From Melioribacteraceae bacterium (GTDB lineage Bacteria > Bacteroidota > Ignavibacteria > Ignavibacteriales > Melioribacteraceae), in contig JAIPBD010000007.1 of NCBI GenBank assembly GCA_021739765.1, positions 62,001 through 126,000 of the forward strand: DNA of 64,000 bases. The letters are read 5' to 3'. Positions 1 to 64,000 of this stretch are shown in pieces. Under the pieces are notes generated by a model that made no database searches, was not told the DNA's origin, and saw only the letters and a program-made list of their open reading frames with translations. Positions within the stretch are counted from its first letter, which is position 1, and the number at the start of each line of letters is the position of its first letter. A program made the translations under genes and the position numbers.

Positions 1-1488
1 CACGGCAGAAAAGAGATAGAATACCAACATCCGATTCTTGAATCAATTCTTAAAGAAACATATGGCATAATTGTCTATCAAGAGCAAGTTATAAAAATTG
101 CCAATCTTGTCGGTGGAATGAGTCTTGCCGAAGCCGATCTGTTAAGACGAGCAATGGGTAAAAAAGATTTAGCGGCAATGGCTGAACAAAAGAAGAAATT
201 CACTTCCGGCGCGGTCGCCAATAATATCCCGCAAAAAATCGCCGAGAATATTTTTGAGGTAATTGATAAGTTTGCAAATTATGGGTTTAATAAAAGTCAT
301 GCGGTTGCTTATAGTATTGTCGCTTACCAAACAGCATATTTAAAAGCGCATTACTTACCGGAATTTTTAGCGGCTAACCTTACAAATGAATTTGGCAACG
401 CCGATAAAGTTACAATTTTTCTCGATGATTGTAGAAAGTTAAAAGTTAAGGTACTTCCTCCTGATGTGAACCAACCATCGGCTTTTTTTACCGTTCAAGA
501 TGGAGAAATTTTATTTGGCATGTCGGCCATCAAAAATGTTGGTGTTAATGCCGTTCGTGAAATGGAAAAAGCAAGGGACAAACTCGGCAGGGATTTTACG
601 AGTATTTTCGATTTTTGTAAGAATGTGGATATTTCGCTTGTAAATAAGAGAGCGCTTGAAGGTTTGGTTTTAGCGGGAGCATTTGATAATGTTAATCCGA
701 ACCGCGCATGGAATTTTCGCGCAATTGAATTAGCATTGAATTACGGTAACAAAGTTAAAAGTGCAATTAAATCGAGCGCGGGAAGTTTATTTGGTGATGA
801 AGTTTCTGAAACTGATTTCGAAGAACCCAAATTATTTGATGTTGAATCATGGTCTCATGATGTGAATCTTGCGAAGGAAAGGGAAGTTCTGGGATTTTAT
901 TTAACGGATCATCCGCTAAGCAAATTTGAAAAAGAATACGAATCATTCGCTGCGATTCATCTTGGCGAACCGGAAACTTATATCGAAGGTGAAAATTCAA
1001 TTCGTGCATGTGGAGTTGTAACCGATGTAAAAACAAAAATCGATAAATCAAACCGTCAAATGGCGTTTTTCAAACTTGATGATTTCTCGGGCTCTTGCGA
1101 ATGCCTTATGTTTGCTTCGGTTTATGAAAAGTACGGACAGTACGTTCAACCTGAAGCTACTATAATGATCACCGGCAGATTGGAAAGCAGCGGCGACGCT
1201 GTAAAACTTCATGCCGAAGAAATTATGCCTCTCAATGAAGCTCGAGGAAAGCTTACTAAAAAGTTGCTAATCGTTCTTGATGAAAAAGTGCATGATGAAG
1301 AAACGGTGGCAAAGTTGAAAAATTTGTTCGAAGAGTATTCCGGCAATATTCCGGTTTTTCTATGCGTCATGAATAAATCCTCACGCCGTGAGTTTTATAT
1401 TGATCTTAAAGTATCCTTAAAAGATAAGTTAATTCAACAATTGGAAGATTTAGTTGGTCCTAATTCGTTTCAGTATTTAACAACTTAA
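1..1488 (+). CDS. dnaE: DNA polymerase III alpha subunit, C-terminal part (5' truncated by window edge)
   Basis: The reading frame is open from base 1, so the gene starts before the window; 495 residues are visible. They correspond to the late polymerase region and C-terminus of bacterial replicative polymerase DnaE. The segment begins just before the conserved YQEQV stretch, runs through LLRRAMGKK and FNKSHAVAYS, then a helix-hairpin-helix region, the TDHPL motif (about residue 303), and an OB-fold (about residues 330-410) of the tRNA_anti type. The catalytic aspartates and PHP domain lie upstream and cannot be checked. The gene ends 64 bases before the next gene and no hairpin terminator is seen. 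Family assignment is very secure; the exact subtype (DnaE1) is inferred. Confidence 0.96.
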   Translation, partial: HGRKEIEYQHPILESILKETYGIIVYQEQVIKIANLVGGMSLAEADLLRRAMGKKDLAAMAEQKKKFTSGAVANNIPQKIAENIFEVIDKFANYGFNKSHAVAYSIVAYQTAYLKAHYLPEFLAANLTNEFGNADKVTIFLDDCRKLKVKVLPPDVNQPSAFFTVQDGEILFGMSAIKNVGVNAVREMEKARDKLGRDFTSIFDFCKNVDISLVNKRALEGLVLAGAFDNVNPNRAWNFRAIELALNYGNKVKSAIKSSAGSLFGDEVSETDFEEPKLFDVESWSHDVNLAKEREVLGFYLTDHPLSKFEKEYESFAAIHLGEPETYIEGENSIRACGVVTDVKTKIDKSNRQMAFFKLDDFSGSCECLMFASVYEKYGQYVQPEATIMITGRLESSGDAVKLHAEEIMPLNEARGKLTKKLLIVLDEKVHDEETVAKLKNLFEEYSGNIPVFLCVMNKSSRREFYIDLKVSLKDKLIQQLEDLVGPNSFQYLTT

Positions 1489-1552
1489 TCGATTGCTAAT
1501 ACTAAGTCTTATTCTTAAGTTTGGGGAATTCTAAAATAGCGGGAAAATTATA

Positions 1553-2380
1553 ATGGAAGAAAAAAAATGGGCTCTCATTCTTGGTGCGTCAAGTGGCTTC
1601 GGTGGTGCTTCTGCCGTAATGCTTGCCAAACAAGGATATCATATATTAGGTATTCATCTTGATCGTCAAGTTACGATGCCGAACGTAAATAAAATTATTA
1701 AAAAGATTGAACGTACCGGCCACAAGGCGATCTTCTTTAATGCTAATGCTGCCGATTCGATAAAACGAAATGACATTCTTGACGAAATAAAAGAACGGTT
1801 TGCCACCAAAGAGCATCCATACGTACATGTGCTGGTTCACTCTTTAGCCTTTGGAACTTTAAAACCTTATATTTCAAAAAATCCTATTGATTGTATTAGT
1901 CCTGCTCAAATGCAGATGACAACGGATGTAATGGCACATTCGTTAGTTTATTGGACTCAAGGATTGATACAAAGGGATTTATTTGCGAAAGGTGGAAGAA
2001 TATTCGGGCTGACAAGTGCCGGTTCTCAAACTGTTATAAAAAACTATGGTGCGGTTTCTGCTGCGAAGGCATCATTAGAATCTCATATTCGCCAACTTGC
2101 AGTTGAATTAGGATTTATGGGAATTACAGCTAATTCAATTATGGCTGGTGTTACAGATACTCCCGCTCTTAGAAAAATTCCCGGGAATGAAGCAATGCTC
2201 GAAACCGCCTTCTTAAAAAATCCCGGAGGCAGATTGACATCACCCGAAGATGTTGCAAATGTAATTTCATTGCTCATTAAGCCCGAAGCTGATTGGATTT
2301 CCGGAAATGTTATCGGGGTTGACGGCGGAGAGTATATTGTAAATTATACTGGAGAGAAAGTAAGTGTTCCCTTCAAATAA
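1553..2380 (+). CDS. Enoyl-ACP reductase-like short-chain dehydrogenase
   Basis: A 275-residue Rossmann-fold SDR. The nucleotide-binding motif GASSGFG is at residues 11-17. The active-site pair is Tyr165 and Lys172, spaced Y-x6-K as in FabI/FabL enoyl-ACP reductases rather than Y-x3-K of classical SDRs. The segment with VHSLAFG and the C-terminal SGNVIGVDGG also fit that group. The probable role is NAD(P)H-dependent reduction of the trans-2-enoyl thioester in fatty-acid elongation. The start ATG lies 11 bases after GCGGGAA, a weak ribosome site. An acyl-CoA dehydrogenase follows 15 bases downstream, suggesting a shared lipid-related transcript. A different enoyl-thioester substrate cannot be excluded. 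Confidence 0.8.
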   Translation: MEEKKWALILGASSGFGGASAVMLAKQGYHILGIHLDRQVTMPNVNKIIKKIERTGHKAIFFNANAADSIKRNDILDEIKERFATKEHPYVHVLVHSLAFGTLKPYISKNPIDCISPAQMQMTTDVMAHSLVYWTQGLIQRDLFAKGGRIFGLTSAGSQTVIKNYGAVSAAKASLESHIRQLAVELGFMGITANSIMAGVTDTPALRKIPGNEAMLETAFLKNPGGRLTSPEDVANVISLLIKPEADWISGNVIGVDGGEYIVNYTGEKVSVPFK

Positions 2381-2395
2381 ATAAGGTCCTATTAT

Positions 2396-3544
2396 ATGGA
2401 AGCTTTCAGCTTTAGTGAAGAGCAAAATATGCTCCGTGAAATGGTAAAAGATTTCACAAATAATGAAATAAAACCAATTGCGTCAAAAATTGATGAAAAT
2501 GAAAAAATTCCCGAAGACCTGATTAAAAAATTAGGAGAACTTGGGGTGATGGGTGTTTCGTTTCCCGAAGAATATGGTGGCGGGGGATTTGGCGAACTTG
2601 GGTATTGTATCTGCCAGGAAGAAATTGCTCGGGGATGTATGTCTACCGCGACCTTTATTGGAGCCCATCAATCGATTGGTTCGAATGCGATTTATATCGG
2701 CGGTACCGAGGCACAAAGAAAAAAATATCTTGAGCCGTTGGCAACCGGTGAAAAAATTGCCGCATTTTGTCTAACCGAAGCACAAGCCGGATCGGATTCA
2801 TTCAATGTAAAAACCAAGGCTGAAAAAAATGGTGACCATTGGATAATTAATGGTGAAAAATTGTGGATCACAAACGGTGGAATTGCAGATACGGTATCGG
2901 TTTTTACTCGTTCCGAGAAAGGGATCACGGCTTTTATTGTTGAGACCGGTTGGGATGGATTTAGCGCGGGTCCGCCTGAGAAAAAAATGGGTATCAAAGG
3001 AAGCATGACTAATCCGATAACTTTCGACAATGTAAAAGTACCGGAAGAAAATTTACTTGGTCGTGAAGGTCGAGGTTTTCTTCTCGCCATGAAAACTCTT
3101 GATGCCGGAAGATTGGGTCTTGGCGCGGCATGCCTTGGAGCTTCTAAAGAATTGTTGGAACTCTCGGCGAACTATTCCAAGCAAAGGAAACAGTTTGATC
3201 AAAACATCAGCAATTTTCAAGCCGTGCAATTTATGTTGGCAGAAATGGCGGTAATGATTTACAATATGGAATCAATCGTGTATAGAACAGCTGTTGATTA
3301 TGATCTTGGAAAAAGTATTTCACAACAATCTGCTATCGTAAAATATTATTGCTCTGAATCTTTGGATAAAATTGCCGATTTTGCAGTTCAAGTGCATGGG
3401 GGAATGGGTTATTCGAAGGAGTTACCCATCGAACGATTTTATCGTGATTCAAGAATTAATAAAATTTTTGAAGGTACAAACGAAATTCAAAAATCAATCA
3501 TAGCGCACGATGTTATTAAAAGAAACGGAATATGGAAAATTTAA
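2396..3544 (+). CDS. Acyl-CoA dehydrogenase
   Basis: A 382-residue flavoprotein of the usual acyl-CoA dehydrogenase length. The helical N-terminal domain is followed by the beta domain with AFCLTEAQAGSD and WITNGG, then the C-terminal helical domain. The catalytic base is Glu359 in the FEGTNEIQ motif, the position used by short- and medium-chain enzymes. It should oxidise an acyl-CoA to the 2-enoyl-CoA with FAD and pass electrons to ETF. It sits 15 bases after the enoyl reductase-like SDR and 24 bases before thioredoxin, so the three may be co-transcribed. Chain-length preference cannot be told from the sequence. Confidence 0.93.
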   Translation: MEAFSFSEEQNMLREMVKDFTNNEIKPIASKIDENEKIPEDLIKKLGELGVMGVSFPEEYGGGGFGELGYCICQEEIARGCMSTATFIGAHQSIGSNAIYIGGTEAQRKKYLEPLATGEKIAAFCLTEAQAGSDSFNVKTKAEKNGDHWIINGEKLWITNGGIADTVSVFTRSEKGITAFIVETGWDGFSAGPPEKKMGIKGSMTNPITFDNVKVPEENLLGREGRGFLLAMKTLDAGRLGLGAACLGASKELLELSANYSKQRKQFDQNISNFQAVQFMLAEMAVMIYNMESIVYRTAVDYDLGKSISQQSAIVKYYCSESLDKIADFAVQVHGGMGYSKELPIERFYRDSRINKIFEGTNEIQKSIIAHDVIKRNGIWKI

Positions 3545-3568
3545 TAAATTAGTTAGGAGTTATTTTTT

Positions 3569-3892
3569 ATGAAACCAATTACATTTACAGACGATAACTT
3601 TGATGCAGAAGTTATTAATTCAGATAAACCGGTTATTATTGACTTTTGGGCAGCTTGGTGTGGACCTTGCAGAATGATTGCTCCCATTATAGAAGAGTTG
3701 GCAGAAGAATATGACGGCAAAGTAAAAGTCGGAAAATTAGATGTTGATCAGAATCAACAAACATCTATTAAATATGGAGTTCGCAGCATACCTACCGTGC
3801 TGTTTATTCAGAACGGTGAGGTTAAAGATTCTATCATCGGGGCTGTTCCCAAATCACAATTTGTTGATAAACTGAACGCACTTTCAAATTAA
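3569..3892 (+). CDS. trxA: Thioredoxin
   Basis: A 107-residue cytoplasmic thioredoxin with no signal peptide. The redox-active motif WCGPC has Cys31 and Cys34, and the cis-proline segment RSIPTVL is intact. Length and motif order match classical thioredoxin 1. It reduces protein disulfides such as those of ribonucleotide reductase and peroxiredoxins, using thioredoxin reductase. The start is preceded by TTAGGAG, a good ribosome-binding site at proper spacing. It is the last gene before a 377-base gap and the envelope operon. Confidence 0.96.
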   Translation: MKPITFTDDNFDAEVINSDKPVIIDFWAAWCGPCRMIAPIIEELAEEYDGKVKVGKLDVDQNQQTSIKYGVRSIPTVLFIQNGEVKDSIIGAVPKSQFVDKLNALSN

Positions 3893-3947
3893 ATTGAGTT
3901 TAGTATCTCCCGAAAAATCTCATATATTTAGGACTCTATTTTGCTTT

Positions 3948-3968
3948 AAGGGGTAAAGTTTACTCCTT
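3948..3968. repeat. Inverted repeat after trxA
   Basis: AAGGGGTAAA and TTTACTCCTT form a near-perfect inverted repeat with one G-T pair. There is no T-run after it, so it is not a convincing intrinsic terminator. Its right arm overlaps the -35 box of the putative promoter that follows, so it could be an operator. The whole gap 3893-4269 otherwise holds that promoter, a possible leader peptide and an AT-rich leader. Confidence 0.45.
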
Positions 3969-3995
3969 GACAAAAGAGAATAACTGAATTATTTT
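3967..3995 (+). promoter_or_regulatory. Putative sigma-70-like promoter of the envelope operon
   Basis: A perfect TTGACA (3967-3972) is followed after exactly 17 bases by TATTTT (3990-3995). Transcription from here would give a leader of roughly 270 bases ahead of the TonB-dependent receptor gene at 4270. Found by eye; no start-site data. Confidence 0.5.
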
Positions 3996-4143
3996 CTAAA
4001 TGCGATAAAAAGGGAGTTTTTTTGAAAGGAATTAGCAGTAATTCAATGTTAATTCTTGATTAAATTAATGTATTCTTATATCTTCAGAAGTTAATATCGT
4101 TTATAAGCGTACTTTTACATTATACACATAGGACGTATAAGAA

Positions 4144-4191
4144 ATGAAAAAGTTTAATTATCTAAAAAACATAAAATGCACAAGGAGGTGA
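4144..4191 (+). other. Possible leader peptide ending in a perfect Shine-Dalgarno sequence
   Basis: A 15-codon ORF (ATG AAA AAG ... AGG AGG TGA) encodes a Lys/Arg-rich peptide beginning MKKFNYLK. Its last two sense codons are AGG AGG, embedded in AAGGAGGTGA (4182-4191), an essentially perfect anti-16S complement. That sequence is followed seven bases later by TTG CTT TAG, a two-codon frame. The real receptor gene starts 78 bases downstream with its own AAAGGAG. This may be a translational control element or a standby site; the coding status is not proven. Confidence 0.3.
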
Positions 4192-4269
4192 AATCGCTTG
4201 CTTTAGAAAAAAGTTACCTTTTTGTTTAACCCATTCATAATTAATTAATTCACAAAAAAGGAGAGAAAT

Positions 4270-7218
4270 ATGCACCGAAAATTTTTTCAAGCTCTTTTAT
4301 TGCTGACCTTAGTGCCGTTCTTATTGTTTGCTGGCACAAAGGGAAGGATCAAAGGTAAGGTTCTTGACCTGGAGACCGGTGATCCTCTAATTGGTGCTAA
4401 CTTAATAGTAGTTGGTACTAATTATGGAACAGCAACAGATGCAAACGGTGATTTCGTAATTCTTAACTTAGATGCCGGCGTTTATTCTGTTCGCGCATCT
4501 TACCTTGGTTATAAAACAATTACAGTTACTGATCTTCGGGTCAATGCTGATTTGACTACCGAGGTCACTTTCGAACTACCTCCCGATGCCTTCGAGGTAG
4601 AAACAGTTGTTATTAAAGCTGAAAAACCACTTATCCAAAAGGATGCAACGTCTTCCGTAAGAATTGCAACCAGTGAGGATATTAAAAACCTACCGGTTAG
4701 AGGCGTTACTGCAGTTATTGCTCTGCAAGCCGGTGTTGTAAACCAAAATGGACTTCACTTAAGAGGTTCACGTTCTGATGAAGTTGGCTATTATCTCGAC
4801 GGAGTTGATATCTCAAGTCCTATAAGCGGTAGCCGAACAGTTTCTATTTCACCAGATGCTGTTGAAGAAATTGCGGTTGAAACCGGTTCTTACTCAGCTG
4901 AATTTGGTGGAGCAAATGGTGGTATTATTAGAACTCAATTACGTACCGGTACAACGGATTACCACGCGAGTGTTGAGTATATAACTGATAATATCGGCTT
5001 CCAAAGCTTCGATGATTTTTACCAACAAGATGGTACAAGATTAGGCGCCTACTGGTATGGTAGTTCTGATTTTAGTGCTGTTCTTAGTGGTCCTGTCCCG
5101 ATGCTAAAAAATGTTAAATTCTTCTTAAATGTGAGAAGTGTATTTGACAAAGATTTTAGCAAAAGAGGATATTCAGGATTTGACTATGGATATGTTGGTG
5201 ACGGTCTTGCGGATCAACCAGAATTGAATGACTCACTTTGGATGGTACATCCTGAAGGTGTTCGTTACAATAATGGTGGCGGCAGCTATAATATTGCCGG
5301 TACGGTAACAATGGATTTCAATCCAATCACACTTAGAATTGGTGGAACATTAACTTCATCAAGAAATAATGCTGCAAGTTCCAGCCCTTACTGGCTATTA
5401 AATAATAGGGAAGGAATCACGGACGGACTAAACAACTCTATCAGTTTGAAATTAACTCATGTATTGTCAGCAAACATGTTCTACGAAGTGAATGCTGGAT
5501 ATACATCTAATTGGGGTCAAACTTATGATGCTCACTTAGGAAGAAACTTCTGGGCTTATGGCGATAGTGTTGCTAACGCGAATGCCGGTGTTGTATGGAA
5601 CAGAAGAGCGAGAGAGAGTGCTACAAACTGGACTGGAAGATATAGAACACCAAGAAGCTATAATATCTATGGTTTCTCATTTGCCGCTCCCGGAGCAACA
5701 CCTGTTAATTACTCTGAATTCGATCAGAGTCAAATTTCAGTCAATGCTGCGTTTAGTTTGATAGCCGGTAAAAATCATACCATGAAAATTGGTGGTGAAT
5801 TCAAACAATTTACATTGAGAAGCTACACTGTTGGTTCACAATCTACTTTTGCTAATAACCTTGATCAAGGACTAACAAAAGATCAGATTCTTTATCAATT
5901 CGGTGTTAATAACTACGGTTATGACATTTATGGCGAAAAAACTGATGAAGATGGATTTTATGCTCCTCACAAACCAACTTTTGCTAGTTTCTTTATTCAA
6001 GATAGAATTGAATTTACAGACATTATCTTGAAATTAGGTCTTCGTTACGATTATATAGATATCGATAACAAGGAATTTGTTGATCCTTCAAGACCTGAAC
6101 TTGGAATTGGAACAAACCATAACCAAGGCAATTTACTTGAAGCCGGTTTTAAAGATGTTCCTACTTTTAGTGCAGTTAGCCCAAGAATTTCAGTTTCATT
6201 CCCCGTTACTGACAAAACCGTTTTCCACGCCGGATTCGGAAAATATGTTCAGCAACCTGGTTTGAACCAAACGTACTTAGGTTACCATGCATTAGCTTAT
6301 AGAATTGGTGGTGGATTCTTCTTCAGCGATCCTGATGGCGCGAACATTCGCCCAACAAGAAAAACTCACTATTCTGTAGGTTTCAGACAAGAATTAACAG
6401 ACTTTATGGCATTTGATCTTACCGGTTTCTACGATGATATCAAAGGTCAAGTCTATTTTGATACTCAAGACACAGACAGAAACTCACCTTATCAATCTTA
6501 TAACATCAAAGCTAATGGTGACTTCGCAACCACAAAAGGTGTTGAAATTACTTTGAATATGAGAAGATATGAGAGAGTTCAACTTAACGCTTCTTTATCT
6601 TTCCAAGATGCAAGAGGTACCGGATCATTCCCTAATGGTAATGCCGGTATAGTTGGTGCTCCACTTGATGGTGTAACTGTGTTCAGACCACAATATGTAA
6701 GTCCTCTGTCATTTAACCAATCAGTATTTGGTTCGGTAAACTTGGACTACAGATTTGGTGCTAACGACGGTCCTACTTTCTTACATCAATTTGGTATTAA
6801 TGTTTTGGCAACATTTAACAGTGGTCATCCTTATACTAGAGGATTTGGAGAAAGCAGAAACTTTGACACCGATAGTCGATTCCGTCAACCACTTGAACCA
6901 TTAAATGCTTCAATAACACCATCTCAATTTCAAGTTGACTTAAAAATTGACAAATCATTCGAAATTATGGATATGCTAAACGCTAACGTTTACGTTAGAG
7001 TAGTAAACTTGTTCGATACAAGATCAATCGATTTTGTGTATGGAAGAACCGGCGCTCATGATGACGATGGTTGGATAAGTAATCCTGACTCAGGTCAAAA
7101 ACAAGTTGAACAATATGGTCAAATCTATGAAGACATTTACAGATCTTTGAACTTTGATTATAATGACTTTTTTGGTCAAGCCAGACAAATTTACTTAGGA
7201 GTAAGGTTAGAATACTAA
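4270..7218 (+). CDS. TonB-dependent outer-membrane receptor with carboxypeptidase-like regulatory domain
   Basis: 982 residues. An N-terminal signal peptide of about 20 residues is followed by a carboxypeptidase-regulatory-like beta-sandwich (about 23-110: GRIKGKVLDLETGDPLIGANL), a plug domain (about 130-240, containing GLHLRGSRSDEVGYYLDGVD) and a long beta-barrel that ends in the aromatic LGVRLEY. It is predicted to import a ligand across the outer membrane with TonB energy, or to act as an outer-membrane component of a surface system. It is the first gene of an apparent operon with a T9SS cargo protein (start 46 bases downstream) and a PorV-like barrel. AAAGGAG sits just before the ATG. The ligand is unknown; no SusD partner is present. 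Confidence 0.88.
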   Translation: MHRKFFQALLLLTLVPFLLFAGTKGRIKGKVLDLETGDPLIGANLIVVGTNYGTATDANGDFVILNLDAGVYSVRASYLGYKTITVTDLRVNADLTTEVTFELPPDAFEVETVVIKAEKPLIQKDATSSVRIATSEDIKNLPVRGVTAVIALQAGVVNQNGLHLRGSRSDEVGYYLDGVDISSPISGSRTVSISPDAVEEIAVETGSYSAEFGGANGGIIRTQLRTGTTDYHASVEYITDNIGFQSFDDFYQQDGTRLGAYWYGSSDFSAVLSGPVPMLKNVKFFLNVRSVFDKDFSKRGYSGFDYGYVGDGLADQPELNDSLWMVHPEGVRYNNGGGSYNIAGTVTMDFNPITLRIGGTLTSSRNNAASSSPYWLLNNREGITDGLNNSISLKLTHVLSANMFYEVNAGYTSNWGQTYDAHLGRNFWAYGDSVANANAGVVWNRRARESATNWTGRYRTPRSYNIYGFSFAAPGATPVNYSEFDQSQISVNAAFSLIAGKNHTMKIGGEFKQFTLRSYTVGSQSTFANNLDQGLTKDQILYQFGVNNYGYDIYGEKTDEDGFYAPHKPTFASFFIQDRIEFTDIILKLGLRYDYIDIDNKEFVDPSRPELGIGTNHNQGNLLEAGFKDVPTFSAVSPRISVSFPVTDKTVFHAGFGKYVQQPGLNQTYLGYHALAYRIGGGFFFSDPDGANIRPTRKTHYSVGFRQELTDFMAFDLTGFYDDIKGQVYFDTQDTDRNSPYQSYNIKANGDFATTKGVEITLNMRRYERVQLNASLSFQDARGTGSFPNGNAGIVGAPLDGVTVFRPQYVSPLSFNQSVFGSVNLDYRFGANDGPTFLHQFGINVLATFNSGHPYTRGFGESRNFDTDSRFRQPLEPLNASITPSQFQVDLKIDKSFEIMDMLNANVYVRVVNLFDTRSIDFVYGRTGAHDDDGWISNPDSGQKQVEQYGQIYEDIYRSLNFDYNDFFGQARQIYLGVRLEY

Positions 7219-7264
7219 TATGATTTTTTTAACAGTTATTCTACTATTTAAGAGGAGTTTAAAT

Positions 7265-10200
7265 ATGAAATTAACTAGATATTTAATGGTCTTTTTCCTG
7301 ACGCTCTTCCTCATATCAGAGGCGAATATTGCCAAAGGTGTCAAGGGTGAAAGACGCAGCGGGACTGCAGCTTTACAAAAAGCTGATGGTTCTCCTGTTT
7401 ATACACATTTTAATATAAACCAAATCTCTACTTGGATTAAAAACAACGGTGAAACCGATATCAATCCAAATGGAAATTCCGGTTTAGTATATCCGAAAGG
7501 AAGTAACCAACAAGCTGTTTTCCAATCCGGTTTAGTCTGGGGCGGTAAAATTGGTGGTGAGATTCGTGTCGGTGGTTCTACTTATCGACAAGGTCTTTTA
7601 CCAGGTGCGGTAGTTGGAAGCGGTGCTACAATTGACCGTGAAGATGACGCAGCAGCACATGTACGTATTTACCGTGTAAGACCTGATTGGGCTGAAGGAA
7701 ATGTACAAGCTGAAATGAATGACGAAGGTGTGTCCGCAGCTGAAGTTAGAGCTCAATACGAAAAAGACTGGAACGAATGGCCGGCTTCTTATGGCGCTCC
7801 ATACGAAGATGTTGATGGAAATGGTTCTTACAATGCTGATACTGATATTCCCGGTTTTCCCGGTTCAGATCAGACAGTATGGTTTGTAGCTAATGATGTT
7901 GATCAAGCTCAAGCATTATTTATTTACGGATCTAACCCAATCGGTCTTGAAATGCAAGCTACCGCATGGGGTTATAATTCTAACGGAGCTCTTGGAAATA
8001 TGTTTTTCAGAAAGTTCACTGTTATTAACTATAGTGGACAAGATATTTCTGAAATGTATTTCTGCTGGTGGTCTGATCCTGATGTTGGTGGTGCCGGTGA
8101 TGACTTTGTTGGTTGCGATACTACACTATCATTAAGTTACTGTTTCAACGGTGGTGCTAGTGATGCTCAATATGGCAACACCCCTCCGGCTGTCGGATTT
8201 GACTTTTTCCAAGGTCCGATCGTAGCAGGAACAGCAGCCGATACCGCTGTATTTAATAATGCAAAAGTTCCCGGAATGAAAAATCTTGGTATGTCAGCTC
8301 ACTTCTTCTTTATTAACAGTGATCCTGTTTATACAGATCCAAGTTTGGGTGATTATCAAGAAGGTACACTTCAAATGTATAACCTTTTCGAAGGTAAAGT
8401 TAGTACAACGGGTGTTCCTTTTACTGATCCTACAAACGGAAAACAAACTGCGTTTGCTTTAGCCGGTGATCCTATCACAAATCAAGGTTGGGTTGATGGT
8501 ATCCTTCACTCACCTGGTGATAGAAGACTTGGCTTGGTTTCAGGTCCGTTTAATATGACGGCTGGTGAAACTCAAGAAGTAGTAATTGCTGAAATCGCTG
8601 CCGGTGCTTTCGGTAATGTTGATAGATTAGGTGCGGTAAGTTTGCTTAAGTTCTATGATAGAGAAGCTCAAGCAACTTATGATAACTTCTTCAACGTTCC
8701 ATCTTCCCCAACCAGACCAGCGGTTACAATTGATGAATTTGATCGTGAAATATTACTTAGTTGGTATCAAGATGATGCGACTGTAAAAGCTACAGAATCA
8801 CATAATGACCTTGGATTTGAATTCCAGGGATACGTGATTTATCAATATCCTTCAGCAAGTGCCTCGCCACAAGACGCAAGAATCGTTGCAACATACGATA
8901 TTGTTGATGGTAAAGGTAAAATTGTTGGTGATGACTTTGATACTGATGGTGGAGTTGTTGTACCACAAGTTCTTAAATTTGGTTCAGACTCCGGAATTAA
9001 AAGATCTATTTCAATTACAACTGATATGTTCACTGCCGGACAATCGCTTAATAATGGCACACCATACTATTTTGGTGTAACAGCTTACGCGGTTCATGAA
9101 GATCCGTTGAATGTACCTTTGGTACTTGAAAATTCACATGAAATTATTGAAGCAATACCTCAAACTCCTGCTCCTGGAAATAGAATTTCTTACGAAACTT
9201 CTACAGGTCTGTTTGCTTCACAAACAAGTGGTTCCGCTAATGCTACAGTTGAATATAACATTGTTAATCCAACCGAAACAACAGGTCATGATTACAAAGT
9301 ATGGTTCAACGAGCAACATTATTATTTCGGTACGGATGGTGAATGGCACTTTACTAATTATCCTGATTCAATTGGAAAAGGACTTAGCAAAGATCTCGCA
9401 GGTTCATCACTTACCGGACAATCTTATGTCACGGGCGCAACTACCAGAGACCTTGTCTTCACATTTAACTTAGCAGCATCATTCTATTCGTATTGTGATG
9501 GTGTGAAGTTGATATTCCCTAGCGGAATTCAAGTTTTGGGTTCTGAACCCAGTGGAGCTTCGGGAAACACCCCTGGTGTTTACAGCTCGGTCGATAACAG
9601 TGTAACATGGGGAAGTCCTGATACATCTTTAAACGGACCATTCCATGGTGGCGAAATGTTAACAGTATCTGTTGCTGCTAACTTTACTTTGCCGTTAACT
9701 CTTGATTTTGAAGCCTATGATGATGGTTGGGGCGCAGCATATGCTCCATATTATGGTGCTTCTGATAGTTTAGCACACACAACCGGTCAAGTAGTGATTA
9801 CGGAAGAAGCATATTTCTTCAAAACTGAACAACATTGGAATCTTCGTGATGAAACTCTTGGTGTTGACGTGCTTGAAGATCAATTACTTCTTTCTCCAAG
9901 TGATATAGATAAAGCATCTTCTCCGATAGTTGATGGAATGCAAGTTTATGTTACCGGTAATTACGAGGCACCGATTAATTTCTTGAGCGTTTCGCTGAAT
10001 GAGGAATCTTCAACGACTTTCTCAACTACCTATGGTTTTGCTGATCCCGGCATAGTACTTACTAACTACACAGTATTTGGTGGTGTGGTAACCAGTTGGG
10101 CAATCGATAACTTTGGCGTAGGAACTACGGAAATTGATCAGCTACAACAGGACTATGAAATACGATATACCGGTGTATTTGACGGTGGAACAACTATAAA

Positions 10201-11005
10201 TGGAGCGACTGTCTATCAAGTTATTGAAGGCGGTTCTATGGCTACTTGTTTTAGAGCAGTCAGTGGTGGAGCATTAGCGACACATCCGTTGAATCCAAGT
10301 CCCGGAACAGCTGCACCGTTCTTGATGAGAGTTCCGTTTGAAGTTTGGAATGTTGCTGATCCTGACAATCCTTACCAAGTAAATGTTACTTTCCGTGATC
10401 GTGAAAGAGATGGTACGGAAGATCCATTTTATTCTTGGAATCTAGACAGTAGAATGTATGTTCTATTTGTAAATACTCCATACGATCCTACTCAAGTAAT
10501 TCAAGTTGATGGCGGACCAGATGCGCTTAATGCCGATGCAACTTGGGTTATGGTATTTAAAAAATCAAATTATGCCGTAGGTGATGTTGTAACAGTTCAG
10601 TATGCGAACCCAATTCAGCTTGGGAAAGATGAATTTACATTTTCCGTTGACGCACCTGTGTATTCAGTTGAATTAGAAAAAGCAGATGTTAAAGACATTA
10701 ATGTATTCCCGAATCCATATTATGGATTTAACTCAAATGAAATTAACAAATATCAAAGATTCGTTACTTTCAATCATCTTCCTGAGAAAGCGGTTCTTAG
10801 AATCTTCAACCTTGCAGGTCAATTGGTCAAAACAATCCAAAAGGATGATCCTTCACAGTTTCAAAAGTGGGATTTAACTAATGAATCAGGTTTACCTGCA
10901 GCGAGCGGATTGTATATTGCTTACATAGAAATGCCTGATTTAGGTGAAACAAAAATACTTAAGTTCGGGGTAATTCAAGAACAACAAGTATTAGATAGAT
11001 TCTAA
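7265..11005 (+). CDS. Large secreted protein with T9SS type A sorting domain
   Basis: The frame is open from 7220, but the ATG at 7265 is chosen because GAGGAG lies eight bases upstream and a clear signal peptide begins there (MKLTRYLMVFFLTLFLIS). This gives 1246 residues. The body is beta-rich and low in cysteine, with no enzymatic motif recognised. The last 90 residues (from about NVFPNPYYG) have the layout of a T9SS type A sorting domain: a PNP motif, LRIFNLAGQLVKT, a WDL segment, then ASGLYIAYIE. It should be exported by Sec, then sent through the type IX system to the surface. It lies between a TonB-dependent receptor and a PorV-like shuttle protein. Function unknown. Confidence 0.82.
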   Translation: MKLTRYLMVFFLTLFLISEANIAKGVKGERRSGTAALQKADGSPVYTHFNINQISTWIKNNGETDINPNGNSGLVYPKGSNQQAVFQSGLVWGGKIGGEIRVGGSTYRQGLLPGAVVGSGATIDREDDAAAHVRIYRVRPDWAEGNVQAEMNDEGVSAAEVRAQYEKDWNEWPASYGAPYEDVDGNGSYNADTDIPGFPGSDQTVWFVANDVDQAQALFIYGSNPIGLEMQATAWGYNSNGALGNMFFRKFTVINYSGQDISEMYFCWWSDPDVGGAGDDFVGCDTTLSLSYCFNGGASDAQYGNTPPAVGFDFFQGPIVAGTAADTAVFNNAKVPGMKNLGMSAHFFFINSDPVYTDPSLGDYQEGTLQMYNLFEGKVSTTGVPFTDPTNGKQTAFALAGDPITNQGWVDGILHSPGDRRLGLVSGPFNMTAGETQEVVIAEIAAGAFGNVDRLGAVSLLKFYDREAQATYDNFFNVPSSPTRPAVTIDEFDREILLSWYQDDATVKATESHNDLGFEFQGYVIYQYPSASASPQDARIVATYDIVDGKGKIVGDDFDTDGGVVVPQVLKFGSDSGIKRSISITTDMFTAGQSLNNGTPYYFGVTAYAVHEDPLNVPLVLENSHEIIEAIPQTPAPGNRISYETSTGLFASQTSGSANATVEYNIVNPTETTGHDYKVWFNEQHYYFGTDGEWHFTNYPDSIGKGLSKDLAGSSLTGQSYVTGATTRDLVFTFNLAASFYSYCDGVKLIFPSGIQVLGSEPSGASGNTPGVYSSVDNSVTWGSPDTSLNGPFHGGEMLTVSVAANFTLPLTLDFEAYDDGWGAAYAPYYGASDSLAHTTGQVVITEEAYFFKTEQHWNLRDETLGVDVLEDQLLLSPSDIDKASSPIVDGMQVYVTGNYEAPINFLSVSLNEESSTTFSTTYGFADPGIVLTNYTVFGGVVTSWAIDNFGVGTTEIDQLQQDYEIRYTGVFDGGTTINGATVYQVIEGGSMATCFRAVSGGALATHPLNPSPGTAAPFLMRVPFEVWNVADPDNPYQVNVTFRDRERDGTEDPFYSWNLDSRMYVLFVNTPYDPTQVIQVDGGPDALNADATWVMVFKKSNYAVGDVVTVQYANPIQLGKDEFTFSVDAPVYSVELEKADVKDINVFPNPYYGFNSNEINKYQRFVTFNHLPEKAVLRIFNLAGQLVKTIQKDDPSQFQKWDLTNESGLPAASGLYIAYIEMPDLGETKILKFGVIQEQQVLDRF

Positions 11006-11028
11006 AATTTTAATTCGTAAGGAGTTAG

Positions 11029-12063
11029 ATGATGAAAAAAATAAAAATAATTTCAGTTTCATTACTGGTGTTCCTCCTTGCTGCGGGCGATATGTTTGCG
11101 GGCGGAGGTGCAAGAAATGGTACTGCCGGTGGAGTTCAATTGCTAGTTCCTGTTGGAGCTCGTGGAATTGGTCTTGGCGGTTCAGTTCTAACTAGTACAA
11201 TGGGCGTGGATGCCATTTATTGGAATCCGGCCAACATTGCCCGAACATCTTATGGTTTAGATGTTGTGGCATCTCACATGTCTTATATTGCTGATATTGG
11301 TGTTCAATATGCAGCATTTGCAACTAAAGTTGGTGACTTGGGATCAATTGGTTTAAGTCTTAAATCATTTGATATCGGAGATATTGAAAGAACCACTAAT
11401 GCTAATCCTGATGGTTTCGGCTCCACATATTCACCACAGTTTATAACCATTGGTCTATCATACGGTAAAATGCTAAGTGATAGAGTTTCCGTTGGTGTGA
11501 ATGTTAACTATGTTAGTGAAAGAATCGATGTTGTTAGCGCAAGCGGTTTTGCTTTCGACGTTGGTGTAACTTATTCTGATCTTGCTGATGTTAACGGTCT
11601 TACCATGGCAGTTGTAATCAAGAACCTCGGTGCTGAAATGCAATACGATGGCTCCGGTCTTTTCACTCAAGCAGAAGCTTCAACAGGTAGAAGAGGCGAA
11701 GAATTCTATAAAATAGAAGCAGCTTCATTCCAGTTACCTTCTGTTCTTGAAATTGGACTTGGTTACACAATGGATATCAACGCAGAAAACGCTCTTAACT
11801 TTTCAGGCGTATTCACTAATAACAACTACTGGGAAGATGAGTATAAGTTAGGTGCAGAATATGCATTTAATGATCTTTTCTTCTTAAGAGGCGGTTATTT
11901 ACTTACACCTGAATTAGATTCAGAAGATATCGTATATGACTTACACTTCGGTGCCGGTCTTAATTATGATGTTGGTGGTCTTGCTCTTCGTTTTGACTAT
12001 GCATATTTGCAAACTCAATACTTTGATGCTAACCATATCTTCGCAGTTGGTTTAGGTTTATAG
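11029..12063 (+). CDS. PorV/PorQ-like outer-membrane beta-barrel protein
   Basis: 344 residues with a signal peptide (cleavage near MFAGG), then the conserved N-terminal pattern of the PorV/UPF0164 family: GARGIGLGGS and AIYWNPANIA. The rest alternates in beta-strand fashion and ends LGL. In T9SS bacteria, PorV family proteins collect cargo with sorting domains at the outer membrane; here the preceding gene encodes such a cargo. It starts 23 bases after that gene with AAGGAG before the ATG; starting one codon later is also possible. It is followed by a strong terminator, so it closes the three-gene operon. Whether it is PorV itself or a paralogue is not certain. Confidence 0.78.
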   Translation: MMKKIKIISVSLLVFLLAAGDMFAGGGARNGTAGGVQLLVPVGARGIGLGGSVLTSTMGVDAIYWNPANIARTSYGLDVVASHMSYIADIGVQYAAFATKVGDLGSIGLSLKSFDIGDIERTTNANPDGFGSTYSPQFITIGLSYGKMLSDRVSVGVNVNYVSERIDVVSASGFAFDVGVTYSDLADVNGLTMAVVIKNLGAEMQYDGSGLFTQAEASTGRRGEEFYKIEAASFQLPSVLEIGLGYTMDINAENALNFSGVFTNNNYWEDEYKLGAEYAFNDLFFLRGGYLLTPELDSEDIVYDLHFGAGLNYDVGGLALRFDYAYLQTQYFDANHIFAVGLGL

Positions 12064-12080
12064 TTAAATATAAACTGAAT

Positions 12081-12112
12081 AAAGCCCTTCCATTTGGAAG
12101 GGCTTTTTTTTT
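12081..12112 (+). terminator. Rho-independent terminator of the receptor-cargo-PorV operon
   Basis: AAAGCCCTTCC and GGAAGGGCTTT pair over 11 bp with an ATTT loop, followed by a run of T. It begins 18 bases after the stop codon at 12063. Confidence 0.93.
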
Positions 12113-12194
12113 GTCTGGTACTTGTATTGTTATTGAATGTTAACGATATTTTTTTGAGTTTTACTTTATTGTATTAATGGAGTTGGAGGGAAAT

Positions 12195-13568
12195 ATGAAA
12201 AAAGGATTACTAATATTATTGTTGCTGGCATCAACTCTTTCTTTGTTTGCTCAAGAGTTTCGTTTTGAATTTGATTATGCCAGATTTAAATACGACTCAA
12301 CTTCATCTTTTTTAGAAATATACTATGAATTTAATCAAGCTGATCTTACCGTTTATGAAGAAAATGGTCAAGCTAAAATTAATGGTACGATAAACGTAGT
12401 TATTAAGAATATTGAATCGGGCGAAGAGTTGTTAAATAATGACTGGAACGTTGTTAATGATGTTCAGAATCAAGGAAATGGGGCTGAGGAACGAAGACTG
12501 ATTGGCCTGATTGAACTCGTTGTGCCTGAAGGTAGTTATAATTTAGCTGTTACCGGTTTGGATGCCGTTGACCCCTCAAAAAGGAATAAAATAGAAGAGG
12601 TTATTGAAATAATACCGTATATCAATTCTGAAGGATCAATAAGCGATATACAATTAGCAACAAATATTCTTACAAATTCTCAAAATACAGAATCCTTGTT
12701 TTATAAAAACACATTGGAAGTAACTCCAAATCCATCAATCCTATATTCTGAAAATTCTCCCGTTATGTTTTATTATTCCGAATTCTATAATACCGCAAGT
12801 TCGGGCAAGACTGAACCTGTTAAAATTGAAAAATTGCTCTACAATAGTATTGGTAACTTAGTTTACAGCGCGACGAAAGAAATGGCGAGAAGCACCAGTT
12901 CGCTGGTTGAAATAGGTCTCGTCAACTTGAAAAAATTACCGACTGATACATACAATTTTGTTTTATCAATGGCTGATACTGCAAAAAAGACCGCTTTAAT
13001 CTCCTCAAAGAAATTCTTTTTATACAATCCAAGTGTTAAAGATACCACGGATCGGCGCAGTATTGCCTCAAGTTACTTAAGTAGTGAATTTGCAGTTTAT
13101 ACAGTCGATGAATGTGATGAAATGTTTAACTACGTTAAATACATTGCCGCACCATCAGAAAAAGATCAATTTGAAAAACTTGATTCATTAGCGAGTAAAC
13201 GAGAATTCCTGTACAATTTTTGGAAAGTTCGTGATCCAAATCCGATTACACCTGTAAATGAACTTAAAGATGATTATATGCAAAGAGTTAACTACGCAAA
13301 TCTTAATTTCAGAACAATGCAGAGAGCGGGTTATAAAACGGATCGAGGCCGCATTTATCTTCTTTATGGAGAGCCGGATCAAAGAGATATGTACCCAAAT
13401 GAATCAGATAAAAAACCTTATGAAGAATGGTTCTATGATTCAATTGAAAGTGGTGTATTTTTTATTTTCGGAGATGTTTCCGGATTCGGCGATTATGAGC
13501 TGCTGACTTCAAACAAGATCGGCGAGTTACGTGATGATCAGTATGAGAGACGCATTAACCAAAACTAA
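12195..13568 (+). CDS. GWxTD domain-like exported protein
   Basis: The ATG at 12195 is preferred over the in-frame ATG at 12177 because GGAGGG lies just before it and the signal peptide starts there (MKKGLLILLLLASTLSLFAQ); 457 residues. The C-terminal 160 residues contain FLYNFWKVRDP followed by AGYKTDRGRIYLLYGEPDQ, which matches the GWxTD domain (here GYKTD) found in Bacteroidota/Chlorobiota and Acidobacteriota exported proteins of unknown role. The N-terminal part is beta-rich. It stands between a terminator and an LPS acyltransferase gene that starts four bases after its stop, so it may be co-transcribed with the lipid A genes. Biochemical function unknown. Confidence 0.78.
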   Translation: MKKGLLILLLLASTLSLFAQEFRFEFDYARFKYDSTSSFLEIYYEFNQADLTVYEENGQAKINGTINVVIKNIESGEELLNNDWNVVNDVQNQGNGAEERRLIGLIELVVPEGSYNLAVTGLDAVDPSKRNKIEEVIEIIPYINSEGSISDIQLATNILTNSQNTESLFYKNTLEVTPNPSILYSENSPVMFYYSEFYNTASSGKTEPVKIEKLLYNSIGNLVYSATKEMARSTSSLVEIGLVNLKKLPTDTYNFVLSMADTAKKTALISSKKFFLYNPSVKDTTDRRSIASSYLSSEFAVYTVDECDEMFNYVKYIAAPSEKDQFEKLDSLASKREFLYNFWKVRDPNPITPVNELKDDYMQRVNYANLNFRTMQRAGYKTDRGRIYLLYGEPDQRDMYPNESDKKPYEEWFYDSIESGVFFIFGDVSGFGDYELLTSNKIGELRDDQYERRINQN

Positions 13569-13572
13569 TTAG

Positions 13573-14445
13573 ATGATCTCGAAAAAAATAGAGTATTTGT
13601 TCCTAAGGTTTTTGGCATTTTTAATCAATCTTTTTGGTTTTAAAAGTCTTTCTGCTCTTGCGAAAATAACCTCATTTGTATTGTTTCGAATACTCAAAAT
13701 TCGTCTATCAACCGTAATCTCAAACTTAAAAACAGCTTTTCCCGAGAAATCAGAGTCCGAAATATTTTCGATTGCAAAATCGAATTATTACAATGTTTCT
13801 CTAACCATGTTAGAAGTATTGTACGCTTCAAATGCAAGCAGGGATTTTCTTCATAATTCCATTACACCGGACAATCCGGAATTTTTATGGAATGCGATAA
13901 AAGAGAATAAAGGAGTGATGCTTGTAACTGGCCACTATGGCAACTGGGAACTCGGGGCTATTACCGCCGGGTTATATCTTGATAAAAAAATAAGCGTACT
14001 GGTAAAAACGCAATCTAATGAATTTGTTCATAAATGGATGACTGAGTTCAGGGAACGTTTCGGAAACGTTGTGGTGCCCGTTGGGATGGGCGTCAGAGGC
14101 ATAATTAGTGTTCTGCGGGAAAAAGGTATAGTTGGGCTGGTCGGTGATCAAAGGGGGCCTATTGATGGTGAACGGGTCAAGCTCTTCAACCAAGATACGG
14201 CAATATTTTCGGGATTAGCAGATATTACAACAAAATTTAATATTCCACTCGTCGTACTATTTGCCGAAAGAACAGCTCCATTTCGATTTAACGGAATTGT
14301 TAAAGAAATTGATTATAGAAAAGTATCGGATGATAAAGAAATCCAAAGGAAATATATCAATACCGAATACATGAAAATTCTCGAAGAAACTGTCCGCAAT
14401 AAACCGGATCAATGGTTTTGGATGCATAAAATCTGGAAGTATTAA
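13573..14445 (+). CDS. Lipid A biosynthesis-type acyltransferase (LpxL/HtrB family)
   Basis: 290 residues with an N-terminal membrane-associated helix and the family active-site motif GHYGNWELG, giving His121 and Glu126 in the H-x4-E arrangement. Further family marks are LVGDQRGP and the C-terminal DQWFWMHKIWK (family form W.WxHrRWk). It should transfer a secondary acyl chain from acyl-ACP to a lipid A precursor at the inner face of the cytoplasmic membrane. The next gene is a heptosyltransferase five bases downstream, supporting a lipopolysaccharide role. A related phospholipid or glycolipid acyltransferase role cannot be ruled out. Confidence 0.85.
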   Translation: MISKKIEYLFLRFLAFLINLFGFKSLSALAKITSFVLFRILKIRLSTVISNLKTAFPEKSESEIFSIAKSNYYNVSLTMLEVLYASNASRDFLHNSITPDNPEFLWNAIKENKGVMLVTGHYGNWELGAITAGLYLDKKISVLVKTQSNEFVHKWMTEFRERFGNVVVPVGMGVRGIISVLREKGIVGLVGDQRGPIDGERVKLFNQDTAIFSGLADITTKFNIPLVVLFAERTAPFRFNGIVKEIDYRKVSDDKEIQRKYINTEYMKILEETVRNKPDQWFWMHKIWKY

Positions 14446-14450
14446 TCTTT

Positions 14451-15452
14451 TTGAAAAAAATACTAATTATACAAACTGCATTTCTTGGCGACGTGATATT
14501 AACTTTGCCTCTCGTGCAAGCAGTAAAAGAAAAATATCCCCATTCTGAAGTACACTTTCTAACACTACCTTCGAGCAGCCAAATATCTGAGGCGAGCCCG
14601 TTTATCGATAAAGTTATAGTATTTGATAAAAAAGGAAAAAACAGTTCTTTAATAGCCACAATTAGGTTTGGATTAGATTTAAAGACCGAAAAATATGATT
14701 TGGTTATTTCTCCACACAGGTCGTTCCGCACTGCATTAATCGTGAAGATGATAAATAGCAGGGAATCAGTGGGTTTTGATAGAGCTTCTCTCTCTTTTAT
14801 TTATTCAAAAAGAATTAAATACAGAAAGGATTATCATGAAGTAAAGCGCAATCTATCTCTTCTTTCTGATCCGCTATTATTGAAAAATTGGAAAATTTTC
14901 CCTGAGATAAAAACTGACAAACTTTCGAAGGAAAAATTCCCATTTATGTTCGGCGAAAAACAGAAGATTGCCTTAGCACCAGGGTCGGTCTGGGCAACTA
15001 AAAGATACCCGATCGAATATTGGCAGAATATCGCAGGCGAATTGCAAAAGCCTGAGGTTCAATTAATTTTATTGGGTAGTGAAGCAGATTCAGAAATTTG
15101 TGAAGCGATACATTCAAAAAATGAAAAGATTATAAATCTCGCCGGTAAAACGAATTTATTGGAAACTACTGCAATTCTAAAGGAGTGCGATTTATTAATT
15201 TGCAATGATAGCGCACCAACTCATCTCGCAATGGCAGCAGGAATTAAAATAATAACAATATATTGCTCAACGGTGCCGGATTTTGGTTTCTACCCGTATA
15301 GTGATCGAAGTTATACGCTAAGTTTTGATGATCTTGAGTGTAAACCTTGTGGAATTCACGGACATGAAAAATGCCCGATAAATACATTTGAATGCGGATA
15401 TAAATTAAAACCCGAAACTGTTCTTGATAAGATTAAAGAAACACTTTCCTAA
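14451..15452 (+). CDS. Lipopolysaccharide heptosyltransferase (GT9 family)
   Basis: 333 residues, starting at TTG (no better start exists; the stop of the acyltransferase gene is five bases upstream). The N-terminus (KKILIIQTAFLGDVILTLPL) is the typical GT9 opening; the centre has LAPGSVWATKRYPIEYW; the C-terminal Rossmann half has LAGKTNLLETTAILKECDLLICNDSAPTHLA in pieces, the nucleotide-sugar binding region. A C-terminal C-x2-C ... C pattern (CKPCGIHGHEKC) is also common in WaaF-like proteins. It should add heptose to the inner core of LPS in the cytoplasm. It may be called WaaF/RfaF, but the exact acceptor is not clear. Confidence 0.85.
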   Translation: MKKILIIQTAFLGDVILTLPLVQAVKEKYPHSEVHFLTLPSSSQISEASPFIDKVIVFDKKGKNSSLIATIRFGLDLKTEKYDLVISPHRSFRTALIVKMINSRESVGFDRASLSFIYSKRIKYRKDYHEVKRNLSLLSDPLLLKNWKIFPEIKTDKLSKEKFPFMFGEKQKIALAPGSVWATKRYPIEYWQNIAGELQKPEVQLILLGSEADSEICEAIHSKNEKIINLAGKTNLLETTAILKECDLLICNDSAPTHLAMAAGIKIITIYCSTVPDFGFYPYSDRSYTLSFDDLECKPCGIHGHEKCPINTFECGYKLKPETVLDKIKETLS

Positions 15453-15503
15453 TCCATCATAAATTTATTAATTTGGTAAAATTATTTACTAAAGAAAAGT
15501 TTA

Positions 15504-16361
15504 ATGGGCCTTTATAAGTTAAAAGACATCTGGAAATCCTCTGTTTATATAACTCCAAATCTTCCTGTTATCAGCACCAAAAGATATAAGGTTCCTTTCC
15601 TGAGAATACTTGCGTATCTTGGTTTTTATACCTTTTTCGTTGCAATTGTTGTTATTACGATTCTGACATTTACCGGAGCAAAAAATTTAATCTTTTTCAT
15701 GGAGAGAAGTGAATTAGAAAATCAAAGTGTCAGAATCAGAACAATGGAAAAGCAAATCTTATTCCTATCAAATGAATTGAAGAATGTATCTGCTACTAAT
15801 CGTAGTTTGAAATTTGCTCTGTTGTTGGCGGACTCACTCAACATCGATACAAATTCGACAGTATACGATTCATTAAGAATACCAAGTAATGAAGCTTTCG
15901 AACAAGAAGGTCATGTTTTATCAGGATTCTTTAATTTGGTCAGAAATTCCTACAATTTTTTTACTTGTAATTACGAGGACTCAACCCAATATTATATCAG
16001 TCCGGTCTCTGAAGTTTTTATCACAAATGGTTTTGCACCGGAAAAAGGACATACCGGAATAGACTTTGGAGTTAAGGCAGGAACACCTGTGTATGCTGCC
16101 TTGGGTGGATTAATTATCTTTTCGGATTACACAATTTCGGATGGATATAAAATTATCATCCAACATAATTATGATAATTTATCTATTTATAAACATTGCT
16201 CAGAAGTTCTCAAAAAGGAACGTGAGTATGTCATTCAGGGGGAATTAATCGCGTTAAGTGGAAATTCAGGATCAAATAGCACCGGACCGCATCTGCATTT
16301 TGAAATTTGGGAAAATGGTCGTCCGATAGATCCGCTTGAAGTTGTTATTAATCTTAATTAG
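15504..16361 (+). CDS. M23 family (LytM) metallopeptidase, membrane anchored
   Basis: 285 residues. There is one transmembrane helix at about residues 31-52, a short coiled-coil stretch (about 67-105), and a C-terminal LytM/M23 domain. The zinc ligands are intact: His183 and Asp187 in GHTGIDFG, and His265 in GPHLHFEIW, with the catalytic His263. It should cut peptide cross-bridges of peptidoglycan in the periplasm. The bactofilin gene follows with its start 12 bases after this stop. Paired LytM peptidase and bactofilin genes are known from Helicobacter, Caulobacter and Myxobacteria, where they set cell shape, so a shape or septum role is inferred here. Confidence 0.9.
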   Translation: MGLYKLKDIWKSSVYITPNLPVISTKRYKVPFLRILAYLGFYTFFVAIVVITILTFTGAKNLIFFMERSELENQSVRIRTMEKQILFLSNELKNVSATNRSLKFALLLADSLNIDTNSTVYDSLRIPSNEAFEQEGHVLSGFFNLVRNSYNFFTCNYEDSTQYYISPVSEVFITNGFAPEKGHTGIDFGVKAGTPVYAALGGLIIFSDYTISDGYKIIIQHNYDNLSIYKHCSEVLKKEREYVIQGELIALSGNSGSNSTGPHLHFEIWENGRPIDPLEVVINLN

Positions 16362-16372
16362 GAGTGAATTTA

Positions 16373-16735
16373 ATGTCAAAAAAAGGTGATGCTCAATACT
16401 CGGAAGATGTAAGTATTATTAGTTCGAGTGTAAAACTTGAGGGAAAATTATATAGTCAGGGAAATGTTAGAATAGATGGAGTTATTATTGGCGATGTAAC
16501 CGTAAACGGTAATTTGACAATTGGTGAGGCTTCCAAAATCGAAGGAAATATTAAAGCTAAAAATATTACTATCAGTGGAAACATTCTAGGCTCAGTGGAT
16601 TCGGCGGAGAAATTAATTATCGAAAAGTCCGCATATCTGAAAGGCGATATTATAACTCGTGTGTTGTTGATTGATGAAGGCGCGCAATTTGTCGGTAACT
16701 GTACAATGTCTAATACAAAAGATCATCATGATTAA
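16373..16735 (+). CDS. Bactofilin (polymer-forming cytoskeletal protein)
   Basis: The frame is open from a GTG at 16364, but the ATG at 16373 is chosen because AGGAG ends eight bases before it; 120 residues. The protein consists mostly of the bactofilin right-handed beta-helix repeat (GKLYSQGNVRIDGVIIGDV, then GNLTIGEASKIEGNI and so on) with short polar ends. It should polymerise without nucleotide along the inner membrane. It is linked to the M23 peptidase gene upstream, which suggests the filament positions the hydrolase. The ATP synthase accessory gene starts five bases downstream, so the transcript may continue. Confidence 0.9.
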   Translation: MSKKGDAQYSEDVSIISSSVKLEGKLYSQGNVRIDGVIIGDVTVNGNLTIGEASKIEGNIKAKNITISGNILGSVDSAEKLIIEKSAYLKGDIITRVLLIDEGAQFVGNCTMSNTKDHHD

Positions 16736-16740
16736 TTTAT

Positions 16741-16992
16741 ATGTCATCATTTAAAAAAAAGGATAATCATGTTTCATCTTCATTTCAGCAAGCAGGACCC
16801 TATCTGGGTTTAGGAACACAGTTAGCCGCGACTGTTATTTTAATGTTCTTTTTGGGAAAATGGCTCGATGACAAATATGAAACAACCCCGCTTTTTATCC
16901 TGCTGCTATCTTTTTTAGGTGGAATTGCCGGATTTTATAATTTTATCAAACGTGTTATGGAATTAAATAAAGATGATAAAAAAGATAATTAA
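16741..16992 (+). CDS. AtpZ/AtpI-like F0F1 ATP synthase accessory membrane protein
   Basis: 83 residues with two hydrophobic segments (about 24-44 and 51-70). The pattern PYLGLGTQLAATV, then FLGKWLDDKY, and a C-terminal FLGGIAGFYNFIK matches the small AtpZ family (F0F1-ATPase_subunit) that precedes ATP synthase operons. Members are thought to help assemble the c-ring or carry magnesium or calcium. The gene overlaps the next one by 20 bases and opens the atp cluster. Confidence 0.8.
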   Translation: MSSFKKKDNHVSSSFQQAGPYLGLGTQLAATVILMFFLGKWLDDKYETTPLFILLLSFLGGIAGFYNFIKRVMELNKDDKKDN

Positions 16993-17374
16993 ACCGGTTT
17001 ATTATTTCTTACTGATGGTGTTTGTCTTTTCGTTGTTCGCGATAATAATGCAACCTTTCGAAAATTTCGATTCTCTCTCCCTACTTTTAGCTGTCATCAT
17101 AAACAGTATAAACTTTGTTGTTGCCATCAAACTTTTCGATTCAGCGATCGGAAAATCGAATCAAATTTATCTTATTTACACGCTTGGAGGAATGGTTGGC
17201 AGACTTTTTGCTATGCTAATATTAATATTATTAGTAATACTCTTCTTGAATATTGATAAATCTACTTTTATATTACTCTTCTTTATTTTTTATTTTTCTC
17301 TACTTTCCTTAGAGATAGTATATTTTTTAGAGATTGCCAAAAGCAGAGACAAAACGATAGATAATGGACAGTGA
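16973..17374 (+). CDS. Small four-helix membrane protein, AtpI-like
   Basis: 133 residues, with four predicted membrane segments and short charged ends. It sits in the usual atpI position, between AtpZ and the a subunit, overlapping both (20 bases with the gene before, 11 with atpB). This tight overlap implies translational coupling. Sequence similarity to AtpI cannot be judged by eye, so the assignment rests on position and topology. Expected role: assembly factor for the c-ring. Confidence 0.6.
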   Translation: MIKKIIKPVYYFLLMVFVFSLFAIIMQPFENFDSLSLLLAVIINSINFVVAIKLFDSAIGKSNQIYLIYTLGGMVGRLFAMLILILLVILFLNIDKSTFILLFFIFYFSLLSLEIVYFLEIAKSRDKTIDNGQ

Positions 17375-18209
17375 AATAATTTCGGATTCGTTAAAGGTTG
17401 TAGCCCAGGAGGCCACAAGCAAATCGAGTGATACCAGTTGGTTAATGCACCATATTTTGGATGGAAGAGAGTTAGAATTTCCTCCTTTTGGTGTCATCCA
17501 CTTGCCTGAACTTCATTTATTTGGTTTAGACATTTCAATTACCAAACACGTAATTTTTATGTGGATTGCGGTAGCTTTGCTTGTCGTTATTTTCAAATTA
17601 GTTTCGAATGGATATAAAAAATCAATTATTCCGAAGGGCTTAACAAACTTAGTTGAAGTTTTGGTCGTTTTTGTTAGAGACGAAATTGCTCGTCCAACCA
17701 TTGGAAAAGGATTTGAGAAGTTTCTTCCATATTTGCTTACGGTGTTCTTTTTCATTTTAACTTGTAACTTTTTGGGATTGCTTCCTTACGGTGCAACCGC
17801 GACAAGTAATATTGCTGTAACAGCCACTTTAGCTGTGATATCATTTTTGTTTATTCAAGTGGGTGGAATGATGCAAAATGGTGTCTTTGGTTACTTCAAA
17901 GGTCTTCTGCCGCATGGTTTGCCGGCATGGCTTCTTCCGATTATGTTGGTTGTGGAGCTATTGGGATTATTTACTAAACCATTTGCTTTGGCAATAAGAT
18001 TATTTGCCAACATGACTGCCGGCCATATTGTGATTTTAGCTTTATTGGGATTGATATTTATCTTACAAACATATGTTGTTGTCCCGGTCTCAGTAGCTTT
18101 TGCGCTTTTTATATATTTATTGGAAATTTTGGTTTCATTGATTCAGGCATATATTTTTACAATGCTGTCTTCGCTATTTATTGGAATGGCAGTTCATCAG
18201 GAACATTAA
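17364..18209 (+). CDS. atpB: ATP synthase F0 subunit a
   Basis: 281 residues with several transmembrane helices. The essential arginine of the proton half-channels is Arg212 in LAIRLFANMTAGH. The N-terminal extension of about 60 residues before the first membrane helix is polar, as in many Bacteroidota/Chlorobiota a subunits. It forms the stator channel next to the c-ring in the cytoplasmic membrane. It overlaps the AtpI-like gene by 11 bases; atpE follows after 30 bases with a GGAGG ribosome site. Confidence 0.96.
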   Translation: MDSEIISDSLKVVAQEATSKSSDTSWLMHHILDGRELEFPPFGVIHLPELHLFGLDISITKHVIFMWIAVALLVVIFKLVSNGYKKSIIPKGLTNLVEVLVVFVRDEIARPTIGKGFEKFLPYLLTVFFFILTCNFLGLLPYGATATSNIAVTATLAVISFLFIQVGGMMQNGVFGYFKGLLPHGLPAWLLPIMLVVELLGLFTKPFALAIRLFANMTAGHIVILALLGLIFILQTYVVVPVSVAFALFIYLLEILVSLIQAYIFTMLSSLFIGMAVHQEH

Positions 18210-18239
18210 TAATAAAAATAATCATTACGGAGGACTTTA

Positions 18240-18458
18240 ATGGACTTTGCATATTTAGCGGCCGGATTCGGTGCCGGTTTAACAATTATAGGTGGTGCGT
18301 TCGGTATAGGTAAATTAGCCAGTTCGGCGATGGAAGCTATCGGTCGTCAACCTGAAGCTGCTGGGGATGTTAGAACATCTATGATTATTGCTGCGGCTTT
18401 GATTGAGGGTATTGCCCTTTTTGCACTAGTAATTTGTATTCTTTTAGCATTAAAATAA
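18240..18458 (+). CDS. atpE: ATP synthase F0 subunit c
   Basis: 72 residues forming the two-helix hairpin of the proteolipid ring. The ion-carrying carboxylate is Glu56 in ALIEGIALF. The loop GRQPEA is the normal polar loop contacting F1. The residue after the glutamate is Gly rather than Ser/Thr and no Na+-ligand set is apparent, so a proton-driven ring is more likely than a sodium ring (inference). A strong GGAGG site precedes the ATG, as expected for the most abundant subunit. Confidence 0.96.
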   Translation: MDFAYLAAGFGAGLTIIGGAFGIGKLASSAMEAIGRQPEAAGDVRTSMIIAAALIEGIALFALVICILLALK

Positions 18459-18490
18459 GCTAAAGAATTAAACAATAGGATTGACTTAGA

Positions 18491-19030
18491 ATGGAATCTA
18501 TTTATCTAAATACATTGGCATTTTCTGCCGGTGGTCAAGGTAGTTTATTGGATGTAAATCCGGGATTAATTTTCTGGACAGTTATTACATTCATCTTTCT
18601 TTTCTTAATTCTGAAAAAGATGGCTTGGAAACCGATTCTTACTTCATTAGATGAAAGAGAAAAATTAATCCGGGAATCGTTGGAAAAAGCTGAAAAAGCA
18701 AGAGAAGATGCTGAAAAGCTGATCCAAGAGAATCAAGCCAACTTCGCAAAAGCTGAAATCGAATCTCAGAAGATAATTGATCAAGGCAGGGAATACGCTG
18801 AAAAGTTAAAAGCACAATTACTTGAAGATAGTAAATTGGAAGCGAAGAAGATGATAGATTCAGCTACCGAAGAAATTGAAAGAAAAAACAAAGAAGCTTT
18901 TAACAATTTGCGTGAAAGCGTTGCCTCGATTGCGATTGATGCGGCAGAGAAAATAATTCGTGAATCTCTTGATAAAGAGAAACAGAAAACTTTAGTAAAC
19001 AAATACTTAGAAGATTTATCTAAAAACTAA
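18491..19030 (+). CDS. atpF: ATP synthase F0 subunit b
   Basis: 179 residues: a short N-terminal segment, one membrane helix (about residues 23-43), and then a long charged coiled coil rich in Glu, Lys and Ala, the peripheral stalk. The motif [19 protein letters not shown] is typical of subunit b. The stop codon overlaps the ATG of atpH by one base (TAATG), so the two should be translationally coupled. Confidence 0.95.
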
Positions 19031-19575
19031 TGAGTGTATTAAACATATCCACACGGTACGCGTTAGCATTTATGGACTCATCCAAAGAAAAGGGTATTCT
19101 GGAAGATGTTTCTAAGGATGTTGAATTTGTCTATAACACTTTTTTAGGTTCAAGCGATCTTAAAAAGTTTATAGTTAGCCCGGTTATCAAACAAAGTCTC
19201 AAAGCTGATTCCGTCGAAAAGATTTTTAGTGGAAAAGTTAACGATACTGTTATCACCTTCTTGAAATTTATTTTGAGCAAGGGCAGGGCACCACATCTTA
19301 TTAGTATTTTAAAAAGATTTAAGGAAATTAGTGACGAAAGACTTGGAATTATGGATGCATTTGTAAGCTCATCTGTTGAACTTGATGAATCTCAAAGAAA
19401 GTCATTTTTGAGTTTATTGGAAGCTAAAACCAATAAAAAGATTAGAACTCATTTTAAAAGTGATTCAAATTTACTCGGTGGCTTTATGATTAAAGTTGGT
19501 GATACGGTTTATGACGCATCTGTAAATCATCAACTCGAAACTCTCAAGAAAAATCTTCTTGGGGAAGTAAAATAA
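19030..19575 (+). CDS. atpH: ATP synthase F1 subunit delta
   Basis: 181 residues, the standard length of the delta/OSCP family. The opening ISTRYALAFMDSSKEKG and the C-terminal segment with LGGFMIKVGDTVYDASV are characteristic. It joins the b-subunit stalk to the top of the alpha/beta hexamer. The start overlaps the atpF stop; atpA follows after 25 bases. Confidence 0.94.
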   Translation: MSVLNISTRYALAFMDSSKEKGILEDVSKDVEFVYNTFLGSSDLKKFIVSPVIKQSLKADSVEKIFSGKVNDTVITFLKFILSKGRAPHLISILKRFKEISDERLGIMDAFVSSSVELDESQRKSFLSLLEAKTNKKIRTHFKSDSNLLGGFMIKVGDTVYDASVNHQLETLKKNLLGEVK

Positions 19576-19600
19576 ATTTTAATCAAACTAGGAAATTAAA

Positions 19601-21148
19601 ATGGCGGAAGTAAGACCCGATGAAGTATCAGCGATTTTAAGAAAACAATTATCGGGATTTGACAGCGAAGTAGATATTTATGATGTAGGAACCGTATTAC
19701 AAGTTGGTGATGGAATAGCTCGGGTTTATGGTTTATCAAAAGTGATGGCGAGTGAGTTGATTGAATTCCCCAATGGTGTAACCGGTATGGTTCTAAACCT
19801 TGAAGAGGATAGCGTTGGTTGTGTGCTTTTCGGTGATGGAAGCCTTGTTAAAGAGGGTGATACCGTTAAACGAACCAAACGTGTAGCTTCGTTCCCTGTC
19901 GGCAATGCAATGCTTGGACGTGTGGTAACTCCCCTCGGCGAGCCTGTCGATGGAAAAGGTCCGATCAACTTTGATAAATATATGCCGATTGAACGCAAAG
20001 CGCTGGGTGTTATTGCTCGGCAACCGGTTGTTGAACCCCTCCAGACCGGGATTTCTGCTGTTGACGCTATGATTCCAATCGGTAGAGGTCAACGTGAATT
20101 GATAATCGGGGACAGACAAACCGGAAAAACTGCAATCGCTTTAGATACAATTATTAATCAAAAATTCACCCACACTGAAGAAGCAAAGAAAAATGGCATT
20201 GACCCTGTTTATTGTGTTTATGTTGCGGTCGGTCAAAAAAGTTCTACAGTTGCGCAAGTGGTCGCAAAATTAGCGGAACAAGGTGCTATGGAATATACTA
20301 CAGTAGTCGTTGCCGCGGCTTCTGATCCTGCCCCGCTGCAATATATTGCGCCCTATTCCGGTGCAACCTTAGGTGAATTTTTTAGAGATGCCGGTAAACA
20401 TTCTCTTGTAGTTTATGATGATTTATCGAAACAAGCTGTCGCATATCGTGAATTGTCTTTGTTATTGAGACGACCTCCTGGTCGCGAAGCTTACCCGGGA
20501 GATGTTTTCTATCTTCACTCGAGATTATTGGAAAGAGCGTCAAAACTTAGTAAAGAGCTTGGCGGAGGCAGTTTAACCGCCCTTCCTATTATTGAAACTC
20601 AGCAAGGTGATGTATCGGCTTATATTCCGACAAATGTTATTTCAATTACTGATGGCCAAATTTATCTCGAACCAAATCTTTTTAACGCCGGTGTGAGACC
20701 CGCAATTAATGTGGGTATTTCAGTTTCCCGTGTGGGTGGAAATGCTCAAATTAAAGCAATGAAAAAGGTTGCCGGTTCATTAAAATTGGATCTTGCCCAA
20801 TATCGTGAATTAGAAGCTTTCGCAAAATTTGGTTCTGATCTTGATAAAGCGACTCTTAGAACACTTTCTAAAGGTGCGAGATTAGTTGAATTGTTAAAAC
20901 AAGGACAATACTCTCCAATTCCTGTTGAAAAGCAAGTTGTAGCAATTTTTGCCGCGACCAACGATTATTTGAAAGATATTGCAATTGAAGACATTGCAAA
21001 ATTCCGGCATGATTTGATGGAATTTGTTGAAGTTAAATACCCCGAAGTGTATGAAGATATTAAAACAACTAAGACTCTGAACGATGAGACGGTTGAAAAA
21101 ATTAGAAAAGCGGCTGAAGAATTTACAGCCAAATTCACAAGAAAATAG
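19601..21148 (+). CDS. atpA: ATP synthase F1 subunit alpha
   Basis: 515 residues, full length. The Walker A motif GDRQTGKT is at residues 170-177 and the family signature is seen in [14 protein letters not shown]. The N-terminal beta-barrel and C-terminal helical domains are complete. It forms the non-catalytic nucleotide sites of the F1 hexamer. The gene is followed by a 76-base gap holding a strong hairpin, then atpG. The catalytic beta subunit gene is not in this cluster. Confidence 0.97.
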
Positions 21149-21169
21149 GATATTTCCTTAATTTTTGGG

Positions 21170-21203
21170 AAAACCAATTACTGAAAATTCGGTGATTGGT
21201 TTT
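21170..21203 (+). promoter_or_regulatory. Stable hairpin between atpA and atpG
   Basis: Arms 21170-21183 (AAAACCAATTACTG) and 21190-21203 (CGGTGATTGGTTTT) pair over 14 positions, two of them U-G, with the loop AAAATT. It lies in the leader of atpG, 10 bases before its GGTGGAG ribosome site. Only a short T stretch follows, so partial attenuation, an mRNA processing site or a 3' stabiliser for the upstream message are all possible. Confidence 0.6.
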
Positions 21204-21224
21204 CGTGTAAATTGGTGGAGCATT

Positions 21225-22109
21225 ATGGCAACACTTAGAGACATAAAAAGAAGAATAACCGGTGTAAAAAACACTCAGCAGATAACGAAAGCTATGAAAA
21301 TGGTTTCTGCCGCTCGGTTAAGACGAGCTCAGGAAAATATTATCAACGCCCGACCCTATGCCCAGAAATTATCTAAAGTTTTGAGTGATTTGTTGGCCAC
21401 AGAAACAAATACCGGAAATCCGCTTCTTACAGAGAGAAAAGTAGAACGGATTGCTTTGGTAATGGTAACTTCCGATAGAGGACTTTGCGGAAGTTTTAAT
21501 ATGAATATTATACGTACCGTGGAAAACTTAATCAAAGATGATTATAGTTCTTTTGTCACAGATAAAAACTTAGACCTTTATTGTATTGGTAAGAAGGGAG
21601 TTGATTATTTCAACTCAAGATTTAACAATGTGGTTGAAAAACACAGTGGTATATTCCACGATTTAAATTTCGAATTTGCCTCGGGATTGGTGAAAAAATT
21701 AACAAACCGATATCTAAATGGTGAAATCGATAAAGTAATCTTGGTTTATAATAAATTTTTATCCGTAATACAGCAGGATTTACGACAAGATCAAATGATT
21801 CCTGTAAAACCATTTATCGGTGAGCCTGAAAACGAAAAATCAAATGAATCTGAATTTATCTTTGAACCGAATAAAATTGATATTATTGATTCATTAGTTC
21901 CTCGGCATTTAGCAACTCAGCTTTGGACTGCACTACTTGATTCTTATGCCGCAGAGCTTGGTGCACGTATGACCGCTATGGATATGGCGACTGAAAACGC
22001 CAAAGAACTGATTAGAACATTACAAATTACTTATAATAAAGAACGTCAAGCAGCAATAACAACCGAAATTTTGGAAATTGTCTCCGGCGCGAATGCGTTG
22101 AAAGGATAA
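21225..22109 (+). CDS. atpG: ATP synthase F1 subunit gamma
   Basis: The frame is open from TTG at 21165, but the ATG at 21225 fits: GGTGGAG lies just upstream and the protein then begins MATLRDIKRRI, the canonical gamma start; 294 residues. The N-terminal helix has TQQITKAMKMVSAARLRRAQ and the C-terminal helix has ERQAAITTEILEIVSGANAL, the two halves of the rotating coiled-coil shaft. The region from 21165 to 21224 would give a spurious extension that overlaps a hairpin. ffh follows 53 bases downstream instead of atpD, so the operon is split. Confidence 0.95.
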   Translation: MATLRDIKRRITGVKNTQQITKAMKMVSAARLRRAQENIINARPYAQKLSKVLSDLLATETNTGNPLLTERKVERIALVMVTSDRGLCGSFNMNIIRTVENLIKDDYSSFVTDKNLDLYCIGKKGVDYFNSRFNNVVEKHSGIFHDLNFEFASGLVKKLTNRYLNGEIDKVILVYNKFLSVIQQDLRQDQMIPVKPFIGEPENEKSNESEFIFEPNKIDIIDSLVPRHLATQLWTALLDSYAAELGARMTAMDMATENAKELIRTLQITYNKERQAAITTEILEIVSGANALKG

Positions 22110-22162
22110 TAAGAATATTGGTTTTATCAAGGAATTTTTAGTATTTTTTTACACGGTCGGAT

Positions 22163-23497
22163 ATGCTTGAAGATTTAACTCAAAAATTTGAACGAGCCCT
22201 TAAAAAAGTTACCGGACAAGGGAAGTTAACAGAGAGTAATATTTCTGATACTTTGAGAGAAATCCGGCGTGTTCTTTTAGATGCTGATGTAAATTACAAA
22301 GTCGCAAAAGACTTTATGGATGATGTAAAAGTTAAAGCTCTTGGTCAAGAGGTATTAACTTCTGTTTCTCCGGGACAACTTATCACTAAAATAATTTATG
22401 ATGAGTTGACCGAATTAATGGGCGGACAACAAAGAGAATTATCAATTAATCCTTCGGGAACAACGGTTATTCTTTTGGTCGGTTTACAAGGTTGTGGAAA
22501 AACTACTTTTGCGGGTAAGCTTGCAAAAAGTCTTTCTCAAAAAAAGAGAAATGTTTTGTTGACAGCCGCTGATGTTTACAGACCTGCGGCAATTGATCAA
22601 TTGAAACAATTGGGAAATAACATCAATGTTCCCGTTTTTACGATTGATGGAAGCAAAGACGTTGTAAAAATATCTCAAGATTCTATTGCTTATGCGAAGG
22701 CAAATAATCTTAATACCGTAATTATTGATACAGCTGGTCGTCTTCATATCGATGAAGATATGATGGACGAAGTTTCCAGAATTAAACAGACGGTTAAACC
22801 GAACGAGACTCTATTTGTAGTTGATTCGATGACCGGTCAAGATGCAGTTAATTCTGCGAAGGCTTTTCACGATAGAGTAGATTTTGACGGCATTGTTCTT
22901 ACAAAACTTGATGGAGATTCTAGGGGAGGTTGTGCTCTTTCCATAAAAGCTGTTGTTAGCAAACCAATTAAGTATGTTAGCATGGGAGAAAAACTCGATT
23001 CAATTGAGGTTTTCCACCCTGATAGGTTAGCTTCACGAATTTTGGGTAAAGGCGACATTGTATCTCTTGTAGAAAAAGCTCAAGAACAGTTCGACAGCAA
23101 AGAAACTGAAGATTTAGAAAAAAAATTTCTTGCTAATAAATTTGACTTTGATGATTTCTTAAAGCAGATTAAAATGATTAAGAAAATGGGATCTTTAAAG
23201 TCGATAATTGCGATGGTTCCCGGTTTGAACAAAGCAATGAAGAATCAAGAAGTTGACGACAAACAACTGGTAAAAGTTGAAAGTATTATTCAATCGATGA
23301 CAATTGCGGAGAGAAAAAATCCTAAATTGTTAAATGGTGGTAGAAGAAAAAGAATCGCCAAAGGTAGTGGAAATTCTATTCAAGATGTGAATAGGCTGAT
23401 TAAACAACATGGCGAAATGAAAAAAATGATGAAGATGATGAATTCGAAAGGTGGAATGAGTTCATTAGGAAATCTTCGAAACATTGGACTTAATTAA
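22163..23497 (+). CDS. ffh: Signal recognition particle protein Ffh (SRP54 GTPase)
   Basis: 444 residues with N, G and M domains in order. The GTPase motifs are GLQGCGKT (residues 107-114), DTAGR and TKLDGDSRGG. The C-terminal M domain is rich in methionine (KKMMKMMNSKGGMSSL) and contains the signal-sequence and 4.5S RNA binding region around RRKRIAKGSG. It targets nascent membrane proteins to FtsY and the translocon. No SRP RNA gene was recognised in the window. It is followed after 23 bases by rpsP, the classical ffh-rpsP-rimM-trmD-rplS order. Confidence 0.97.
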   Translation: MLEDLTQKFERALKKVTGQGKLTESNISDTLREIRRVLLDADVNYKVAKDFMDDVKVKALGQEVLTSVSPGQLITKIIYDELTELMGGQQRELSINPSGTTVILLVGLQGCGKTTFAGKLAKSLSQKKRNVLLTAADVYRPAAIDQLKQLGNNINVPVFTIDGSKDVVKISQDSIAYAKANNLNTVIIDTAGRLHIDEDMMDEVSRIKQTVKPNETLFVVDSMTGQDAVNSAKAFHDRVDFDGIVLTKLDGDSRGGCALSIKAVVSKPIKYVSMGEKLDSIEVFHPDRLASRILGKGDIVSLVEKAQEQFDSKETEDLEKKFLANKFDFDDFLKQIKMIKKMGSLKSIIAMVPGLNKAMKNQEVDDKQLVKVESIIQSMTIAERKNPKLLNGGRRKRIAKGSGNSIQDVNRLIKQHGEMKKMMKMMNSKGGMSSLGNLRNIGLN

Positions 23498-23520
23498 AAC
23501 AAAATAATAGGAGAAATTAA

Positions 23521-24036
23521 TTGGCAGTCAAGTTAAGATTACGAAGGCTTGGGAAAAAGAGACAACCAATTTACAAGGTTGTTGCTGCAGATGCTCGTGC
23601 ACCAAGAGACGGTAGAATTATTGAAGCTTTGGGAAGTTATAATCCTAAAACTGATCCAGCAACGGTTGAGATTGCTGAAGATAGAGCATTATATTGGCTT
23701 GGAGTTGGCGCACAACCTACGGCAACAGTTAAAAATTTATTGAGTGCTCAAGGGATTCTTTATAAAAGAGAGTTGATGAATAAAGGTCTAACAGAAGAGG
23801 AGATTACCTCTAAGATTGATATTTGGGAAAAAGAAAAAGAAGCTAGATTAGAAGCCAAAAGAAAAAAAGTTGAGAAAAAACAAACCGCTGCTCCTAAAGT
23901 TGAAGAGAAAGTTGAGGAAACTAAAGAAGTAGTTGTCGAAAAAACAGAAGATCAACAAGTAATTGAGGATAAGTCACCGGAAGTTGAGGGTGCTGCTTCC
24001 GAAAAACCCGATACCGAAGAAAAGAAAGAAGCATAG
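23521..24036 (+). CDS. rpsP: 30S ribosomal protein S16 with long acidic/lysine-rich C-terminal tail
   Basis: Starts at TTG, with TAGGAGAAA eight bases upstream. Residues 1 to about 80 are a standard S16 (VKLRLRRLGKKRQPIYKVV, DGRIIEALGSYNP). The remaining 90 residues are a low-complexity Glu/Lys/Val tail including EEKVEETKEVVVEKTEDQQV, which more than doubles the usual length of about 80-90 residues. Such tails occur in S16 of some Bacteroidota/Chlorobiota relatives; a function is not known. S16 is needed for 30S assembly. Confidence 0.95.
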   Translation: MAVKLRLRRLGKKRQPIYKVVAADARAPRDGRIIEALGSYNPKTDPATVEIAEDRALYWLGVGAQPTATVKNLLSAQGILYKRELMNKGLTEEEITSKIDIWEKEKEARLEAKRKKVEKKQTAAPKVEEKVEETKEVVVEKTEDQQVIEDKSPEVEGAASEKPDTEEKKEA

Positions 24037-24098
24037 CAGTAAATCTGCTTGAGTTTATCTCTTTTCGTGCTGGTGTTGGATTCCTTAAATTAGGTGCC

Positions 24099-24122
24099 CC
24101 TTTTTCTAATTTATTAAAAAGG
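24099..24122 (+). promoter_or_regulatory. Hairpin that could hide the khpA ribosome-binding site
   Basis: CCTTTTT (24099-24105) can pair with AAAAAGG (24116-24122), and the second arm is the Shine-Dalgarno sequence seven bases before the ATG of the KH-domain gene. Simple and AT-rich, so it may be chance. Confidence 0.35.
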
Positions 24123-24129
24123 TACAATT

Positions 24130-24363
24130 ATGAAGGAATTCATCGAATTCATCGCTAAACACCTCGTTGATAATCCAGATGGAGTATCTGTTGAGGAAAC
24201 TAAACCCGATGAAAAAACTATTGAGATGACCTTAAAAGTCGGTGCCGAGGATGTCGGGAAAGTTATCGGCAAACAAGGTAAAACAGCTCAGGCAATGAGA
24301 ACATTGTTGACTGCAATTGCTGCTAAAGAGGGAAAAAGGGCAATCCTTAAAATTCTCGATTAA
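24130..24363 (+). CDS. khpA: KH-domain RNA-binding protein KhpA
   Basis: 77 residues made of one type II KH domain. The nucleic-acid-binding loop is VIGKQGKTAQAM, the GxxG motif being GKQG. The opening MKEFIEFIAKHLVDNPDGV matches the YlqC/KhpA family. KhpA binds RNA, often together with KhpB, and is encoded between rpsP and rimM in many bacteria, as here. rimM starts two bases after its stop, so the two are coupled. Confidence 0.93.
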   Translation: MKEFIEFIAKHLVDNPDGVSVEETKPDEKTIEMTLKVGAEDVGKVIGKQGKTAQAMRTLLTAIAAKEGKRAILKILD

Positions 24364-24365
24364 TA

Positions 24366-24878
24366 TTGGAATCTTACTTTCTTATAGCTGAAGTTTCCGG
24401 TACTTTTAATAGAGATGGTTCCCTTGTTTTGAAGTCTCATTCGGATTTTCCAGAAAGATTTTCCGAATTGTTAGAAGTATTTTCTTTTGTATTTGGCGGA
24501 TATAGAAAGTTTGTTGTTGAAAATATGTTTTTCTCGGGATCAGATCCAATAGTGAAATTCAAAAATTTTGATTCACGAGAAGATGTGCTTTTTTTAATTG
24601 GCAAAAAATTATATGTGGATGAAGAGAGGCTCTTTAAAACAGAAGAGGATTCCTATTTCATCCACGATCTGATTGGAAGTAGTGTTTTTGTTGAATCGGT
24701 GTTCTTTGGAAAGTTGGTTGACGTTTTATCATTGCCTGCCAATGATGTGTACGTTGTAAATAGTGAAAAAATGGGCGAAGTAATGGTACCGGTTTTGAAA
24801 AAGTATTTTAAAGAATTCATTCAATCTGAAAAAAGGTTAATATTAAATCAAATATTTTTAGACGAATATGAGAATTGA
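24366..24878 (+). CDS. rimM: Ribosome maturation factor RimM
   Basis: 170 residues starting at TTG two bases after khpA. The N-terminal RimM barrel (ESYFLIAEVSGTFNRDGSLVL) is a divergent form of the usual GxxGLxGE start. The C-terminal PRC-barrel part contains DLIGSSVFVES and later DVYVV, VPVLKKYF. RimM binds S19 and the 16S 3' head during 30S maturation. Identification rests on this divergent sequence plus its invariant place between khpA and trmD, with which it overlaps by 11 bases. Confidence 0.85.
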   Translation: MESYFLIAEVSGTFNRDGSLVLKSHSDFPERFSELLEVFSFVFGGYRKFVVENMFFSGSDPIVKFKNFDSREDVLFLIGKKLYVDEERLFKTEEDSYFIHDLIGSSVFVESVFFGKLVDVLSLPANDVYVVNSEKMGEVMVPVLKKYFKEFIQSEKRLILNQIFLDEYEN

Positions 24879-25551
24879 TATTATTTCAGCTGTACCCGAT
24901 TTATTACTCAGTCCACTCAATACAAGTATCATCAAAAGGGCGCAGGATAAAAATCTTGTTGAGATTTTTGTACACAACTTGCGCGATTTCGCAAAAAATA
25001 AGCATCGGCAGATTGATGATAAACCATTTGGTGGTGGAGCGGGCATGCTTTTGATGCCTGAACCTTTTTTTCTTGCAATCGAGTATTTGCGGAAAGATAG
25101 AAAATACGATAATACAATATTTACAACACCGGCGGGAAAAATATTTGATCAGGGCTACGCGAATAAATTATCTTTGTCAAAGAATTTATTGTTTATCGTG
25201 GGACATTATAAAGGAATTGACGATAGAGTTCGGGAATATTTTGCTACCGATGAAATTTCAATCGGTAACTTTGTTTTATCCGGTGGTGAATTGCCCACGC
25301 TTTTAATAGTTGATTCGATTGTACGATTAATACCGGGTGTATTAAATGATAGTGAATCGGCTTTGAACGATTCTTTTATGGATGATCAAAAAATTGAAGC
25401 GCCCAATTATACGCGACCGGCAATTTTTAACGGGATGGAAGTTCCGGATATTCTTCTTAGCGGCAATCGAAAATTGATTGAAGAGTGGAAAGAAGAAAAA
25501 TCGAATATGTTAACTGAGAAATGGAAAAAATTAAATAGCTTGGAGAAATAA
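24868..25551 (+). CDS. trmD: tRNA (guanine37-N1)-methyltransferase TrmD
   Basis: 227 residues with the SPOUT trefoil-knot fold. Motifs: [35 protein letters not shown], and the knot segment [15 protein letters not shown]. The catalytic Asp in SALNDSF and the C-terminal tRNA-binding helices ([20 protein letters not shown]) are present. It methylates G37 of tRNAs reading CNN codons, using AdoMet, and prevents frameshifts. It overlaps rimM by 11 bases and has a one-base gap to rplS. Confidence 0.97.
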
Positions 25552-25552
25552 A

Positions 25553-25900
25553 ATGGACAAATTAAAAGAACTGGCCGGAACAATCGAAAGAGATGATTTT
25601 CCTAAGTTCAAAGCTGGAGACAGAATTAGAGTACAAGTAAGAGTTATTGAAGGGGACAAAGAAAGGCTTCAGTCATACGAAGGTGATGTTATTTCTATTA
25701 AAGGAACCGGAGCGACTAAAACTTTTACTGTTAGAAAAATTTCAAGTGGAGTTGGAGTTGAAAGAATATTCCCATATAACACTCCTAGAATTGCAAAAAT
25801 TGATCTGTTAAAAGAAGGTAAAGTTAGAAGAGCAAAACTTTACTATCTTAGGAACCTTTCAGGTAAAGCCGCAAGGATCAAAGATAAAAATCTTAGATAA
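25553..25900 (+). CDS. rplS: 50S ribosomal protein L19
   Basis: 115 residues, standard length. Conserved blocks: [53 protein letters not shown], and [18 protein letters not shown]. It sits at the 30S-50S interface. The GGAGAAATAAAATG region supplies its ribosome site inside the end of trmD. A terminator begins seven bases after the stop, closing the ffh-rplS operon. Confidence 0.97.
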
Positions 25901-25907
25901 AAACAGT

Positions 25908-25933
25908 AAGCCGCTTTCGGGCGGCTTTTTCTT
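25908..25933 (+). terminator. Terminator of the ffh-rplS operon
   Basis: AAGCCGC and GCGGCTT pair around a TTTCGG loop, followed by TTTCTTTT. The next gene starts only three bases after this T-rich stretch. Confidence 0.9.
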
Positions 25934-25935
25934 TT

Positions 25936-26709
25936 ATGAACATCTATATTCCACCTAACATATTTTCCGCTATTTTGTCACTCTCTTTACCCGATGATCT
26001 AAAATCGAATATTATCGTAAAAGATTCATCACTCATCGCACAATTAATTAAGGAGGATGAATCCGGAATTTTGCTTCTTCCTTCAATAGATCTTATTAAG
26101 AACAGGGAATTGTACGTTTCAAGAAATTACGGTATCGCTTTTGATGGAATGCTTTCAAACAGCTATTTGTACTTTGCAAAGAATGAAACGCTTTTTGAAG
26201 AATTATTCTTATATGGGGATGTGTCGACGAATGATATTATTTTAACTAAAATACTATTTAAAGAGCGATATAATATTGATGTAAAGATAAGTTTGGAAAC
26301 AAAATCTCCCAGCTTTGGCGACCGGAATTATTTGATCTGCGGAAATGACAATCTTTTTAATGGGTACTATTCACAAGGAATCAGCGTTGCCGATGAAATT
26401 GCGGAATTAATTGATTTCCCGTATGTGAATTATATTTTCGCGGCGAAAGAGAAGCAGACAATTGTAAATTTCCACGAAAAAATTACCGATAAACTCGATA
26501 TTAAAATCGAAGACAATATCGCAAGTTATCTTGAAAAAATGCAGTTGGATAAAGAACCTTCGAGATTTATTACGGAAAATATTAATTCAATCTATTTTCA
26601 GCTATTGGAAAATGAAATCGAAGGTTTAGATGAACTTTTGAAGCAAACTTATTTTCATGGGATCTTAACCGATCTGTTCGAAATAAATTACGTGGGCAAG
26701 GTTATATAA
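25936..26709 (+). CDS. Unknown protein, possible periplasmic-binding-fold (MqnA-like) family
   Basis: 257 residues, no signal peptide and no clear membrane helix. The segments GILLLPSIDLIKNRELYVSRNYGIAFDG and GISVADEIAELIDFPYVNYIFAAK recall the two-lobed fold of chorismate dehydratase (MqnA)-type proteins, but the match is weak and I do not assign the reaction. It starts immediately after the rplS terminator without a visible ribosome site, so a low level of leaderless or read-through translation is likely, or the true start lies slightly inside. It is convergent with serA, with which it shares a terminator. Confidence 0.6.
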   Translation: MNIYIPPNIFSAILSLSLPDDLKSNIIVKDSSLIAQLIKEDESGILLLPSIDLIKNRELYVSRNYGIAFDGMLSNSYLYFAKNETLFEELFLYGDVSTNDIILTKILFKERYNIDVKISLETKSPSFGDRNYLICGNDNLFNGYYSQGISVADEIAELIDFPYVNYIFAAKEKQTIVNFHEKITDKLDIKIEDNIASYLEKMQLDKEPSRFITENINSIYFQLLENEIEGLDELLKQTYFHGILTDLFEINYVGKVI

Positions 26710-26724
26710 GGATTTGCGAGAAGG

Positions 26725-26754
26725 AAGCAGCGAGATGATCTCCCGCTGCTTTTC
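26725..26754. terminator. Shared terminator between convergent genes
   Basis: AAGCAGCG and CGCTGCTTTT pair around GAGATGATCTCC-like bases that can extend the stem. It is flanked by T on the plus strand and by A-rich sequence on the left, and it lies between the plus-strand unknown gene and the minus-strand serA, so it may serve both. Confidence 0.75.
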
Positions 26755-26758
26755 GAAA

Positions 26759-27952
26759 TTAATTCTCCGTACTTACATGAGAAACAGTGAGTACATTTTT
26801 ATTAGCTTTCATTTCATTCAACATTTCAGATGATGCAGCTTTATCAAGTTTCATTGTGCAACAAGCAACTACTCCGCCATCAAAAATAATATTTTCCATT
26901 TCTTCGATATTAATATCGTCCTGACGAAGTACATCAAGTACCGATGCCAAAACACCCGGTCTGTCGTAATGCTTAACAACTAATTGATAACTTGTGGGTG
27001 TTTTTTGCGCTCTATTTATCCAATGAGCGATAACACCGCTCTGGATAAAGGTCAGAATAATTTTAACCGTTTCTTCGGCGACAGCGTTCTGAGCTTGCTC
27101 GGTTGAAGCTCCAATATGATGTGTTACATAAACGTTGTCAAGTTCCATTAATCTGGAATGAACTTCACCCGATTTACCGCTGGGCTCGTCACTAAATACA
27201 TCCAAAGCGACTCTCAGTTTTTTAGATTTGACAGCTTCGATCAACGCTTCTTCATCAATTACACCGGGACGAGAAGTATTAATAAGATAAGCACCATCTT
27301 TCATGTAGCTGAGCATTTCTTTGTTGAATAGATTTTTCGTTTCAGGGGTTTCGGGAAGGTGAATTGAAATTACATCTGCAGTAGGCAGCATTTTACTAAA
27401 TTCATCAAATGTTTTAACACCGTAACCTTCAATTCTAGAAATATCCTTTGCATAAATACTCATCCCGAATTCTTTAGCTCTTTTGGCAACTTCTCTCCCG
27501 ATATTTCCGTATCCGACTATTGCTAAAGTTTTTCCCATCAAACCGTTTGCTTTGGAATATTCAGATTTGTTCCAAATTCCTTTTCGAAAATCGGAAACGT
27601 TATCGGGAATTCTCCTATCAAGACTAAGCATTAAGCCAATTGTAAGTTCGGCGACGGCAACTGCGTTTTTACCGGGACAATTTGCTACGTATACACCTTT
27701 TTTGTTTGCCGCTGCAACATCAATATTATTATAACCGGCTCCGGCTCTAATAATCAGATTTAGTTGTTCCGACTCGTTAATCGTTTTTTCATTAACAACA
27801 GTTGATCGTACAACAAGAATATCAACATTTTTCGCTGCTTCTGCCAAATTATCAGCGTTTAGACCCGGCTCAACTATCACTTCAAGATTGTTACGCCTTA
27901 ATTCTTCAATGTAAGCTTCCGGAAATTTGTCCGCTATTAGCACCTTCGTCAT
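26759..27952 (-). CDS. serA: D-3-phosphoglycerate dehydrogenase with ACT domain
   Basis: The ORF extends to 27967, but the start at 27952 (MTKVLIADKF) is preferred: GGAG within the end of hutU lies at the correct distance, and the five extra residues overlap hutU. 397 residues. Catalytic domain with IRAGAGYNNID, NAD-binding GYGNIGREVAKRA, the Arg in NTSRPGVIDEEAL, and active-site His in HHIGAST. The last 75 residues form an ACT domain (LVVKHYDRPGVLASVLDVLR), a regulatory serine-binding module in many SerA proteins. It oxidises 3-phosphoglycerate, first step of serine synthesis. Other 2-hydroxyacid substrates are possible. Confidence 0.88.
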   Translation of the reverse strand: MTKVLIADKFPEAYIEELRRNNLEVIVEPGLNADNLAEAAKNVDILVVRSTVVNEKTINESEQLNLIIRAGAGYNNIDVAAANKKGVYVANCPGKNAVAVAELTIGLMLSLDRRIPDNVSDFRKGIWNKSEYSKANGLMGKTLAIVGYGNIGREVAKRAKEFGMSIYAKDISRIEGYGVKTFDEFSKMLPTADVISIHLPETPETKNLFNKEMLSYMKDGAYLINTSRPGVIDEEALIEAVKSKKLRVALDVFSDEPSGKSGEVHSRLMELDNVYVTHHIGASTEQAQNAVAEETVKIILTFIQSGVIAHWINRAQKTPTSYQLVVKHYDRPGVLASVLDVLRQDDINIEEMENIIFDGGVVACCTMKLDKAASSEMLNEMKANKNVLTVSHVSTEN

Positions 27953-27953
27953 T

Positions 27954-29618
27954 TTATTTTTCTCCATTGTTATTTATCATTGGTAAATTCATATTGTGTA
28001 GCATAGCATTGTCAATTGCACGATCATAACCGGCATCGGCGTGTCTGGCAATTCCCATTCCCGGATCGTAAGTTAAAACTCTACTCAGCCTTTCTTCCGC
28101 CTCTTTTGTACCATCGGCAACAACAACCATTCCCGAATGAATCGATTTCCCGATTCCAACTCCTCCTCCATGATGCACAGAAACCCAGCTTGCACCACCA
28201 ACCGCATTTAGAAGAGCGTTTAGAATTGGCCAATCTGCTATCGCGTCACTGCCATCTTTCATCGCTTCTGTCTCTCTGTTTGGGGAGGCGACTGATCCGC
28301 AGTCCAGATGATCCCGGCCGATAACCAGTGGTGCTTTTACTTTACCATCCGCAACCAGATCGTTAAAAATTTTCCCCATTTTGGCTCGTTCACCGTATCC
28401 CAACCAACAAATTCTGGCGGGTAAACCTTGAAAATGAACTTTTTCTTGAGCCAGTTTGATCCATCGAATCAGCGCTTGATCTTCGGGGAAAGCATTAAAT
28501 ATTGCTCGATCAGTTTCATAAATGTCTTCAGGATCACCTGACAAAGCCGCCCATCTGAAAGGACCCTTGCCGTCGCAGAATAGTGGCCGGATATATTCAG
28601 GAACAAATCCGGGAATATCGAAAGCATTATCAACGCCATTTTCCTTCGCTTCTCCTCTTATATTATTCCCGTAATCAAAAACAACAGAACCAAGTTCCTT
28701 AAACTTTAACATTGCTTTCACATGCTGGCAAATTGTACTGCGTGATTTTTCGATATACTCGGCAGGATTCGATTTTCTCAACTTTAACGCGGTTTCGAAA
28801 CTCATTCCCATTGGAACATAGCCATTGAGTACATCATGCGCTGAGGTTTGATCGGTTACAATATCAGGAATGATATTTCTTTCAATAAGTTGAGGCAGAA
28901 TTTCTCCTGCGTTACCGACAAGTCCAACGCTTAAAGCAATATTGGCTTCTTTTGCGTTTAGAACTAAATCAAGAGCTTCATCAAAATCGAAAGTCATTCT
29001 ATCGATATAACCGGTATCAATTCTTTTCTGGATTCTTGATTTATCGACATCAATTCCTAAAAATGCAGCTCCGTTCATAGTAGCGGCGAGTGGTTGCGCA
29101 CCACCCATTCCGCCTAATCCGGCGGTTAACAGCAATTTACCGGTCAGGCTGTTATCAAATTTTTGCCGGGCGCATTCGGCGAAGGTTTCGTATGTGCCTT
29201 GTAAAATTCCTTGAGTCCCGATATAAATCCAGCTGCCTGCAGTCATCTGACCGTACATAGTTAATCCGAGCGCTTCCAGCCTCCTAAATTCATCCCAATT
29301 TGCCCAATCGGGAACGAGCAAGGAATTGGCTATCAATACTTTAGGAGCGTTAATATGCGTTTTAAAAACAGCGACGGGTTTTCCAGATTGAATGAGAAGC
29401 GTTTCATCATTTTCTAACTTTTTGAGCGATTCAACAATTTGCAAGTACGCTTCACGATTACGGGCAGCTTTTCCCGAACCTCCATAAACGATTAGTTCAT
29501 TTGGGTTTTCGGCAACATCAGGATCGAGATTGTTCATTAACATCCTGAGTGCGGCTTCCTGAACCCATCCTTTTGTGTTTAATTTAGTACCTGTTGGTGC
29601 TTTTATTATCTCAATCAT
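27954..29618 (-). CDS. hutU: Urocanate hydratase
   Basis: 554 residues, the usual length. Family features are the NAD-binding [12 protein letters not shown] segment, the active-site cysteine region around DYGNNIR and [12 protein letters not shown], and [19 protein letters not shown]. It converts urocanate to imidazolone propionate in histidine degradation. No hutH, hutI or hutG lies nearby; instead the gene is tightly packed (two- to four-base gaps) with an unknown gene and adenosine deaminase upstream and serA downstream. The missing hut genes are presumably elsewhere in the genome. Confidence 0.97.
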
Positions 29619-29620
29619 AT

Positions 29621-29962
29621 TTAATCATCACTAAAATGATTTTGAATTATTGATTTATACTGACTATGAAGCGATTTGTACATCCATTTTTTAAGGAACC
29701 AGGCTTTCTCCATTTGGGCCGCAAGGTGTTTTACATTTTCCTTTAATTGATTAACCAGAATTATTTTTTCGGCCTTTGTCAGTTTTATGACATCTTCGCC
29801 GGATTCAAGTTTAGCCTTTAGAGATTGTAAATTTTTATTTTGACCCTGAGCGCCTTCCTGAGAGTTGAATTGGTTAATCATTTGTTTGGTAAAAGTATTT
29901 AATATTTTTAATTCACCAGAATCAAACTCGTAGTTATATTTTTTGAATAATGTTTTTGCCAT
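29621..29962 (-). CDS. Unknown helical protein between add and hutU
   Basis: 113 residues, predicted almost wholly alpha-helical and charged, with no signal peptide, no cysteine and no recognised motif. It starts four bases after the adenosine deaminase stop and ends two bases before the hutU start, so it is certainly within the same transcript. The last helices ([22 protein letters not shown]) are amphipathic. Function unknown. Confidence 0.7.
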
Positions 29963-29966
29963 AGAT

Positions 29967-31103
29967 TTATTTTATAACCAGAAGTTCGTTTTTAATTTCT
30001 TGAAATCCCGGTTTTATTACCTCGTATATATATTTTAATCGTTCATTATAAGGGATGAAAGCAGATTTCATCGCGTTGATGGTCATTTTCTCAATATCAT
30101 TTATATCAAGTCCCCACAATTTTGCGGCGGTCTCGTATTCTTTTGATAAAGTTGTATCACTCATCAGCCTGTCATCTGTATTTAAGAAAACCCTAAATTT
30201 TTGCGTGAATAAATCGTGAAAAGGGTGATTTTCCAGCTGATCGATCGCTCCTGTATGTACATTGCTAAGCAAACAAATTTCAAGCGGGATTCTTTTGTCG
30301 AGAATATATTGCGCCAAATCTCCCATTCCGACAATGTTTCCATCTTCGTCATAATAAATATCTTCAGTCAGCCTTGTTGCGTGTCCGACTCTATGTGCGC
30401 CGCAAAATTGCAAAGCTTGCCAAATTGATTCCTTTCCAAATGCTTCGCCTGCGTGAATTGTAATATTAAAATTTTCACGTTGAATAAAGTTAAATGATTC
30501 AAGATGATTTTTAGGAGGATATCCGCCTTCTTCACCGGCAAGATCAAATCCGACAACACCTTGGTTACGGAAATTAACGGCTAATTCGGCAATATTTAAA
30601 TTATCCTTAATATTTCTCATACCACAAAGAATTAAACCGTAACCGACACCAAAATCCTTTTTCCCTTTTTCCAATCCGGTAATTACCGCATCCAGAACTT
30701 CGTCGTAGTATAAACCTTCCATTGTGTGAAAGACAGGGGCGAAACGAGTTTCGATATAGACAACACCGTCTTTTTTTGCATCTTCGAGCATTTCATAAGC
30801 GATTCTCTCGAGGGCCTCACGTTTCTGCATCACAGCAATTGTGTGTTCGAATCCTCGTAAATAGTCCTTTAAATTACCCTTATTTGCTCCTTCAAAAAAC
30901 CAATCAGATAATACTTTCGGGTCTTTTGTGGGCAGTTTATCATACTTGTATTCTTCTGCCAATTCGATAATTGTTTGCGGTCGCAAGCCTCCATCAAGGT
31001 GATCATGCAGTTGTACTTTCGGTAAGCGTTCGATTAGTGTTTTAGTTTCCAAAATATTCCCATTTTTTAATTCAAAATTATCCCATTTGCCAAGTAAAAG
31101 CAA
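29967..31103 (-). CDS. add: Adenosine deaminase
   Basis: 378 residues if the TTG at 31103 is used; a TTG at 31052 (METKTLIERLPK) would give 361 and fits the family start better, as no clear ribosome site supports the first. Metal and catalytic motifs are all present: LHDHLDGG (HxH), TIHAGEAFG with His and Glu, RVGHATRL, and LNTDDRL with the Asp pair. It should deaminate adenosine or deoxyadenosine to inosine. It is the first gene of the minus-strand run add - unknown - hutU - serA. Confidence 0.92.
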   Translation of the reverse strand: MLLLGKWDNFELKNGNILETKTLIERLPKVQLHDHLDGGLRPQTIIELAEEYKYDKLPTKDPKVLSDWFFEGANKGNLKDYLRGFEHTIAVMQKREALERIAYEMLEDAKKDGVVYIETRFAPVFHTMEGLYYDEVLDAVITGLEKGKKDFGVGYGLILCGMRNIKDNLNIAELAVNFRNQGVVGFDLAGEEGGYPPKNHLESFNFIQRENFNITIHAGEAFGKESIWQALQFCGAHRVGHATRLTEDIYYDEDGNIVGMGDLAQYILDKRIPLEICLLSNVHTGAIDQLENHPFHDLFTQKFRVFLNTDDRLMSDTTLSKEYETAAKLWGLDINDIEKMTINAMKSAFIPYNERLKYIYEVIKPGFQEIKNELLVIK

Positions 31104-31155
31104 ACAAGATAAGTGTTGGGAGTGATTAATAGTATCTTATAATCCGAATTTAACC

Positions 31156-31184
31156 TTGACTAAAGTGATTATAATTGGTTATTT
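31156..31184 (+). promoter_or_regulatory. Putative promoter of the TPR gene
   Basis: TTGACT (31156-31161), a 17-base spacer and TTATTT (31179-31184). This is similar in layout to the promoter suggested at 3967-3995. It lies in the 119-base divergent gap between add and the TPR gene. Confidence 0.4.
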
Positions 31185-31222
31185 TTCCATGATTTATAAA
31201 TCAAAATTATTTAGGAGAAATA

Positions 31223-32365
31223 ATGAAAAGACTATTAGCTTTTGCCATCATTGTAAGTATGGCCTTGGGGATTACAGCATTTCAATGTGGTTCCACTGAA
31301 ATGACATCTGCAAAGCTTTACATTCAACAAAAGAAATTTGATAAAGCAAAAGAATCGCTCGAGAAAGAAGTTGAAAAAAATCCTAAAAATGATGAAGCTT
31401 TTTATTTATTGGGAACAGTCGAAGCTGAATTAGGTAATTACAATAATATATTAGAAAACTTCGACAAAGCGCTTGAAATTAGCACAAAGAATAAAGAAAA
31501 GATCGAGATGGCTAAACTTTCATATTGGGGAAAAAATTACAATATGGGAGTTTCGAATTTTAGCCGTGGAACAAACGTAAATGATAAAGATTCAGCTGCC
31601 ACATATTTTAATAAGTCTGTAGAAGCTTTTAAAACTGCGATCGCGTTTCAACCGGACTCAATGCAATCATATCAGAATATTGTTTACTCCTATCTTAATC
31701 TTGGTAAAACCGAAGAGGCAATACCTTATTTAGAGCAAATTATTGAAAAAACCGGCTCCGAAGATTCGTACATACGTCTGGGTCGTATTTACTTTAATCA
31801 AGGTGAAGAAGCCAGGGCAGCGGGTGAAACGGAAAAATCTGTTGAGTATTACAACAAAACAATCAATCTTCTTGAAAAAGGAAGAGAAGCAAATCCATCA
31901 AGTATCGATATATTAAATGTTTTATCATTCTCATATTTAAGACTTGACAAAATGGATGTGGCTTTGGAATCATTCAAATCCGCGGTAGATCAAGATCCGG
32001 AAAATGTTGAATACAGATATATTTATGGAACGCTTCTGTTACAAAATAAAGATTTTGAAAAAGCTTCCATGCAATTTGAAAAGGGTTTGTCAATTGATCC
32101 GGTTCATGAAAGTTCAATGAGACAATTAGTTGCCGCTTATACCAACTGGGGAATTGAGATAAAAGATGCATTAGAAAAAGAAGAAAATTTTGATGATAAA
32201 TCATATTTGGAATATATTGAGAAAGCTCTGCCAATTGCCGAAAAACTCGTTGAATTAAAGGATGCAAGCTCTGACTATTGGGAGTTATACGCAAAGGTTT
32301 TAACAAACCTTGGCAAGACCGATGAGGCAAAAGAAGCATACGCTAAGGCTGACGCATTAAAATAA
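31223..32365 (+). CDS. Exported tetratricopeptide-repeat protein (possible lipoprotein)
   Basis: 380 residues. The N-terminus MKRLLAFAIIVSMALGITAFQC is a signal peptide; Cys22 follows in a poor lipobox (AFQC), so lipidation is uncertain. About seven TPR units follow (for example YIQQKKFDKAKESLEKEVEKNP; AFYLLGTVEAELGNYNNILE; YRYIYGTLLLQNKDFEKAS), ending in a degenerate repeat. Such proteins act as scaffolds in the periplasm or at the outer membrane. AGGAG lies before the ATG. A terminator follows, so it is probably monocistronic. Confidence 0.82.
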   Translation: MKRLLAFAIIVSMALGITAFQCGSTEMTSAKLYIQQKKFDKAKESLEKEVEKNPKNDEAFYLLGTVEAELGNYNNILENFDKALEISTKNKEKIEMAKLSYWGKNYNMGVSNFSRGTNVNDKDSAATYFNKSVEAFKTAIAFQPDSMQSYQNIVYSYLNLGKTEEAIPYLEQIIEKTGSEDSYIRLGRIYFNQGEEARAAGETEKSVEYYNKTINLLEKGREANPSSIDILNVLSFSYLRLDKMDVALESFKSAVDQDPENVEYRYIYGTLLLQNKDFEKASMQFEKGLSIDPVHESSMRQLVAAYTNWGIEIKDALEKEENFDDKSYLEYIEKALPIAEKLVELKDASSDYWELYAKVLTNLGKTDEAKEAYAKADALK

Positions 32366-32387
32366 TATTGTATATTAATTAAATTTA

Positions 32388-32427
32388 AACCCACAATTCA
32401 TTTTTTTGAGTTGTGGGTTATTTTTTT
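32388..32427 (+). terminator. Terminator after the TPR gene
   Basis: AACCCACAA and TTGTGGGTT pair over nine bases, followed by A and seven T. The end of the T-run runs straight into GGAG, the ribosome site of the next gene. Confidence 0.88.
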
Positions 32428-32436
32428 GGAGTAAAA

Positions 32437-32760
32437 ATGGAAAACAAAAAAGAAATTAAACAGCAAATTAATATTGAACTTGGGGATAAAGAAGCCGAAG
32501 GGATTTATTCAAATTTAGCTATTATAACACATTCGCCGGCTGAGTTTATAATTGATTTTACCAGGGTTGTGCCTGGCGCGCCTAAAGCAAAAGTTCATGC
32601 GAGAATTATCACCACACCGCAGCATGCAAAAATGTTTATGCATGCCCTGAAAGATAATGTTGATAAATATGAATCAAAGTTTGGGGAAATAAAAATCGAA
32701 GGAAATTCACATCCGCATTTGGGGATGATCAATCCCAATAAACCCGAAAACATAAATTAA
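32437..32760 (+). CDS. DUF3467-like small protein
   Basis: The frame is open from 32413, but the ATG at 32437 is preferred because TTTGGAG lies just before it, while the earlier frame overlaps the terminator stem; 107 residues. The pattern GIYSNLAIITHSPAEFIIDFTRVVPG, followed by KVHARIITTPQHAKMF, is typical of the DUF3467 family. Members are small soluble proteins of unknown role. Its expression may depend on read-through of the terminator in front or on a promoter inside that region. Confidence 0.82.
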   Translation: MENKKEIKQQINIELGDKEAEGIYSNLAIITHSPAEFIIDFTRVVPGAPKAKVHARIITTPQHAKMFMHALKDNVDKYESKFGEIKIEGNSHPHLGMINPNKPENIN

Positions 32761-32816
32761 TGTTTATCGCTATTTTGTCAGCATTTTATTAAATTCTTCT
32801 TTTATTTGAAGGGTGA

Positions 32817-35800
32817 TTGACCGGTTTGAATATTAGATCCATATATAAAATAATTCTATTCCTATTTATTTCCTCTCTGGGTTTCGGTCAGTCACTATCC
32901 TTTATCAACTATACGGTTGAAAGTCATGGTCTCGCCCAAAATTCGGTATTTTCTATTTTTCAGGATAGTCGTGGATTTATATGGTTCGCAACCGAAGGTG
33001 GTCTATCAAAATTTGATGGAAGTGAATTCCGAAATTATGACGAAGGATTGATCGACAAAGATATTCTTTCTATTTCAGAAGATTCTAAGGGAGCCATTTG
33101 GGTTGGTACTACAAAGAATCTAACTAAAATAGTAAACGATACCATCACGAATTACACAATCCGCGGACAGGTTGTAAATAGCTTCTCCGATGCTCCTGAT
33201 GATGATTTTGATTTCGTATATGATATAGTCGAAGACTCTAATAATACCTACTTCTTTACAACCCGCAATAATGGCGTCTTTACAATTGATTCCATGGGAT
33301 TTCGACCCTATGAAATACTGGCTGACGTAAAATATACTCGAGAATTTATTATTGATCAAGGCCATGGATTATGGATTACTACGGAAGGGAATGGCGTTTA
33401 TTCTGTAAAAGGAGATGAATTGACCAATTACAGAACTTCAGATGGTTTGATCTCTGACTCAACGTGGTCAATTCTTGAACTGGAGAATGGGGAAATTGTT
33501 ATCGGATGTGTTGATGGATACACAGTTTTCAAGGATAATAAATTTGTCCAGCCAAAAAATGTCCCAAGTTATATGAATGACCGAATTTCCGCAATTGTAG
33601 AAGATAAGGACGGAAATTTGTGGTTTGGTACTTATAACAATGGTTTAGTTTTTTATGATGGTTATGAATATCAAAATTATGGCAGAGAAAATGGATTACC
33701 GAATGATGTTGTTTACAGCGCTATTGAAGATTTACGCGGCGATTTGTGGATTGGTATGCAGGATGGAGGCGCGGCTCGATTGGCCGTTGAAAAGTTTAAG
33801 GTTTATTCTAGCAAGAACGGTTTAGCCGCCGATAACATATTTAGTATACTCAGAGATTCCGGTGGCGACCTGTGGTTTGGTCATCTTGGTGAAGGCATTT
33901 CCAGAATGACGGATGATGGGGTAGAATTATATAATACTGAAAACGGATTTTTAGATAACGGAATCCCGACGATGATCGAATCCCAAAATGGAGATATTTG
34001 GATCGGGACTATGAGCGGCTTAGCAAGATATAGAAATGACAAATTTAAGTATTATGACCAAAGCGATAGCCTTTTCAGCTCCTTGTTTGTACTCTCCCTA
34101 CTTGAGGATTCACAAGGGAAATTATGGGTTGGCGGTGAAGGTGGAATAAAAATTTATGATCCCACCACTGATAAGTTTATTGAAGAACCTCGTTTAAGAG
34201 AAATTTATTCGGATAACCCGGAAATCTGGGTTACTAATATATATGAGGATAATAACGGATTTATCTGGTTCTCCACATCGGATAAAGGAGTTTTTCAATA
34301 CAATGGAAGAACCGTTAAACGAATTGGTGTTGAGAATGGGCTCCCATCCCCTTATGTATTTCAGGTAATTCAAACTCCGGATAATACCTTTTGGTTCTGT
34401 ACTGATCAAGGATTGGTAAGATACGTTGATCAGAAGGCGACAGTCATAACATCCTCACAAGGGTTATCGAATAATACATGTTATTTCGCATTATCCGAAA
34501 AAGACTATTTGTATATCGGAACCGGCAACGGAATTTCACGACTCGCCTATCTTGATTTCGAGTCTAAAGGCAAAGATGCTTTTAAGATTTATAATAATCG
34601 TGATGGAATTGCCGCATCGGAAATGAATATGTTCGCTTTTCACAAAGACAAAAACAACAATCTTTATTTTGGAAGCAAAAACGGAGTTACAAGTTTTAAT
34701 CCGAATGATGTTCCGAGATTTTTACCTTCAAATGTATATATCAAAAAAATCACCATAAGTGATGATGAATCCGATAAAGATACATTAACAAATATTGAGC
34801 TTGAATTAGATTACACTCAAGACAATCTTACAATTGAATATCAAGCAATCGTTTTTACATCACAGGAAAAAATTCGTTACCAGATCAGATTGGATCCGTT
34901 GGATAACAGACCGAGTGAAACACAGATTAGCGAGGCATCCTTCCGGTCGCTGCCTGCAGGGGATTATACTTTTAGAGTAAAATGCTTAAATGCAGATGGC
35001 ATTTGGAGTGATGAAGAGACCACATTTAGTTTTATTATTTATCCACCTTTCTGGGAAACATGGTGGTTTAGAACAATAATAATTTTAGCACTTGTTTCCG
35101 GCGTTTATTTATTCTACGATGCTAAAACAAAACAAGTAAGAAGAAGAAATATTGAATTGGCAAACATGGTTCGTGATCGTACAAAGGATCTTGAAGTTCA
35201 AAAAAATAAATCGGATGAACTTCTTCTTAATATTTTACCGAGCTCGCTTGTGCATGAGCTAAAATCACATGGTTCAGTAATTCCGAGAAAGTTTAATAGT
35301 GTTTCGATTCTTTTCACTGATTTTAAAGGATTTACGCAAACTTCATCAATATTACCCGCCGATAGATTGGTTGATGAACTAAATGAAATATTCTTTGGGT
35401 TTGATCAATTAATGGGGGAATTTGAATTAGAAAAACTTAAAACTATTGGAGATGCATATATGGCTGCGGGCGGTTTACCTACCGAAACCGAAGATCATGC
35501 AATACGCGTGACTCTTGCAGCTTTAAGAATGCAGGACCTAATTCTAAAAAGAAATGAACATGCCGCGCTCAAATGGGAAATGAGAGTGGGAATTCATACC
35601 GGAACGGTTGTAGCCGGAGTGGTTGGTACTCGTAAATTTACTTACGATATTTGGGGTGATACGGTTAATATTGCGAGCAGGATGGAAAGCTCGGGTGAAC
35701 CCAATAGAGTAAATATTTCAGCATTTACTTATATGTTAATTAAAGACTATTTTGAATGTGAGTACCGTGGAAAGATTGATGCCAAAGGTAAAGGCGTGAT

Positions 35801-35873
35801 GGATATGTATTTTGTTAACGGAGTGAAGGAAAAAATTCATCAAGTTTACAATTACGATAGTCTGTCTGCATAA
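32817..35873 (+). CDS. Two-component-regulator-type propeller sensor fused to adenylate cyclase
   Basis: 1018 residues, starting at TTG. A signal-anchor (about 6-24) is followed by ligand-sensing beta-propeller repeats (Reg_prop units such as GFIWFATEGGLSKFDG and GNLWFGTYNNGLVFYDG) up to about residue 640, a Y_Y_Y domain (about 670-740), one membrane helix (about 745-765), a short coiled coil, and a class III cyclase domain (about 820-1000). Metal-binding Asp residues are in FTDFKGFT and KTIGDAYMA; Lys in KLKTIGD and Asp in YDIWGDTVN are the adenine-selecting residues; NIASRM supplies the transition-state Asn and Arg. It should make cAMP inside in response to a periplasmic signal. The output is a cyclase instead of the usual histidine kinase. 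Confidence 0.88.
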   Translation: MTGLNIRSIYKIILFLFISSLGFGQSLSFINYTVESHGLAQNSVFSIFQDSRGFIWFATEGGLSKFDGSEFRNYDEGLIDKDILSISEDSKGAIWVGTTKNLTKIVNDTITNYTIRGQVVNSFSDAPDDDFDFVYDIVEDSNNTYFFTTRNNGVFTIDSMGFRPYEILADVKYTREFIIDQGHGLWITTEGNGVYSVKGDELTNYRTSDGLISDSTWSILELENGEIVIGCVDGYTVFKDNKFVQPKNVPSYMNDRISAIVEDKDGNLWFGTYNNGLVFYDGYEYQNYGRENGLPNDVVYSAIEDLRGDLWIGMQDGGAARLAVEKFKVYSSKNGLAADNIFSILRDSGGDLWFGHLGEGISRMTDDGVELYNTENGFLDNGIPTMIESQNGDIWIGTMSGLARYRNDKFKYYDQSDSLFSSLFVLSLLEDSQGKLWVGGEGGIKIYDPTTDKFIEEPRLREIYSDNPEIWVTNIYEDNNGFIWFSTSDKGVFQYNGRTVKRIGVENGLPSPYVFQVIQTPDNTFWFCTDQGLVRYVDQKATVITSSQGLSNNTCYFALSEKDYLYIGTGNGISRLAYLDFESKGKDAFKIYNNRDGIAASEMNMFAFHKDKNNNLYFGSKNGVTSFNPNDVPRFLPSNVYIKKITISDDESDKDTLTNIELELDYTQDNLTIEYQAIVFTSQEKIRYQIRLDPLDNRPSETQISEASFRSLPAGDYTFRVKCLNADGIWSDEETTFSFIIYPPFWETWWFRTIIILALVSGVYLFYDAKTKQVRRRNIELANMVRDRTKDLEVQKNKSDELLLNILPSSLVHELKSHGSVIPRKFNSVSILFTDFKGFTQTSSILPADRLVDELNEIFFGFDQLMGEFELEKLKTIGDAYMAAGGLPTETEDHAIRVTLAALRMQDLILKRNEHAALKWEMRVGIHTGTVVAGVVGTRKFTYDIWGDTVNIASRMESSGEPNRVNISAFTYMLIKDYFECEYRGKIDAKGKGVMDMYFVNGVKEKIHQVYNYDSLSA

Positions 35874-36067
35874 TAAGCCAACTTATCTTTTTTTGCATAT
35901 ATTTAACCTAAAATTGTTACATTTAGGTCTACAGTCTGAATAATGATCTAAATCATACCCTATATGTGATTTTAGATACATTATCGAATACATACTATTG
36001 ACATTAACTCCAGTAATAATAAATTGGGAACAAGAAAAAATAAATCATTCAAAGAAGGAAAATAACA

Positions 36068-37054
36068 ATGAAAAAACGAATACTATCATTTATTATAATA
36101 TCTATGCTGATATCATCAAGCTCAATATTTGGGCAGGCTGATACAGTTCATTACAAATTCTTCATGCAGAAGAAAGTACAATTTTTGGGTAGCTTTGATG
36201 TTGAGGTTTTCAGTGGTCACTTCATGGAGGGAACATTCTTCACAGTTCCTGAAAAGTCACTAGCTACTGTCGATCCCGATCTAGCTCCGTTTGATGCGTA
36301 TTACGATATGATTGAAGGCGCATCTTGGGGTTTGGAAGATGGAGCTATCGACAATGATATTACATTAAGAATTTACGTTCGTGAACTTGACGCGACAACT
36401 GGGGCATTTGCAACTTTTGGTTCAGGTGCAGACACTCTTTTCAATTATTTTGAAATTAGTGTTACCGAGCACGTACCCGGTGGAGATGTAATTTACGGAG
36501 TGGACGACGATTATTATTTCAAAAATGATAAAGCCTTCACATTAGATATACCTATTAGCGGTGCTCTAACATCATTTTTACAATCAGTTGGATTGCCAAT
36601 AAACTTAGCACAATTGGCATTTACTTATATCGTTGGTCCGGCAGCAAGCGCTACATTTGTTGGTGCCGGCATTGAAACCGTGCTTACAAACGATACATTT
36701 GGTTTCCGAGCTATCCACCTTTCAAAATTTGGTGGTGGTAGAGGAAAACTGGCCACAGGTATTGAAGAGAAATATTTCGAAATTATTCCTGATGATTATT
36801 TGTTAGCCCAAAATTATCCTAATCCATTTAATCCTACTACAACAATTAAATTCTCAATTCCGAAACAAGAACAAGTTTCATTGAGTATTTATACGGCTAC
36901 GGGAGAATTAGTTGAAGAATTGATTTCCGGTCAAAAAGCTGCAGGAACCTATGAAGTCACATTTAATGCAGAAAATCTTGCATCGGGTATCTATATTTAT
37001 AAACTTAGAACAGCATCGACCGACTTAAGCAAGAAAATGCTTCTTGTCAAATAA
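36068..37054 (+). CDS. Secreted protein with T9SS type A sorting domain
   Basis: 328 residues: a signal peptide (to about SIFGQ), a beta-rich body of about 220 residues with no recognised enzymatic motif, and a complete C-terminal sorting domain of about 80 residues with NYPNPFNPTTTIKFSIP, LSIYTATGELVEEL and ASGIYIYKLRT. It should pass through Sec and the type IX system to the cell surface or medium. Preceded by AAGGAAAATAACAATG and followed by a terminator, it is monocistronic. The gap 35874-36067 holds TTGACA at 35998 but no convincing -10 box. Confidence 0.85.
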   Translation: MKKRILSFIIISMLISSSSIFGQADTVHYKFFMQKKVQFLGSFDVEVFSGHFMEGTFFTVPEKSLATVDPDLAPFDAYYDMIEGASWGLEDGAIDNDITLRIYVRELDATTGAFATFGSGADTLFNYFEISVTEHVPGGDVIYGVDDDYYFKNDKAFTLDIPISGALTSFLQSVGLPINLAQLAFTYIVGPAASATFVGAGIETVLTNDTFGFRAIHLSKFGGGRGKLATGIEEKYFEIIPDDYLLAQNYPNPFNPTTTIKFSIPKQEQVSLSIYTATGELVEELISGQKAAGTYEVTFNAENLASGIYIYKLRTASTDLSKKMLLVK

Positions 37055-37073
37055 TTCTAATAATTCTTATATT

Positions 37074-37100
37074 AGCCGCAGTATATACTGCGGCTTTCTT
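37074..37100 (+). terminator. Terminator after the T9SS cargo gene
   Basis: AGCCGCAGTATATACTGCGGCT is a perfect 22-base inverted repeat (outer AGCCGCA/TGCGGCT plus GTATATAC), followed by TTCTTATTT. Confidence 0.9.
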
Positions 37101-37128
37101 ATTTAAACTAATTGCAAAGAGGTAACTA

Positions 37129-39237
37129 ATGAATAGTAGGAAATGGATTCTTCCACTCTTAGTATTCTCAGTATTATTATTACTTCAGGGCTGTTTTGAT
37201 TTGCCCGAAGACCCAAAAGCGCCTAAATGGAATATTGCATTTAACGCTCCCGGGACCGATACAACAATTACTATCGGTGATATTATTGAGGATGATTCCA
37301 CAATAACTACTCGAGATGAAGGCGGTGTTATAGGATTGTTATACTTTACGGATACAACATCCATTGAACCCGTTACAATTGATGAAAATTTAAATATTGA
37401 CAATTTTTCCACTACATTCGGTCAAAAAATCGATGAGATTTCGATTAACGCAGTCCCTGCCGATTCGGTTAGTGTCGGTTTATCGGATTGGGGTAAAACT
37501 CCCGGTAATGCTGTGGCATTCGGTGAAATAGCCATTTTCCCGGAAATTGATTTTCCGGTAATCGATGAATTCGAAGAAGTAGTTTTTAAATCCGCTACTC
37601 TAAATGTGAAAGTAACAAACAGACTTCCTATCGATATTGACATTCAGAAATTTGAATTAGTAAATAAAGGCGATGGTTCGATCATATTTACTGATACATA
37701 CACAACAAGTGTCGGTGCTCCAAATGGTGGCGGACTCAGACTCACCGCATCCGGCGGAAGTCAGTTGATACCAATTGACCTTGCAGGCAAAACATTAACG
37801 AATCAAATGAAATTTGTTGGCGCGATGGCCAAACCAGGCAATGATGTAGTTGATCTTGATCCTAATGATGCTGTTACGGTTACTTCTGAGTTTGATAATA
37901 ATAGTTTAGTTATAGAGTCCGCGAGAGCGGAATTACCGGCTCAAGATCCTTTCCAAGTAAACGGACAAGTTTCTTTCGCTGATTCCAATAAAATTGAAGA
38001 AGCAATTTTGGAGTCCGGAGTTTTAGATTTTACTATCGATAATAATTTTGATATGGATTTAACACTTGATTTAACCCTGCAGCAGTTATTAACGCCTCAA
38101 GGTCAGCCTTATAATACAATTGTTAATCTACAAGCTAATCAAAAGGGAAACACTGACGCGACTATAAATGATTTAAGCAACTACAGCATCTCATCAGGAG
38201 TTCCAAATACAACGATGGATGCGTTTAATTATGACATTACCGTTACAGTGTTGGGATCACCTCCTGGCCAAACTTCTGAAATCTCAATTCAGGATAGCAT
38301 CGCGGCAAGTATCGATTTCCGAGATGTTACAGTTCGTTCCTTCAAAGGTAAAGTCGCACCATTCTCTTTTGCGCTGGACCCAACCAATTTTGAAATGGAT
38401 TTTGGTGATCTAAATCAGCAATTACAATTTGATCAAATCAACTTTGGTGATCCGGAGATTTTAATAAATCTCGTTAATTCGGCAGATGTTGAAGCGGCGA
38501 TAGACGGAAATGTTACAGCCTCAAACGGAACTGCTTCGGAAGATCAGGTTATTGCTCTAAGTTCAACTATTGGGGCTAAACAAACAACAACCATTGATCT
38601 TAGCGCTGATTTTAAAAATGCTTTTACAAATTTCAGAAACGGATTGCCAAATAATTTCTCCGTAAACGGAACTGTAACCGGAAATCCAAACTATGAAACG
38701 GGTACAGTTACAAATAAAGACTCGGTAAAAGGGGATGTATTCCTAACGCTGCCGTTGGATATTGGTATTAAAGCCGGAACATATATTGACACGCTTGAAT
38801 TGGATAGTGAGTCTGATTCAATAATTCAGGATATAACGAGCGCTACACTAATTATGGAAATCACTAATGCTATTCCTGTTGATATACGATTTAGCGGAAC
38901 AGTACTTGATGAAAATGATCAAGAAACTCTTGACGTTCCTCCATTAAACTCGGTTATTGTTGATGGTTCCACGAGTGCGGATTACATATTTATCCCTGCT
39001 CCAACTGTTAATAGCTCCGGAGTGGTAATCGCCGAAGCTACTGTTAAAGAAGAAATCAGTTTAACCGGTACGCAGATTGATGCTTTCCTTAACGGGAAAA
39101 AATTAGCTATTAGGTTGGAACTGATGACATCGAATGCGGATGCCACTACCCCGCCTCAACCGGTTAAATTTACAACCGAAAATTGGATAAAAATTAAGGT
39201 ATGGGGTAAAGGAGATTTACTAGTTGACTTGGAATAG
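37129..39237 (+). CDS. Large lipoprotein of unknown function
   Basis: 702 residues. The N-terminus is a lipoprotein signal (MNSRKWILPLLVFSVLLLLQGC, lipobox LQGC with Cys22). The rest is predicted beta-rich with several repeating patterns of the type DSV..TLPLDI, DFTIDNNFDMDLTLDLTL; it contains no cysteine-rich or catalytic motif. The repeated modules look like immunoglobulin-like or beta-sandwich units. The downstream gene starts 33 bases later and encodes an outer-membrane barrel, so the pair probably works together at the outer membrane. Function unknown. Confidence 0.72.
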   Translation: MNSRKWILPLLVFSVLLLLQGCFDLPEDPKAPKWNIAFNAPGTDTTITIGDIIEDDSTITTRDEGGVIGLLYFTDTTSIEPVTIDENLNIDNFSTTFGQKIDEISINAVPADSVSVGLSDWGKTPGNAVAFGEIAIFPEIDFPVIDEFEEVVFKSATLNVKVTNRLPIDIDIQKFELVNKGDGSIIFTDTYTTSVGAPNGGGLRLTASGGSQLIPIDLAGKTLTNQMKFVGAMAKPGNDVVDLDPNDAVTVTSEFDNNSLVIESARAELPAQDPFQVNGQVSFADSNKIEEAILESGVLDFTIDNNFDMDLTLDLTLQQLLTPQGQPYNTIVNLQANQKGNTDATINDLSNYSISSGVPNTTMDAFNYDITVTVLGSPPGQTSEISIQDSIAASIDFRDVTVRSFKGKVAPFSFALDPTNFEMDFGDLNQQLQFDQINFGDPEILINLVNSADVEAAIDGNVTASNGTASEDQVIALSSTIGAKQTTTIDLSADFKNAFTNFRNGLPNNFSVNGTVTGNPNYETGTVTNKDSVKGDVFLTLPLDIGIKAGTYIDTLELDSESDSIIQDITSATLIMEITNAIPVDIRFSGTVLDENDQETLDVPPLNSVIVDGSTSADYIFIPAPTVNSSGVVIAEATVKEEISLTGTQIDAFLNGKKLAIRLELMTSNADATTPPQPVKFTTENWIKIKVWGKGDLLVDLE

Positions 39238-39270
39238 GGAAATTAAAACTAAAATTTTGGAGAAATTAAA

Positions 39271-40725
39271 ATGAAGAAATTAGTAATACTGGTATTTCTA
39301 ATTTTGGCTGCAGAGATCAGTGCTCAAGGTGTGGGATCGATCGGTGTTTCCGATGCAAGATCTAATTCACTTGGGAATTCATATACTGTAACCTCTCGTG
39401 GAGTTTATGCTATTCACAAAAACCCCGCAAATCTTGCTTTACCTTCTGATGAAACGATTCAATTAGCAACGGTTTTTCCGCTTCCGAATCTTAATTTTGC
39501 GGCTGGAACCGACTTTATGACATTAGAAGATATCAATTATTATTTTGGCGGAGTTACCGGTCCCAACGGACAAACCGTTGGAAGATTATTAACTGATGCC
39601 GATAAACGAAACCTTGTTTCATTGTTTGATGATGGCAGTAGAATGAGAGGAAGTGTCAATCTTAATTTATTCTCACTTTCGGTAAACGCCGGGGAAGATA
39701 TCGGTTCTTTCGCGTTTTCGATTGGCGATCGAATTTCTGTTTCTGCGGATATCCCTAAAGGACTCGTTGAATTTGCGATGTTCGGAAACGAAACAGGAGT
39801 TGAATATCAATTCAACGATTTGAATGCAAGATCTTGGTACTTACGTGATTACTCGCTCTCGTATGCGCGTCAAATAAATGATCTTATCCCTGCATTGGAT
39901 ATCGGTGATTATATCGAAAGTTTGACAGTGGGAGTAACTCTTAAAATGGTTCAAGGGTTAGCTTATACTAATATGGATAGAATCGATTTATCGTTTGAAA
40001 CAAGAGAATCTGATAATGCGGTTCTGTTAAACGCGGATATGGTTTACAATATTGCGATGTCCGAAGATTTTGGAATCGAATGGGATTTCTTGGATGATAA
40101 TGAAGTTGTTGAACAAAACATCGGTCCATTCCCAACGCCTGCCGGAAGTGGATTTGGTTTTGATTTGGGAATTTCGGGACAAATAAATGATGTATGGTCG
40201 TTTGGATTCGCGTTAACTGATATTGGAAGTATAACGTGGGATCAAAAAGTTGTTGCGTACACCGCCAGCGGTTCATATTTAGTTGACGATGTCGCTCAGG
40301 ACAATCTTGGTGATTCTATTGAAAATGCTCTCGAGTATGAAGGAAATTATACCGATGCATTTACAAGCTCTTTGCCTTCTTCTATGGGATTGGGCGTTGG
40401 TTTTAGACTCGATCGCTTTTTAGATGGATCTTTCCCCGGGGAAATGACGATTGCGGCTGAATATCATCAAGGATTTAACGATATGCCGTCAAATACTACC
40501 AAACCAAGATTCTCACTGGGAATGGAATGGTTGCCGACATCTTGGCTGCCAATCAGAACAGGTTTTTCATTCGGTGGTCGTGAGAATTTCAGATGGGGAG
40601 GAGGATTCGGACTAGATGCCGGATTCCTTGAATTCAATTTTGGTACATCTTACTTACACAGTATCGTTGGCGGAAACAGTGTTGGTCGTGTAGGATTCTC
40701 AATGGGAACCAGATGGAAATTTTAA
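39271..40725 (+). CDS. Outer-membrane beta-barrel protein (DUF5723-like)
   Basis: 484 residues with a signal peptide (to about ISAQG). The conserved start SDARSNSLGNSYTVTSRGVYAIHKNPANLALP resembles the PorV/FadL-like barrel families, especially the DUF5723 group. Long alternating strands follow and the protein ends with WKF, a barrel assembly signal. It lies downstream of a large lipoprotein with a GGAG ribosome site and ends two bases before the 3' end of the convergent lptG gene, with no terminator between them. Confidence 0.72.
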   Translation: MKKLVILVFLILAAEISAQGVGSIGVSDARSNSLGNSYTVTSRGVYAIHKNPANLALPSDETIQLATVFPLPNLNFAAGTDFMTLEDINYYFGGVTGPNGQTVGRLLTDADKRNLVSLFDDGSRMRGSVNLNLFSLSVNAGEDIGSFAFSIGDRISVSADIPKGLVEFAMFGNETGVEYQFNDLNARSWYLRDYSLSYARQINDLIPALDIGDYIESLTVGVTLKMVQGLAYTNMDRIDLSFETRESDNAVLLNADMVYNIAMSEDFGIEWDFLDDNEVVEQNIGPFPTPAGSGFGFDLGISGQINDVWSFGFALTDIGSITWDQKVVAYTASGSYLVDDVAQDNLGDSIENALEYEGNYTDAFTSSLPSSMGLGVGFRLDRFLDGSFPGEMTIAAEYHQGFNDMPSNTTKPRFSLGMEWLPTSWLPIRTGFSFGGRENFRWGGGFGLDAGFLEFNFGTSYLHSIVGGNSVGRVGFSMGTRWKF

Positions 40726-40727
40726 GA

Positions 40728-41822
40728 TTATTTATTTACTCTAAGTAAGTTAATAATCCCAAAAAATAGAAAAACTATATTTGCAAACCAGGCTGTAAGT
40801 AAGGGGTCTAAAACACCATTCTTACCGAAAGCCTGGCTTATTTTCATAAAGACCAGATAGACAAAAGTTACCAACAGACTTATTCCGAACTGCAACGCCA
40901 AACCGCCTTTTCTTTTATTTGCGGAAAACGGCAATCCAAATAAAACCACAACCAAAGATGCAAATCCAAATGAGATTCTGGAATGATAAGCAATTAAAAT
41001 TCTGGTTGGATCATTACCGGAGGCTAATTGATCATCTGCGTAATTCATTAATTCTGTCAGCGACATTTCTTCAGGTTTACTCTGTTTTCTTAAAATATCA
41101 TCAGGTAAAAAATTGAGATCGCGTAAAGTATCAGATTGACTTTCGACAATGGTTTCATAAATTCCATTAAATTTTCGTTCTATCACCTTTGTTAAAATCC
41201 ACGCAGAGGATAAAGAATCGTAACTCATTTTTAAAGCATCTTTTCGTGCAATCATAACAGTTTTGTCAGCCTCTGAGAACTGCTGAATTGAAACATTGAA
41301 AGCTTGTTGGTTCCGGTTATTGTAACTGGTTATAGAGACAATTCTAAACTCACTATCTTGAAATAATATGTTGCTGCCCGAAACAGCGAGGTCTTTTTTC
41401 ATGTAATTTCGTTGAATATAGACGAGTTCTTTATTTGCTTCAGGTACAGTATAACCTCCAAAATATATGGCCCCAATGCTCACCAATACAGAAGTGATCA
41501 GAAATGGCATCATAAATCTGTAGATACTTATCCCACCAGCTTTAATAGCGGCGAGTTCATTTTGATTTGACAACCGGCCGACTGTGAAAATACATGCAAG
41601 AAAAACTGCGACAGGTATCATCAATCGCATTATTTCTGGAATAAAAACAACATAATATTTCAAAATGAAGTATGTGGGGACATTTTGATCGATAAAATCA
41701 TCAAGATTTTCCATCAAATCGATGATTACAAAAATCACCAAAAAGGCGAGTAAACCAAAAAGGATGGTTTGCAAAAACTGCTTTATCAAGTATCTGTCAA
41801 GAATTTTCATCTGAACCAACAT
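40728..41822 (-). CDS. LPS export permease, LptG-like (YjgP/YjgQ family)
   Basis: 364 residues, or 360 if the internal ATG at 41810 (MKILDRYLIKQF) is used, which reads like the family start. Three N-terminal and three C-terminal membrane helices enclose a periplasmic beta-jellyroll domain (about residues 130-265), the LptF/LptG layout. It should form with LptF and the ATPase LptB the inner-membrane part of the LPS extraction complex. It overlaps the upstream paralogue by up to 26 bases, so both are coupled. Confidence 0.82.
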   Translation of the reverse strand: MLVQMKILDRYLIKQFLQTILFGLLAFLVIFVIIDLMENLDDFIDQNVPTYFILKYYVVFIPEIMRLMIPVAVFLACIFTVGRLSNQNELAAIKAGGISIYRFMMPFLITSVLVSIGAIYFGGYTVPEANKELVYIQRNYMKKDLAVSGSNILFQDSEFRIVSITSYNNRNQQAFNVSIQQFSEADKTVMIARKDALKMSYDSLSSAWILTKVIERKFNGIYETIVESQSDTLRDLNFLPDDILRKQSKPEEMSLTELMNYADDQLASGNDPTRILIAYHSRISFGFASLVVVLFGLPFSANKRKGGLALQFGISLLVTFVYLVFMKISQAFGKNGVLDPLLTAWFANIVFLFFGIINLLRVNK

Positions 41823-43170
41823 TGTTTCTAAAGCTTTTGGGAATTATTCGGGATAAGAATGAAAAATCCAATGTAACCCTTTCTTTTGCAGCACGAACAA
41901 GTAGAAAAACTCCTAATGCACCCAAAACAAAATTCGCGCTCCACATTCCCCAGAATGGCGAAAGCAATCCACGATCCGCAAGTTTTTCGCCTCCGATTAA
42001 AAATGCCCAATAAATCAGAAAAAACAACAAACTTATTCCTGCCGCAACACCAAATCCACCTTTACGGGTCATGGTACCCAATGGCACACCAATTAGAATA
42101 AAGACAATTATCGCACCCGGGATCGCGTATTTTTTATGCACTTCTACCCAGAATTTGTTGATCTCCTTGTCTTTGTATTCGACTCTTAAAATCTTTTGTT
42201 TTAATGTCGCGAACTGATTCTTAACTTTTTCTTCAGCTCTAATTAGAATGTGGTCTTTGTTATTGTTATCGAATCGTCGTTTTTCATTTTCCTTTACAAA
42301 ATCGTATTCAAAATGTTGTGCGAATGCCTTCTGATATTCCTCTATGTAATGATTTTTTTGGATTTCTAAACTATCGATTATCAACAGAATATCTTGGGCG
42401 CCAAGTTCGCGGTCACCTCTTCTGCCGCCCGGAGTTGATTGTTCGAAGGTAAATTGCGAGCCATCCATCGCAATTTTGTGTTTTTCAAATCTTAATCTGC
42501 GATAAATTTCTCGTGTTTTCATATCGCTTTCATGGATTTCTCCATCTACCAAATCCAGAATAAGTTTTTTTTGATTTTTGGCGAAATAGATTTTACCACT
42601 TTTTGCTGTAACAACACTTTTTTTATTGAGACCGGAATCATCATATATTGTTAAATCTTTTAGTGTATTGGATTCCTGTTCAATATCCCGGGCCAAGATC
42701 GAATAATTTCGAACCTCTTGAGAAAATACACCGGGAACCAACGAAAGTGTCGGTTTCTTTCTGCTGATATCCTGCATCAAAATTCGAGCAGCATGATTGG
42801 CATTCGGATAAACATAATTGTTAAACTGGATTAATAAAAAACATAAAAATGCGCCGGCTAATAGAGGCGGCATTATCATTTTATATAAACTAATCCCCGT
42901 GGCTTTAAAGATGGCAACTTCATTATCGTGCGCCATACTTCCGAATGCCATCAATGTCGCCACCAAAACTGCCATCGGTACAACCAATACAACCATCCAA
43001 GCCAGATTATAAGCAATCAATTTTGTAATTAACCAAAATCCAAGTCCTTTTCCGACAAGCCGGTCCGCGAATTTCATCAAAAATTGCAGTAAAAAAATGG
43101 AGATTAGAGTCACATTCCCAAAAAGGAACGGGGCAAGATGATTTTTTAATATATATCTATATATTATCAT
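41797..43170 (-). CDS. LPS export permease, LptF-like (YjgP/YjgQ family)
   Basis: 457 residues, longer than usual because of an enlarged periplasmic domain (about residues 130-330) with charged coiled regions such as EEYQKAFAQHFEYDFVKENEKR. Six membrane helices; the family marks include MIMPPLLAGAFLC and IPGAIIVFILIGVPLG. It is the first gene of the two-gene lptF-lptG unit. Enough features for the family; which of F or G it corresponds to is judged by order only. Confidence 0.82.
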   Translation of the reverse strand: MIIYRYILKNHLAPFLFGNVTLISIFLLQFLMKFADRLVGKGLGFWLITKLIAYNLAWMVVLVVPMAVLVATLMAFGSMAHDNEVAIFKATGISLYKMIMPPLLAGAFLCFLLIQFNNYVYPNANHAARILMQDISRKKPTLSLVPGVFSQEVRNYSILARDIEQESNTLKDLTIYDDSGLNKKSVVTAKSGKIYFAKNQKKLILDLVDGEIHESDMKTREIYRRLRFEKHKIAMDGSQFTFEQSTPGGRRGDRELGAQDILLIIDSLEIQKNHYIEEYQKAFAQHFEYDFVKENEKRRFDNNNKDHILIRAEEKVKNQFATLKQKILRVEYKDKEINKFWVEVHKKYAIPGAIIVFILIGVPLGTMTRKGGFGVAAGISLLFFLIYWAFLIGGEKLADRGLLSPFWGMWSANFVLGALGVFLLVRAAKERVTLDFSFLSRIIPKSFRNNVGSDENS

Positions 43171-43263
43171 TTAATTGTATATACTCATTAATCAGCATTA
43201 GAATGTTATTAAACAACAGTTTTAATACAAAGTGCCTTGAATGGGTAAAAGGATAAAGTTAAC

Positions 43264-43292
43264 TTGCATAGCTAATCTTAAATCTAATAATT
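43264..43292 (+). promoter_or_regulatory. Candidate promoter of the M20 peptidase gene
   Basis: TTGCAT (43264-43269), 17 bases, then ATAATT (43287-43292). It lies in the 147-base divergent gap between lptF and the peptidase gene. Weak match, by eye only. Confidence 0.28.
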
Positions 43293-43317
43293 AAATGGTA
43301 TTAAAGGGAGTTTTAAG

Positions 43318-44685
43318 GTGGAAAAAGTTATTAATTATATCGAAAAAAATCAGGATAGGTTCATTGAAGAGTTGAAAGACTATTTGAGAATACCTAGCAT
43401 TAGTACGTTGAAAGAAAATCAACCGCAAATTAAGGAAAGTGCTGAATTTATTGCAAATCAGTTAAAAACTATTGGTATGAAAAAGGTTAAAGCGTATAAA
43501 ACCGCCGGCAACCCAATTGTTTATGGTGAATGGATGGGCGCTAAGGGTAAACCCACGGTATTAATCTATGGCCATTACGATGTACAGCCAGTTGATCCGC
43601 TTGAGCTGTGGAAAAGTGATCCTTTTGAGCCTGAAATTAGGGATGGCAAAATTTATGCACGTGGCGCGAATGATAATAAAGGGCAGCATTTCGCTCATGT
43701 GAAAGCTGTTGAGTCTTTATTTAAAGTTAACGGCAAACCTCCGGTTAATATAAAATTTGTGATCGAAGGAGAAGAAGAGATTGGTAGTGAAAATTTAGAA
43801 ATATTCTTGAACGAGAAAAAAGATTTATTAAAATGTGATGCTGTAATGGTTTCCGACACAAGCATGCACGCGCCTAAAACTCCAACGATAAGTTATGGAT
43901 TAAGAGGATTGTGTTATATGGAAGTTCAAATTACCGGTCCGAATCGCGATCTTCATTCCGGTTCTTTCGGTGGAAGTGTTGCGAATCCGATTAATGAGCT
44001 TTCGAAATTGATCACTAAGTTGGTCGATGAAAATGGGAAAGTTACAATTCCTAATTTCTATAAGGATGTTATTGAGCTTTCTGATGCTGAAAGAGAGCAG
44101 TACAAAACAATTAAATTTTCAGAAAAAGCGTATGCAAAAGATTTAGGAGTAAAGGAGCTTCAAGGTGAAGGAGGTTATTCTACCCTTGAAAGACTTTCCG
44201 GAAGACCTACATTGGATTGTAATGGTATTTACGGCGGATTCACGGGTGAAGGTGCTAAAACTGTGTTACCATCGACCGCAACGGCTAAAATAAGTATGCG
44301 GTTGGTTCCAAACCAAATCCCGAAAAAAATTGCTAAAGAATTTGAAAAACATGTGAAATCGCTTGTTCCGAAAAGTGTGAAAGTAGAAGTACGCGCATTA
44401 CACGGAGGTTTACCTTTCTTGGTACCTTTTGATGATGAAGTGATGCAAGCTGCGGCTGAAGCCACAACAAAAGCCACCGGTAAAAAAGCAATATTTACAC
44501 GTGAAGGCGGATCAATTCCTATTGTTGTTGAGTTTAATAAAATATTAAAAGCGCCTGTAGTTTTAATGGGATTGGGATTGGATTCTGATGATATTCACTC
44601 ACCAAATGAACATTTTTGGTTAGAGAATTTTGAATACGGACTAAAAGCTTCCGTTTACTTTATGGAAGAAATGTCTAATAGATAG
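43318..44685 (+). CDS. M20 family dipeptidase
   Basis: 455 residues from a GTG start with GGGAG upstream. Metal site marks: YGHYDVQPVDP (His and Asp), catalytic EGEEEIGSE, and a C-terminal His in GGLPF / SDDIHSPNE. The inserted dimerisation domain (about residues 200-370) is complete. It resembles the ArgE/DapE/CNDP dipeptidase group and probably cleaves small peptides in the cytoplasm (no signal peptide). The lipoprotein gene starts 20 bases later. Confidence 0.9.
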   Translation: MEKVINYIEKNQDRFIEELKDYLRIPSISTLKENQPQIKESAEFIANQLKTIGMKKVKAYKTAGNPIVYGEWMGAKGKPTVLIYGHYDVQPVDPLELWKSDPFEPEIRDGKIYARGANDNKGQHFAHVKAVESLFKVNGKPPVNIKFVIEGEEEIGSENLEIFLNEKKDLLKCDAVMVSDTSMHAPKTPTISYGLRGLCYMEVQITGPNRDLHSGSFGGSVANPINELSKLITKLVDENGKVTIPNFYKDVIELSDAEREQYKTIKFSEKAYAKDLGVKELQGEGGYSTLERLSGRPTLDCNGIYGGFTGEGAKTVLPSTATAKISMRLVPNQIPKKIAKEFEKHVKSLVPKSVKVEVRALHGGLPFLVPFDDEVMQAAAEATTKATGKKAIFTREGGSIPIVVEFNKILKAPVVLMGLGLDSDDIHSPNEHFWLENFEYGLKASVYFMEEMSNR

Positions 44686-44705
44686 AAATCGTTTGAGGAA
44701 AAAGA

Positions 44706-45590
44706 ATGGAAAAGTTAAAGTTCTTAGCTTATGTTTTACTGCTTGCAATATTTTTTGCTTGTGGAGGAGATGGATCCGAAAGTGGGGATGGACGTTCTAA
44801 AGAAGCGGATGTGGGTGAAGAAGGTGAAGACGTTGCAAGAAACGTAGGAAAACAAGAAGAAATATCTTTGCGAAATTTAGAGATCGAGCTCGAGCAGCGC
44901 GGTGGTAAAATGGGACCATGCGATACTTTGGCATTAAGGTTTCATATAAGGGATAATTATCCTGCGGGAACTTACTTAGTTGAAGAAAATCAATCTTTTA
45001 CAATGTCCGAAACTCAGTTTTCGGTAATTTATGAAAAAGAGAAAGATATTCAATACATTTTTGCGCTTGTTGCCAAATCTAAGGATGGGGAGCGGCTGAT
45101 AGAAACCAAAAATGTAGTCGGGTATTCTTCCAGCTTTGTAAATCTTGACAGTACAAGACTTGGAACGGCATTCTTTTTCCTCAGTCTATTTGAATGCAAC
45201 GGGGATGGCACATTTACGTTGCTTTGGGAGTACGAAGTTCCGATGCACGGCGGATTTAACAGTATGAAGCTTAAAAGATGGAAACCCAAAAAACTTCCAT
45301 ATATCCAATTAAATTTTATAGATGGAATTATTTCCGGTTATCGAAATTACAACTACTTTTTAGTTGATGGAATACGAAATAAACCTCATTTGATGGAGAC
45401 CTACGAAGGAATCGCGCGGAAAAGAACTATGACCGATGTAAACAAAGATTCCTATCCCGATTTTTTCGAGTATCGTTATCAGGATACCGTAACTTATGTT
45501 TATGAGCTGGATTCTATTCCATTTTATTGGGATACAACCAAAAGTCTCTATGTTACTAAATTTACTTCGCGTTGGTTCAGGCCATATTAA
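44706..45590 (+). CDS. Putative lipoprotein of unknown function
   Basis: 294 residues. The N-terminus MEKLKFLAYVLLLAIFFACGG is a lipoprotein signal with Cys19 as the lipid anchor, followed by an acidic, Gly-rich linker of about 35 residues. The remainder has mixed strand content with EF-hand-like DVNKDSYPDFFEY near residue 240, which may be a calcium site of the FG-GAP/dockerin type (weak). No enzyme motif recognised. It lies between a peptidase and a YgfZ-like gene on the same strand with short gaps. Confidence 0.65.
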   Translation: MEKLKFLAYVLLLAIFFACGGDGSESGDGRSKEADVGEEGEDVARNVGKQEEISLRNLEIELEQRGGKMGPCDTLALRFHIRDNYPAGTYLVEENQSFTMSETQFSVIYEKEKDIQYIFALVAKSKDGERLIETKNVVGYSSSFVNLDSTRLGTAFFFLSLFECNGDGTFTLLWEYEVPMHGGFNSMKLKRWKPKKLPYIQLNFIDGIISGYRNYNYFLVDGIRNKPHLMETYEGIARKRTMTDVNKDSYPDFFEYRYQDTVTYVYELDSIPFYWDTTKSLYVTKFTSRWFRPY

Positions 45591-45606
45591 TTGTTAAAGG
45601 AAAATC

Positions 45607-46683
45607 ATGTTCGAAAGCATTTCAGAATTTATTAAAAAGACATACCCGAATTTGGAAATAGGAAAAAACGGGAATGTTGATAAATATTTTTCAGTTAAGC
45701 AGGAATATGATCTATTCATTCACGGCGCGGGATTAAGGGATGTTTCTGATCTTAAAATCTGGAAATTAGTTGGACCTGATTCAGTTGATTTTCTTCAGCG
45801 AATTTCAACAAACGATGTTAAGTCCACTCTCCCGAGTCATATTAAAACCACCATTTTTACAAATGAAAAGGGAAGAATATTAGATAGAACTTTTTTTGTA
45901 AATAAAGGTTCCGAATTTCTATTGTATGGAAGCCGGAAAGATGATTTACTTTTCCACTGGCTGGATAAGTATTTAATTATGGAAGAAATAAAAATTGAAG
46001 ATGTTACGGCTCATTATTATTCGTTAGAAATTATTGGCCCACAATCATCTTCATTTTTAGTTTCACTTTTTGGGAAAGAAATCGAAAATATAACGGATTA
46101 CTCAATTCTATCCATTGAATTCAGTAATTATCAAATTGAGGTTCTTAAACTTTTCCGAATTGATGACGAACCGGTTTACCGGATGAATATACCGATGGAT
46201 TTTGCTCAGGAGTTTTTAGGTGAAATTTTGGGGAATCACAGTGTGTTCGAAGTCAATTTGGTTGGAGAGAAGGCTTATAATGCTTTTCGTATTAAGAACG
46301 GATTACCGGATGCTCCCAACGAACTGAATGATAATTTTAATCCACATGAACTAAATATACTTGCCGATGTTAACTTCAAGAAAGGATGTTATATTGGTCA
46401 AGAAGTTATCGCAAGATTGGATACTTACGACAAGGTTCAAAAATTCTTAAAAGGTGTTATAATTCATACTGATAACGGAAATTTGGTAAACTCTAGCGAT
46501 CTTTATGATGTATCCGGGAATATGGTTGGGAAACTAACAAGTTATTCGGATTCAGAACTATTTGACAAAAAAATTGGTTTAGCCATAATCAGAAAACAAT
46601 TTATGGAGAATGGTACAAAGTTACGTTTGGGCAAAGATGGAGATTCATCCGTTTGTGTGACTGATTTACCTATAAAAGTATGA
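45607..46683 (+). CDS. YgfZ/GcvT-like folate-binding protein for iron-sulfur proteins
   Basis: 358 residues. The hallmark motif K-G-C-Y-I-G-Q-E is at residues 259-266, with Cys261 conserved. The N-terminal domain is GcvT-like (VDFLQRISTNDVKS; GRILDRTFF). YgfZ proteins help assemble or repair Fe-S cluster enzymes using tetrahydrofolate. The stop codon overlaps the next gene by four bases (ATGA), so both are coupled. It could also be a GcvT paralogue, but the KGCYxGQE motif favours YgfZ. Confidence 0.86.
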   Translation: MFESISEFIKKTYPNLEIGKNGNVDKYFSVKQEYDLFIHGAGLRDVSDLKIWKLVGPDSVDFLQRISTNDVKSTLPSHIKTTIFTNEKGRILDRTFFVNKGSEFLLYGSRKDDLLFHWLDKYLIMEEIKIEDVTAHYYSLEIIGPQSSSFLVSLFGKEIENITDYSILSIEFSNYQIEVLKLFRIDDEPVYRMNIPMDFAQEFLGEILGNHSVFEVNLVGEKAYNAFRIKNGLPDAPNELNDNFNPHELNILADVNFKKGCYIGQEVIARLDTYDKVQKFLKGVIIHTDNGNLVNSSDLYDVSGNMVGKLTSYSDSELFDKKIGLAIIRKQFMENGTKLRLGKDGDSSVCVTDLPIKV

Positions 46684-47246
46684 AGATATATACCAAAACC
46701 GGTGACGAAGGTAAAACTTCGCTGTTTGGCGGAAAAAGAGTTTGGAAAGATGATTTAAGAATTGAAGCTTATGGAAATGTTGATGAATTAAACTCCCTGC
46801 TCGGCTTAGCGGAAGCCGAAATAACTCAAACAGAAGTTAAAACTATAATTCATTCATTACAAAACAGATTATTTGATCTTGGTTCAGACCTTGCATCTCC
46901 TGTTCACGAGGGCAAAAGCTATTCACATATTCCGCGAATCAATAAAAGTTATTCAGAATCAATTGAGAAACTTATTGACGATTTAGATTGTAAACTTGAT
47001 CCATTAAAGAATTTTATTCTTCCGGGCGGAACGAAAGGAGCTGCCATTTTACATAATGCTCGAACTGTCTGCAGAAGAGTCGAACGGTCGATAATAAAAC
47101 TTGATCGAGAAGAAAATATCGGTGATGAAATAAAAGTATTCATTAATCGAATCTCGGATTTTTTATTTGTACTCGCTCGCTATGTAAATAAAATTAATGG
47201 AATTGAAGATATTGCTTGGCAGAAGGAAAATGTTGTCAATCAATAA
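46680..47246 (+). CDS. ATP:cob(I)alamin adenosyltransferase (PduO type)
   Basis: 188 residues with the PduO-type opening KIYTKTGDEGKTSLFGG, then RIEAYGNVDELNS and the helix with ARTVCRRVERSIIKL; these supply the ATP and corrin sites. It makes adenosylcobalamin, the cofactor of methylmalonyl-CoA mutase and other enzymes. It overlaps ygfZ by four bases and ends 28 bases before the tmRNA gene. Confidence 0.92.
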   Translation: MKIYTKTGDEGKTSLFGGKRVWKDDLRIEAYGNVDELNSLLGLAEAEITQTEVKTIIHSLQNRLFDLGSDLASPVHEGKSYSHIPRINKSYSESIEKLIDDLDCKLDPLKNFILPGGTKGAAILHNARTVCRRVERSIIKLDREENIGDEIKVFINRISDFLFVLARYVNKINGIEDIAWQKENVVNQ

Positions 47247-47260
47247 AAAATCTTTATATT
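47233..47260 (+). promoter_or_regulatory. Putative promoter of ssrA
   Basis: TTGTCA (47233-47238), a 16-base spacer, then TATATT (47255-47260). It overlaps the last codons of the adenosyltransferase gene and lies 14 bases before the mature tmRNA 5' end, which fits a short processed precursor. Confidence 0.45.
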
Positions 47261-47274
47261 TGCTATCCTCATTC

Positions 47275-47629
47275 GGGGGTGAAATTGGCTTCGACGGGGA
47301 TATTCGTTCTTTGAACTGCGCACCGTGTTATCCGTAGACACGTTAAACGACGGTACAAAAACTAAATGGCGAAAATAACTACGCTTTAGCTGCGTAATTT
47401 AATACGTAGCCGTTCCCCATATCCTCTCGTATCGGGATTTGGACGAACGCCGCTTGATACGATAGCTGATTCGAGCTTCCGAGTAGATGACGCGAAACCT
47501 AAATCGGGATAGAGTTAAAATATCGTGTTCGCTAGAGCTTTTAACTTGAAACTAAAATGTGAACTATGTGTGTAGACGTTCTCTGAAAAGTATTTTCGGA
47601 CGCGGGTTCGACTCCCGCCACCTCCACTA
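47275..47629 (+). ncRNA. ssrA: Transfer-messenger RNA (tmRNA)
   Basis: The 5' end GGGGGTG (47275-47281) pairs with CACCTCC (47619-47625) to make the acceptor stem, and GCGGG-TTCGACT-CCCGC (47602-47618) is the T-arm. The tag frame is at 47368-47397: GGC resume codon, then GAA AAT AAC TAC GCT TTA GCT GCG TAA, giving the tag GENNYALAA, a form known from Bacteroidetes. It rescues stalled ribosomes and tags the nascent chain for proteolysis. The 3' end reads ACTA instead of ACCA, so the CCA tail is either not encoded or was altered by integration. Mature length about 352 nt, one-piece type. Confidence 0.95.
47602..47629 (+). other. Likely attachment site of the accessory element at the tmRNA 3' end
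   Basis: The T-arm and acceptor 3' half of ssrA are a frequent integration site of tyrosine-recombinase islands. From here to about 63.3 kb all genes are accessory (replication protein, IS elements, restriction-modification, toxin-antitoxin). A second copy of this 3' end was not found in the window, so the right end of the element is not defined. Confidence 0.45.
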
Positions 47630-47680
47630 CTAAATCCTCTAACTTCTTATAATGCAACGACTTACAGCGGTTTGAAAATT

Positions 47681-47704
47681 AGTCCACACGGTAGTCCACA
47701 CGGT
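47681..47704 (+). repeat. Two tandem 12-bp direct repeats next to ssrA
   Basis: AGTCCACACGGT occurs twice without a gap (47681-47692 and 47693-47704), 55 bases after the tmRNA 3' end. The place and form suggest recombinase arm-type sites, or a tail remnant of an integrase gene. The rest of 47630-47863 shows no gene. Confidence 0.55.
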
Positions 47705-47863
47705 AAGATGTAAGCGATTTCAGATATTGTCCTAAAAATCTTCCTTTTATTCTTATCCTGAACTTTTTTATCAATTCAAGCCGCAGGAATTTAATAGCGG
47801 ATTTCTACTCTGAATTAATTCCACCCTCCCAACCACTTCAAATAATATCTAAATTATTTTTGA

Positions 47864-48751
47864 GTGAATATGATGTATCAATTAACCCGAAAGGAAAAAC
47901 AACTTTTAATTTTTCTCTCTAAATATGAGCACCTCACCATAGATCAATTAACATTGCTCAACAAAACTGGCAAAAGAATTATTCAAAAAAGGGTGATGAT
48001 TTTAGAGAGAGCAGGTCTTCTTTCTAACGATCAACTGATTTGTAATTCAAACCGGGGTCGCCCAAGTTCTGTTTTATTTTTATCTGACAAAGGACAAAAT
48101 GTATTAAAGGCTGAGGGTATCAAAATCAAGGAGATGATTCCGACCAAAAACAAATCCAATAAAAGAAAAGATATCAACCATCAGCTTCTAGTTAACTGGT
48201 TTAAGATTTACCTAACGAATCTGACATCAGTGATCGAAGATCTCGAACACGATTTTCACGAAGACCTTGAGGCTAAACTAACAGATAGTTCAAAAGATAA
48301 ATTTTCATTAAACTTGTACGATATTAAATTTTTTATCCCGGACGCAGTTTTTGTCATGGACAGCAAAAAGCAAAATAAGAGTCTATTATTTTTTCTTGAA
48401 GTGGATATGTCTACCGAGACAATATCGAGCAACAAAAACAGTACCAATACGATTGAAAATAAGATTAAAAATTATCGGGAATATTTTACCAACAAATCCT
48501 ACAAACAGTTCGAGAAAAAGTGGAAAACTAAATTCAACGGGTTTAGATTACTTATTCTAACAAATACTACTAAGAGAAAAATCACACTGGCTAACCTAAT
48601 TAACTCAGAGTCCTCGAATGACTTTATATGGGTAACAGATCAAAATCTTTTGCACGAAAGAGGAGTAGGGTCAAAAATATGGCTTCGAGGTGGAAGAAAA
48701 AATTCACCGCTAGGATCCATTCTGGGGCCAAACTTAGCCACACTTAAATAG
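47864..48751 (+). CDS. Replication-relaxation family-like DNA-binding protein
   Basis: 295 residues. The N-terminal third is a winged helix (LTRKEKQLLIFLSKYEHLTIDQL; RIIQKRVMILERAGLL). After a lysine-rich hinge comes NHQLLVNWFKIYL, then FFIPDAVFVMD and SLLFFLEVDMSTETI, followed by KNYREYF and a strand LLILTNTTKR. This order matches the replication-relaxation (Replic_Relax) family found on plasmids and integrative elements, which takes part in DNA relaxation or replication start. It is the first gene of the element after ssrA. No relaxase partner is visible. Confidence 0.65.
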   Translation: MNMMYQLTRKEKQLLIFLSKYEHLTIDQLTLLNKTGKRIIQKRVMILERAGLLSNDQLICNSNRGRPSSVLFLSDKGQNVLKAEGIKIKEMIPTKNKSNKRKDINHQLLVNWFKIYLTNLTSVIEDLEHDFHEDLEAKLTDSSKDKFSLNLYDIKFFIPDAVFVMDSKKQNKSLLFFLEVDMSTETISSNKNSTNTIENKIKNYREYFTNKSYKQFEKKWKTKFNGFRLLILTNTTKRKITLANLINSESSNDFIWVTDQNLLHERGVGSKIWLRGGRKNSPLGSILGPNLATLK

Positions 48752-48846
48752 TATTCCTTTTCAGATCAAGCTTCTATTCCAAAAGAAATTCATATCAAGA
48801 ATATCTGTTTTTCAGTTTCCCCTTTGCTCGTTTATTCATAAAAAAA

Positions 48847-48937
48847 GTTCGTTAATTGCAGATATTTTGTTCATTTAACGAACATTAAATACTCAGCTAA
48901 ATCTATACAATAAAACAACTTACAGAATGTTCGCTAA
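48847..48937. repeat. Three copies of GTTCGYTAA in a gene-free stretch
   Basis: GTTCGTTAA (48847-48855), its inverted copy TTAACGAAC (48875-48883) and GTTCGCTAA (48929-48937). The first two form a 9-bp inverted repeat 19 bases apart. They lie in the very AT-rich gap 48752-49112 behind the replication-relaxation gene, where no gene is seen. They could be protein-binding iterons or an operator. Confidence 0.4.
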
Positions 48938-49146
48938 ATCGACTATATAATAAATAAGAATGTAGAATAAAGAATAGGGCTTAAGGTTAAGATTGAATTT
49001 GATATATCGTAATAGAAGCAAATTAGTAGAATGTAATTATTAAAATTATAAAAATGGAGCAATACTGAATCAATTATTTTTTAATGGATTGTGTTCTAAA
49101 GACAGCTTGATTTAGGTAGTGAAAATAATCTGTGTAAATGGTTTCA

Positions 49147-49214
49147 TCCCTATCAGCGTAGTGATGCGAGGAGCGAAACGGAGCTGATAGGGATTTCGGC
49201 AAAATTTGTTGCCG
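49147..49214 (+). repeat. Two hairpins in the left part of the IS256-family element
   Basis: TCCCTATCAGC (49147-49157) pairs with GCTGATAGGGA (49183-49193) across a 25-base loop, and CGGCAA/TTGCCG (49197-49214) forms a second one. They lie between the left end and the transposase start and could block read-through transcription into the transposase. Confidence 0.5.
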
Positions 49215-49254
49215 TCAAATAATTATTTTTGTAACCTTTTACACCGAGCTTTAA

Positions 49255-50480
49255 ATGAAACTTACACCAGAAAGAATCAAACGCCTCGAAGAAGAACTCT
49301 CCAAAGCCAAAACCTACGGTGACCTCATGGGCAAGAATGGGGCTATCAAGAATTTAATGAAAGAAGCTCTTGAGAGTATGCTTGATGCTGAATTGACCGA
49401 AGAGCTTGGATAATGAAAAGCATTCTTCTTTGGGCAGCAATTCCGGTAATTCAAGAAACGGACATTCCAGAAAATCGATAAAATCAGATAACGGTTAGAT
49501 AGATCTGCGAGTCCCTCGAGATCGCAATGGAGAGTTTGATCCGGTAATCATCAAAAAGTATGAAAAAACATTGGTCCTATCGAAGATAAAATTATTTCGA
49601 TGTACGCTAAAGGAATGACTACCCGAGATATCCAATCGCATGTTGAAGAACTCTACGGACTGGATTTTTCTCCAACGTTAGTTTCGAATATTACTGAGAA
49701 AATTGTTGAGAAAGCCAAAGAATGGCAAAGCCGTCCCCTTGAAGAATTCTATGCTGTTGTATTTTTTGATGCCATTCACTATAAAGTGAGAGAAGATGGC
49801 AAAGTGCGCTCTAAGGCTGCTTATAGATGCTTATCAGTAAATATGGAGGGAAAAAAGGACTTGCTGGGACTTTGGGTTGGAGAAGCTGAAGGAGCTAATT
49901 TTTGGCTTTCAGTATTGACCGAACTAAACAACCGTGGAGTTAAGGATATTCTGATTGCATCGGTCGACGGCCTAAATGGATTCCCGGAAGCCATTGAATC
50001 TGTTTTCCCAAAGTGTGAGATCCAACAATGCATAATTCATCAAATTACAAATTCACTGAAGTATGTTGCTTCTAAAAATCAGAAAGAGTTCGCTAAAGAT
50101 ATGAAGGCAATTTATACTGCTCCGCCTGAAGATGGTGCTCTTACTGAACTTGAAAACCTTGAAGATAAGTGGGGAAGCAAATATCCTTTGCCGATAAATT
50201 CTTGGAAAAAAACTGGAATAATTTGGCTGTCTTTTTCAAGTATCCCGATGAGATCCGACGAATGATTTACACTACGAACGCTATTGAAAATGTTCATCGT
50301 CAATTTAGAAAGGTCACTAAAAATAGAAGCCTTTTCCCAAATGATGACGCTCTAATTAAAATGTTATATCTCGCTTATAGAGATATCTCTAAAAAATGGA
50401 CACGGCCAGTTAGAAACTGGACCTTTATTATTTCTCAATTATCGATTAGATTTGAGGAGAGACTCAAAAACGTTCTCTAA
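49255..50480 (+). pseudogene. IS256-family (mutator-type) transposase, inactivated
   Basis: The frame opens at ATG 49255 (MKLTPERIKRLEEEL), stops at TAA 49411, continues in another frame as DNEKHSSLGSNSGNS with one further in-frame stop (TAG), returns to the first frame by about 49600 (MYAKGMTTRDIQSHVEELYG), and shifts again near 50200 into the frame ending FEERLKNVL. Together these pieces make a normal mutator-type transposase with the DDE residues in VFFDAIHYK, ASVDGLNGF and NAIENVHRQF. At least three frameshifts and one stop codon mean it cannot be active. Confidence 0.88.
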
Positions 50481-50510
50481 AGAATAAGACCATTTACACA
50501 AATCTTTTTA

Positions 50511-50610
50511 CAGTCTCTTACACTCGACTATTGGTTATTTATCTCCGGTTGAATATGAGAAATTAACTTAACTAACTTGATTTTTTGTCTACTTTATGGG
50601 GTAAAGATCA
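50511..50610 (+). mobile_element. 3' remnant of an IS3-family element
   Basis: The frame from 50518 reads LHSTIGYLSPVEYEKLT and stops at 50569-50571, which is the usual C-terminus of the IS3-family OrfB integrase. After it, TGTCTACTTTATGGGGTAAAGATCA (50586-50610, given here only as a probable right end) looks like an IS3-type terminal repeat ending in CA. The rest of the element is missing; the IS256-family element abuts it. The right bound is uncertain because the primase frame runs through the same bases. Confidence 0.55.
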
Positions 50611-51430
50611 ATTTGGAGTCTACCCACTTATTGGTACAAAAACCTATATGGCAGTTGCAGATTTTGACAGCAAAGACCCAAGACCACCAATTGACCTAAT
50701 TAAACTTGCGGAACATTATGAACTCCCAGTATATCTGGAGAAAAGTGAAAGCAAAGGATTTCATGTATGGATGTTTTTCGATAGGGAAGGGGTATCTGCA
50801 AAAAAGATCAATATTGTGCTTCAATATTTACTGGGAGAACTAAATCTTAAACACATTGAAATATTTCCAAAACAAGACCAAATTATAAACAATAAGCAAT
50901 TTGGGAATTTTATAAACACACCATTATTTGGTAAATATCAAAATGACTCAAAAACAAAATTCGTAAAACCCACCATAAACACTCCGGTAATTGAAAACCA
51001 GTGGCAATTCTTAAAAAGCATCAAACGAAACACACAGAAACAAATAGATGAAATAATTGCTATCAATGAATTAGGGGATCAAAACCCATACCCAAAGAAA
51101 CATCCAGAATCAAAGAAAACTTATGGTCTGCCTCCGTGTATGCAAAAAATATTGGAAAACGGAGTAACTCAGAATCAAAGAATAGCTTGCTTCCGTCTCG
51201 CAACTGCATTAAAAAAAACTGGACTCTCCGAAGAACACTCACTCAAAATCCTAATTCAATGGAGCCACAAAAACAAACCGCAAAACAGACAGAGGATAAT
51301 CTCAACAAATGAAATAATTGAACAAACCGAGTGGGGATACAAACCCAAATACAATAGTTATGGTTGCGAAGATGAAGTAATAAAATCATTCTGCTCATCA
51401 GAATGCAACATCCAAAGGAAATTCGATTAA
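50585..51430 (+). pseudogene. 5'-truncated mobile-element primase with archaeo-eukaryotic primase fold and PriL-like Cys domain
   Basis: 281 residues are open from TTG 50585, but this start probably belongs to an IS3 end, so the true N-terminus is lost. The catalytic part keeps the DxD motif (Asp26, Asp28 in VADFDSKD) and the S-x-H-type motif (His60 in SKGFHVWMFF) of archaeo-eukaryotic primases, as in TOTE-type and mobile-element primases. The C-terminal part (LPPCMQKIL, Cys185; then Cys261, Cys270 and Cys274) resembles the iron-sulfur domain of the large primase subunit. It would have primed element replication. Whether the stump is expressed is unknown; AT-rich flanks and the IS contact suggest decay. 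Confidence 0.6.
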
Positions 51431-51547
51431 AAAATAATTCCATCATCCTAAGCCCTTCTGACAAGATCCTAAAATTGAAACAAATTGCTCGATTCTACCA
51501 ATATGAACCATAAATAAACATTGACTTCAATACAGAAGGAACTTCTC

Positions 51548-51778
51548 ATGTCTGATCGAAATTTAGTGGTTATAGAACTGGAACAACTCTTCACAATAAT
51601 CAAAGATACACTCAGGCAAGAAATAGTAAATAAAAATCAAACTCCTCAAAAAGGACTTATGAACTTCAAAGAAACATGCGAATTCTTGAGAATTCATCCC
51701 TCAACACTAAACAAATTGAAAGTGGAAAACAAAATCCCATTTAAGCGTCTAGGGAAAATGAAAAAGAGAAAATCCTAA
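51548..51778 (+). pseudogene. Excisionase-like HTH protein, copy 1 (frameshifted C-terminus)
   Basis: The ATG at 51548 is used, with AGAAGGA nine bases upstream; 76 residues remain. The sequence closely matches the HTH gene at 62987 (shared MNFKETCEFL, IHPSTLNK, ENKIPFKRLGK), but about ten bases are missing after GGGAAA near 51756, so the frame shifts and the protein ends early at KKRKS. The downstream DNA (AGAAAATCCTAAAAACTCT) still matches copy 2. The HTH core itself is intact. The family is the small MerR/excisionase-type DNA binders of mobile elements. Confidence 0.75.
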
Positions 51779-52096
51779 AAACTCTATTGAGGGATATTAT
51801 AACAAGAGAAGGAGACATTCATATTTGAACTATCTTTCCCCATGTGATTTCGAAAATTATCAATTAAGTTAATGACTTAACTCAGTGCACTCTTTTGAGG
51901 GGGCAGATCAATATATCGGTAGCAGAATGTATCATTCGCACCCCAGCCTATATTTCTTATAGTTTTAAGCCATATTCGAACTACAACGCTTCTCCTTGTC
52001 CAGAATTTGTTTAAAGCAAATAAACACTATTGCCATTGTGGATTCTATTCCCATTTTTACTTAGTTTAATACTTTAATTTTGACTTTTGGATATTA
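51779..52096. other. Gene-free stretch before hsdR
   Basis: About 318 bases, AT-rich. The first dozen bases continue the similarity to the end of HTH copy 2; beyond that no coding frame, hairpin terminator or clear promoter was seen, apart from a small TTAAGT/ACTTAA inverted repeat near 51865-51885. The hsdR promoter must lie here if the gene is expressed. Confidence 0.5.
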
Positions 52097-54862
52097 ATGA
52101 CTCCGGAGCAGAAAGCACGTCAAAATATCGATGCTCAGCTTATCTCAGCAGGCTGGCAAGTTCAATCCCTTAAAGATTTTAATCCTTCATCAAACTTTGG
52201 AATTGCTGTAACCGAATACCCAACACAATCCGGTAGTGCTGATTATCTCTTATTTGTTGACCGTAAACCTGTCGGTGTAATTGAGGCGAAGGCAGAAGGG
52301 AAGACTCTGAGCCAGGTACATGATCAAACAGAACGATACGCAACAGATAAACTAAAGTATATCGGCAAAAAAGAAGACCTACCTTTTCAATATGAATCAA
52401 CTGGAACAGAAACTTACTTTACCGATGCTCGTGATCCTTCACCAAGGCAGAGAGAAATATTTCACTTTCATAAACCGGAAACTCTTTATGAAATGTTTAC
52501 TCAAGGAACTGCACTCCGATTAAGATTAAAAACTTTTCCTCAATTGAATTATGATGGATTAAGGCAGTGTCAGATAAATGCTATTACAAATCTAGAAAAC
52601 TCATTTGCAGAAAATCATCCACGCGCGTTAGTGCAGATGGCAACCGGTGCCGGTAAAACTTTTACTGCAATTACATCAGTGTACAGGCTGCTTAAGTTTG
52701 CAAGGGCTAAGAGAATCTTATTCCTTGTCGATACAAGAAATCTAGGCAAGCAGGCAGAACAAGAGTTCCAAGCATATAAACCAAACGACGATAAAAGATT
52801 ATTTACCGAACTCTATAATGTTCAGCGGCTGCAATCAAATTTTATTGATCCATCCTCGCAAGTATGTATAAGTACAATTCAAAGAATGTATTCAATTCTT
52901 AAGGGCAAAGAACTTGATGAGAGTCTAGAAGATGATTCGCCGTATGAATCCAAACTGATAAAGAATAAAATTGATGAAGTCGTCTATAACGAAACAGTCC
53001 CAATAGAAACATTTGACTTCATAATCATCGATGAATGTCATCGTTCGATTTATAATTTATGGAAACAGGTTCTAGATTACTTCGATGCATTTATGATAGG
53101 GCTTACTGCAACACCGGATAAAAGAACATTCGCATTCTTTAATGAAAATGTTGTAAGTGAATATACACTCAAGGATTCGATATCAGATAAAGTAAACGTT
53201 GGTTATGATGTTTATACTATTGAGACAGAAATTACCCAGAAGGGTGCTGAGATAAAGGCTAAAGAATATGTCGATCTGCGCAATAAGCAGACCCGTAAAA
53301 AGGAATGGCGGCAGCTTGACGATGAAATTAAATATGAAGGTACTCAGTTAGATAGGGATATTGTCAATCCAAGTCAGATCAGAAATATTATCCGTGAGTT
53401 TAAACGAATCCAAAAAGATGTATTCTTCCCTGAGCGCGGCGAGGATAAGGAAGTGCCTAAGACTCTCATCTTTGCAAAGACAGATAGCCATGCGGAAGAT
53501 ATTGTTCATATAGTCAGGGAAGAGTTTGGCGAAGGAAATGACTTCTGTAAAAAGATAACTTACAAAGTACAAGGAGAAGACCCGGAATCCGTTCTTCAGC
53601 AGTTCAGAACCGCATATAATCCACGTATAGCTGTTACAGTTGATATGATTGCAACAGGTACAGACGTAAAGCCCATAGAGGTACTAATCTTTATGCGCGA
53701 TGTCCGGTCAAGAAATTATTTCCAGCAGATGATAGGACGAGGCGTTCGTTCACTACTAAAGGATGATTTGCGAAAAGTTACTAACAGTGCGAAAGTAAAC
53801 AAAGAACGTTTTTATATTATTGATGCAGTCGGTGTTTTCAAATCTGTTAAAGTTGATTATCCTGTTGTTGATAAAAAACCTACTGTCCCTCTCAAAGATT
53901 TAATGAAAATGGTTATGCTGCAGCCTGATGAAGATACTGTTACTTCTCTTTCATCCAGATTAACAAGATTAGCAAAACAAATTTCTGATAGTGACAATGA
54001 AAAGTTTAAGGAACTTAGCGGTGGTAAATCAATTGAAGATGTAGCAAACGAATTAGCCGATCTTTATGATCCTGATTTTCAATTTGATGCTGCTGTTGAG
54101 AAGTTTAATCTGCCGGAAGATACCGAACCGACCGAAGAACAAATACGATCATCAGTTAAACCAATAATTCAATCGTCTGTTAAACCATTTGACAATCCAA
54201 AACTCAGAGACTTTATAGAAACAGTCCGGCAAAAAGTTTATCAAGTGATAGACACAGTTAATATTGATAGAGTAACTTTCTCCGATTTTGATGAGAAGGC
54301 AAAGGAGAACGCTGAAGCAGTAATAGGTTCTTTCAGAATGTTCATCGAAGAGAACAAAGATGAAATTATTGCTCTTAAGATTTTATACAGTCAGCCGGAG
54401 CGGAGAAAAGAGCTTAACTACAAAATGATAAAGGAACTAAAAGAGATTTTGAACAATGCGCCTTATCATTTATCAACCGAACAGATTTGGAATGCATATG
54501 GTAGATTATATCCGGCAAAGGTGAGCGGCACAACCGCACAGAGAATGTTAACCGATATAATTTCTTTGCTACGTTTTGAACTAAAGATTGATGATATGCT
54601 TATACCTTACGGAGATATTATTAACCGCAATTACCGCGATTGGATGTTTAAGAAAAATGCCGGACCGGTACAGTTTACAAATGAACAAGTTGAATGGCTG
54701 CGTATGATAAAAGAACATCTTGTAACTTCTGTTAGAATAGATAAAAAAGATTTTGACTTCTCACCGTTTGTGGATAAAGGCGGACTTGGAAAATTCTGGA
54801 AGGTATTCGGTAACGATACAGAAAGACTTTTGGAAGAAATAAATGAGGAATTGGCAGCTTAA
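52097..54862 (+). CDS. hsdR: Type I restriction enzyme R subunit (HsdR)
   Basis: 921 residues. The N-terminal PD-(D/E)xK nuclease has Asp49 in SADYLLF and Glu63-x-Lys65 in VIEAKAEG. Two RecA-like motor domains follow: Walker A ATGAGKTFTAI near residue 185, motif II DECH at 312-315, GLTATP, and the C-terminal motor motifs VTVDMIATGTDVKP and IGRGVRS. A C-terminal HsdR helical region of the EcoEI type completes the protein. With HsdM and HsdS it moves DNA and cuts unmethylated DNA at a distance. All key residues are intact. The SIR2-like gene starts 33 bases downstream. Confidence 0.95.
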   Translation: MTPEQKARQNIDAQLISAGWQVQSLKDFNPSSNFGIAVTEYPTQSGSADYLLFVDRKPVGVIEAKAEGKTLSQVHDQTERYATDKLKYIGKKEDLPFQYESTGTETYFTDARDPSPRQREIFHFHKPETLYEMFTQGTALRLRLKTFPQLNYDGLRQCQINAITNLENSFAENHPRALVQMATGAGKTFTAITSVYRLLKFARAKRILFLVDTRNLGKQAEQEFQAYKPNDDKRLFTELYNVQRLQSNFIDPSSQVCISTIQRMYSILKGKELDESLEDDSPYESKLIKNKIDEVVYNETVPIETFDFIIIDECHRSIYNLWKQVLDYFDAFMIGLTATPDKRTFAFFNENVVSEYTLKDSISDKVNVGYDVYTIETEITQKGAEIKAKEYVDLRNKQTRKKEWRQLDDEIKYEGTQLDRDIVNPSQIRNIIREFKRIQKDVFFPERGEDKEVPKTLIFAKTDSHAEDIVHIVREEFGEGNDFCKKITYKVQGEDPESVLQQFRTAYNPRIAVTVDMIATGTDVKPIEVLIFMRDVRSRNYFQQMIGRGVRSLLKDDLRKVTNSAKVNKERFYIIDAVGVFKSVKVDYPVVDKKPTVPLKDLMKMVMLQPDEDTVTSLSSRLTRLAKQISDSDNEKFKELSGGKSIEDVANELADLYDPDFQFDAAVEKFNLPEDTEPTEEQIRSSVKPIIQSSVKPFDNPKLRDFIETVRQKVYQVIDTVNIDRVTFSDFDEKAKENAEAVIGSFRMFIEENKDEIIALKILYSQPERRKELNYKMIKELKEILNNAPYHLSTEQIWNAYGRLYPAKVSGTTAQRMLTDIISLLRFELKIDDMLIPYGDIINRNYRDWMFKKNAGPVQFTNEQVEWLRMIKEHLVTSVRIDKKDFDFSPFVDKGGLGKFWKVFGNDTERLLEEINEELAA

Positions 54863-54895
54863 CAACTATTTTATAATTCAAAGATTGAGTTTAAG

Positions 54896-57800
54896 ATGAG
54901 AAATAAACACTTAACTGAGCTAAATGCAGATGGGAGAAAATTTTTACGTGAAGAAGTTTTTCCTAAGATGAGGTCAAGAAATGCAGTGTTGTTTATTGGA
55001 GCAGGAGCTTCAGTAGGCGAAAAAAAATATCTTTCATCAGAAATTATTTCGTATCATAGTGCTCTTGAAGGATTGGATATTGATGAAACTGATATCACTA
55101 AATATGTCGATATTCTAAGTTCATTGGCAGATTTTGATAGGGCCAAATTTGATGATTTTATTAGTAGTATATTGAGAAAATTGAAGCCTACAGCTACTCA
55201 TAAGATAATCCTCTCAATTCCTTGGAAGGAAATTATTACAACTAATTTTGATACTGTCATTGAGCAAACATTTGATTTAATTACAGGCACACCAAATGAA
55301 AACTTACAAGTAAAAACAATTCACAATCTAAATGACTATAATTATGTACCAGCTAATGAAGAATTAAAATACGTAAAATTGAATGGGTGTATTTGTGATA
55401 ATACTAAATATCCGCTAATTATTAGTTCAAAAGATTTTGAATCTGTTCGTCCTTATCACAAACAAGTTATTAAAAGCCTCCAAAATACTTCTCACAAAGT
55501 TATATTCTTAACAATAGGTTACGGTTTTAATGATAAATTCTCAGAGAAATTATTTGATTATTTTAATTCATTTAACGTGAGAAAGAATAATCCGATTTAT
55601 AGAGTTGATCCTAGTATAAAAAAAGAACTTTTACCTTATTATGAAGACCAAGATTTTTCTATCATAAAGTTAAGTTCAGAAGATTTTTTTAATGAATACA
55701 ATAAATGGATAGAGGAAACTGATGGAAATACGACTCTATTTCGAGATAGTGATTTTAGAGATAATAATAATACTTCAATATCACTTTCACATCTATCAAA
55801 ACTGAATATAGCGGATAACATTCTTCAGTATGGCAAAAATTATAAGAGAAATTATATAGATCCCAAAGATTTCTACCTGGGTAAAGAACCTAATCTCAAT
55901 ATTATAATGGGGGAATATGATGTATCATCAAAAGATGTGATTGATAATGTACATCTTGAGTTGAATAGGTGTATCGAGGCAAACGATAGTACGTTAGTCC
56001 CTGTACTATTACTCACTGGCAGATACGGAATAGGAAAAACTACAATTATGTACAGAGCAATCCATGATTATGTTTTAAAAGGTGGAGGTAAAGCTCAAGC
56101 GTTCGAAGTCCTTAATCTTGATAAAATAAAAATCTCAGCACTTGATGAACTATTTAAGAAAACTAATGCTGAAATTATTCTTCTAAATGTAGATCATATC
56201 GAAATTGATAGTGCATTTAAAAATTTGATAAAATTCCGTAACGAGCTCAGCATTGAGCAGTTTGCAGAATATAAGGTGATCCTTATTTCCTCAATAAGAG
56301 AGAATATACTGCAGAAACATCTCTTGAGAAAATCCTATAAATCTATTAAGCAAATCGAAGTTTCTAATAAACTGGATGAAGACTTAGCTGGTGAGTTAAT
56401 TAAAAAATTAGAGTCGGTTAAATTATTGCGATTTCGTGACCAGAGGGAAAAACAGAAACATATCAAGAAGATACAAAAGGAATACAATGGTGAGCCTTTC
56501 ATCGCACTTACAAATCTGTTGGATAATACAAATCACAACAGAATAATAATTGATGCATTTAATCAACTAAGCGAACATACTAAGAAAGCTGTTATTTACA
56601 CTTCATTTTTGCATAGATTCTCATTAATGATGCCTAGTACTCTTTTAAGAAGATTGGTGGGGCTTGAATGGGATGACTTTATACAAAAGATAATCACATT
56701 TGATAGCAAAGGGTTGCTTATACAGTTTGAAAATCATTCTTCTGGTGTTGAACCAGATATTTATTTTCATACACCTCATCAGTTACTTGCGGATGATGTT
56801 GTTAAATTATTCTATCCAAAAGAAGATAGTCGCTTTTACATGTATGTCGAAATTATTAAAAAAATTGAGGTTGGACTGAGCAGTGCAAAACTAATTGTAG
56901 ATTTATTAAAAGGATTGCGCTTGAGTGAGGACTTATCGCAAGAAAAAATTAATAAACTGTTTGATTCATGCCCACAAGAATTAGAATTAGACCCACATTT
57001 TATGATTCATTATAGTCTTAACATACAATATAGATATGAAGAGAAATCGATAAAGAAAGCACTTGAGAAAATAACTTATCTTCAGTCAGTATTGGATTCA
57101 AGAAATCATTTCTTAATTCATAGAAGGGCGACATTAAATTTTCAATTAGCTAAACTGAATTATGATCGAGAAAAAGAATTAGACAAAACACTAGAATATA
57201 TAAAAGAAGCAAGGGATCTCTTTAATCTCAAACTTATAATCGATCCGTTTAGTTCATACAGCTATATTAACTTTGTACAAATGGAAATTTGGTATTTGTC
57301 AAAAGCTAAATTAAATCGAGTTGATGAACTTAGACAGATTAGTATTATTGAGGACTTAATATCTCAGGGTGAACAAAAGGCATTTGAAAATGTGCATAAT
57401 ATTTCAGAGTTGAGAAAAGATCTGAGTCGTATTATGACTGTAGAAATGGGTAAAAATGAGGAAGAAATTCTTAACAACCTCGATGAAATGAAATTAGATA
57501 GTAGGTATGCAGCTTATGCATTTATTCTTGAGTTTTATATTTATGAGAAAAAAGATGATAAACCAAAATTGGAAGAAGTAGTAAATAATCTGAATGAATA
57601 TATTCATCTTGATGAGGTTGCAAAAGTTTTATTTAAATATTACGGTAAAAATTTACACCAGTTTGAAAATCGAATGATTTTTGAAAAAATTGTTAATAAT
57701 AATAAAAATTTAGAAAAACAGTATCCTGTTTTATATCACTATTACAATTATGTGATAGAAGCTTACAAACACCACTTCTCTTTGTCCAAAGATCATCTGT

Positions 57801-58063
57801 ATAGTTTGCGAGCAAATTTCAAGTACCTCAACCCTCAGCTCACTGAAGTTTGGCGTAATGAAGTAACTAATGAGCCAGAAATATTTGAAGGAATTGTCAA
57901 AAAAAACAAGTATGGCTCATTTAAAGTAGCTGTTGTTGAGTTAACACAAACGTTTGGATTAAAAAAATCTAGTTATAAGAACATTGATTTATCTTCAAAC
58001 TCCAAGCATAAAGTTAAACTATATTTTTATTTAACAGGAATTCGCGCAGAGCTAATTAGTTAA
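54896..58063 (+). CDS. SIR2-domain / P-loop (STAND-like) NTPase defence-type protein
   Basis: 1055 residues. The N-terminal SIR2-like NAD-binding domain (about 25-275) has GAGAS (35-39), ITTNFD (114-119, with Asn117) and GYGFND (208-213). The segment where the catalytic His is expected reads KLNG (161-164), so Asn163 replaces it. A P-loop NTPase follows: Walker A GRYGIGKTT (375-383) and a Walker B-like strand IILLNVDH (Asp433). The last 450 residues are helical and repeat-like, as in STAND sensors (for example KALEKITYLQSVLDSRNHF). This is the architecture of Avs5-like or related defence proteins that deplete NAD after sensing phage. It lies between hsdR (33-base gap) and hsdS (25-base gap), so it is probably in the restriction operon. 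The trigger is unknown. Confidence 0.82.
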   Translation: MRNKHLTELNADGRKFLREEVFPKMRSRNAVLFIGAGASVGEKKYLSSEIISYHSALEGLDIDETDITKYVDILSSLADFDRAKFDDFISSILRKLKPTATHKIILSIPWKEIITTNFDTVIEQTFDLITGTPNENLQVKTIHNLNDYNYVPANEELKYVKLNGCICDNTKYPLIISSKDFESVRPYHKQVIKSLQNTSHKVIFLTIGYGFNDKFSEKLFDYFNSFNVRKNNPIYRVDPSIKKELLPYYEDQDFSIIKLSSEDFFNEYNKWIEETDGNTTLFRDSDFRDNNNTSISLSHLSKLNIADNILQYGKNYKRNYIDPKDFYLGKEPNLNIIMGEYDVSSKDVIDNVHLELNRCIEANDSTLVPVLLLTGRYGIGKTTIMYRAIHDYVLKGGGKAQAFEVLNLDKIKISALDELFKKTNAEIILLNVDHIEIDSAFKNLIKFRNELSIEQFAEYKVILISSIRENILQKHLLRKSYKSIKQIEVSNKLDEDLAGELIKKLESVKLLRFRDQREKQKHIKKIQKEYNGEPFIALTNLLDNTNHNRIIIDAFNQLSEHTKKAVIYTSFLHRFSLMMPSTLLRRLVGLEWDDFIQKIITFDSKGLLIQFENHSSGVEPDIYFHTPHQLLADDVVKLFYPKEDSRFYMYVEIIKKIEVGLSSAKLIVDLLKGLRLSEDLSQEKINKLFDSCPQELELDPHFMIHYSLNIQYRYEEKSIKKALEKITYLQSVLDSRNHFLIHRRATLNFQLAKLNYDREKELDKTLEYIKEARDLFNLKLIIDPFSSYSYINFVQMEIWYLSKAKLNRVDELRQISIIEDLISQGEQKAFENVHNISELRKDLSRIMTVEMGKNEEEILNNLDEMKLDSRYAAYAFILEFYIYEKKDDKPKLEEVVNNLNEYIHLDEVAKVLFKYYGKNLHQFENRMIFEKIVNNNKNLEKQYPVLYHYYNYVIEAYKHHFSLSKDHLYSLRANFKYLNPQLTEVWRNEVTNEPEIFEGIVKKNKYGSFKVAVVELTQTFGLKKSSYKNIDLSSNSKHKVKLYFYLTGIRAELIS

Positions 58064-58088
58064 ATAGAAGGAATGACTTTTGTAATTT

Positions 58089-59291
58089 ATGCATTTTTAT
58101 AAAAACCTAGATCATTTTACTATTATCGTTATGGGTCAATCTCCGCCATCCTCAACTTACAATGAGACTGGTGTGGGATTGCCATTCTTTCAAGGCAAAT
58201 CAGAATTTACCGATTTACATCCGGTTCCAAAGAAATGGTGTTCAGAACCGAAAAAGATTGCACAAGAAAATGACATTTTAATGTCAGTCAGAGCTCCGGT
58301 CGGAGCTACCAATATGGCAAATCAAGAATGTTGCATTGGGCGTGGTTTAGCAGCAATTAGATATCCTGATTGTCCGAAGTACTTATTGTATTTTTTACGT
58401 TCGATTGAAAATGAATTGGATAACCTTGGAACAGGTACAACTTTCAAAGCGATTTCGGCGGGAACATTAAGGAATTTAGAAATCCCTCTCCCACCACTCC
58501 CAGAGCAACACCGCATAGTAGAAAAAATAGAAGAACTATTCAGCGAACTAGACAACGGAATTGAAAATCTCAAAAAATCAAAAGCGCAGATAAAAACTTA
58601 CCGGCAAGCGGTACTTAAGTCCGCGTTTGAAGGAAAACTGACACAAGATAAAAGAACAAAGATAAAAGATAAAAGTGGGGATGGTGAGCTGCCGGAGGGC
58701 TGGGAATTTGAAACTGTAAATGATATTTCTGAAAAAATCGTTGATTGTTTACATTCGACACCAAAGTTTAAAGAATCAGGCAAATATTGTGTTGACACAA
58801 CTTGTATAAAAAATGGGCAAATATTATTTGACAAAATTCGGTTTGTTAGTGAGGAGACATATAATGATAGAATAAGAAGGCTAAAGCCTAAGCAGGGTGA
58901 TATATTATTTGCCCGCGAAGGAACTGTAGGTACAGCCTTAATTGTTCCTCGTGAAATAGAATTATGTCTTGGTCAGAGAATGATGATGTTTAGACCTCGC
59001 AAGGATATATTGTCGAAGTATTTTATGTACTCATTACAATCACCTCAGTTTGTAAAGCAATACAAACCTCTTATTGGCGGTACAACGGCACCGCATTTAA
59101 ACATTAGAGATATCAAAAAATTTCAAATTCCAGTTTGCTCAACTCAACAACAAACCCAAATCGTGGAAGAAATCGAAAGACGTTTTTCGGTTGCTGATAA
59201 AATGGAAGTAGCGATAGATGAAAGTCTTAAAAAATCAGAAGCACTCCGGCAGTCAATCTTAAAGCAAGCGTTTGAAGGGAAGCTAGTTTAG
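58089..59291 (+). CDS. hsdS: Type I restriction specificity subunit (HsdS)
   Basis: 400 residues with the two-fold layout of HsdS: target recognition domain 1 (about 10-135; contains MGQSPPSSTYNE), central conserved region (LPPLPEQHRIVEKIEELFSEL), target recognition domain 2 (starting GELPEGWEFETVND), and a C-terminal conserved region (QIVEEIERRFSVADKME) that pairs with the first. The two halves read different DNA half-sites. The extreme N-terminus is somewhat irregular for the family, so a small 5' change is possible. It follows the SIR2-like gene and precedes a 151-base gap with an AbiE operator candidate. Confidence 0.93.
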   Translation: MHFYKNLDHFTIIVMGQSPPSSTYNETGVGLPFFQGKSEFTDLHPVPKKWCSEPKKIAQENDILMSVRAPVGATNMANQECCIGRGLAAIRYPDCPKYLLYFLRSIENELDNLGTGTTFKAISAGTLRNLEIPLPPLPEQHRIVEKIEELFSELDNGIENLKKSKAQIKTYRQAVLKSAFEGKLTQDKRTKIKDKSGDGELPEGWEFETVNDISEKIVDCLHSTPKFKESGKYCVDTTCIKNGQILFDKIRFVSEETYNDRIRRLKPKQGDILFAREGTVGTALIVPREIELCLGQRMMMFRPRKDILSKYFMYSLQSPQFVKQYKPLIGGTTAPHLNIRDIKKFQIPVCSTQQQTQIVEEIERRFSVADKMEVAIDESLKKSEALRQSILKQAFEGKLV

Positions 59292-59326
59292 CTAGTGTTA
59301 AATTCTCAAAGATTAATTTGGATTTT

Positions 59327-59360
59327 ATAGGGAGTTATAAGGGAGTTGATAAGGAGTTGA
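59327..59360 (+). repeat. Three tandem copies of a GGGAGTT motif
   Basis: ATAGGGAGTT, ATAAGGGAGTTG, ATAAGGAGTTG run head to tail with 10-12 base spacing, 36 bases after the hsdS stop and before the abiE operator candidate. The spacing is close to one DNA helix turn, which suits a regulator binding site. Confidence 0.5.
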
Positions 59361-59385
59361 ACCGGAGAAAATAATTATCAAGGAT

Positions 59386-59432
59386 GGATCAAATTTACTG
59401 CGGTTTTATTATATTAGCAGTAAAAACGATCC
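59386..59432. promoter_or_regulatory. Large inverted repeat upstream of abiEi, candidate operator
   Basis: The arms 59386-59401 (GGATCAAATTTACTGC) and 59417-59432 (GCAGTAAAAACGATCC) match at 13 of 16 positions around a 15-base AT-rich centre that could hold a promoter -10 (TTATATTA). In characterised AbiE systems, the antitoxin AbiEi represses its own operon by binding inverted repeats just upstream; the placement 11 bases before the abiEi start agrees. Confidence 0.6.
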
Positions 59433-59442
59433 AAGATAGGTG

Positions 59443-60042
59443 ATGAACGAAATAGTAAAATATATTGAAGAAAAAGGCGGTTATGCTACAATGGGCGAAC
59501 TTCGAGAAGCCGGCTTCCACCCAAGAGATATCCGCAAACTTGTTGATGAAAACACTATTGAAAAAGTTAAGGCAGGTCTATATAAAATCTGGGAATCAAT
59601 TGATGATAGTAAAATTAATTCCGGATTTATTGACATATGCCGGGCAAGTGAACGAGCTGTAATTTGTCTGTCATCTGCACTCGCTTATCATGAACTAAGC
59701 ACACTAAACCCATCGCAGATTTATGCGGCTCTTCCGAAAACTGAAAAACCACCGAAAATTTCTTATCCGCCAGTTAAATTTTATTACTGGGATAAGTCAA
59801 TCAATGAACTAGGTATAGATAAGATAAAAACAAAAAGCGGAATAGTGAGAATATACAATAAAGAAAAAACTGTCTGCGATATGTTCCGGTATCGGGATAA
59901 ACTTGGTGAAGATATTGCTTTTGAAGCACTTAAAAATTATCTCAATCTGAAAGAAGCCAATCTTAATAAACTGCGTGAGTATTCCGTGAAACTGCGTATT
60001 AAAACAGTTCTGCAACCTTACATAAAGGCAATTGTTGGATGA
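59443..60042 (+). CDS. AbiEi-family antitoxin / transcriptional regulator
   Basis: 199 residues from ATG 59443 (a GTG one codon earlier is also possible). The N-terminal winged helix (IVKYIEEKGGYATMGELREAGFHPRDIRKLV in pieces) is followed by the AbiEi C-terminal region (GLYKIWE; AVICLSSALAYHELST; GIVRIYNKEKTVCDMFRYR). It neutralises the AbiEii nucleotidyltransferase in a type IV manner and represses its own promoter. It overlaps abiEii by four bases (ATGA). Confidence 0.9.
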   Translation: MNEIVKYIEEKGGYATMGELREAGFHPRDIRKLVDENTIEKVKAGLYKIWESIDDSKINSGFIDICRASERAVICLSSALAYHELSTLNPSQIYAALPKTEKPPKISYPPVKFYYWDKSINELGIDKIKTKSGIVRIYNKEKTVCDMFRYRDKLGEDIAFEALKNYLNLKEANLNKLREYSVKLRIKTVLQPYIKAIVG

Positions 60043-60932
60043 GTAAAGAAAGCCTTATTACATCTGTTCGCCAGAGATTGAATAAAATTGCAAGGGAGAG
60101 TCAGGTAGATTTTAATGCTATACAATTGCGGTATGTTCAGGAAAGGTTTTTGTACAGGCTTTCTAAATCTACATATCAAAATGCATTCATACTAAAAGGA
60201 GCATTGCTGTTTTTAGCTTATGATATGCCGTCATTAAGACCAACTAAAGATATTGATTTCCTGGGCTCCAACTTAACCAACGATGCCGATGAACTAGAAG
60301 AGATTATAAAAGAGATTTGTGCAATTGAGGTAGAAGACGCGGTGGAGTTTGATTCTGAATCTGTTGATGTTGAAAATATCACAATAGATCGTTTATATCC
60401 CGGTCTAAGGGTAAAAGTAAATGCTTACATGGGAAGGGCAAGGATTACTCTTCAACTGGATCTAGGATACGGAGATATAGTTGTTCCGGAACCTGTAGAA
60501 ATTGAATTCCCGCAGCTGCTTAACTTTGATGCACCGAAGATTCTGTCTTATTCTCTTGAATCAGCTATTGCTGAAAAATTCGAGGCTTGTGTTAAACTCA
60601 ATTTTAGTACAAGCAGAATGAAAGACTTTTATGATATCTATAAATTGGCTTCACATAATTCGTTTGTCTCATCAAGATTATCAAAGGCTATTGCTGAGAC
60701 TTTTGAACAACGAGGTACATCTTTGGATGATAGGAATATAATATTGTCCGATGATTTTAAGTCCGATAAAAAAAAACAAACTCAGTGGAAAGCTTTTCAG
60801 AATAGAACCGGACTACATGCTAACTTTGATTTTCCGGAAACGGTTGATAAAATAAAATTATTCCTTGAAGGGTGTTTAACTGAACAAGAAAAACTTACAA
60901 AATGGAATTCAATAAATTGGCAGTGGGAATAA
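60039..60932 (+). CDS. AbiEii-family toxin nucleotidyltransferase
   Basis: 297 residues of the AbiEii/AbiGii (DUF1814) family. The motifs for an NTase are ILKGALL (Lys53, Gly54) and RPTKDIDFLG (Asp71, Asp73), followed by LQLDLGYGD and SLESAIAEKFEACV, then RMKDFYDIY. Toxins of this family add nucleotides to tRNA or related RNA and stop growth, giving abortive infection. Its ATG overlaps the abiEi stop, so the ratio is fixed by coupling. The gene lies inside the restriction-modification locus, before hsdM. Confidence 0.92.
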   Translation: MSKESLITSVRQRLNKIARESQVDFNAIQLRYVQERFLYRLSKSTYQNAFILKGALLFLAYDMPSLRPTKDIDFLGSNLTNDADELEEIIKEICAIEVEDAVEFDSESVDVENITIDRLYPGLRVKVNAYMGRARITLQLDLGYGDIVVPEPVEIEFPQLLNFDAPKILSYSLESAIAEKFEACVKLNFSTSRMKDFYDIYKLASHNSFVSSRLSKAIAETFEQRGTSLDDRNIILSDDFKSDKKKQTQWKAFQNRTGLHANFDFPETVDKIKLFLEGCLTEQEKLTKWNSINWQWE

Positions 60933-60951
60933 AAGGAAATACTATTTCAGC

Positions 60952-60976
60952 AACTATTCGGAATTTCCGAATAGTT
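60952..60976. promoter_or_regulatory. Perfect 25-bp palindrome upstream of hsdM
   Basis: AACTATTCGGAA (60952-60963), one central T (60964), TTCCGAATAGTT (60965-60976): a perfect 12-bp inverted repeat. It lies 55 bases before the hsdM ATG and 19 bases after the abiEii stop. It can act as a dimeric regulator site or as an RNA hairpin. There is no T-run, so it is not a usual terminator. Confidence 0.65.
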
Positions 60977-61031
60977 CAACAGTTGCAGAAAATGTAACAG
61001 TTAATATTTGTTTCATAAATACAGGTTTATA

Positions 61032-62486
61032 ATGACATCATCTTCTATAGTTTCTAAAGTTTGGAACTACTGCAACATCCTTCGTGACGACGGTGTCGGT
61101 TACGGAGATTATCTAGAACAGTTAACATACCTGCTCTTTCTTAAAATGGCTCATGAATATTCTAAGCCGCCTTTTAATAGAGAGACAATAATTGATAAAA
61201 AATATGATTGGGAATCCCTTACTAATAAGACAGGTGCAGAGCTTGAAGTCCACTATGTAACTCTGCTAAGTGAACTCGGCAAGAAGAAGGGAATGATAGG
61301 GGAGATATTCTTTAAGTCACAGAATAAAATCCAAGATCCTGCTAAGCTAAAAAAGTTAATTGACTTGATTGACGGAGAGAACTGGCTTACGCTTGAAACC
61401 GATATCAAGGGAGATATATACGAAGGTCTCCTCGAGAAGAATGCAGAGGATACGAAGAGCGGCGCCGGTCAATACTTTACTCCTCGAGCGTTAATTAAAG
61501 CTATGGTTGAATGCACCAGGCCGGAACCAAAGAAAACAATTGCTGATCCGGCATGTGGTACTGGAGGCTTCTTCCTGTCCTCATATGAATATCTCAGTAA
61601 ATTAAAATTAGATTCAGAGCAAAAGGAATTTCTGAAGTTCAATACCTTCCGCGGATGGGAGATTGTGCCTAGTGCGGCAAGACTCTGTTTAATGAATCTC
61701 TATCTACATAACATAAGTGATATAGAAAGTGATCCGCCTATTATGCGGGAAGATAGTTTACTAAGTAAGCCCAAAACAAACTATGATTATGTATTGACCA
61801 ATCCGCCATTCGGTAAAAAGAGCAGTATAACAATTACCAATGGTGAAGGAATTCAAAAACGGGAATCGCTTTCTTATGAGCGACAGGATTTTTGGGTAAC
61901 TACTTCCAATAAACAATTAAATTTTGTTCAGCATATTGTTTCGATGCTAAAGCCGGATGGCAGTGCCGCAGTAGTTGTACCTGATAATGTGTTGTTTGAA
62001 GGGGGAGTAGGAGAAACCGTTCGCAAAAACTTATTAGCTAGTACAGATTTCCATACAATTTTAAGATTACCAACCGGTTTATTCTATGCGCAAGGAGTCA
62101 AAGCAAACGTGATCTTCTTCGATAACAAACCGGCTAGTAAAACGCCTTGGACCAAGGAAGTCTGGATATATGACTTAAGGACAAATCAGCATTTCACCTT
62201 AAAGACAATGCAGATGAAATATGATCATCTTGAAGATTTTGTTAAATCCTATAATCCAAAGAATAGACATAAACGTACTGAAACAGAGCAATTCAAGAAA
62301 TTCACTTACGATGAAATAATCGCTCGCGACAAAACGAACCTGGATATCTTTTGGCTTAAAGATGAAAGTCTCGGAGATACCGAAAACCTTCCTGATCCCG
62401 ATATTTTGGCGATGGAGATTGTTGAAAATATTGAAGCTAGCTTGGATAGTTTTAAAGAGATAATCCAAAAGCTGGAGAGACTGTAA
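61032..62486 (+). CDS. hsdM: Type I restriction modification methyltransferase subunit (HsdM)
   Basis: The frame extends upstream to TTG 61008, but the ATG at 61032 (MTSSSIVSKVWNY) is the family-like start; 484 residues. An N-terminal HsdM helical domain (LRDDGVGYGDYLEQLTYLLFLKMA) is followed by the N6-adenine methyltransferase: AdoMet motif ADPACGTGGFF (from 171) and the catalytic NPPF (257-260). It forms M2S with HsdS and protects host DNA. It is separated from hsdS by the abiE genes and has its own upstream palindrome. The last codons (AGA CTG TAA) coincide with the end repeat of an IS256-family remnant, so the natural C-terminus may have been replaced. Confidence 0.95.
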   Translation: MTSSSIVSKVWNYCNILRDDGVGYGDYLEQLTYLLFLKMAHEYSKPPFNRETIIDKKYDWESLTNKTGAELEVHYVTLLSELGKKKGMIGEIFFKSQNKIQDPAKLKKLIDLIDGENWLTLETDIKGDIYEGLLEKNAEDTKSGAGQYFTPRALIKAMVECTRPEPKKTIADPACGTGGFFLSSYEYLSKLKLDSEQKEFLKFNTFRGWEIVPSAARLCLMNLYLHNISDIESDPPIMREDSLLSKPKTNYDYVLTNPPFGKKSSITITNGEGIQKRESLSYERQDFWVTTSNKQLNFVQHIVSMLKPDGSAAVVVPDNVLFEGGVGETVRKNLLASTDFHTILRLPTGLFYAQGVKANVIFFDNKPASKTPWTKEVWIYDLRTNQHFTLKTMQMKYDHLEDFVKSYNPKNRHKRTETEQFKKFTYDEIIARDKTNLDIFWLKDESLGDTENLPDPDILAMEIVENIEASLDSFKEIIQKLERL

Positions 62487-62756
62487 AATATTTTGTGTAA
62501 ATGGAAGTTGCTAAGTAGAGCCATCAAATCAATTCTCAAAATAAATTGAAGAATTACGAAAGAACAATAACCCATTATCTAATCGGCATCGTCTCTTCCT
62601 TCCGATAACAGATAATGTTTTTGATAAATCTCCATAAGCCAGAAACAGCATTTTTTTGAGTGCATCATCATTAGGAAAGAGGCTCCGATTTTTAGTTACT
62701 TTTCTAAACAGTTGAGGGACAGAGTCAACGACATTTGCTTATTTGAACAAACACAA
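62477..62756 (-). mobile_element. IS256-family remnant, inverted relative to the copy at 49.1 kb
   Basis: The left border GAGACTGTAAAATATTTTGTGTAAATGG (28 bases from 62477; the first 12 bases equal the right end of the other copy) is an IS256-type end repeat. Reading the minus strand, the fragment encodes LFRKVTKNRSLFPNDDAL followed by KKMLFLAYG and, after frameshifts, an IVLS/FFNLF tail, matching the C-terminal part of the transposase at 49.2-50.5 kb. The rest is missing. The right bound is approximate. Confidence 0.72.
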
Positions 62757-62986
62757 GAAGGATTACCGTAAGAATATTGCAAGCAATATCCGTAATTTGT
62801 TATAAATAAAGGCTTTAAGTACCCACAGCAGATAAAGACTGAAAGAAACATCATGAATACCTTCTACTAAGAAAATCTAGATAAAATCCAAATAGCCCAA
62901 GAGTTAAATCCTAAGCTGAAATATAATCCTAAACTCAACCACTTAGTTTGCAAGAAAAAATTGGAAAGAGTAGGAAAATATAGAAG
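62757..62986. other. Gene-poor stretch between the IS remnant and HTH copy 2
   Basis: About 230 bases. It contains a small hairpin ATATTGC-AA-GCAATAT (62774-62789) and short coding-like pieces on the plus strand (for example AQELNPKLKYNPKLNHL just before the HTH start), which may be leftovers of a broken gene. No complete gene is seen. Confidence 0.45.
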
Positions 62987-63295
62987 ATGGAAAACCGAAA
63001 CCTTGTAGTAATAGAAACCGAACAACTTATAGTGCTAATAAAAGAAGCAATTAAAGCAGAACTATCCAATAAAAACGAAATACCCCAAAAAGAACTCATG
63101 AACTTCAAAGAAACATGCGAATTCTTGGGAATTCACCCCTCAACGCTAAACAAATGGAAAGCAGAGAATAAAATTCCATTCAAACGCCTGGGGAAAAGAG
63201 TTTTCTTTGAAAGAGAGAAAATCCTAAAAACTCTAAAACAGCCAGATCATCTTGCTGGATTCAGAAAGAAAGCAAATTCAAATAGCTATGGATGA
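62987..63295 (+). CDS. Excisionase-like HTH protein, copy 2
   Basis: 102 residues. An N-terminal coiled helix (residues 1-35) precedes a MerR/excisionase-type helix-turn-helix (MNFKETCEFLGIHPSTLNKWKAENK in overlapping pieces, about 40-65) with the wing PFKRLGKRVFFERE. It is intact, whereas the closely similar gene at 51548 is frameshifted. Such proteins usually direct excision or regulate an integrative element. The two copies flank the restriction island in the same orientation. No integrase is next to it. Confidence 0.75.
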   Translation: MENRNLVVIETEQLIVLIKEAIKAELSNKNEIPQKELMNFKETCEFLGIHPSTLNKWKAENKIPFKRLGKRVFFEREKILKTLKQPDHLAGFRKKANSNSYG

Positions 63296-63398
63296 GTCGT
63301 ATATTTCGACCGAATTCAGAAAAGTGAGATAAATAATTTGTTTTTATTATTTGCAATCTTGACAAACATATTTAAAAACACTAATTTCGTAGTAAATA

Positions 63399-64000
63399 AT
63401 GCACAAACCTTTGTGCAAAAATAAAAATTTGAATGTAACATTAAAAAATATCGCTGAAAAAACCGGTTGTTCGGTTTCGACAATCTCAAGAGTCTTGAAT
63501 AAAAAAGGCAAGCAGTTCCGTATTAGCAAAGAAACACAAGAATTAATTCTTAGGACGGCTGAAGAGTTGGATTATAAACCTAATGAATTAGCCAGGGGGC
63601 TACGTCTTAAAAAATCGAACACGATTGGTCTATTAGTTCCGGACATATCAAATCCATTCTTCGCACATGTAACCCATATAATTCAACAGTATGCATATTC
63701 TGAGGGTTACACACTAATAGTTTGCAATACAAACGAAGATATAAGTCTAGAGATCGACCATATTGATTTGTTGAGGAGAAAGGGAGTTGATGGATTTATT
63801 ATTCTTCCTGTGGGCACGGAAAGTGCTCATATAAAAGAACTCGCGAACCGTAATTTCCCGTTCGTTTTGATGGATCGAATTTTCGAGAATTTAGATTCAA
63901 ATGCTGTGGTAGTCGATAATCAGAAAGGCTCTTATCAAGCCGTAAAACACTTGATAGACAACGGCCATACGAGAATAGCCATCATTCAAGGCCTAAAAAA
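63399..64000 (+). CDS. LacI-family transcriptional regulator (3' end cut by window edge)
   Basis: The frame runs open from ATG 63399 to the right edge (200 residues seen). The TTG at 63429 may be the real start, because it would give NVTLKNIAEKTGCSVSTISRVLN directly as the usual LacI N-terminus. The HTH is followed by the hinge region (LARGLRLKKSNTIGLLVPDISNPFFAHV) and the periplasmic-binding-like sensor domain (GVDGFIILPVGT; FPFVLMDRIFE; VVVDNQKGSYQAVKHLI). It should control a sugar-related or other catabolic operon. No neighbour is visible to tell its ligand. Confidence 0.9.
   Translation, partial: MHKPLCKNKNLNVTLKNIAEKTGCSVSTISRVLNKKGKQFRISKETQELILRTAEELDYKPNELARGLRLKKSNTIGLLVPDISNPFFAHVTHIIQQYAYSEGYTLIVCNTNEDISLEIDHIDLLRRKGVDGFIILPVGTESAHIKELANRNFPFVLMDRIFENLDSNAVVVDNQKGSYQAVKHLIDNGHTRIAIIQGLK

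Follow-up and report, generated by a model that had tools for sequence, protein, structure and literature searches.

Between hsdR and hsdS of a type I restriction operon lies a gene for a 1055-residue protein that combines a SIR2 domain and a STAND-type NTPase with a predicted C-terminal part of helical repeats and an OB-type barrel. We propose, with a probability of roughly two in three, that the protein is a phage receptor resembling Avs5 and the SAMD9 core, which carries its own sensor, rides as swappable cargo in the hsd operon and would work without HsdR, HsdM or HsdS as its sensor. The C-terminal TPR and OB domains would bind a phage product, the NTPase would oligomerise the receptor, as its family suggests, and the assembled SIR2 domains would hydrolyse NAD and so stop the infected cell, as indicated by the motifs and by the examples of Avs5, ThsA and DSR2. 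The location within the operon is explained by two cargo slots, i.e. between hsdR and hsdS (slot 1) and between hsdS and hsdM (slot 2), which are observed together with their conserved anchors and whose content would be exchanged by recombination; the cargo would gain expression and transfer from the operon. The relevant features of the window, i.e. the whole stretch of 64,000 nucleotides that was analysed, are as follows.

52097..54862, + strand: hsdR, first conserved anchor (Pfam ResIII, EcoEI_R_C, HSDR_N)
54896..58063, + strand: SIR2-STAND-TPR-OB gene (P0001, 1055 aa), slot 1 cargo (Pfam, structure model)
54926..55720, + strand: SIR2 domain, residues ~11-275 (Pfam, motifs)
55868..56395, + strand: STAND-type NTPase, residues ~325-500 (Pfam, alignment, model)
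56573..57820, + strand: helical (TPR-like) repeats, residues ~560-975, putative sensor (structure model)
57848..58060, + strand: C-terminal OB or cold-shock-like domain, residues ~985-1055, predicted fold (model)
58089..59291, + strand: hsdS (Pfam Methylase_S)
59440..60042, + strand: AbiEi antitoxin, slot 2 cargo (Pfam, PADLOC)
60039..60932, + strand: AbiEii nucleotidyltransferase toxin, slot 2 cargo (Pfam, PADLOC)
61032..62486, + strand: hsdM, second conserved anchor (Pfam N6_Mtase; ATG start)

All six genes are encoded on the + strand in the order hsdR, SIR2 gene, hsdS, AbiEi, AbiEii, hsdM, with intergenic gaps of 33, 25, 148, -4 and 99 nt when hsdM is taken to start at ATG 61032, which is more likely than the TTG at 61008 where the mechanical ORF begins. 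The AbiE toxin-antitoxin pair between hsdS and hsdM (59440-60932) was missed in the earlier note on this DNA. A promoter scan returned 49 sites versus 44.5 in shuffled sequences, i.e. chance level, and a short pattern search near hsdR one site with 0.93 expected; terminator-like sites numbered 10 versus 5.9 (sd 2.1), three of the ten on the + strand, and no inference is drawn from them. The SIR2-STAND ORF (54896-58063) is open and intact and its DNA is found once in its own genome (37 contigs). That it is a decaying passenger without function, as its low GC content (0.299 versus 0.353-0.388 in five neighbouring genes) and the splitting of two relatives into several ORFs (L023 and L024, both from MAGs) might suggest, is very improbable given the intact copy and the conservation of its motifs at 33-41% identity to relatives.

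The ORF, Pfam and the structure model agree on what the earlier note described, namely a SIR2/P-loop/helical protein of 1055 residues between hsdR and hsdS with gaps of 33 and 25 nt, and the SIR2-STAND architecture is borne out by Pfam SIR2_2 (residues 111-242, 5.2e-13), by a Walker A motif and by the closest folds of the model, which are Avs5, ThsA, DSR2, KomC and SAMD9. The Pfam matches of the NTPase, nSTAND_NTPase5 (7.9e-8) and nSTAND3 (3.2e-4), are both below the curated cut-offs. In the structure model (mean pLDDT 82, pTM 0.50) the C-terminus forms a helical repeat, and for the final ~80 residues an OB-type barrel is predicted; TPR and OB domains together form the putative sensor-like part of the protein itself. 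The barrel was absent from the first description of the protein. For this region Foldseek by itself returned nothing with an E-value below 0.13, Pfam assigns no family to the last 186 residues, and NCBIfam assigns none to the protein.

The fold matches need to be read with care, as over the whole length their TM-scores are low (0.18-0.37 by query length) and the rmsd values large (25-28 A for Avs5, 9-11 A for SAMD9). The model aligns with Avs5 over residues 3-866; the match to human SAMD9, which extends over the whole length of the protein, reaches Z 13.6 at best, below Avs5, and the DSR2 match has a value of 8.4e-10. The nearest SIR2 domain by both sequence and fold is that of ThsA (Thoeris), from which the window protein differs in having, according to the alignment, an Asn where ThsA has its catalytic His; a STAND or TPR part is not known from ThsA. 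With DSR2 the window protein shares a SIR2 domain followed by a long helical region; it differs by its Walker A NTPase and its OB domain, neither of which is known from DSR2.

The active-site motifs are well recognisable. In the SIR2 domain these are GAGAS (35-39), TTNFD (115-119) and KLNG (161-164), the Asn of the latter (the NG motif) taking the place of the catalytic His; in the NTPase they are a Walker A of the form Gx4GKT (375-382, i.e. G375, K381 and T382), a Walker B-like segment (429-438) and SSIREN (465-470), G375, G380 and K381 being invariant across the 11 rows of alignment A3. SIR2 domains could be read in 12 family members (the window, L002, L013-L018 and L021-L024, a protein present at duplicate loci entering the count only once), those of L019 and L020 being cut by contig ends. 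All 12 retain GAG[AS]S and TTNxD, and none has a His at the catalytic position, which is occupied by Asn in 10, Ser in L013 and Cys in L021. The HG form is present in the more distant relatives L003, L005, L066 and L067, and also in the distant L004, there without the GAGxS form. According to the part of the Avs5 study that was accessible (PMC12931631), the Sir2 domain of Avs5 hydrolyses NAD upon infection, NG occurs roughly as often as HG and is carried by PaAvs5-1, and Asn or His is required there; Ala or Gln abolishes protection. Because NG is functional in the Avs5 NADase, the loss of the His in the window protein is no argument against NADase activity; the Ser and Cys variants (2/12) may be one. 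Taken together, architecture, intact motifs and closest folds make it plausible, and the best guess, that an NTPase switch would control an effector directed at NAD.

The window protein shares with Avs5 (AVAST type 5; PaAvs5-1, EfAvs5) an N-terminal SIR2_2 domain with GAGxS and TTNxD, the HG-or-NG form at the catalytic site (KLNG) and C-terminal repeats, in the model at ~560-975, as putative sensor; it differs in the OB domain, which lies beyond the aligned range, and in being encoded within an hsd operon. At the sequence level no profile match to Avs5 was obtained: PADLOC, whose database may lack an Avs5 model, gave no Avs5 match for the window protein (E 0.01) or for two relatives (E 0.001), and hmmsearch with the A3 profile against PDB sequences (E 10) returned no Avs5 chain, nor SAMD9, the chains of which may be absent there. 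The Avs5 proteins in the excerpt of PMC12931631 share only 18-21%. The same excerpt reports that PaAvs5 matches SAMD9 in structure, and the resemblance of Avs5 and SAMD9 is thus already in print.

As described in the available sections of Mekhedov et al. 2017 (PMC5445408), the SAMD9 core consists of AlbA_2, a variant Sir2, a STAND-like P-loop, TPR and a cold-shock-like OB domain; some family members are without AlbA_2 and Sir2, bacterial members occur in particular in actinomycetes, many with a kinase domain in front, and the P-loop of the family has a Gly instead of the Lys (GGT/S). The predicted structure of the window protein matches the order Sir2, P-loop, TPR, OB. It starts with SIR2, with no Pfam match to AlbA_2 and no SAM domain. 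Because it retains the P-loop Lys (GKT, 380-382), we do not class it in the SAMD9 family (human SAMD9/SAMD9L and bacterial members). That this bacterial protein nevertheless shares its descent with the SIR2-STAND-TPR-OB core of human SAMD9, with the Walker A Lys and an NG-type NADase site intact, bridging Avs5 and SAMD9 and sensing nucleic acid through its OB domain, possibly with a link to restriction products, is a tentative idea that we consider somewhat unlikely.

The missing His also allows for a different effector: the SIR2 domain could be a non-catalytic scaffold, with the effector function supplied either by an OB domain that binds nucleic acid or by a partner, for example an AlbA_2 protein. 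The replacement of the His in 12/12 members would agree with this, as would the SAMD9-core-like architecture, given that the tRNase of SAMD9 lies in the AlbA region, outside Sir2 (PMC13245274, in the portion available), and the SLFN_AlbA_2 gene that follows the relative in L020. The retention of GAG[AS]S and TTNxD, the fact that NG supports defence in Avs5 (PMC12931631, as excerpted) and the intact Walker A Lys, as opposed to the Gly of the SAMD9 family, argue against it, and since AlbA_2-type genes make up the largest cargo cluster of the operons described below (13/111), the adjacency in L020 may be chance. We hold such a scaffold to be improbable, with a chance of the order of one in eight.

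Besides the window, the family at 33-41% identity comprises 13 relatives (L002 and L013-L024; L010, L011 and L012 duplicate L013, L021 and L019, in that order). With the single window protein as query nothing was recovered from genome contigs or viral contigs, while alignment A1 recovered 12 loci from genome contigs and none from viral contigs; phage records held no match to the SIR2-STAND protein. Members were few in the genomes sampled, namely in 4/392 of the class (E 1e-20), 4/395 of the phylum and 3/165 of the order (both E 1e-25), counts that include the genome of the window itself and some relatives of the distant kind.

Two of the 13 relatives lie inside a type I operon: in L019 the gene ends 3 nt before hsdM, which is followed by hsdS, and in L020 it is followed by the SLFN_AlbA_2 gene and then an hsdM 67% identical to that of the window. 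Two others lie beside restriction genes, i.e. L018, with an Eco57I-type gene 267 nt upstream, and L021, with hsdM and hsdS on the opposite strand, where hsdM is ~5 kb away and separated from the relative by a 1289-aa ORF without Pfam match and small ORFs. Seven (L002, L013, L014, L015, L016, L022, L023) show no hsd link within ~10 kb on either side, restriction genes having been recognised by similarity to the Hsd proteins of the window and for a few by Pfam, so that unlike families may escape. In the remaining two the flank is too short (L017, 111 nt on one side; L024, 1.2 and 0.7 kb). A DUF4011/DUF3320 helicase that carries a restriction-type MTES_1575 domain is encoded near L002. Among the distant relatives, L004 lies 376 nt after hsdS-hsdR, and L003 and L005 have no hsd gene in the annotated stretch. 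In a 16-row tree, built without L024 and with L023 entered as one piece, the three hsd-linked copies form one clade in 0% of 200 bootstrap trees, and well-supported branches force at least two changes, the most that a label on three rows can show.

These distributions bear on the proposal of the earlier note that the protein could be a guard after the manner of PrrC. Such a guard would be kept silent by HsdRMS and would fire its SIR2 effector when a phage anti-restriction protein inhibits restriction. The position of the window gene, separated from hsdR on one side and hsdS on the other by short gaps only, speaks for a guard, as do the relatives in other type I loci (L019, L020), the distant L004 after hsdS-hsdR and other SIR2 proteins beside the hsdM of a second hsd family (L071, L072). 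It is opposed by the seven of 13 relatives that show no hsd link within ~10 kb, by the failure of the linked copies to form one clade, by the fact that the same slots are common to unrelated systems such as Gabija and by the sensor-like TPR and OB domains of the protein itself. Because linkage is a minority trait outside a single clade and the slots are shared with unrelated genes, a dedicated guard is not supported; it is weaker than the reading as cargo, and we would give it about one chance in seven. As the main reading, a guard deduced from linkage was rejected on the unlinked relatives and the tree. Invariable linkage, as in PrrC, does not extend to this family (2/13 inside a type I operon, 2/13 beside restriction genes), for which RloC, linked in 8/73 cases, is a better parallel (PMC2610378, parts available), and the embedded TgvAB defends without HsdR activity, though more weakly when alone than together with its cluster (PMC11411939, likewise in part). 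What survives of the proposal is the NAD effector, made plausible by motifs and folds. The earlier note would have dropped the guard had homologues never been linked to hsd genes; a minority is linked, and the guard has become less likely.

The reading as cargo is based on the operon family itself. At E 1e-120 the window HsdM has matches in 38/392 genomes of the class, at 40 places including its own, and the 39 other places together with L020 gave 40 loci, in 29 of which positions could be assigned to hsdR (sometimes only a part at the contig edge), hsdS and hsdM. Of these 29, slot 1 is longer than 300 nt in 25/29 and slot 2 in 25/29, both slots are so in 21/29 and at least one in 29/29, with median lengths of 1837 nt for slot 1 and 1502 nt for slot 2. 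Slot 1 of L044 contains an HsdS fragment; L056, with only an antisense ORF in slot 1 and 217 nt in slot 2, drops out if same-strand cargo is required; and misplaced hsdR ends or hsdM starts (e.g. in L031, L034, L037, L041 and L048) do not affect the >300-nt calls.

The slots yielded 111 putative cargo ORFs of at least 110 aa in 63 clusters. Some of the ORFs are probably no cargo, for example those of L049, a locus in which hsdS was not found. The largest cluster consists of AlbA_2-type ORFs, two of which were checked by Pfam. For 30 of the 111 searched with Pfam, a family was found at E 0.001 in 23 and none in 7, the families of L028 and L061 being only below the curated cut-off; they include SLFN_AlbA_2, Fic, RhuM, PDDEXK, OLD-type AAA, UvrD, TIR_2, GmrSD_N, DUF4062, HEPN_Swt1, NA37, Metallophos with nSTAND4 (calcineurin-STAND) and NERD-helicase. 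PADLOC, applied to 10 cargo ORFs, clearly identified Gabija (L033), TIR-APAZ with a short pAgo (L034), PDC-S60 (L062) and PDC-M30A (L028), in addition to PDC-M55C/HEC-05 in L026, Ppl in part in L061 and a weak match in L055; for the 418-aa ORF of L029 it returned nothing.

A second hsd family served as control. The HsdM of L019 has matches in 18/295 genomes, and 15 of the 18 loci were examined (L019's own genome and two others were left out). Extra ORFs between the hsd genes or directly before hsdM are present in 7/7 loci with an HsdM 72-76% identical (L070-L076). L071 encodes a SIR2-kinase between its hsdR and hsdM, and L072 a SIR2 protein upstream of hsdM; the extra ORF codes for an AAA-PRTase protein in L074 and for a NACHT protein in L076, and L070, L073 and L075 have other ORFs, hsdR being recognised in L071 and L074 only. 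Where HsdM is 48-54% identical (L077-L084), hsdM and hsdS directly adjoin or overlap each other in 8/8 loci; hsdR and hsdM are 217 nt apart in L082, and in L083 a 219-aa ORF separates hsdS from hsdR. The slots thus belong to some hsd families and are no general artefact of gene finding.

Comparison with closely related operons shows where the DNA similarity breaks off. L025 and L026 encode HsdR (two ORFs in L025) and HsdM that are 91-96% identical to those of the window at the protein level, and the DNA similarity runs from 52054 up to the stop codon of hsdR and returns at 61025-61031, to continue through hsdM. Between these anchors only two stretches of hsdS align, 58482-58708 (from ~58480) and 59146-59291, which are shorter in L025. 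The same four islands, or parts of them where the contig ends, recur in L029, L031, L033, L061 and L062, L028 being without the second hsdS stretch and L027 having the last two islands only. The pattern suggests that cargo is exchanged between conserved hsdR, hsdS and hsdM anchors. A comparison of cargo with HsdS recognition domains gave a mixed answer on a linkage of slot-1 cargo with the first of these domains: among 13 locus pairs sharing a slot-1 cargo cluster, only two are alike in the first recognition domain (L029/L039, 0.77; L050/L059, 0.65; in 452 other pairs the median is 0.26 and the 95th percentile 0.35), which would speak for it, and the window and L034, alike in this domain (0.65) with different cargo, would speak against it.

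The idea of finding defences through their embedding is reportedly due to Payne et al. 2024. The embedding of defence genes in hsd operons is itself already published, as far as the accessible parts of the sources go: in Campylobacter, rlo and mlo genes occupy both slots, hsdR-hsdS and hsdS-hsdM (PMC5183652), PrrC, DarTG2 and TgvAB are further examples (PMC2610378, PMC12255303, PMC11411939, PMC12707154), a place between hsdS and hsdR being recorded as well, the PrrC orthologues are described as linked to a type Ic system without exception (PMC2610378), and in Streptococcus thermophilus SIR2/HerA pairs lie between or downstream of/beside R/M systems (PMC11514479). With the rlo/mlo-type genes the window gene shares its place between hsdR and hsdS on the same strand; from these, PrrC, RloC, DarTG2 and TgvAB its locus differs in cargo and in host phylum, and from PrrC also in that only a minority of the SIR2-STAND relatives are linked to type I systems. 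With the S. thermophilus pairs it shares the association of a SIR2 defence with R/M systems, whereas those are two-gene systems, not SIR2-STAND, and are not described as inside an hsd operon in the part of the source available. In the literature searched, i.e. outside preprints and most subscription journals, we found no report of this family or of a SIR2-STAND gene within an hsd operon. What is new here is a probable Avs5-like receptor with a predicted SAMD9-type OB end, in an already known kind of embedded position.

The analysis separates carriage by an operon from function as a guard, two things that are easily confused, and it shows how completely one hsd family serves as a two-slot carrier of defence genes, which is an aid to finding new ones. 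If the proposed reading is right, the protein would be a tractable bacterial protein with the SAMD9 core and live active sites, through which it could be tested by phage assay what the Sir2-like domain and the OB domain do in a human antiviral factor.

In some relatives carrying the window's own hsd family, the interval between hsdR and hsdS (slot 1), which in the window holds the SIR2-STAND gene, is occupied by other cargo. At L062 (372-3455) it contains a PDC-S60 gene, whose product combines a STAND NTPase and a calcineurin-like phosphoesterase; this gene resembles the window's in its receptor logic and in its position in slot 1, but differs from it in the effector. Genes for TIR-APAZ and a short Argonaute are embedded in the hsd operon, again in slot 1, at L034 (by PADLOC) and at L050 (by clustering); the first HsdS recognition domain of L034 is 65% shared with that of the window. 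At L029 (by Pfam) and L039, slot 1 holds a gene for the nucleoid-associated protein NA37, and clustering showed that its pairing with an unknown gene of about 420 aa recurs at these two loci, which have 77% identity in the first recognition domain of HsdS.

SIR2 proteins are also encoded at loci of a second hsd family, as a fusion to a Ser/Thr kinase located between hsdR and hsdM (L071:4515-6866) and near hsdM (L072:15984-18347). At L021, where a family relative of the window's SIR2-STAND protein is encoded, its gene is separated from hsdM by a 1289-aa ORF (5213-9079) with no Pfam match.

The following features lie around the hsd island of the window:

47864-48751, Replication-relaxation family protein (Replic_Relax; Pfam)
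49600-50265, left of the island, Mutator-family transposase gene, apparently broken (Pfam)
50585-51430, upstream of hsdR, AEP-TOTE primase-polymerase-like ORF
51557-51786, left of the island, paralogue of the right-hand HTH_17 gene
62996-63235, right of the island, HTH_17 gene (Pfam)

The stretches at 51557-51786 and 62996-63235 flank the island in direct orientation and match over 240 nt at 75% identity. Also on the right-hand side, 62615-62708 forms an inverted match with 50304-50397 (94 nt, 78%), and this match and the transposase gene are remnants of a mobile element. The Replic_Relax protein perhaps hints that the region derives from a plasmid or other element.
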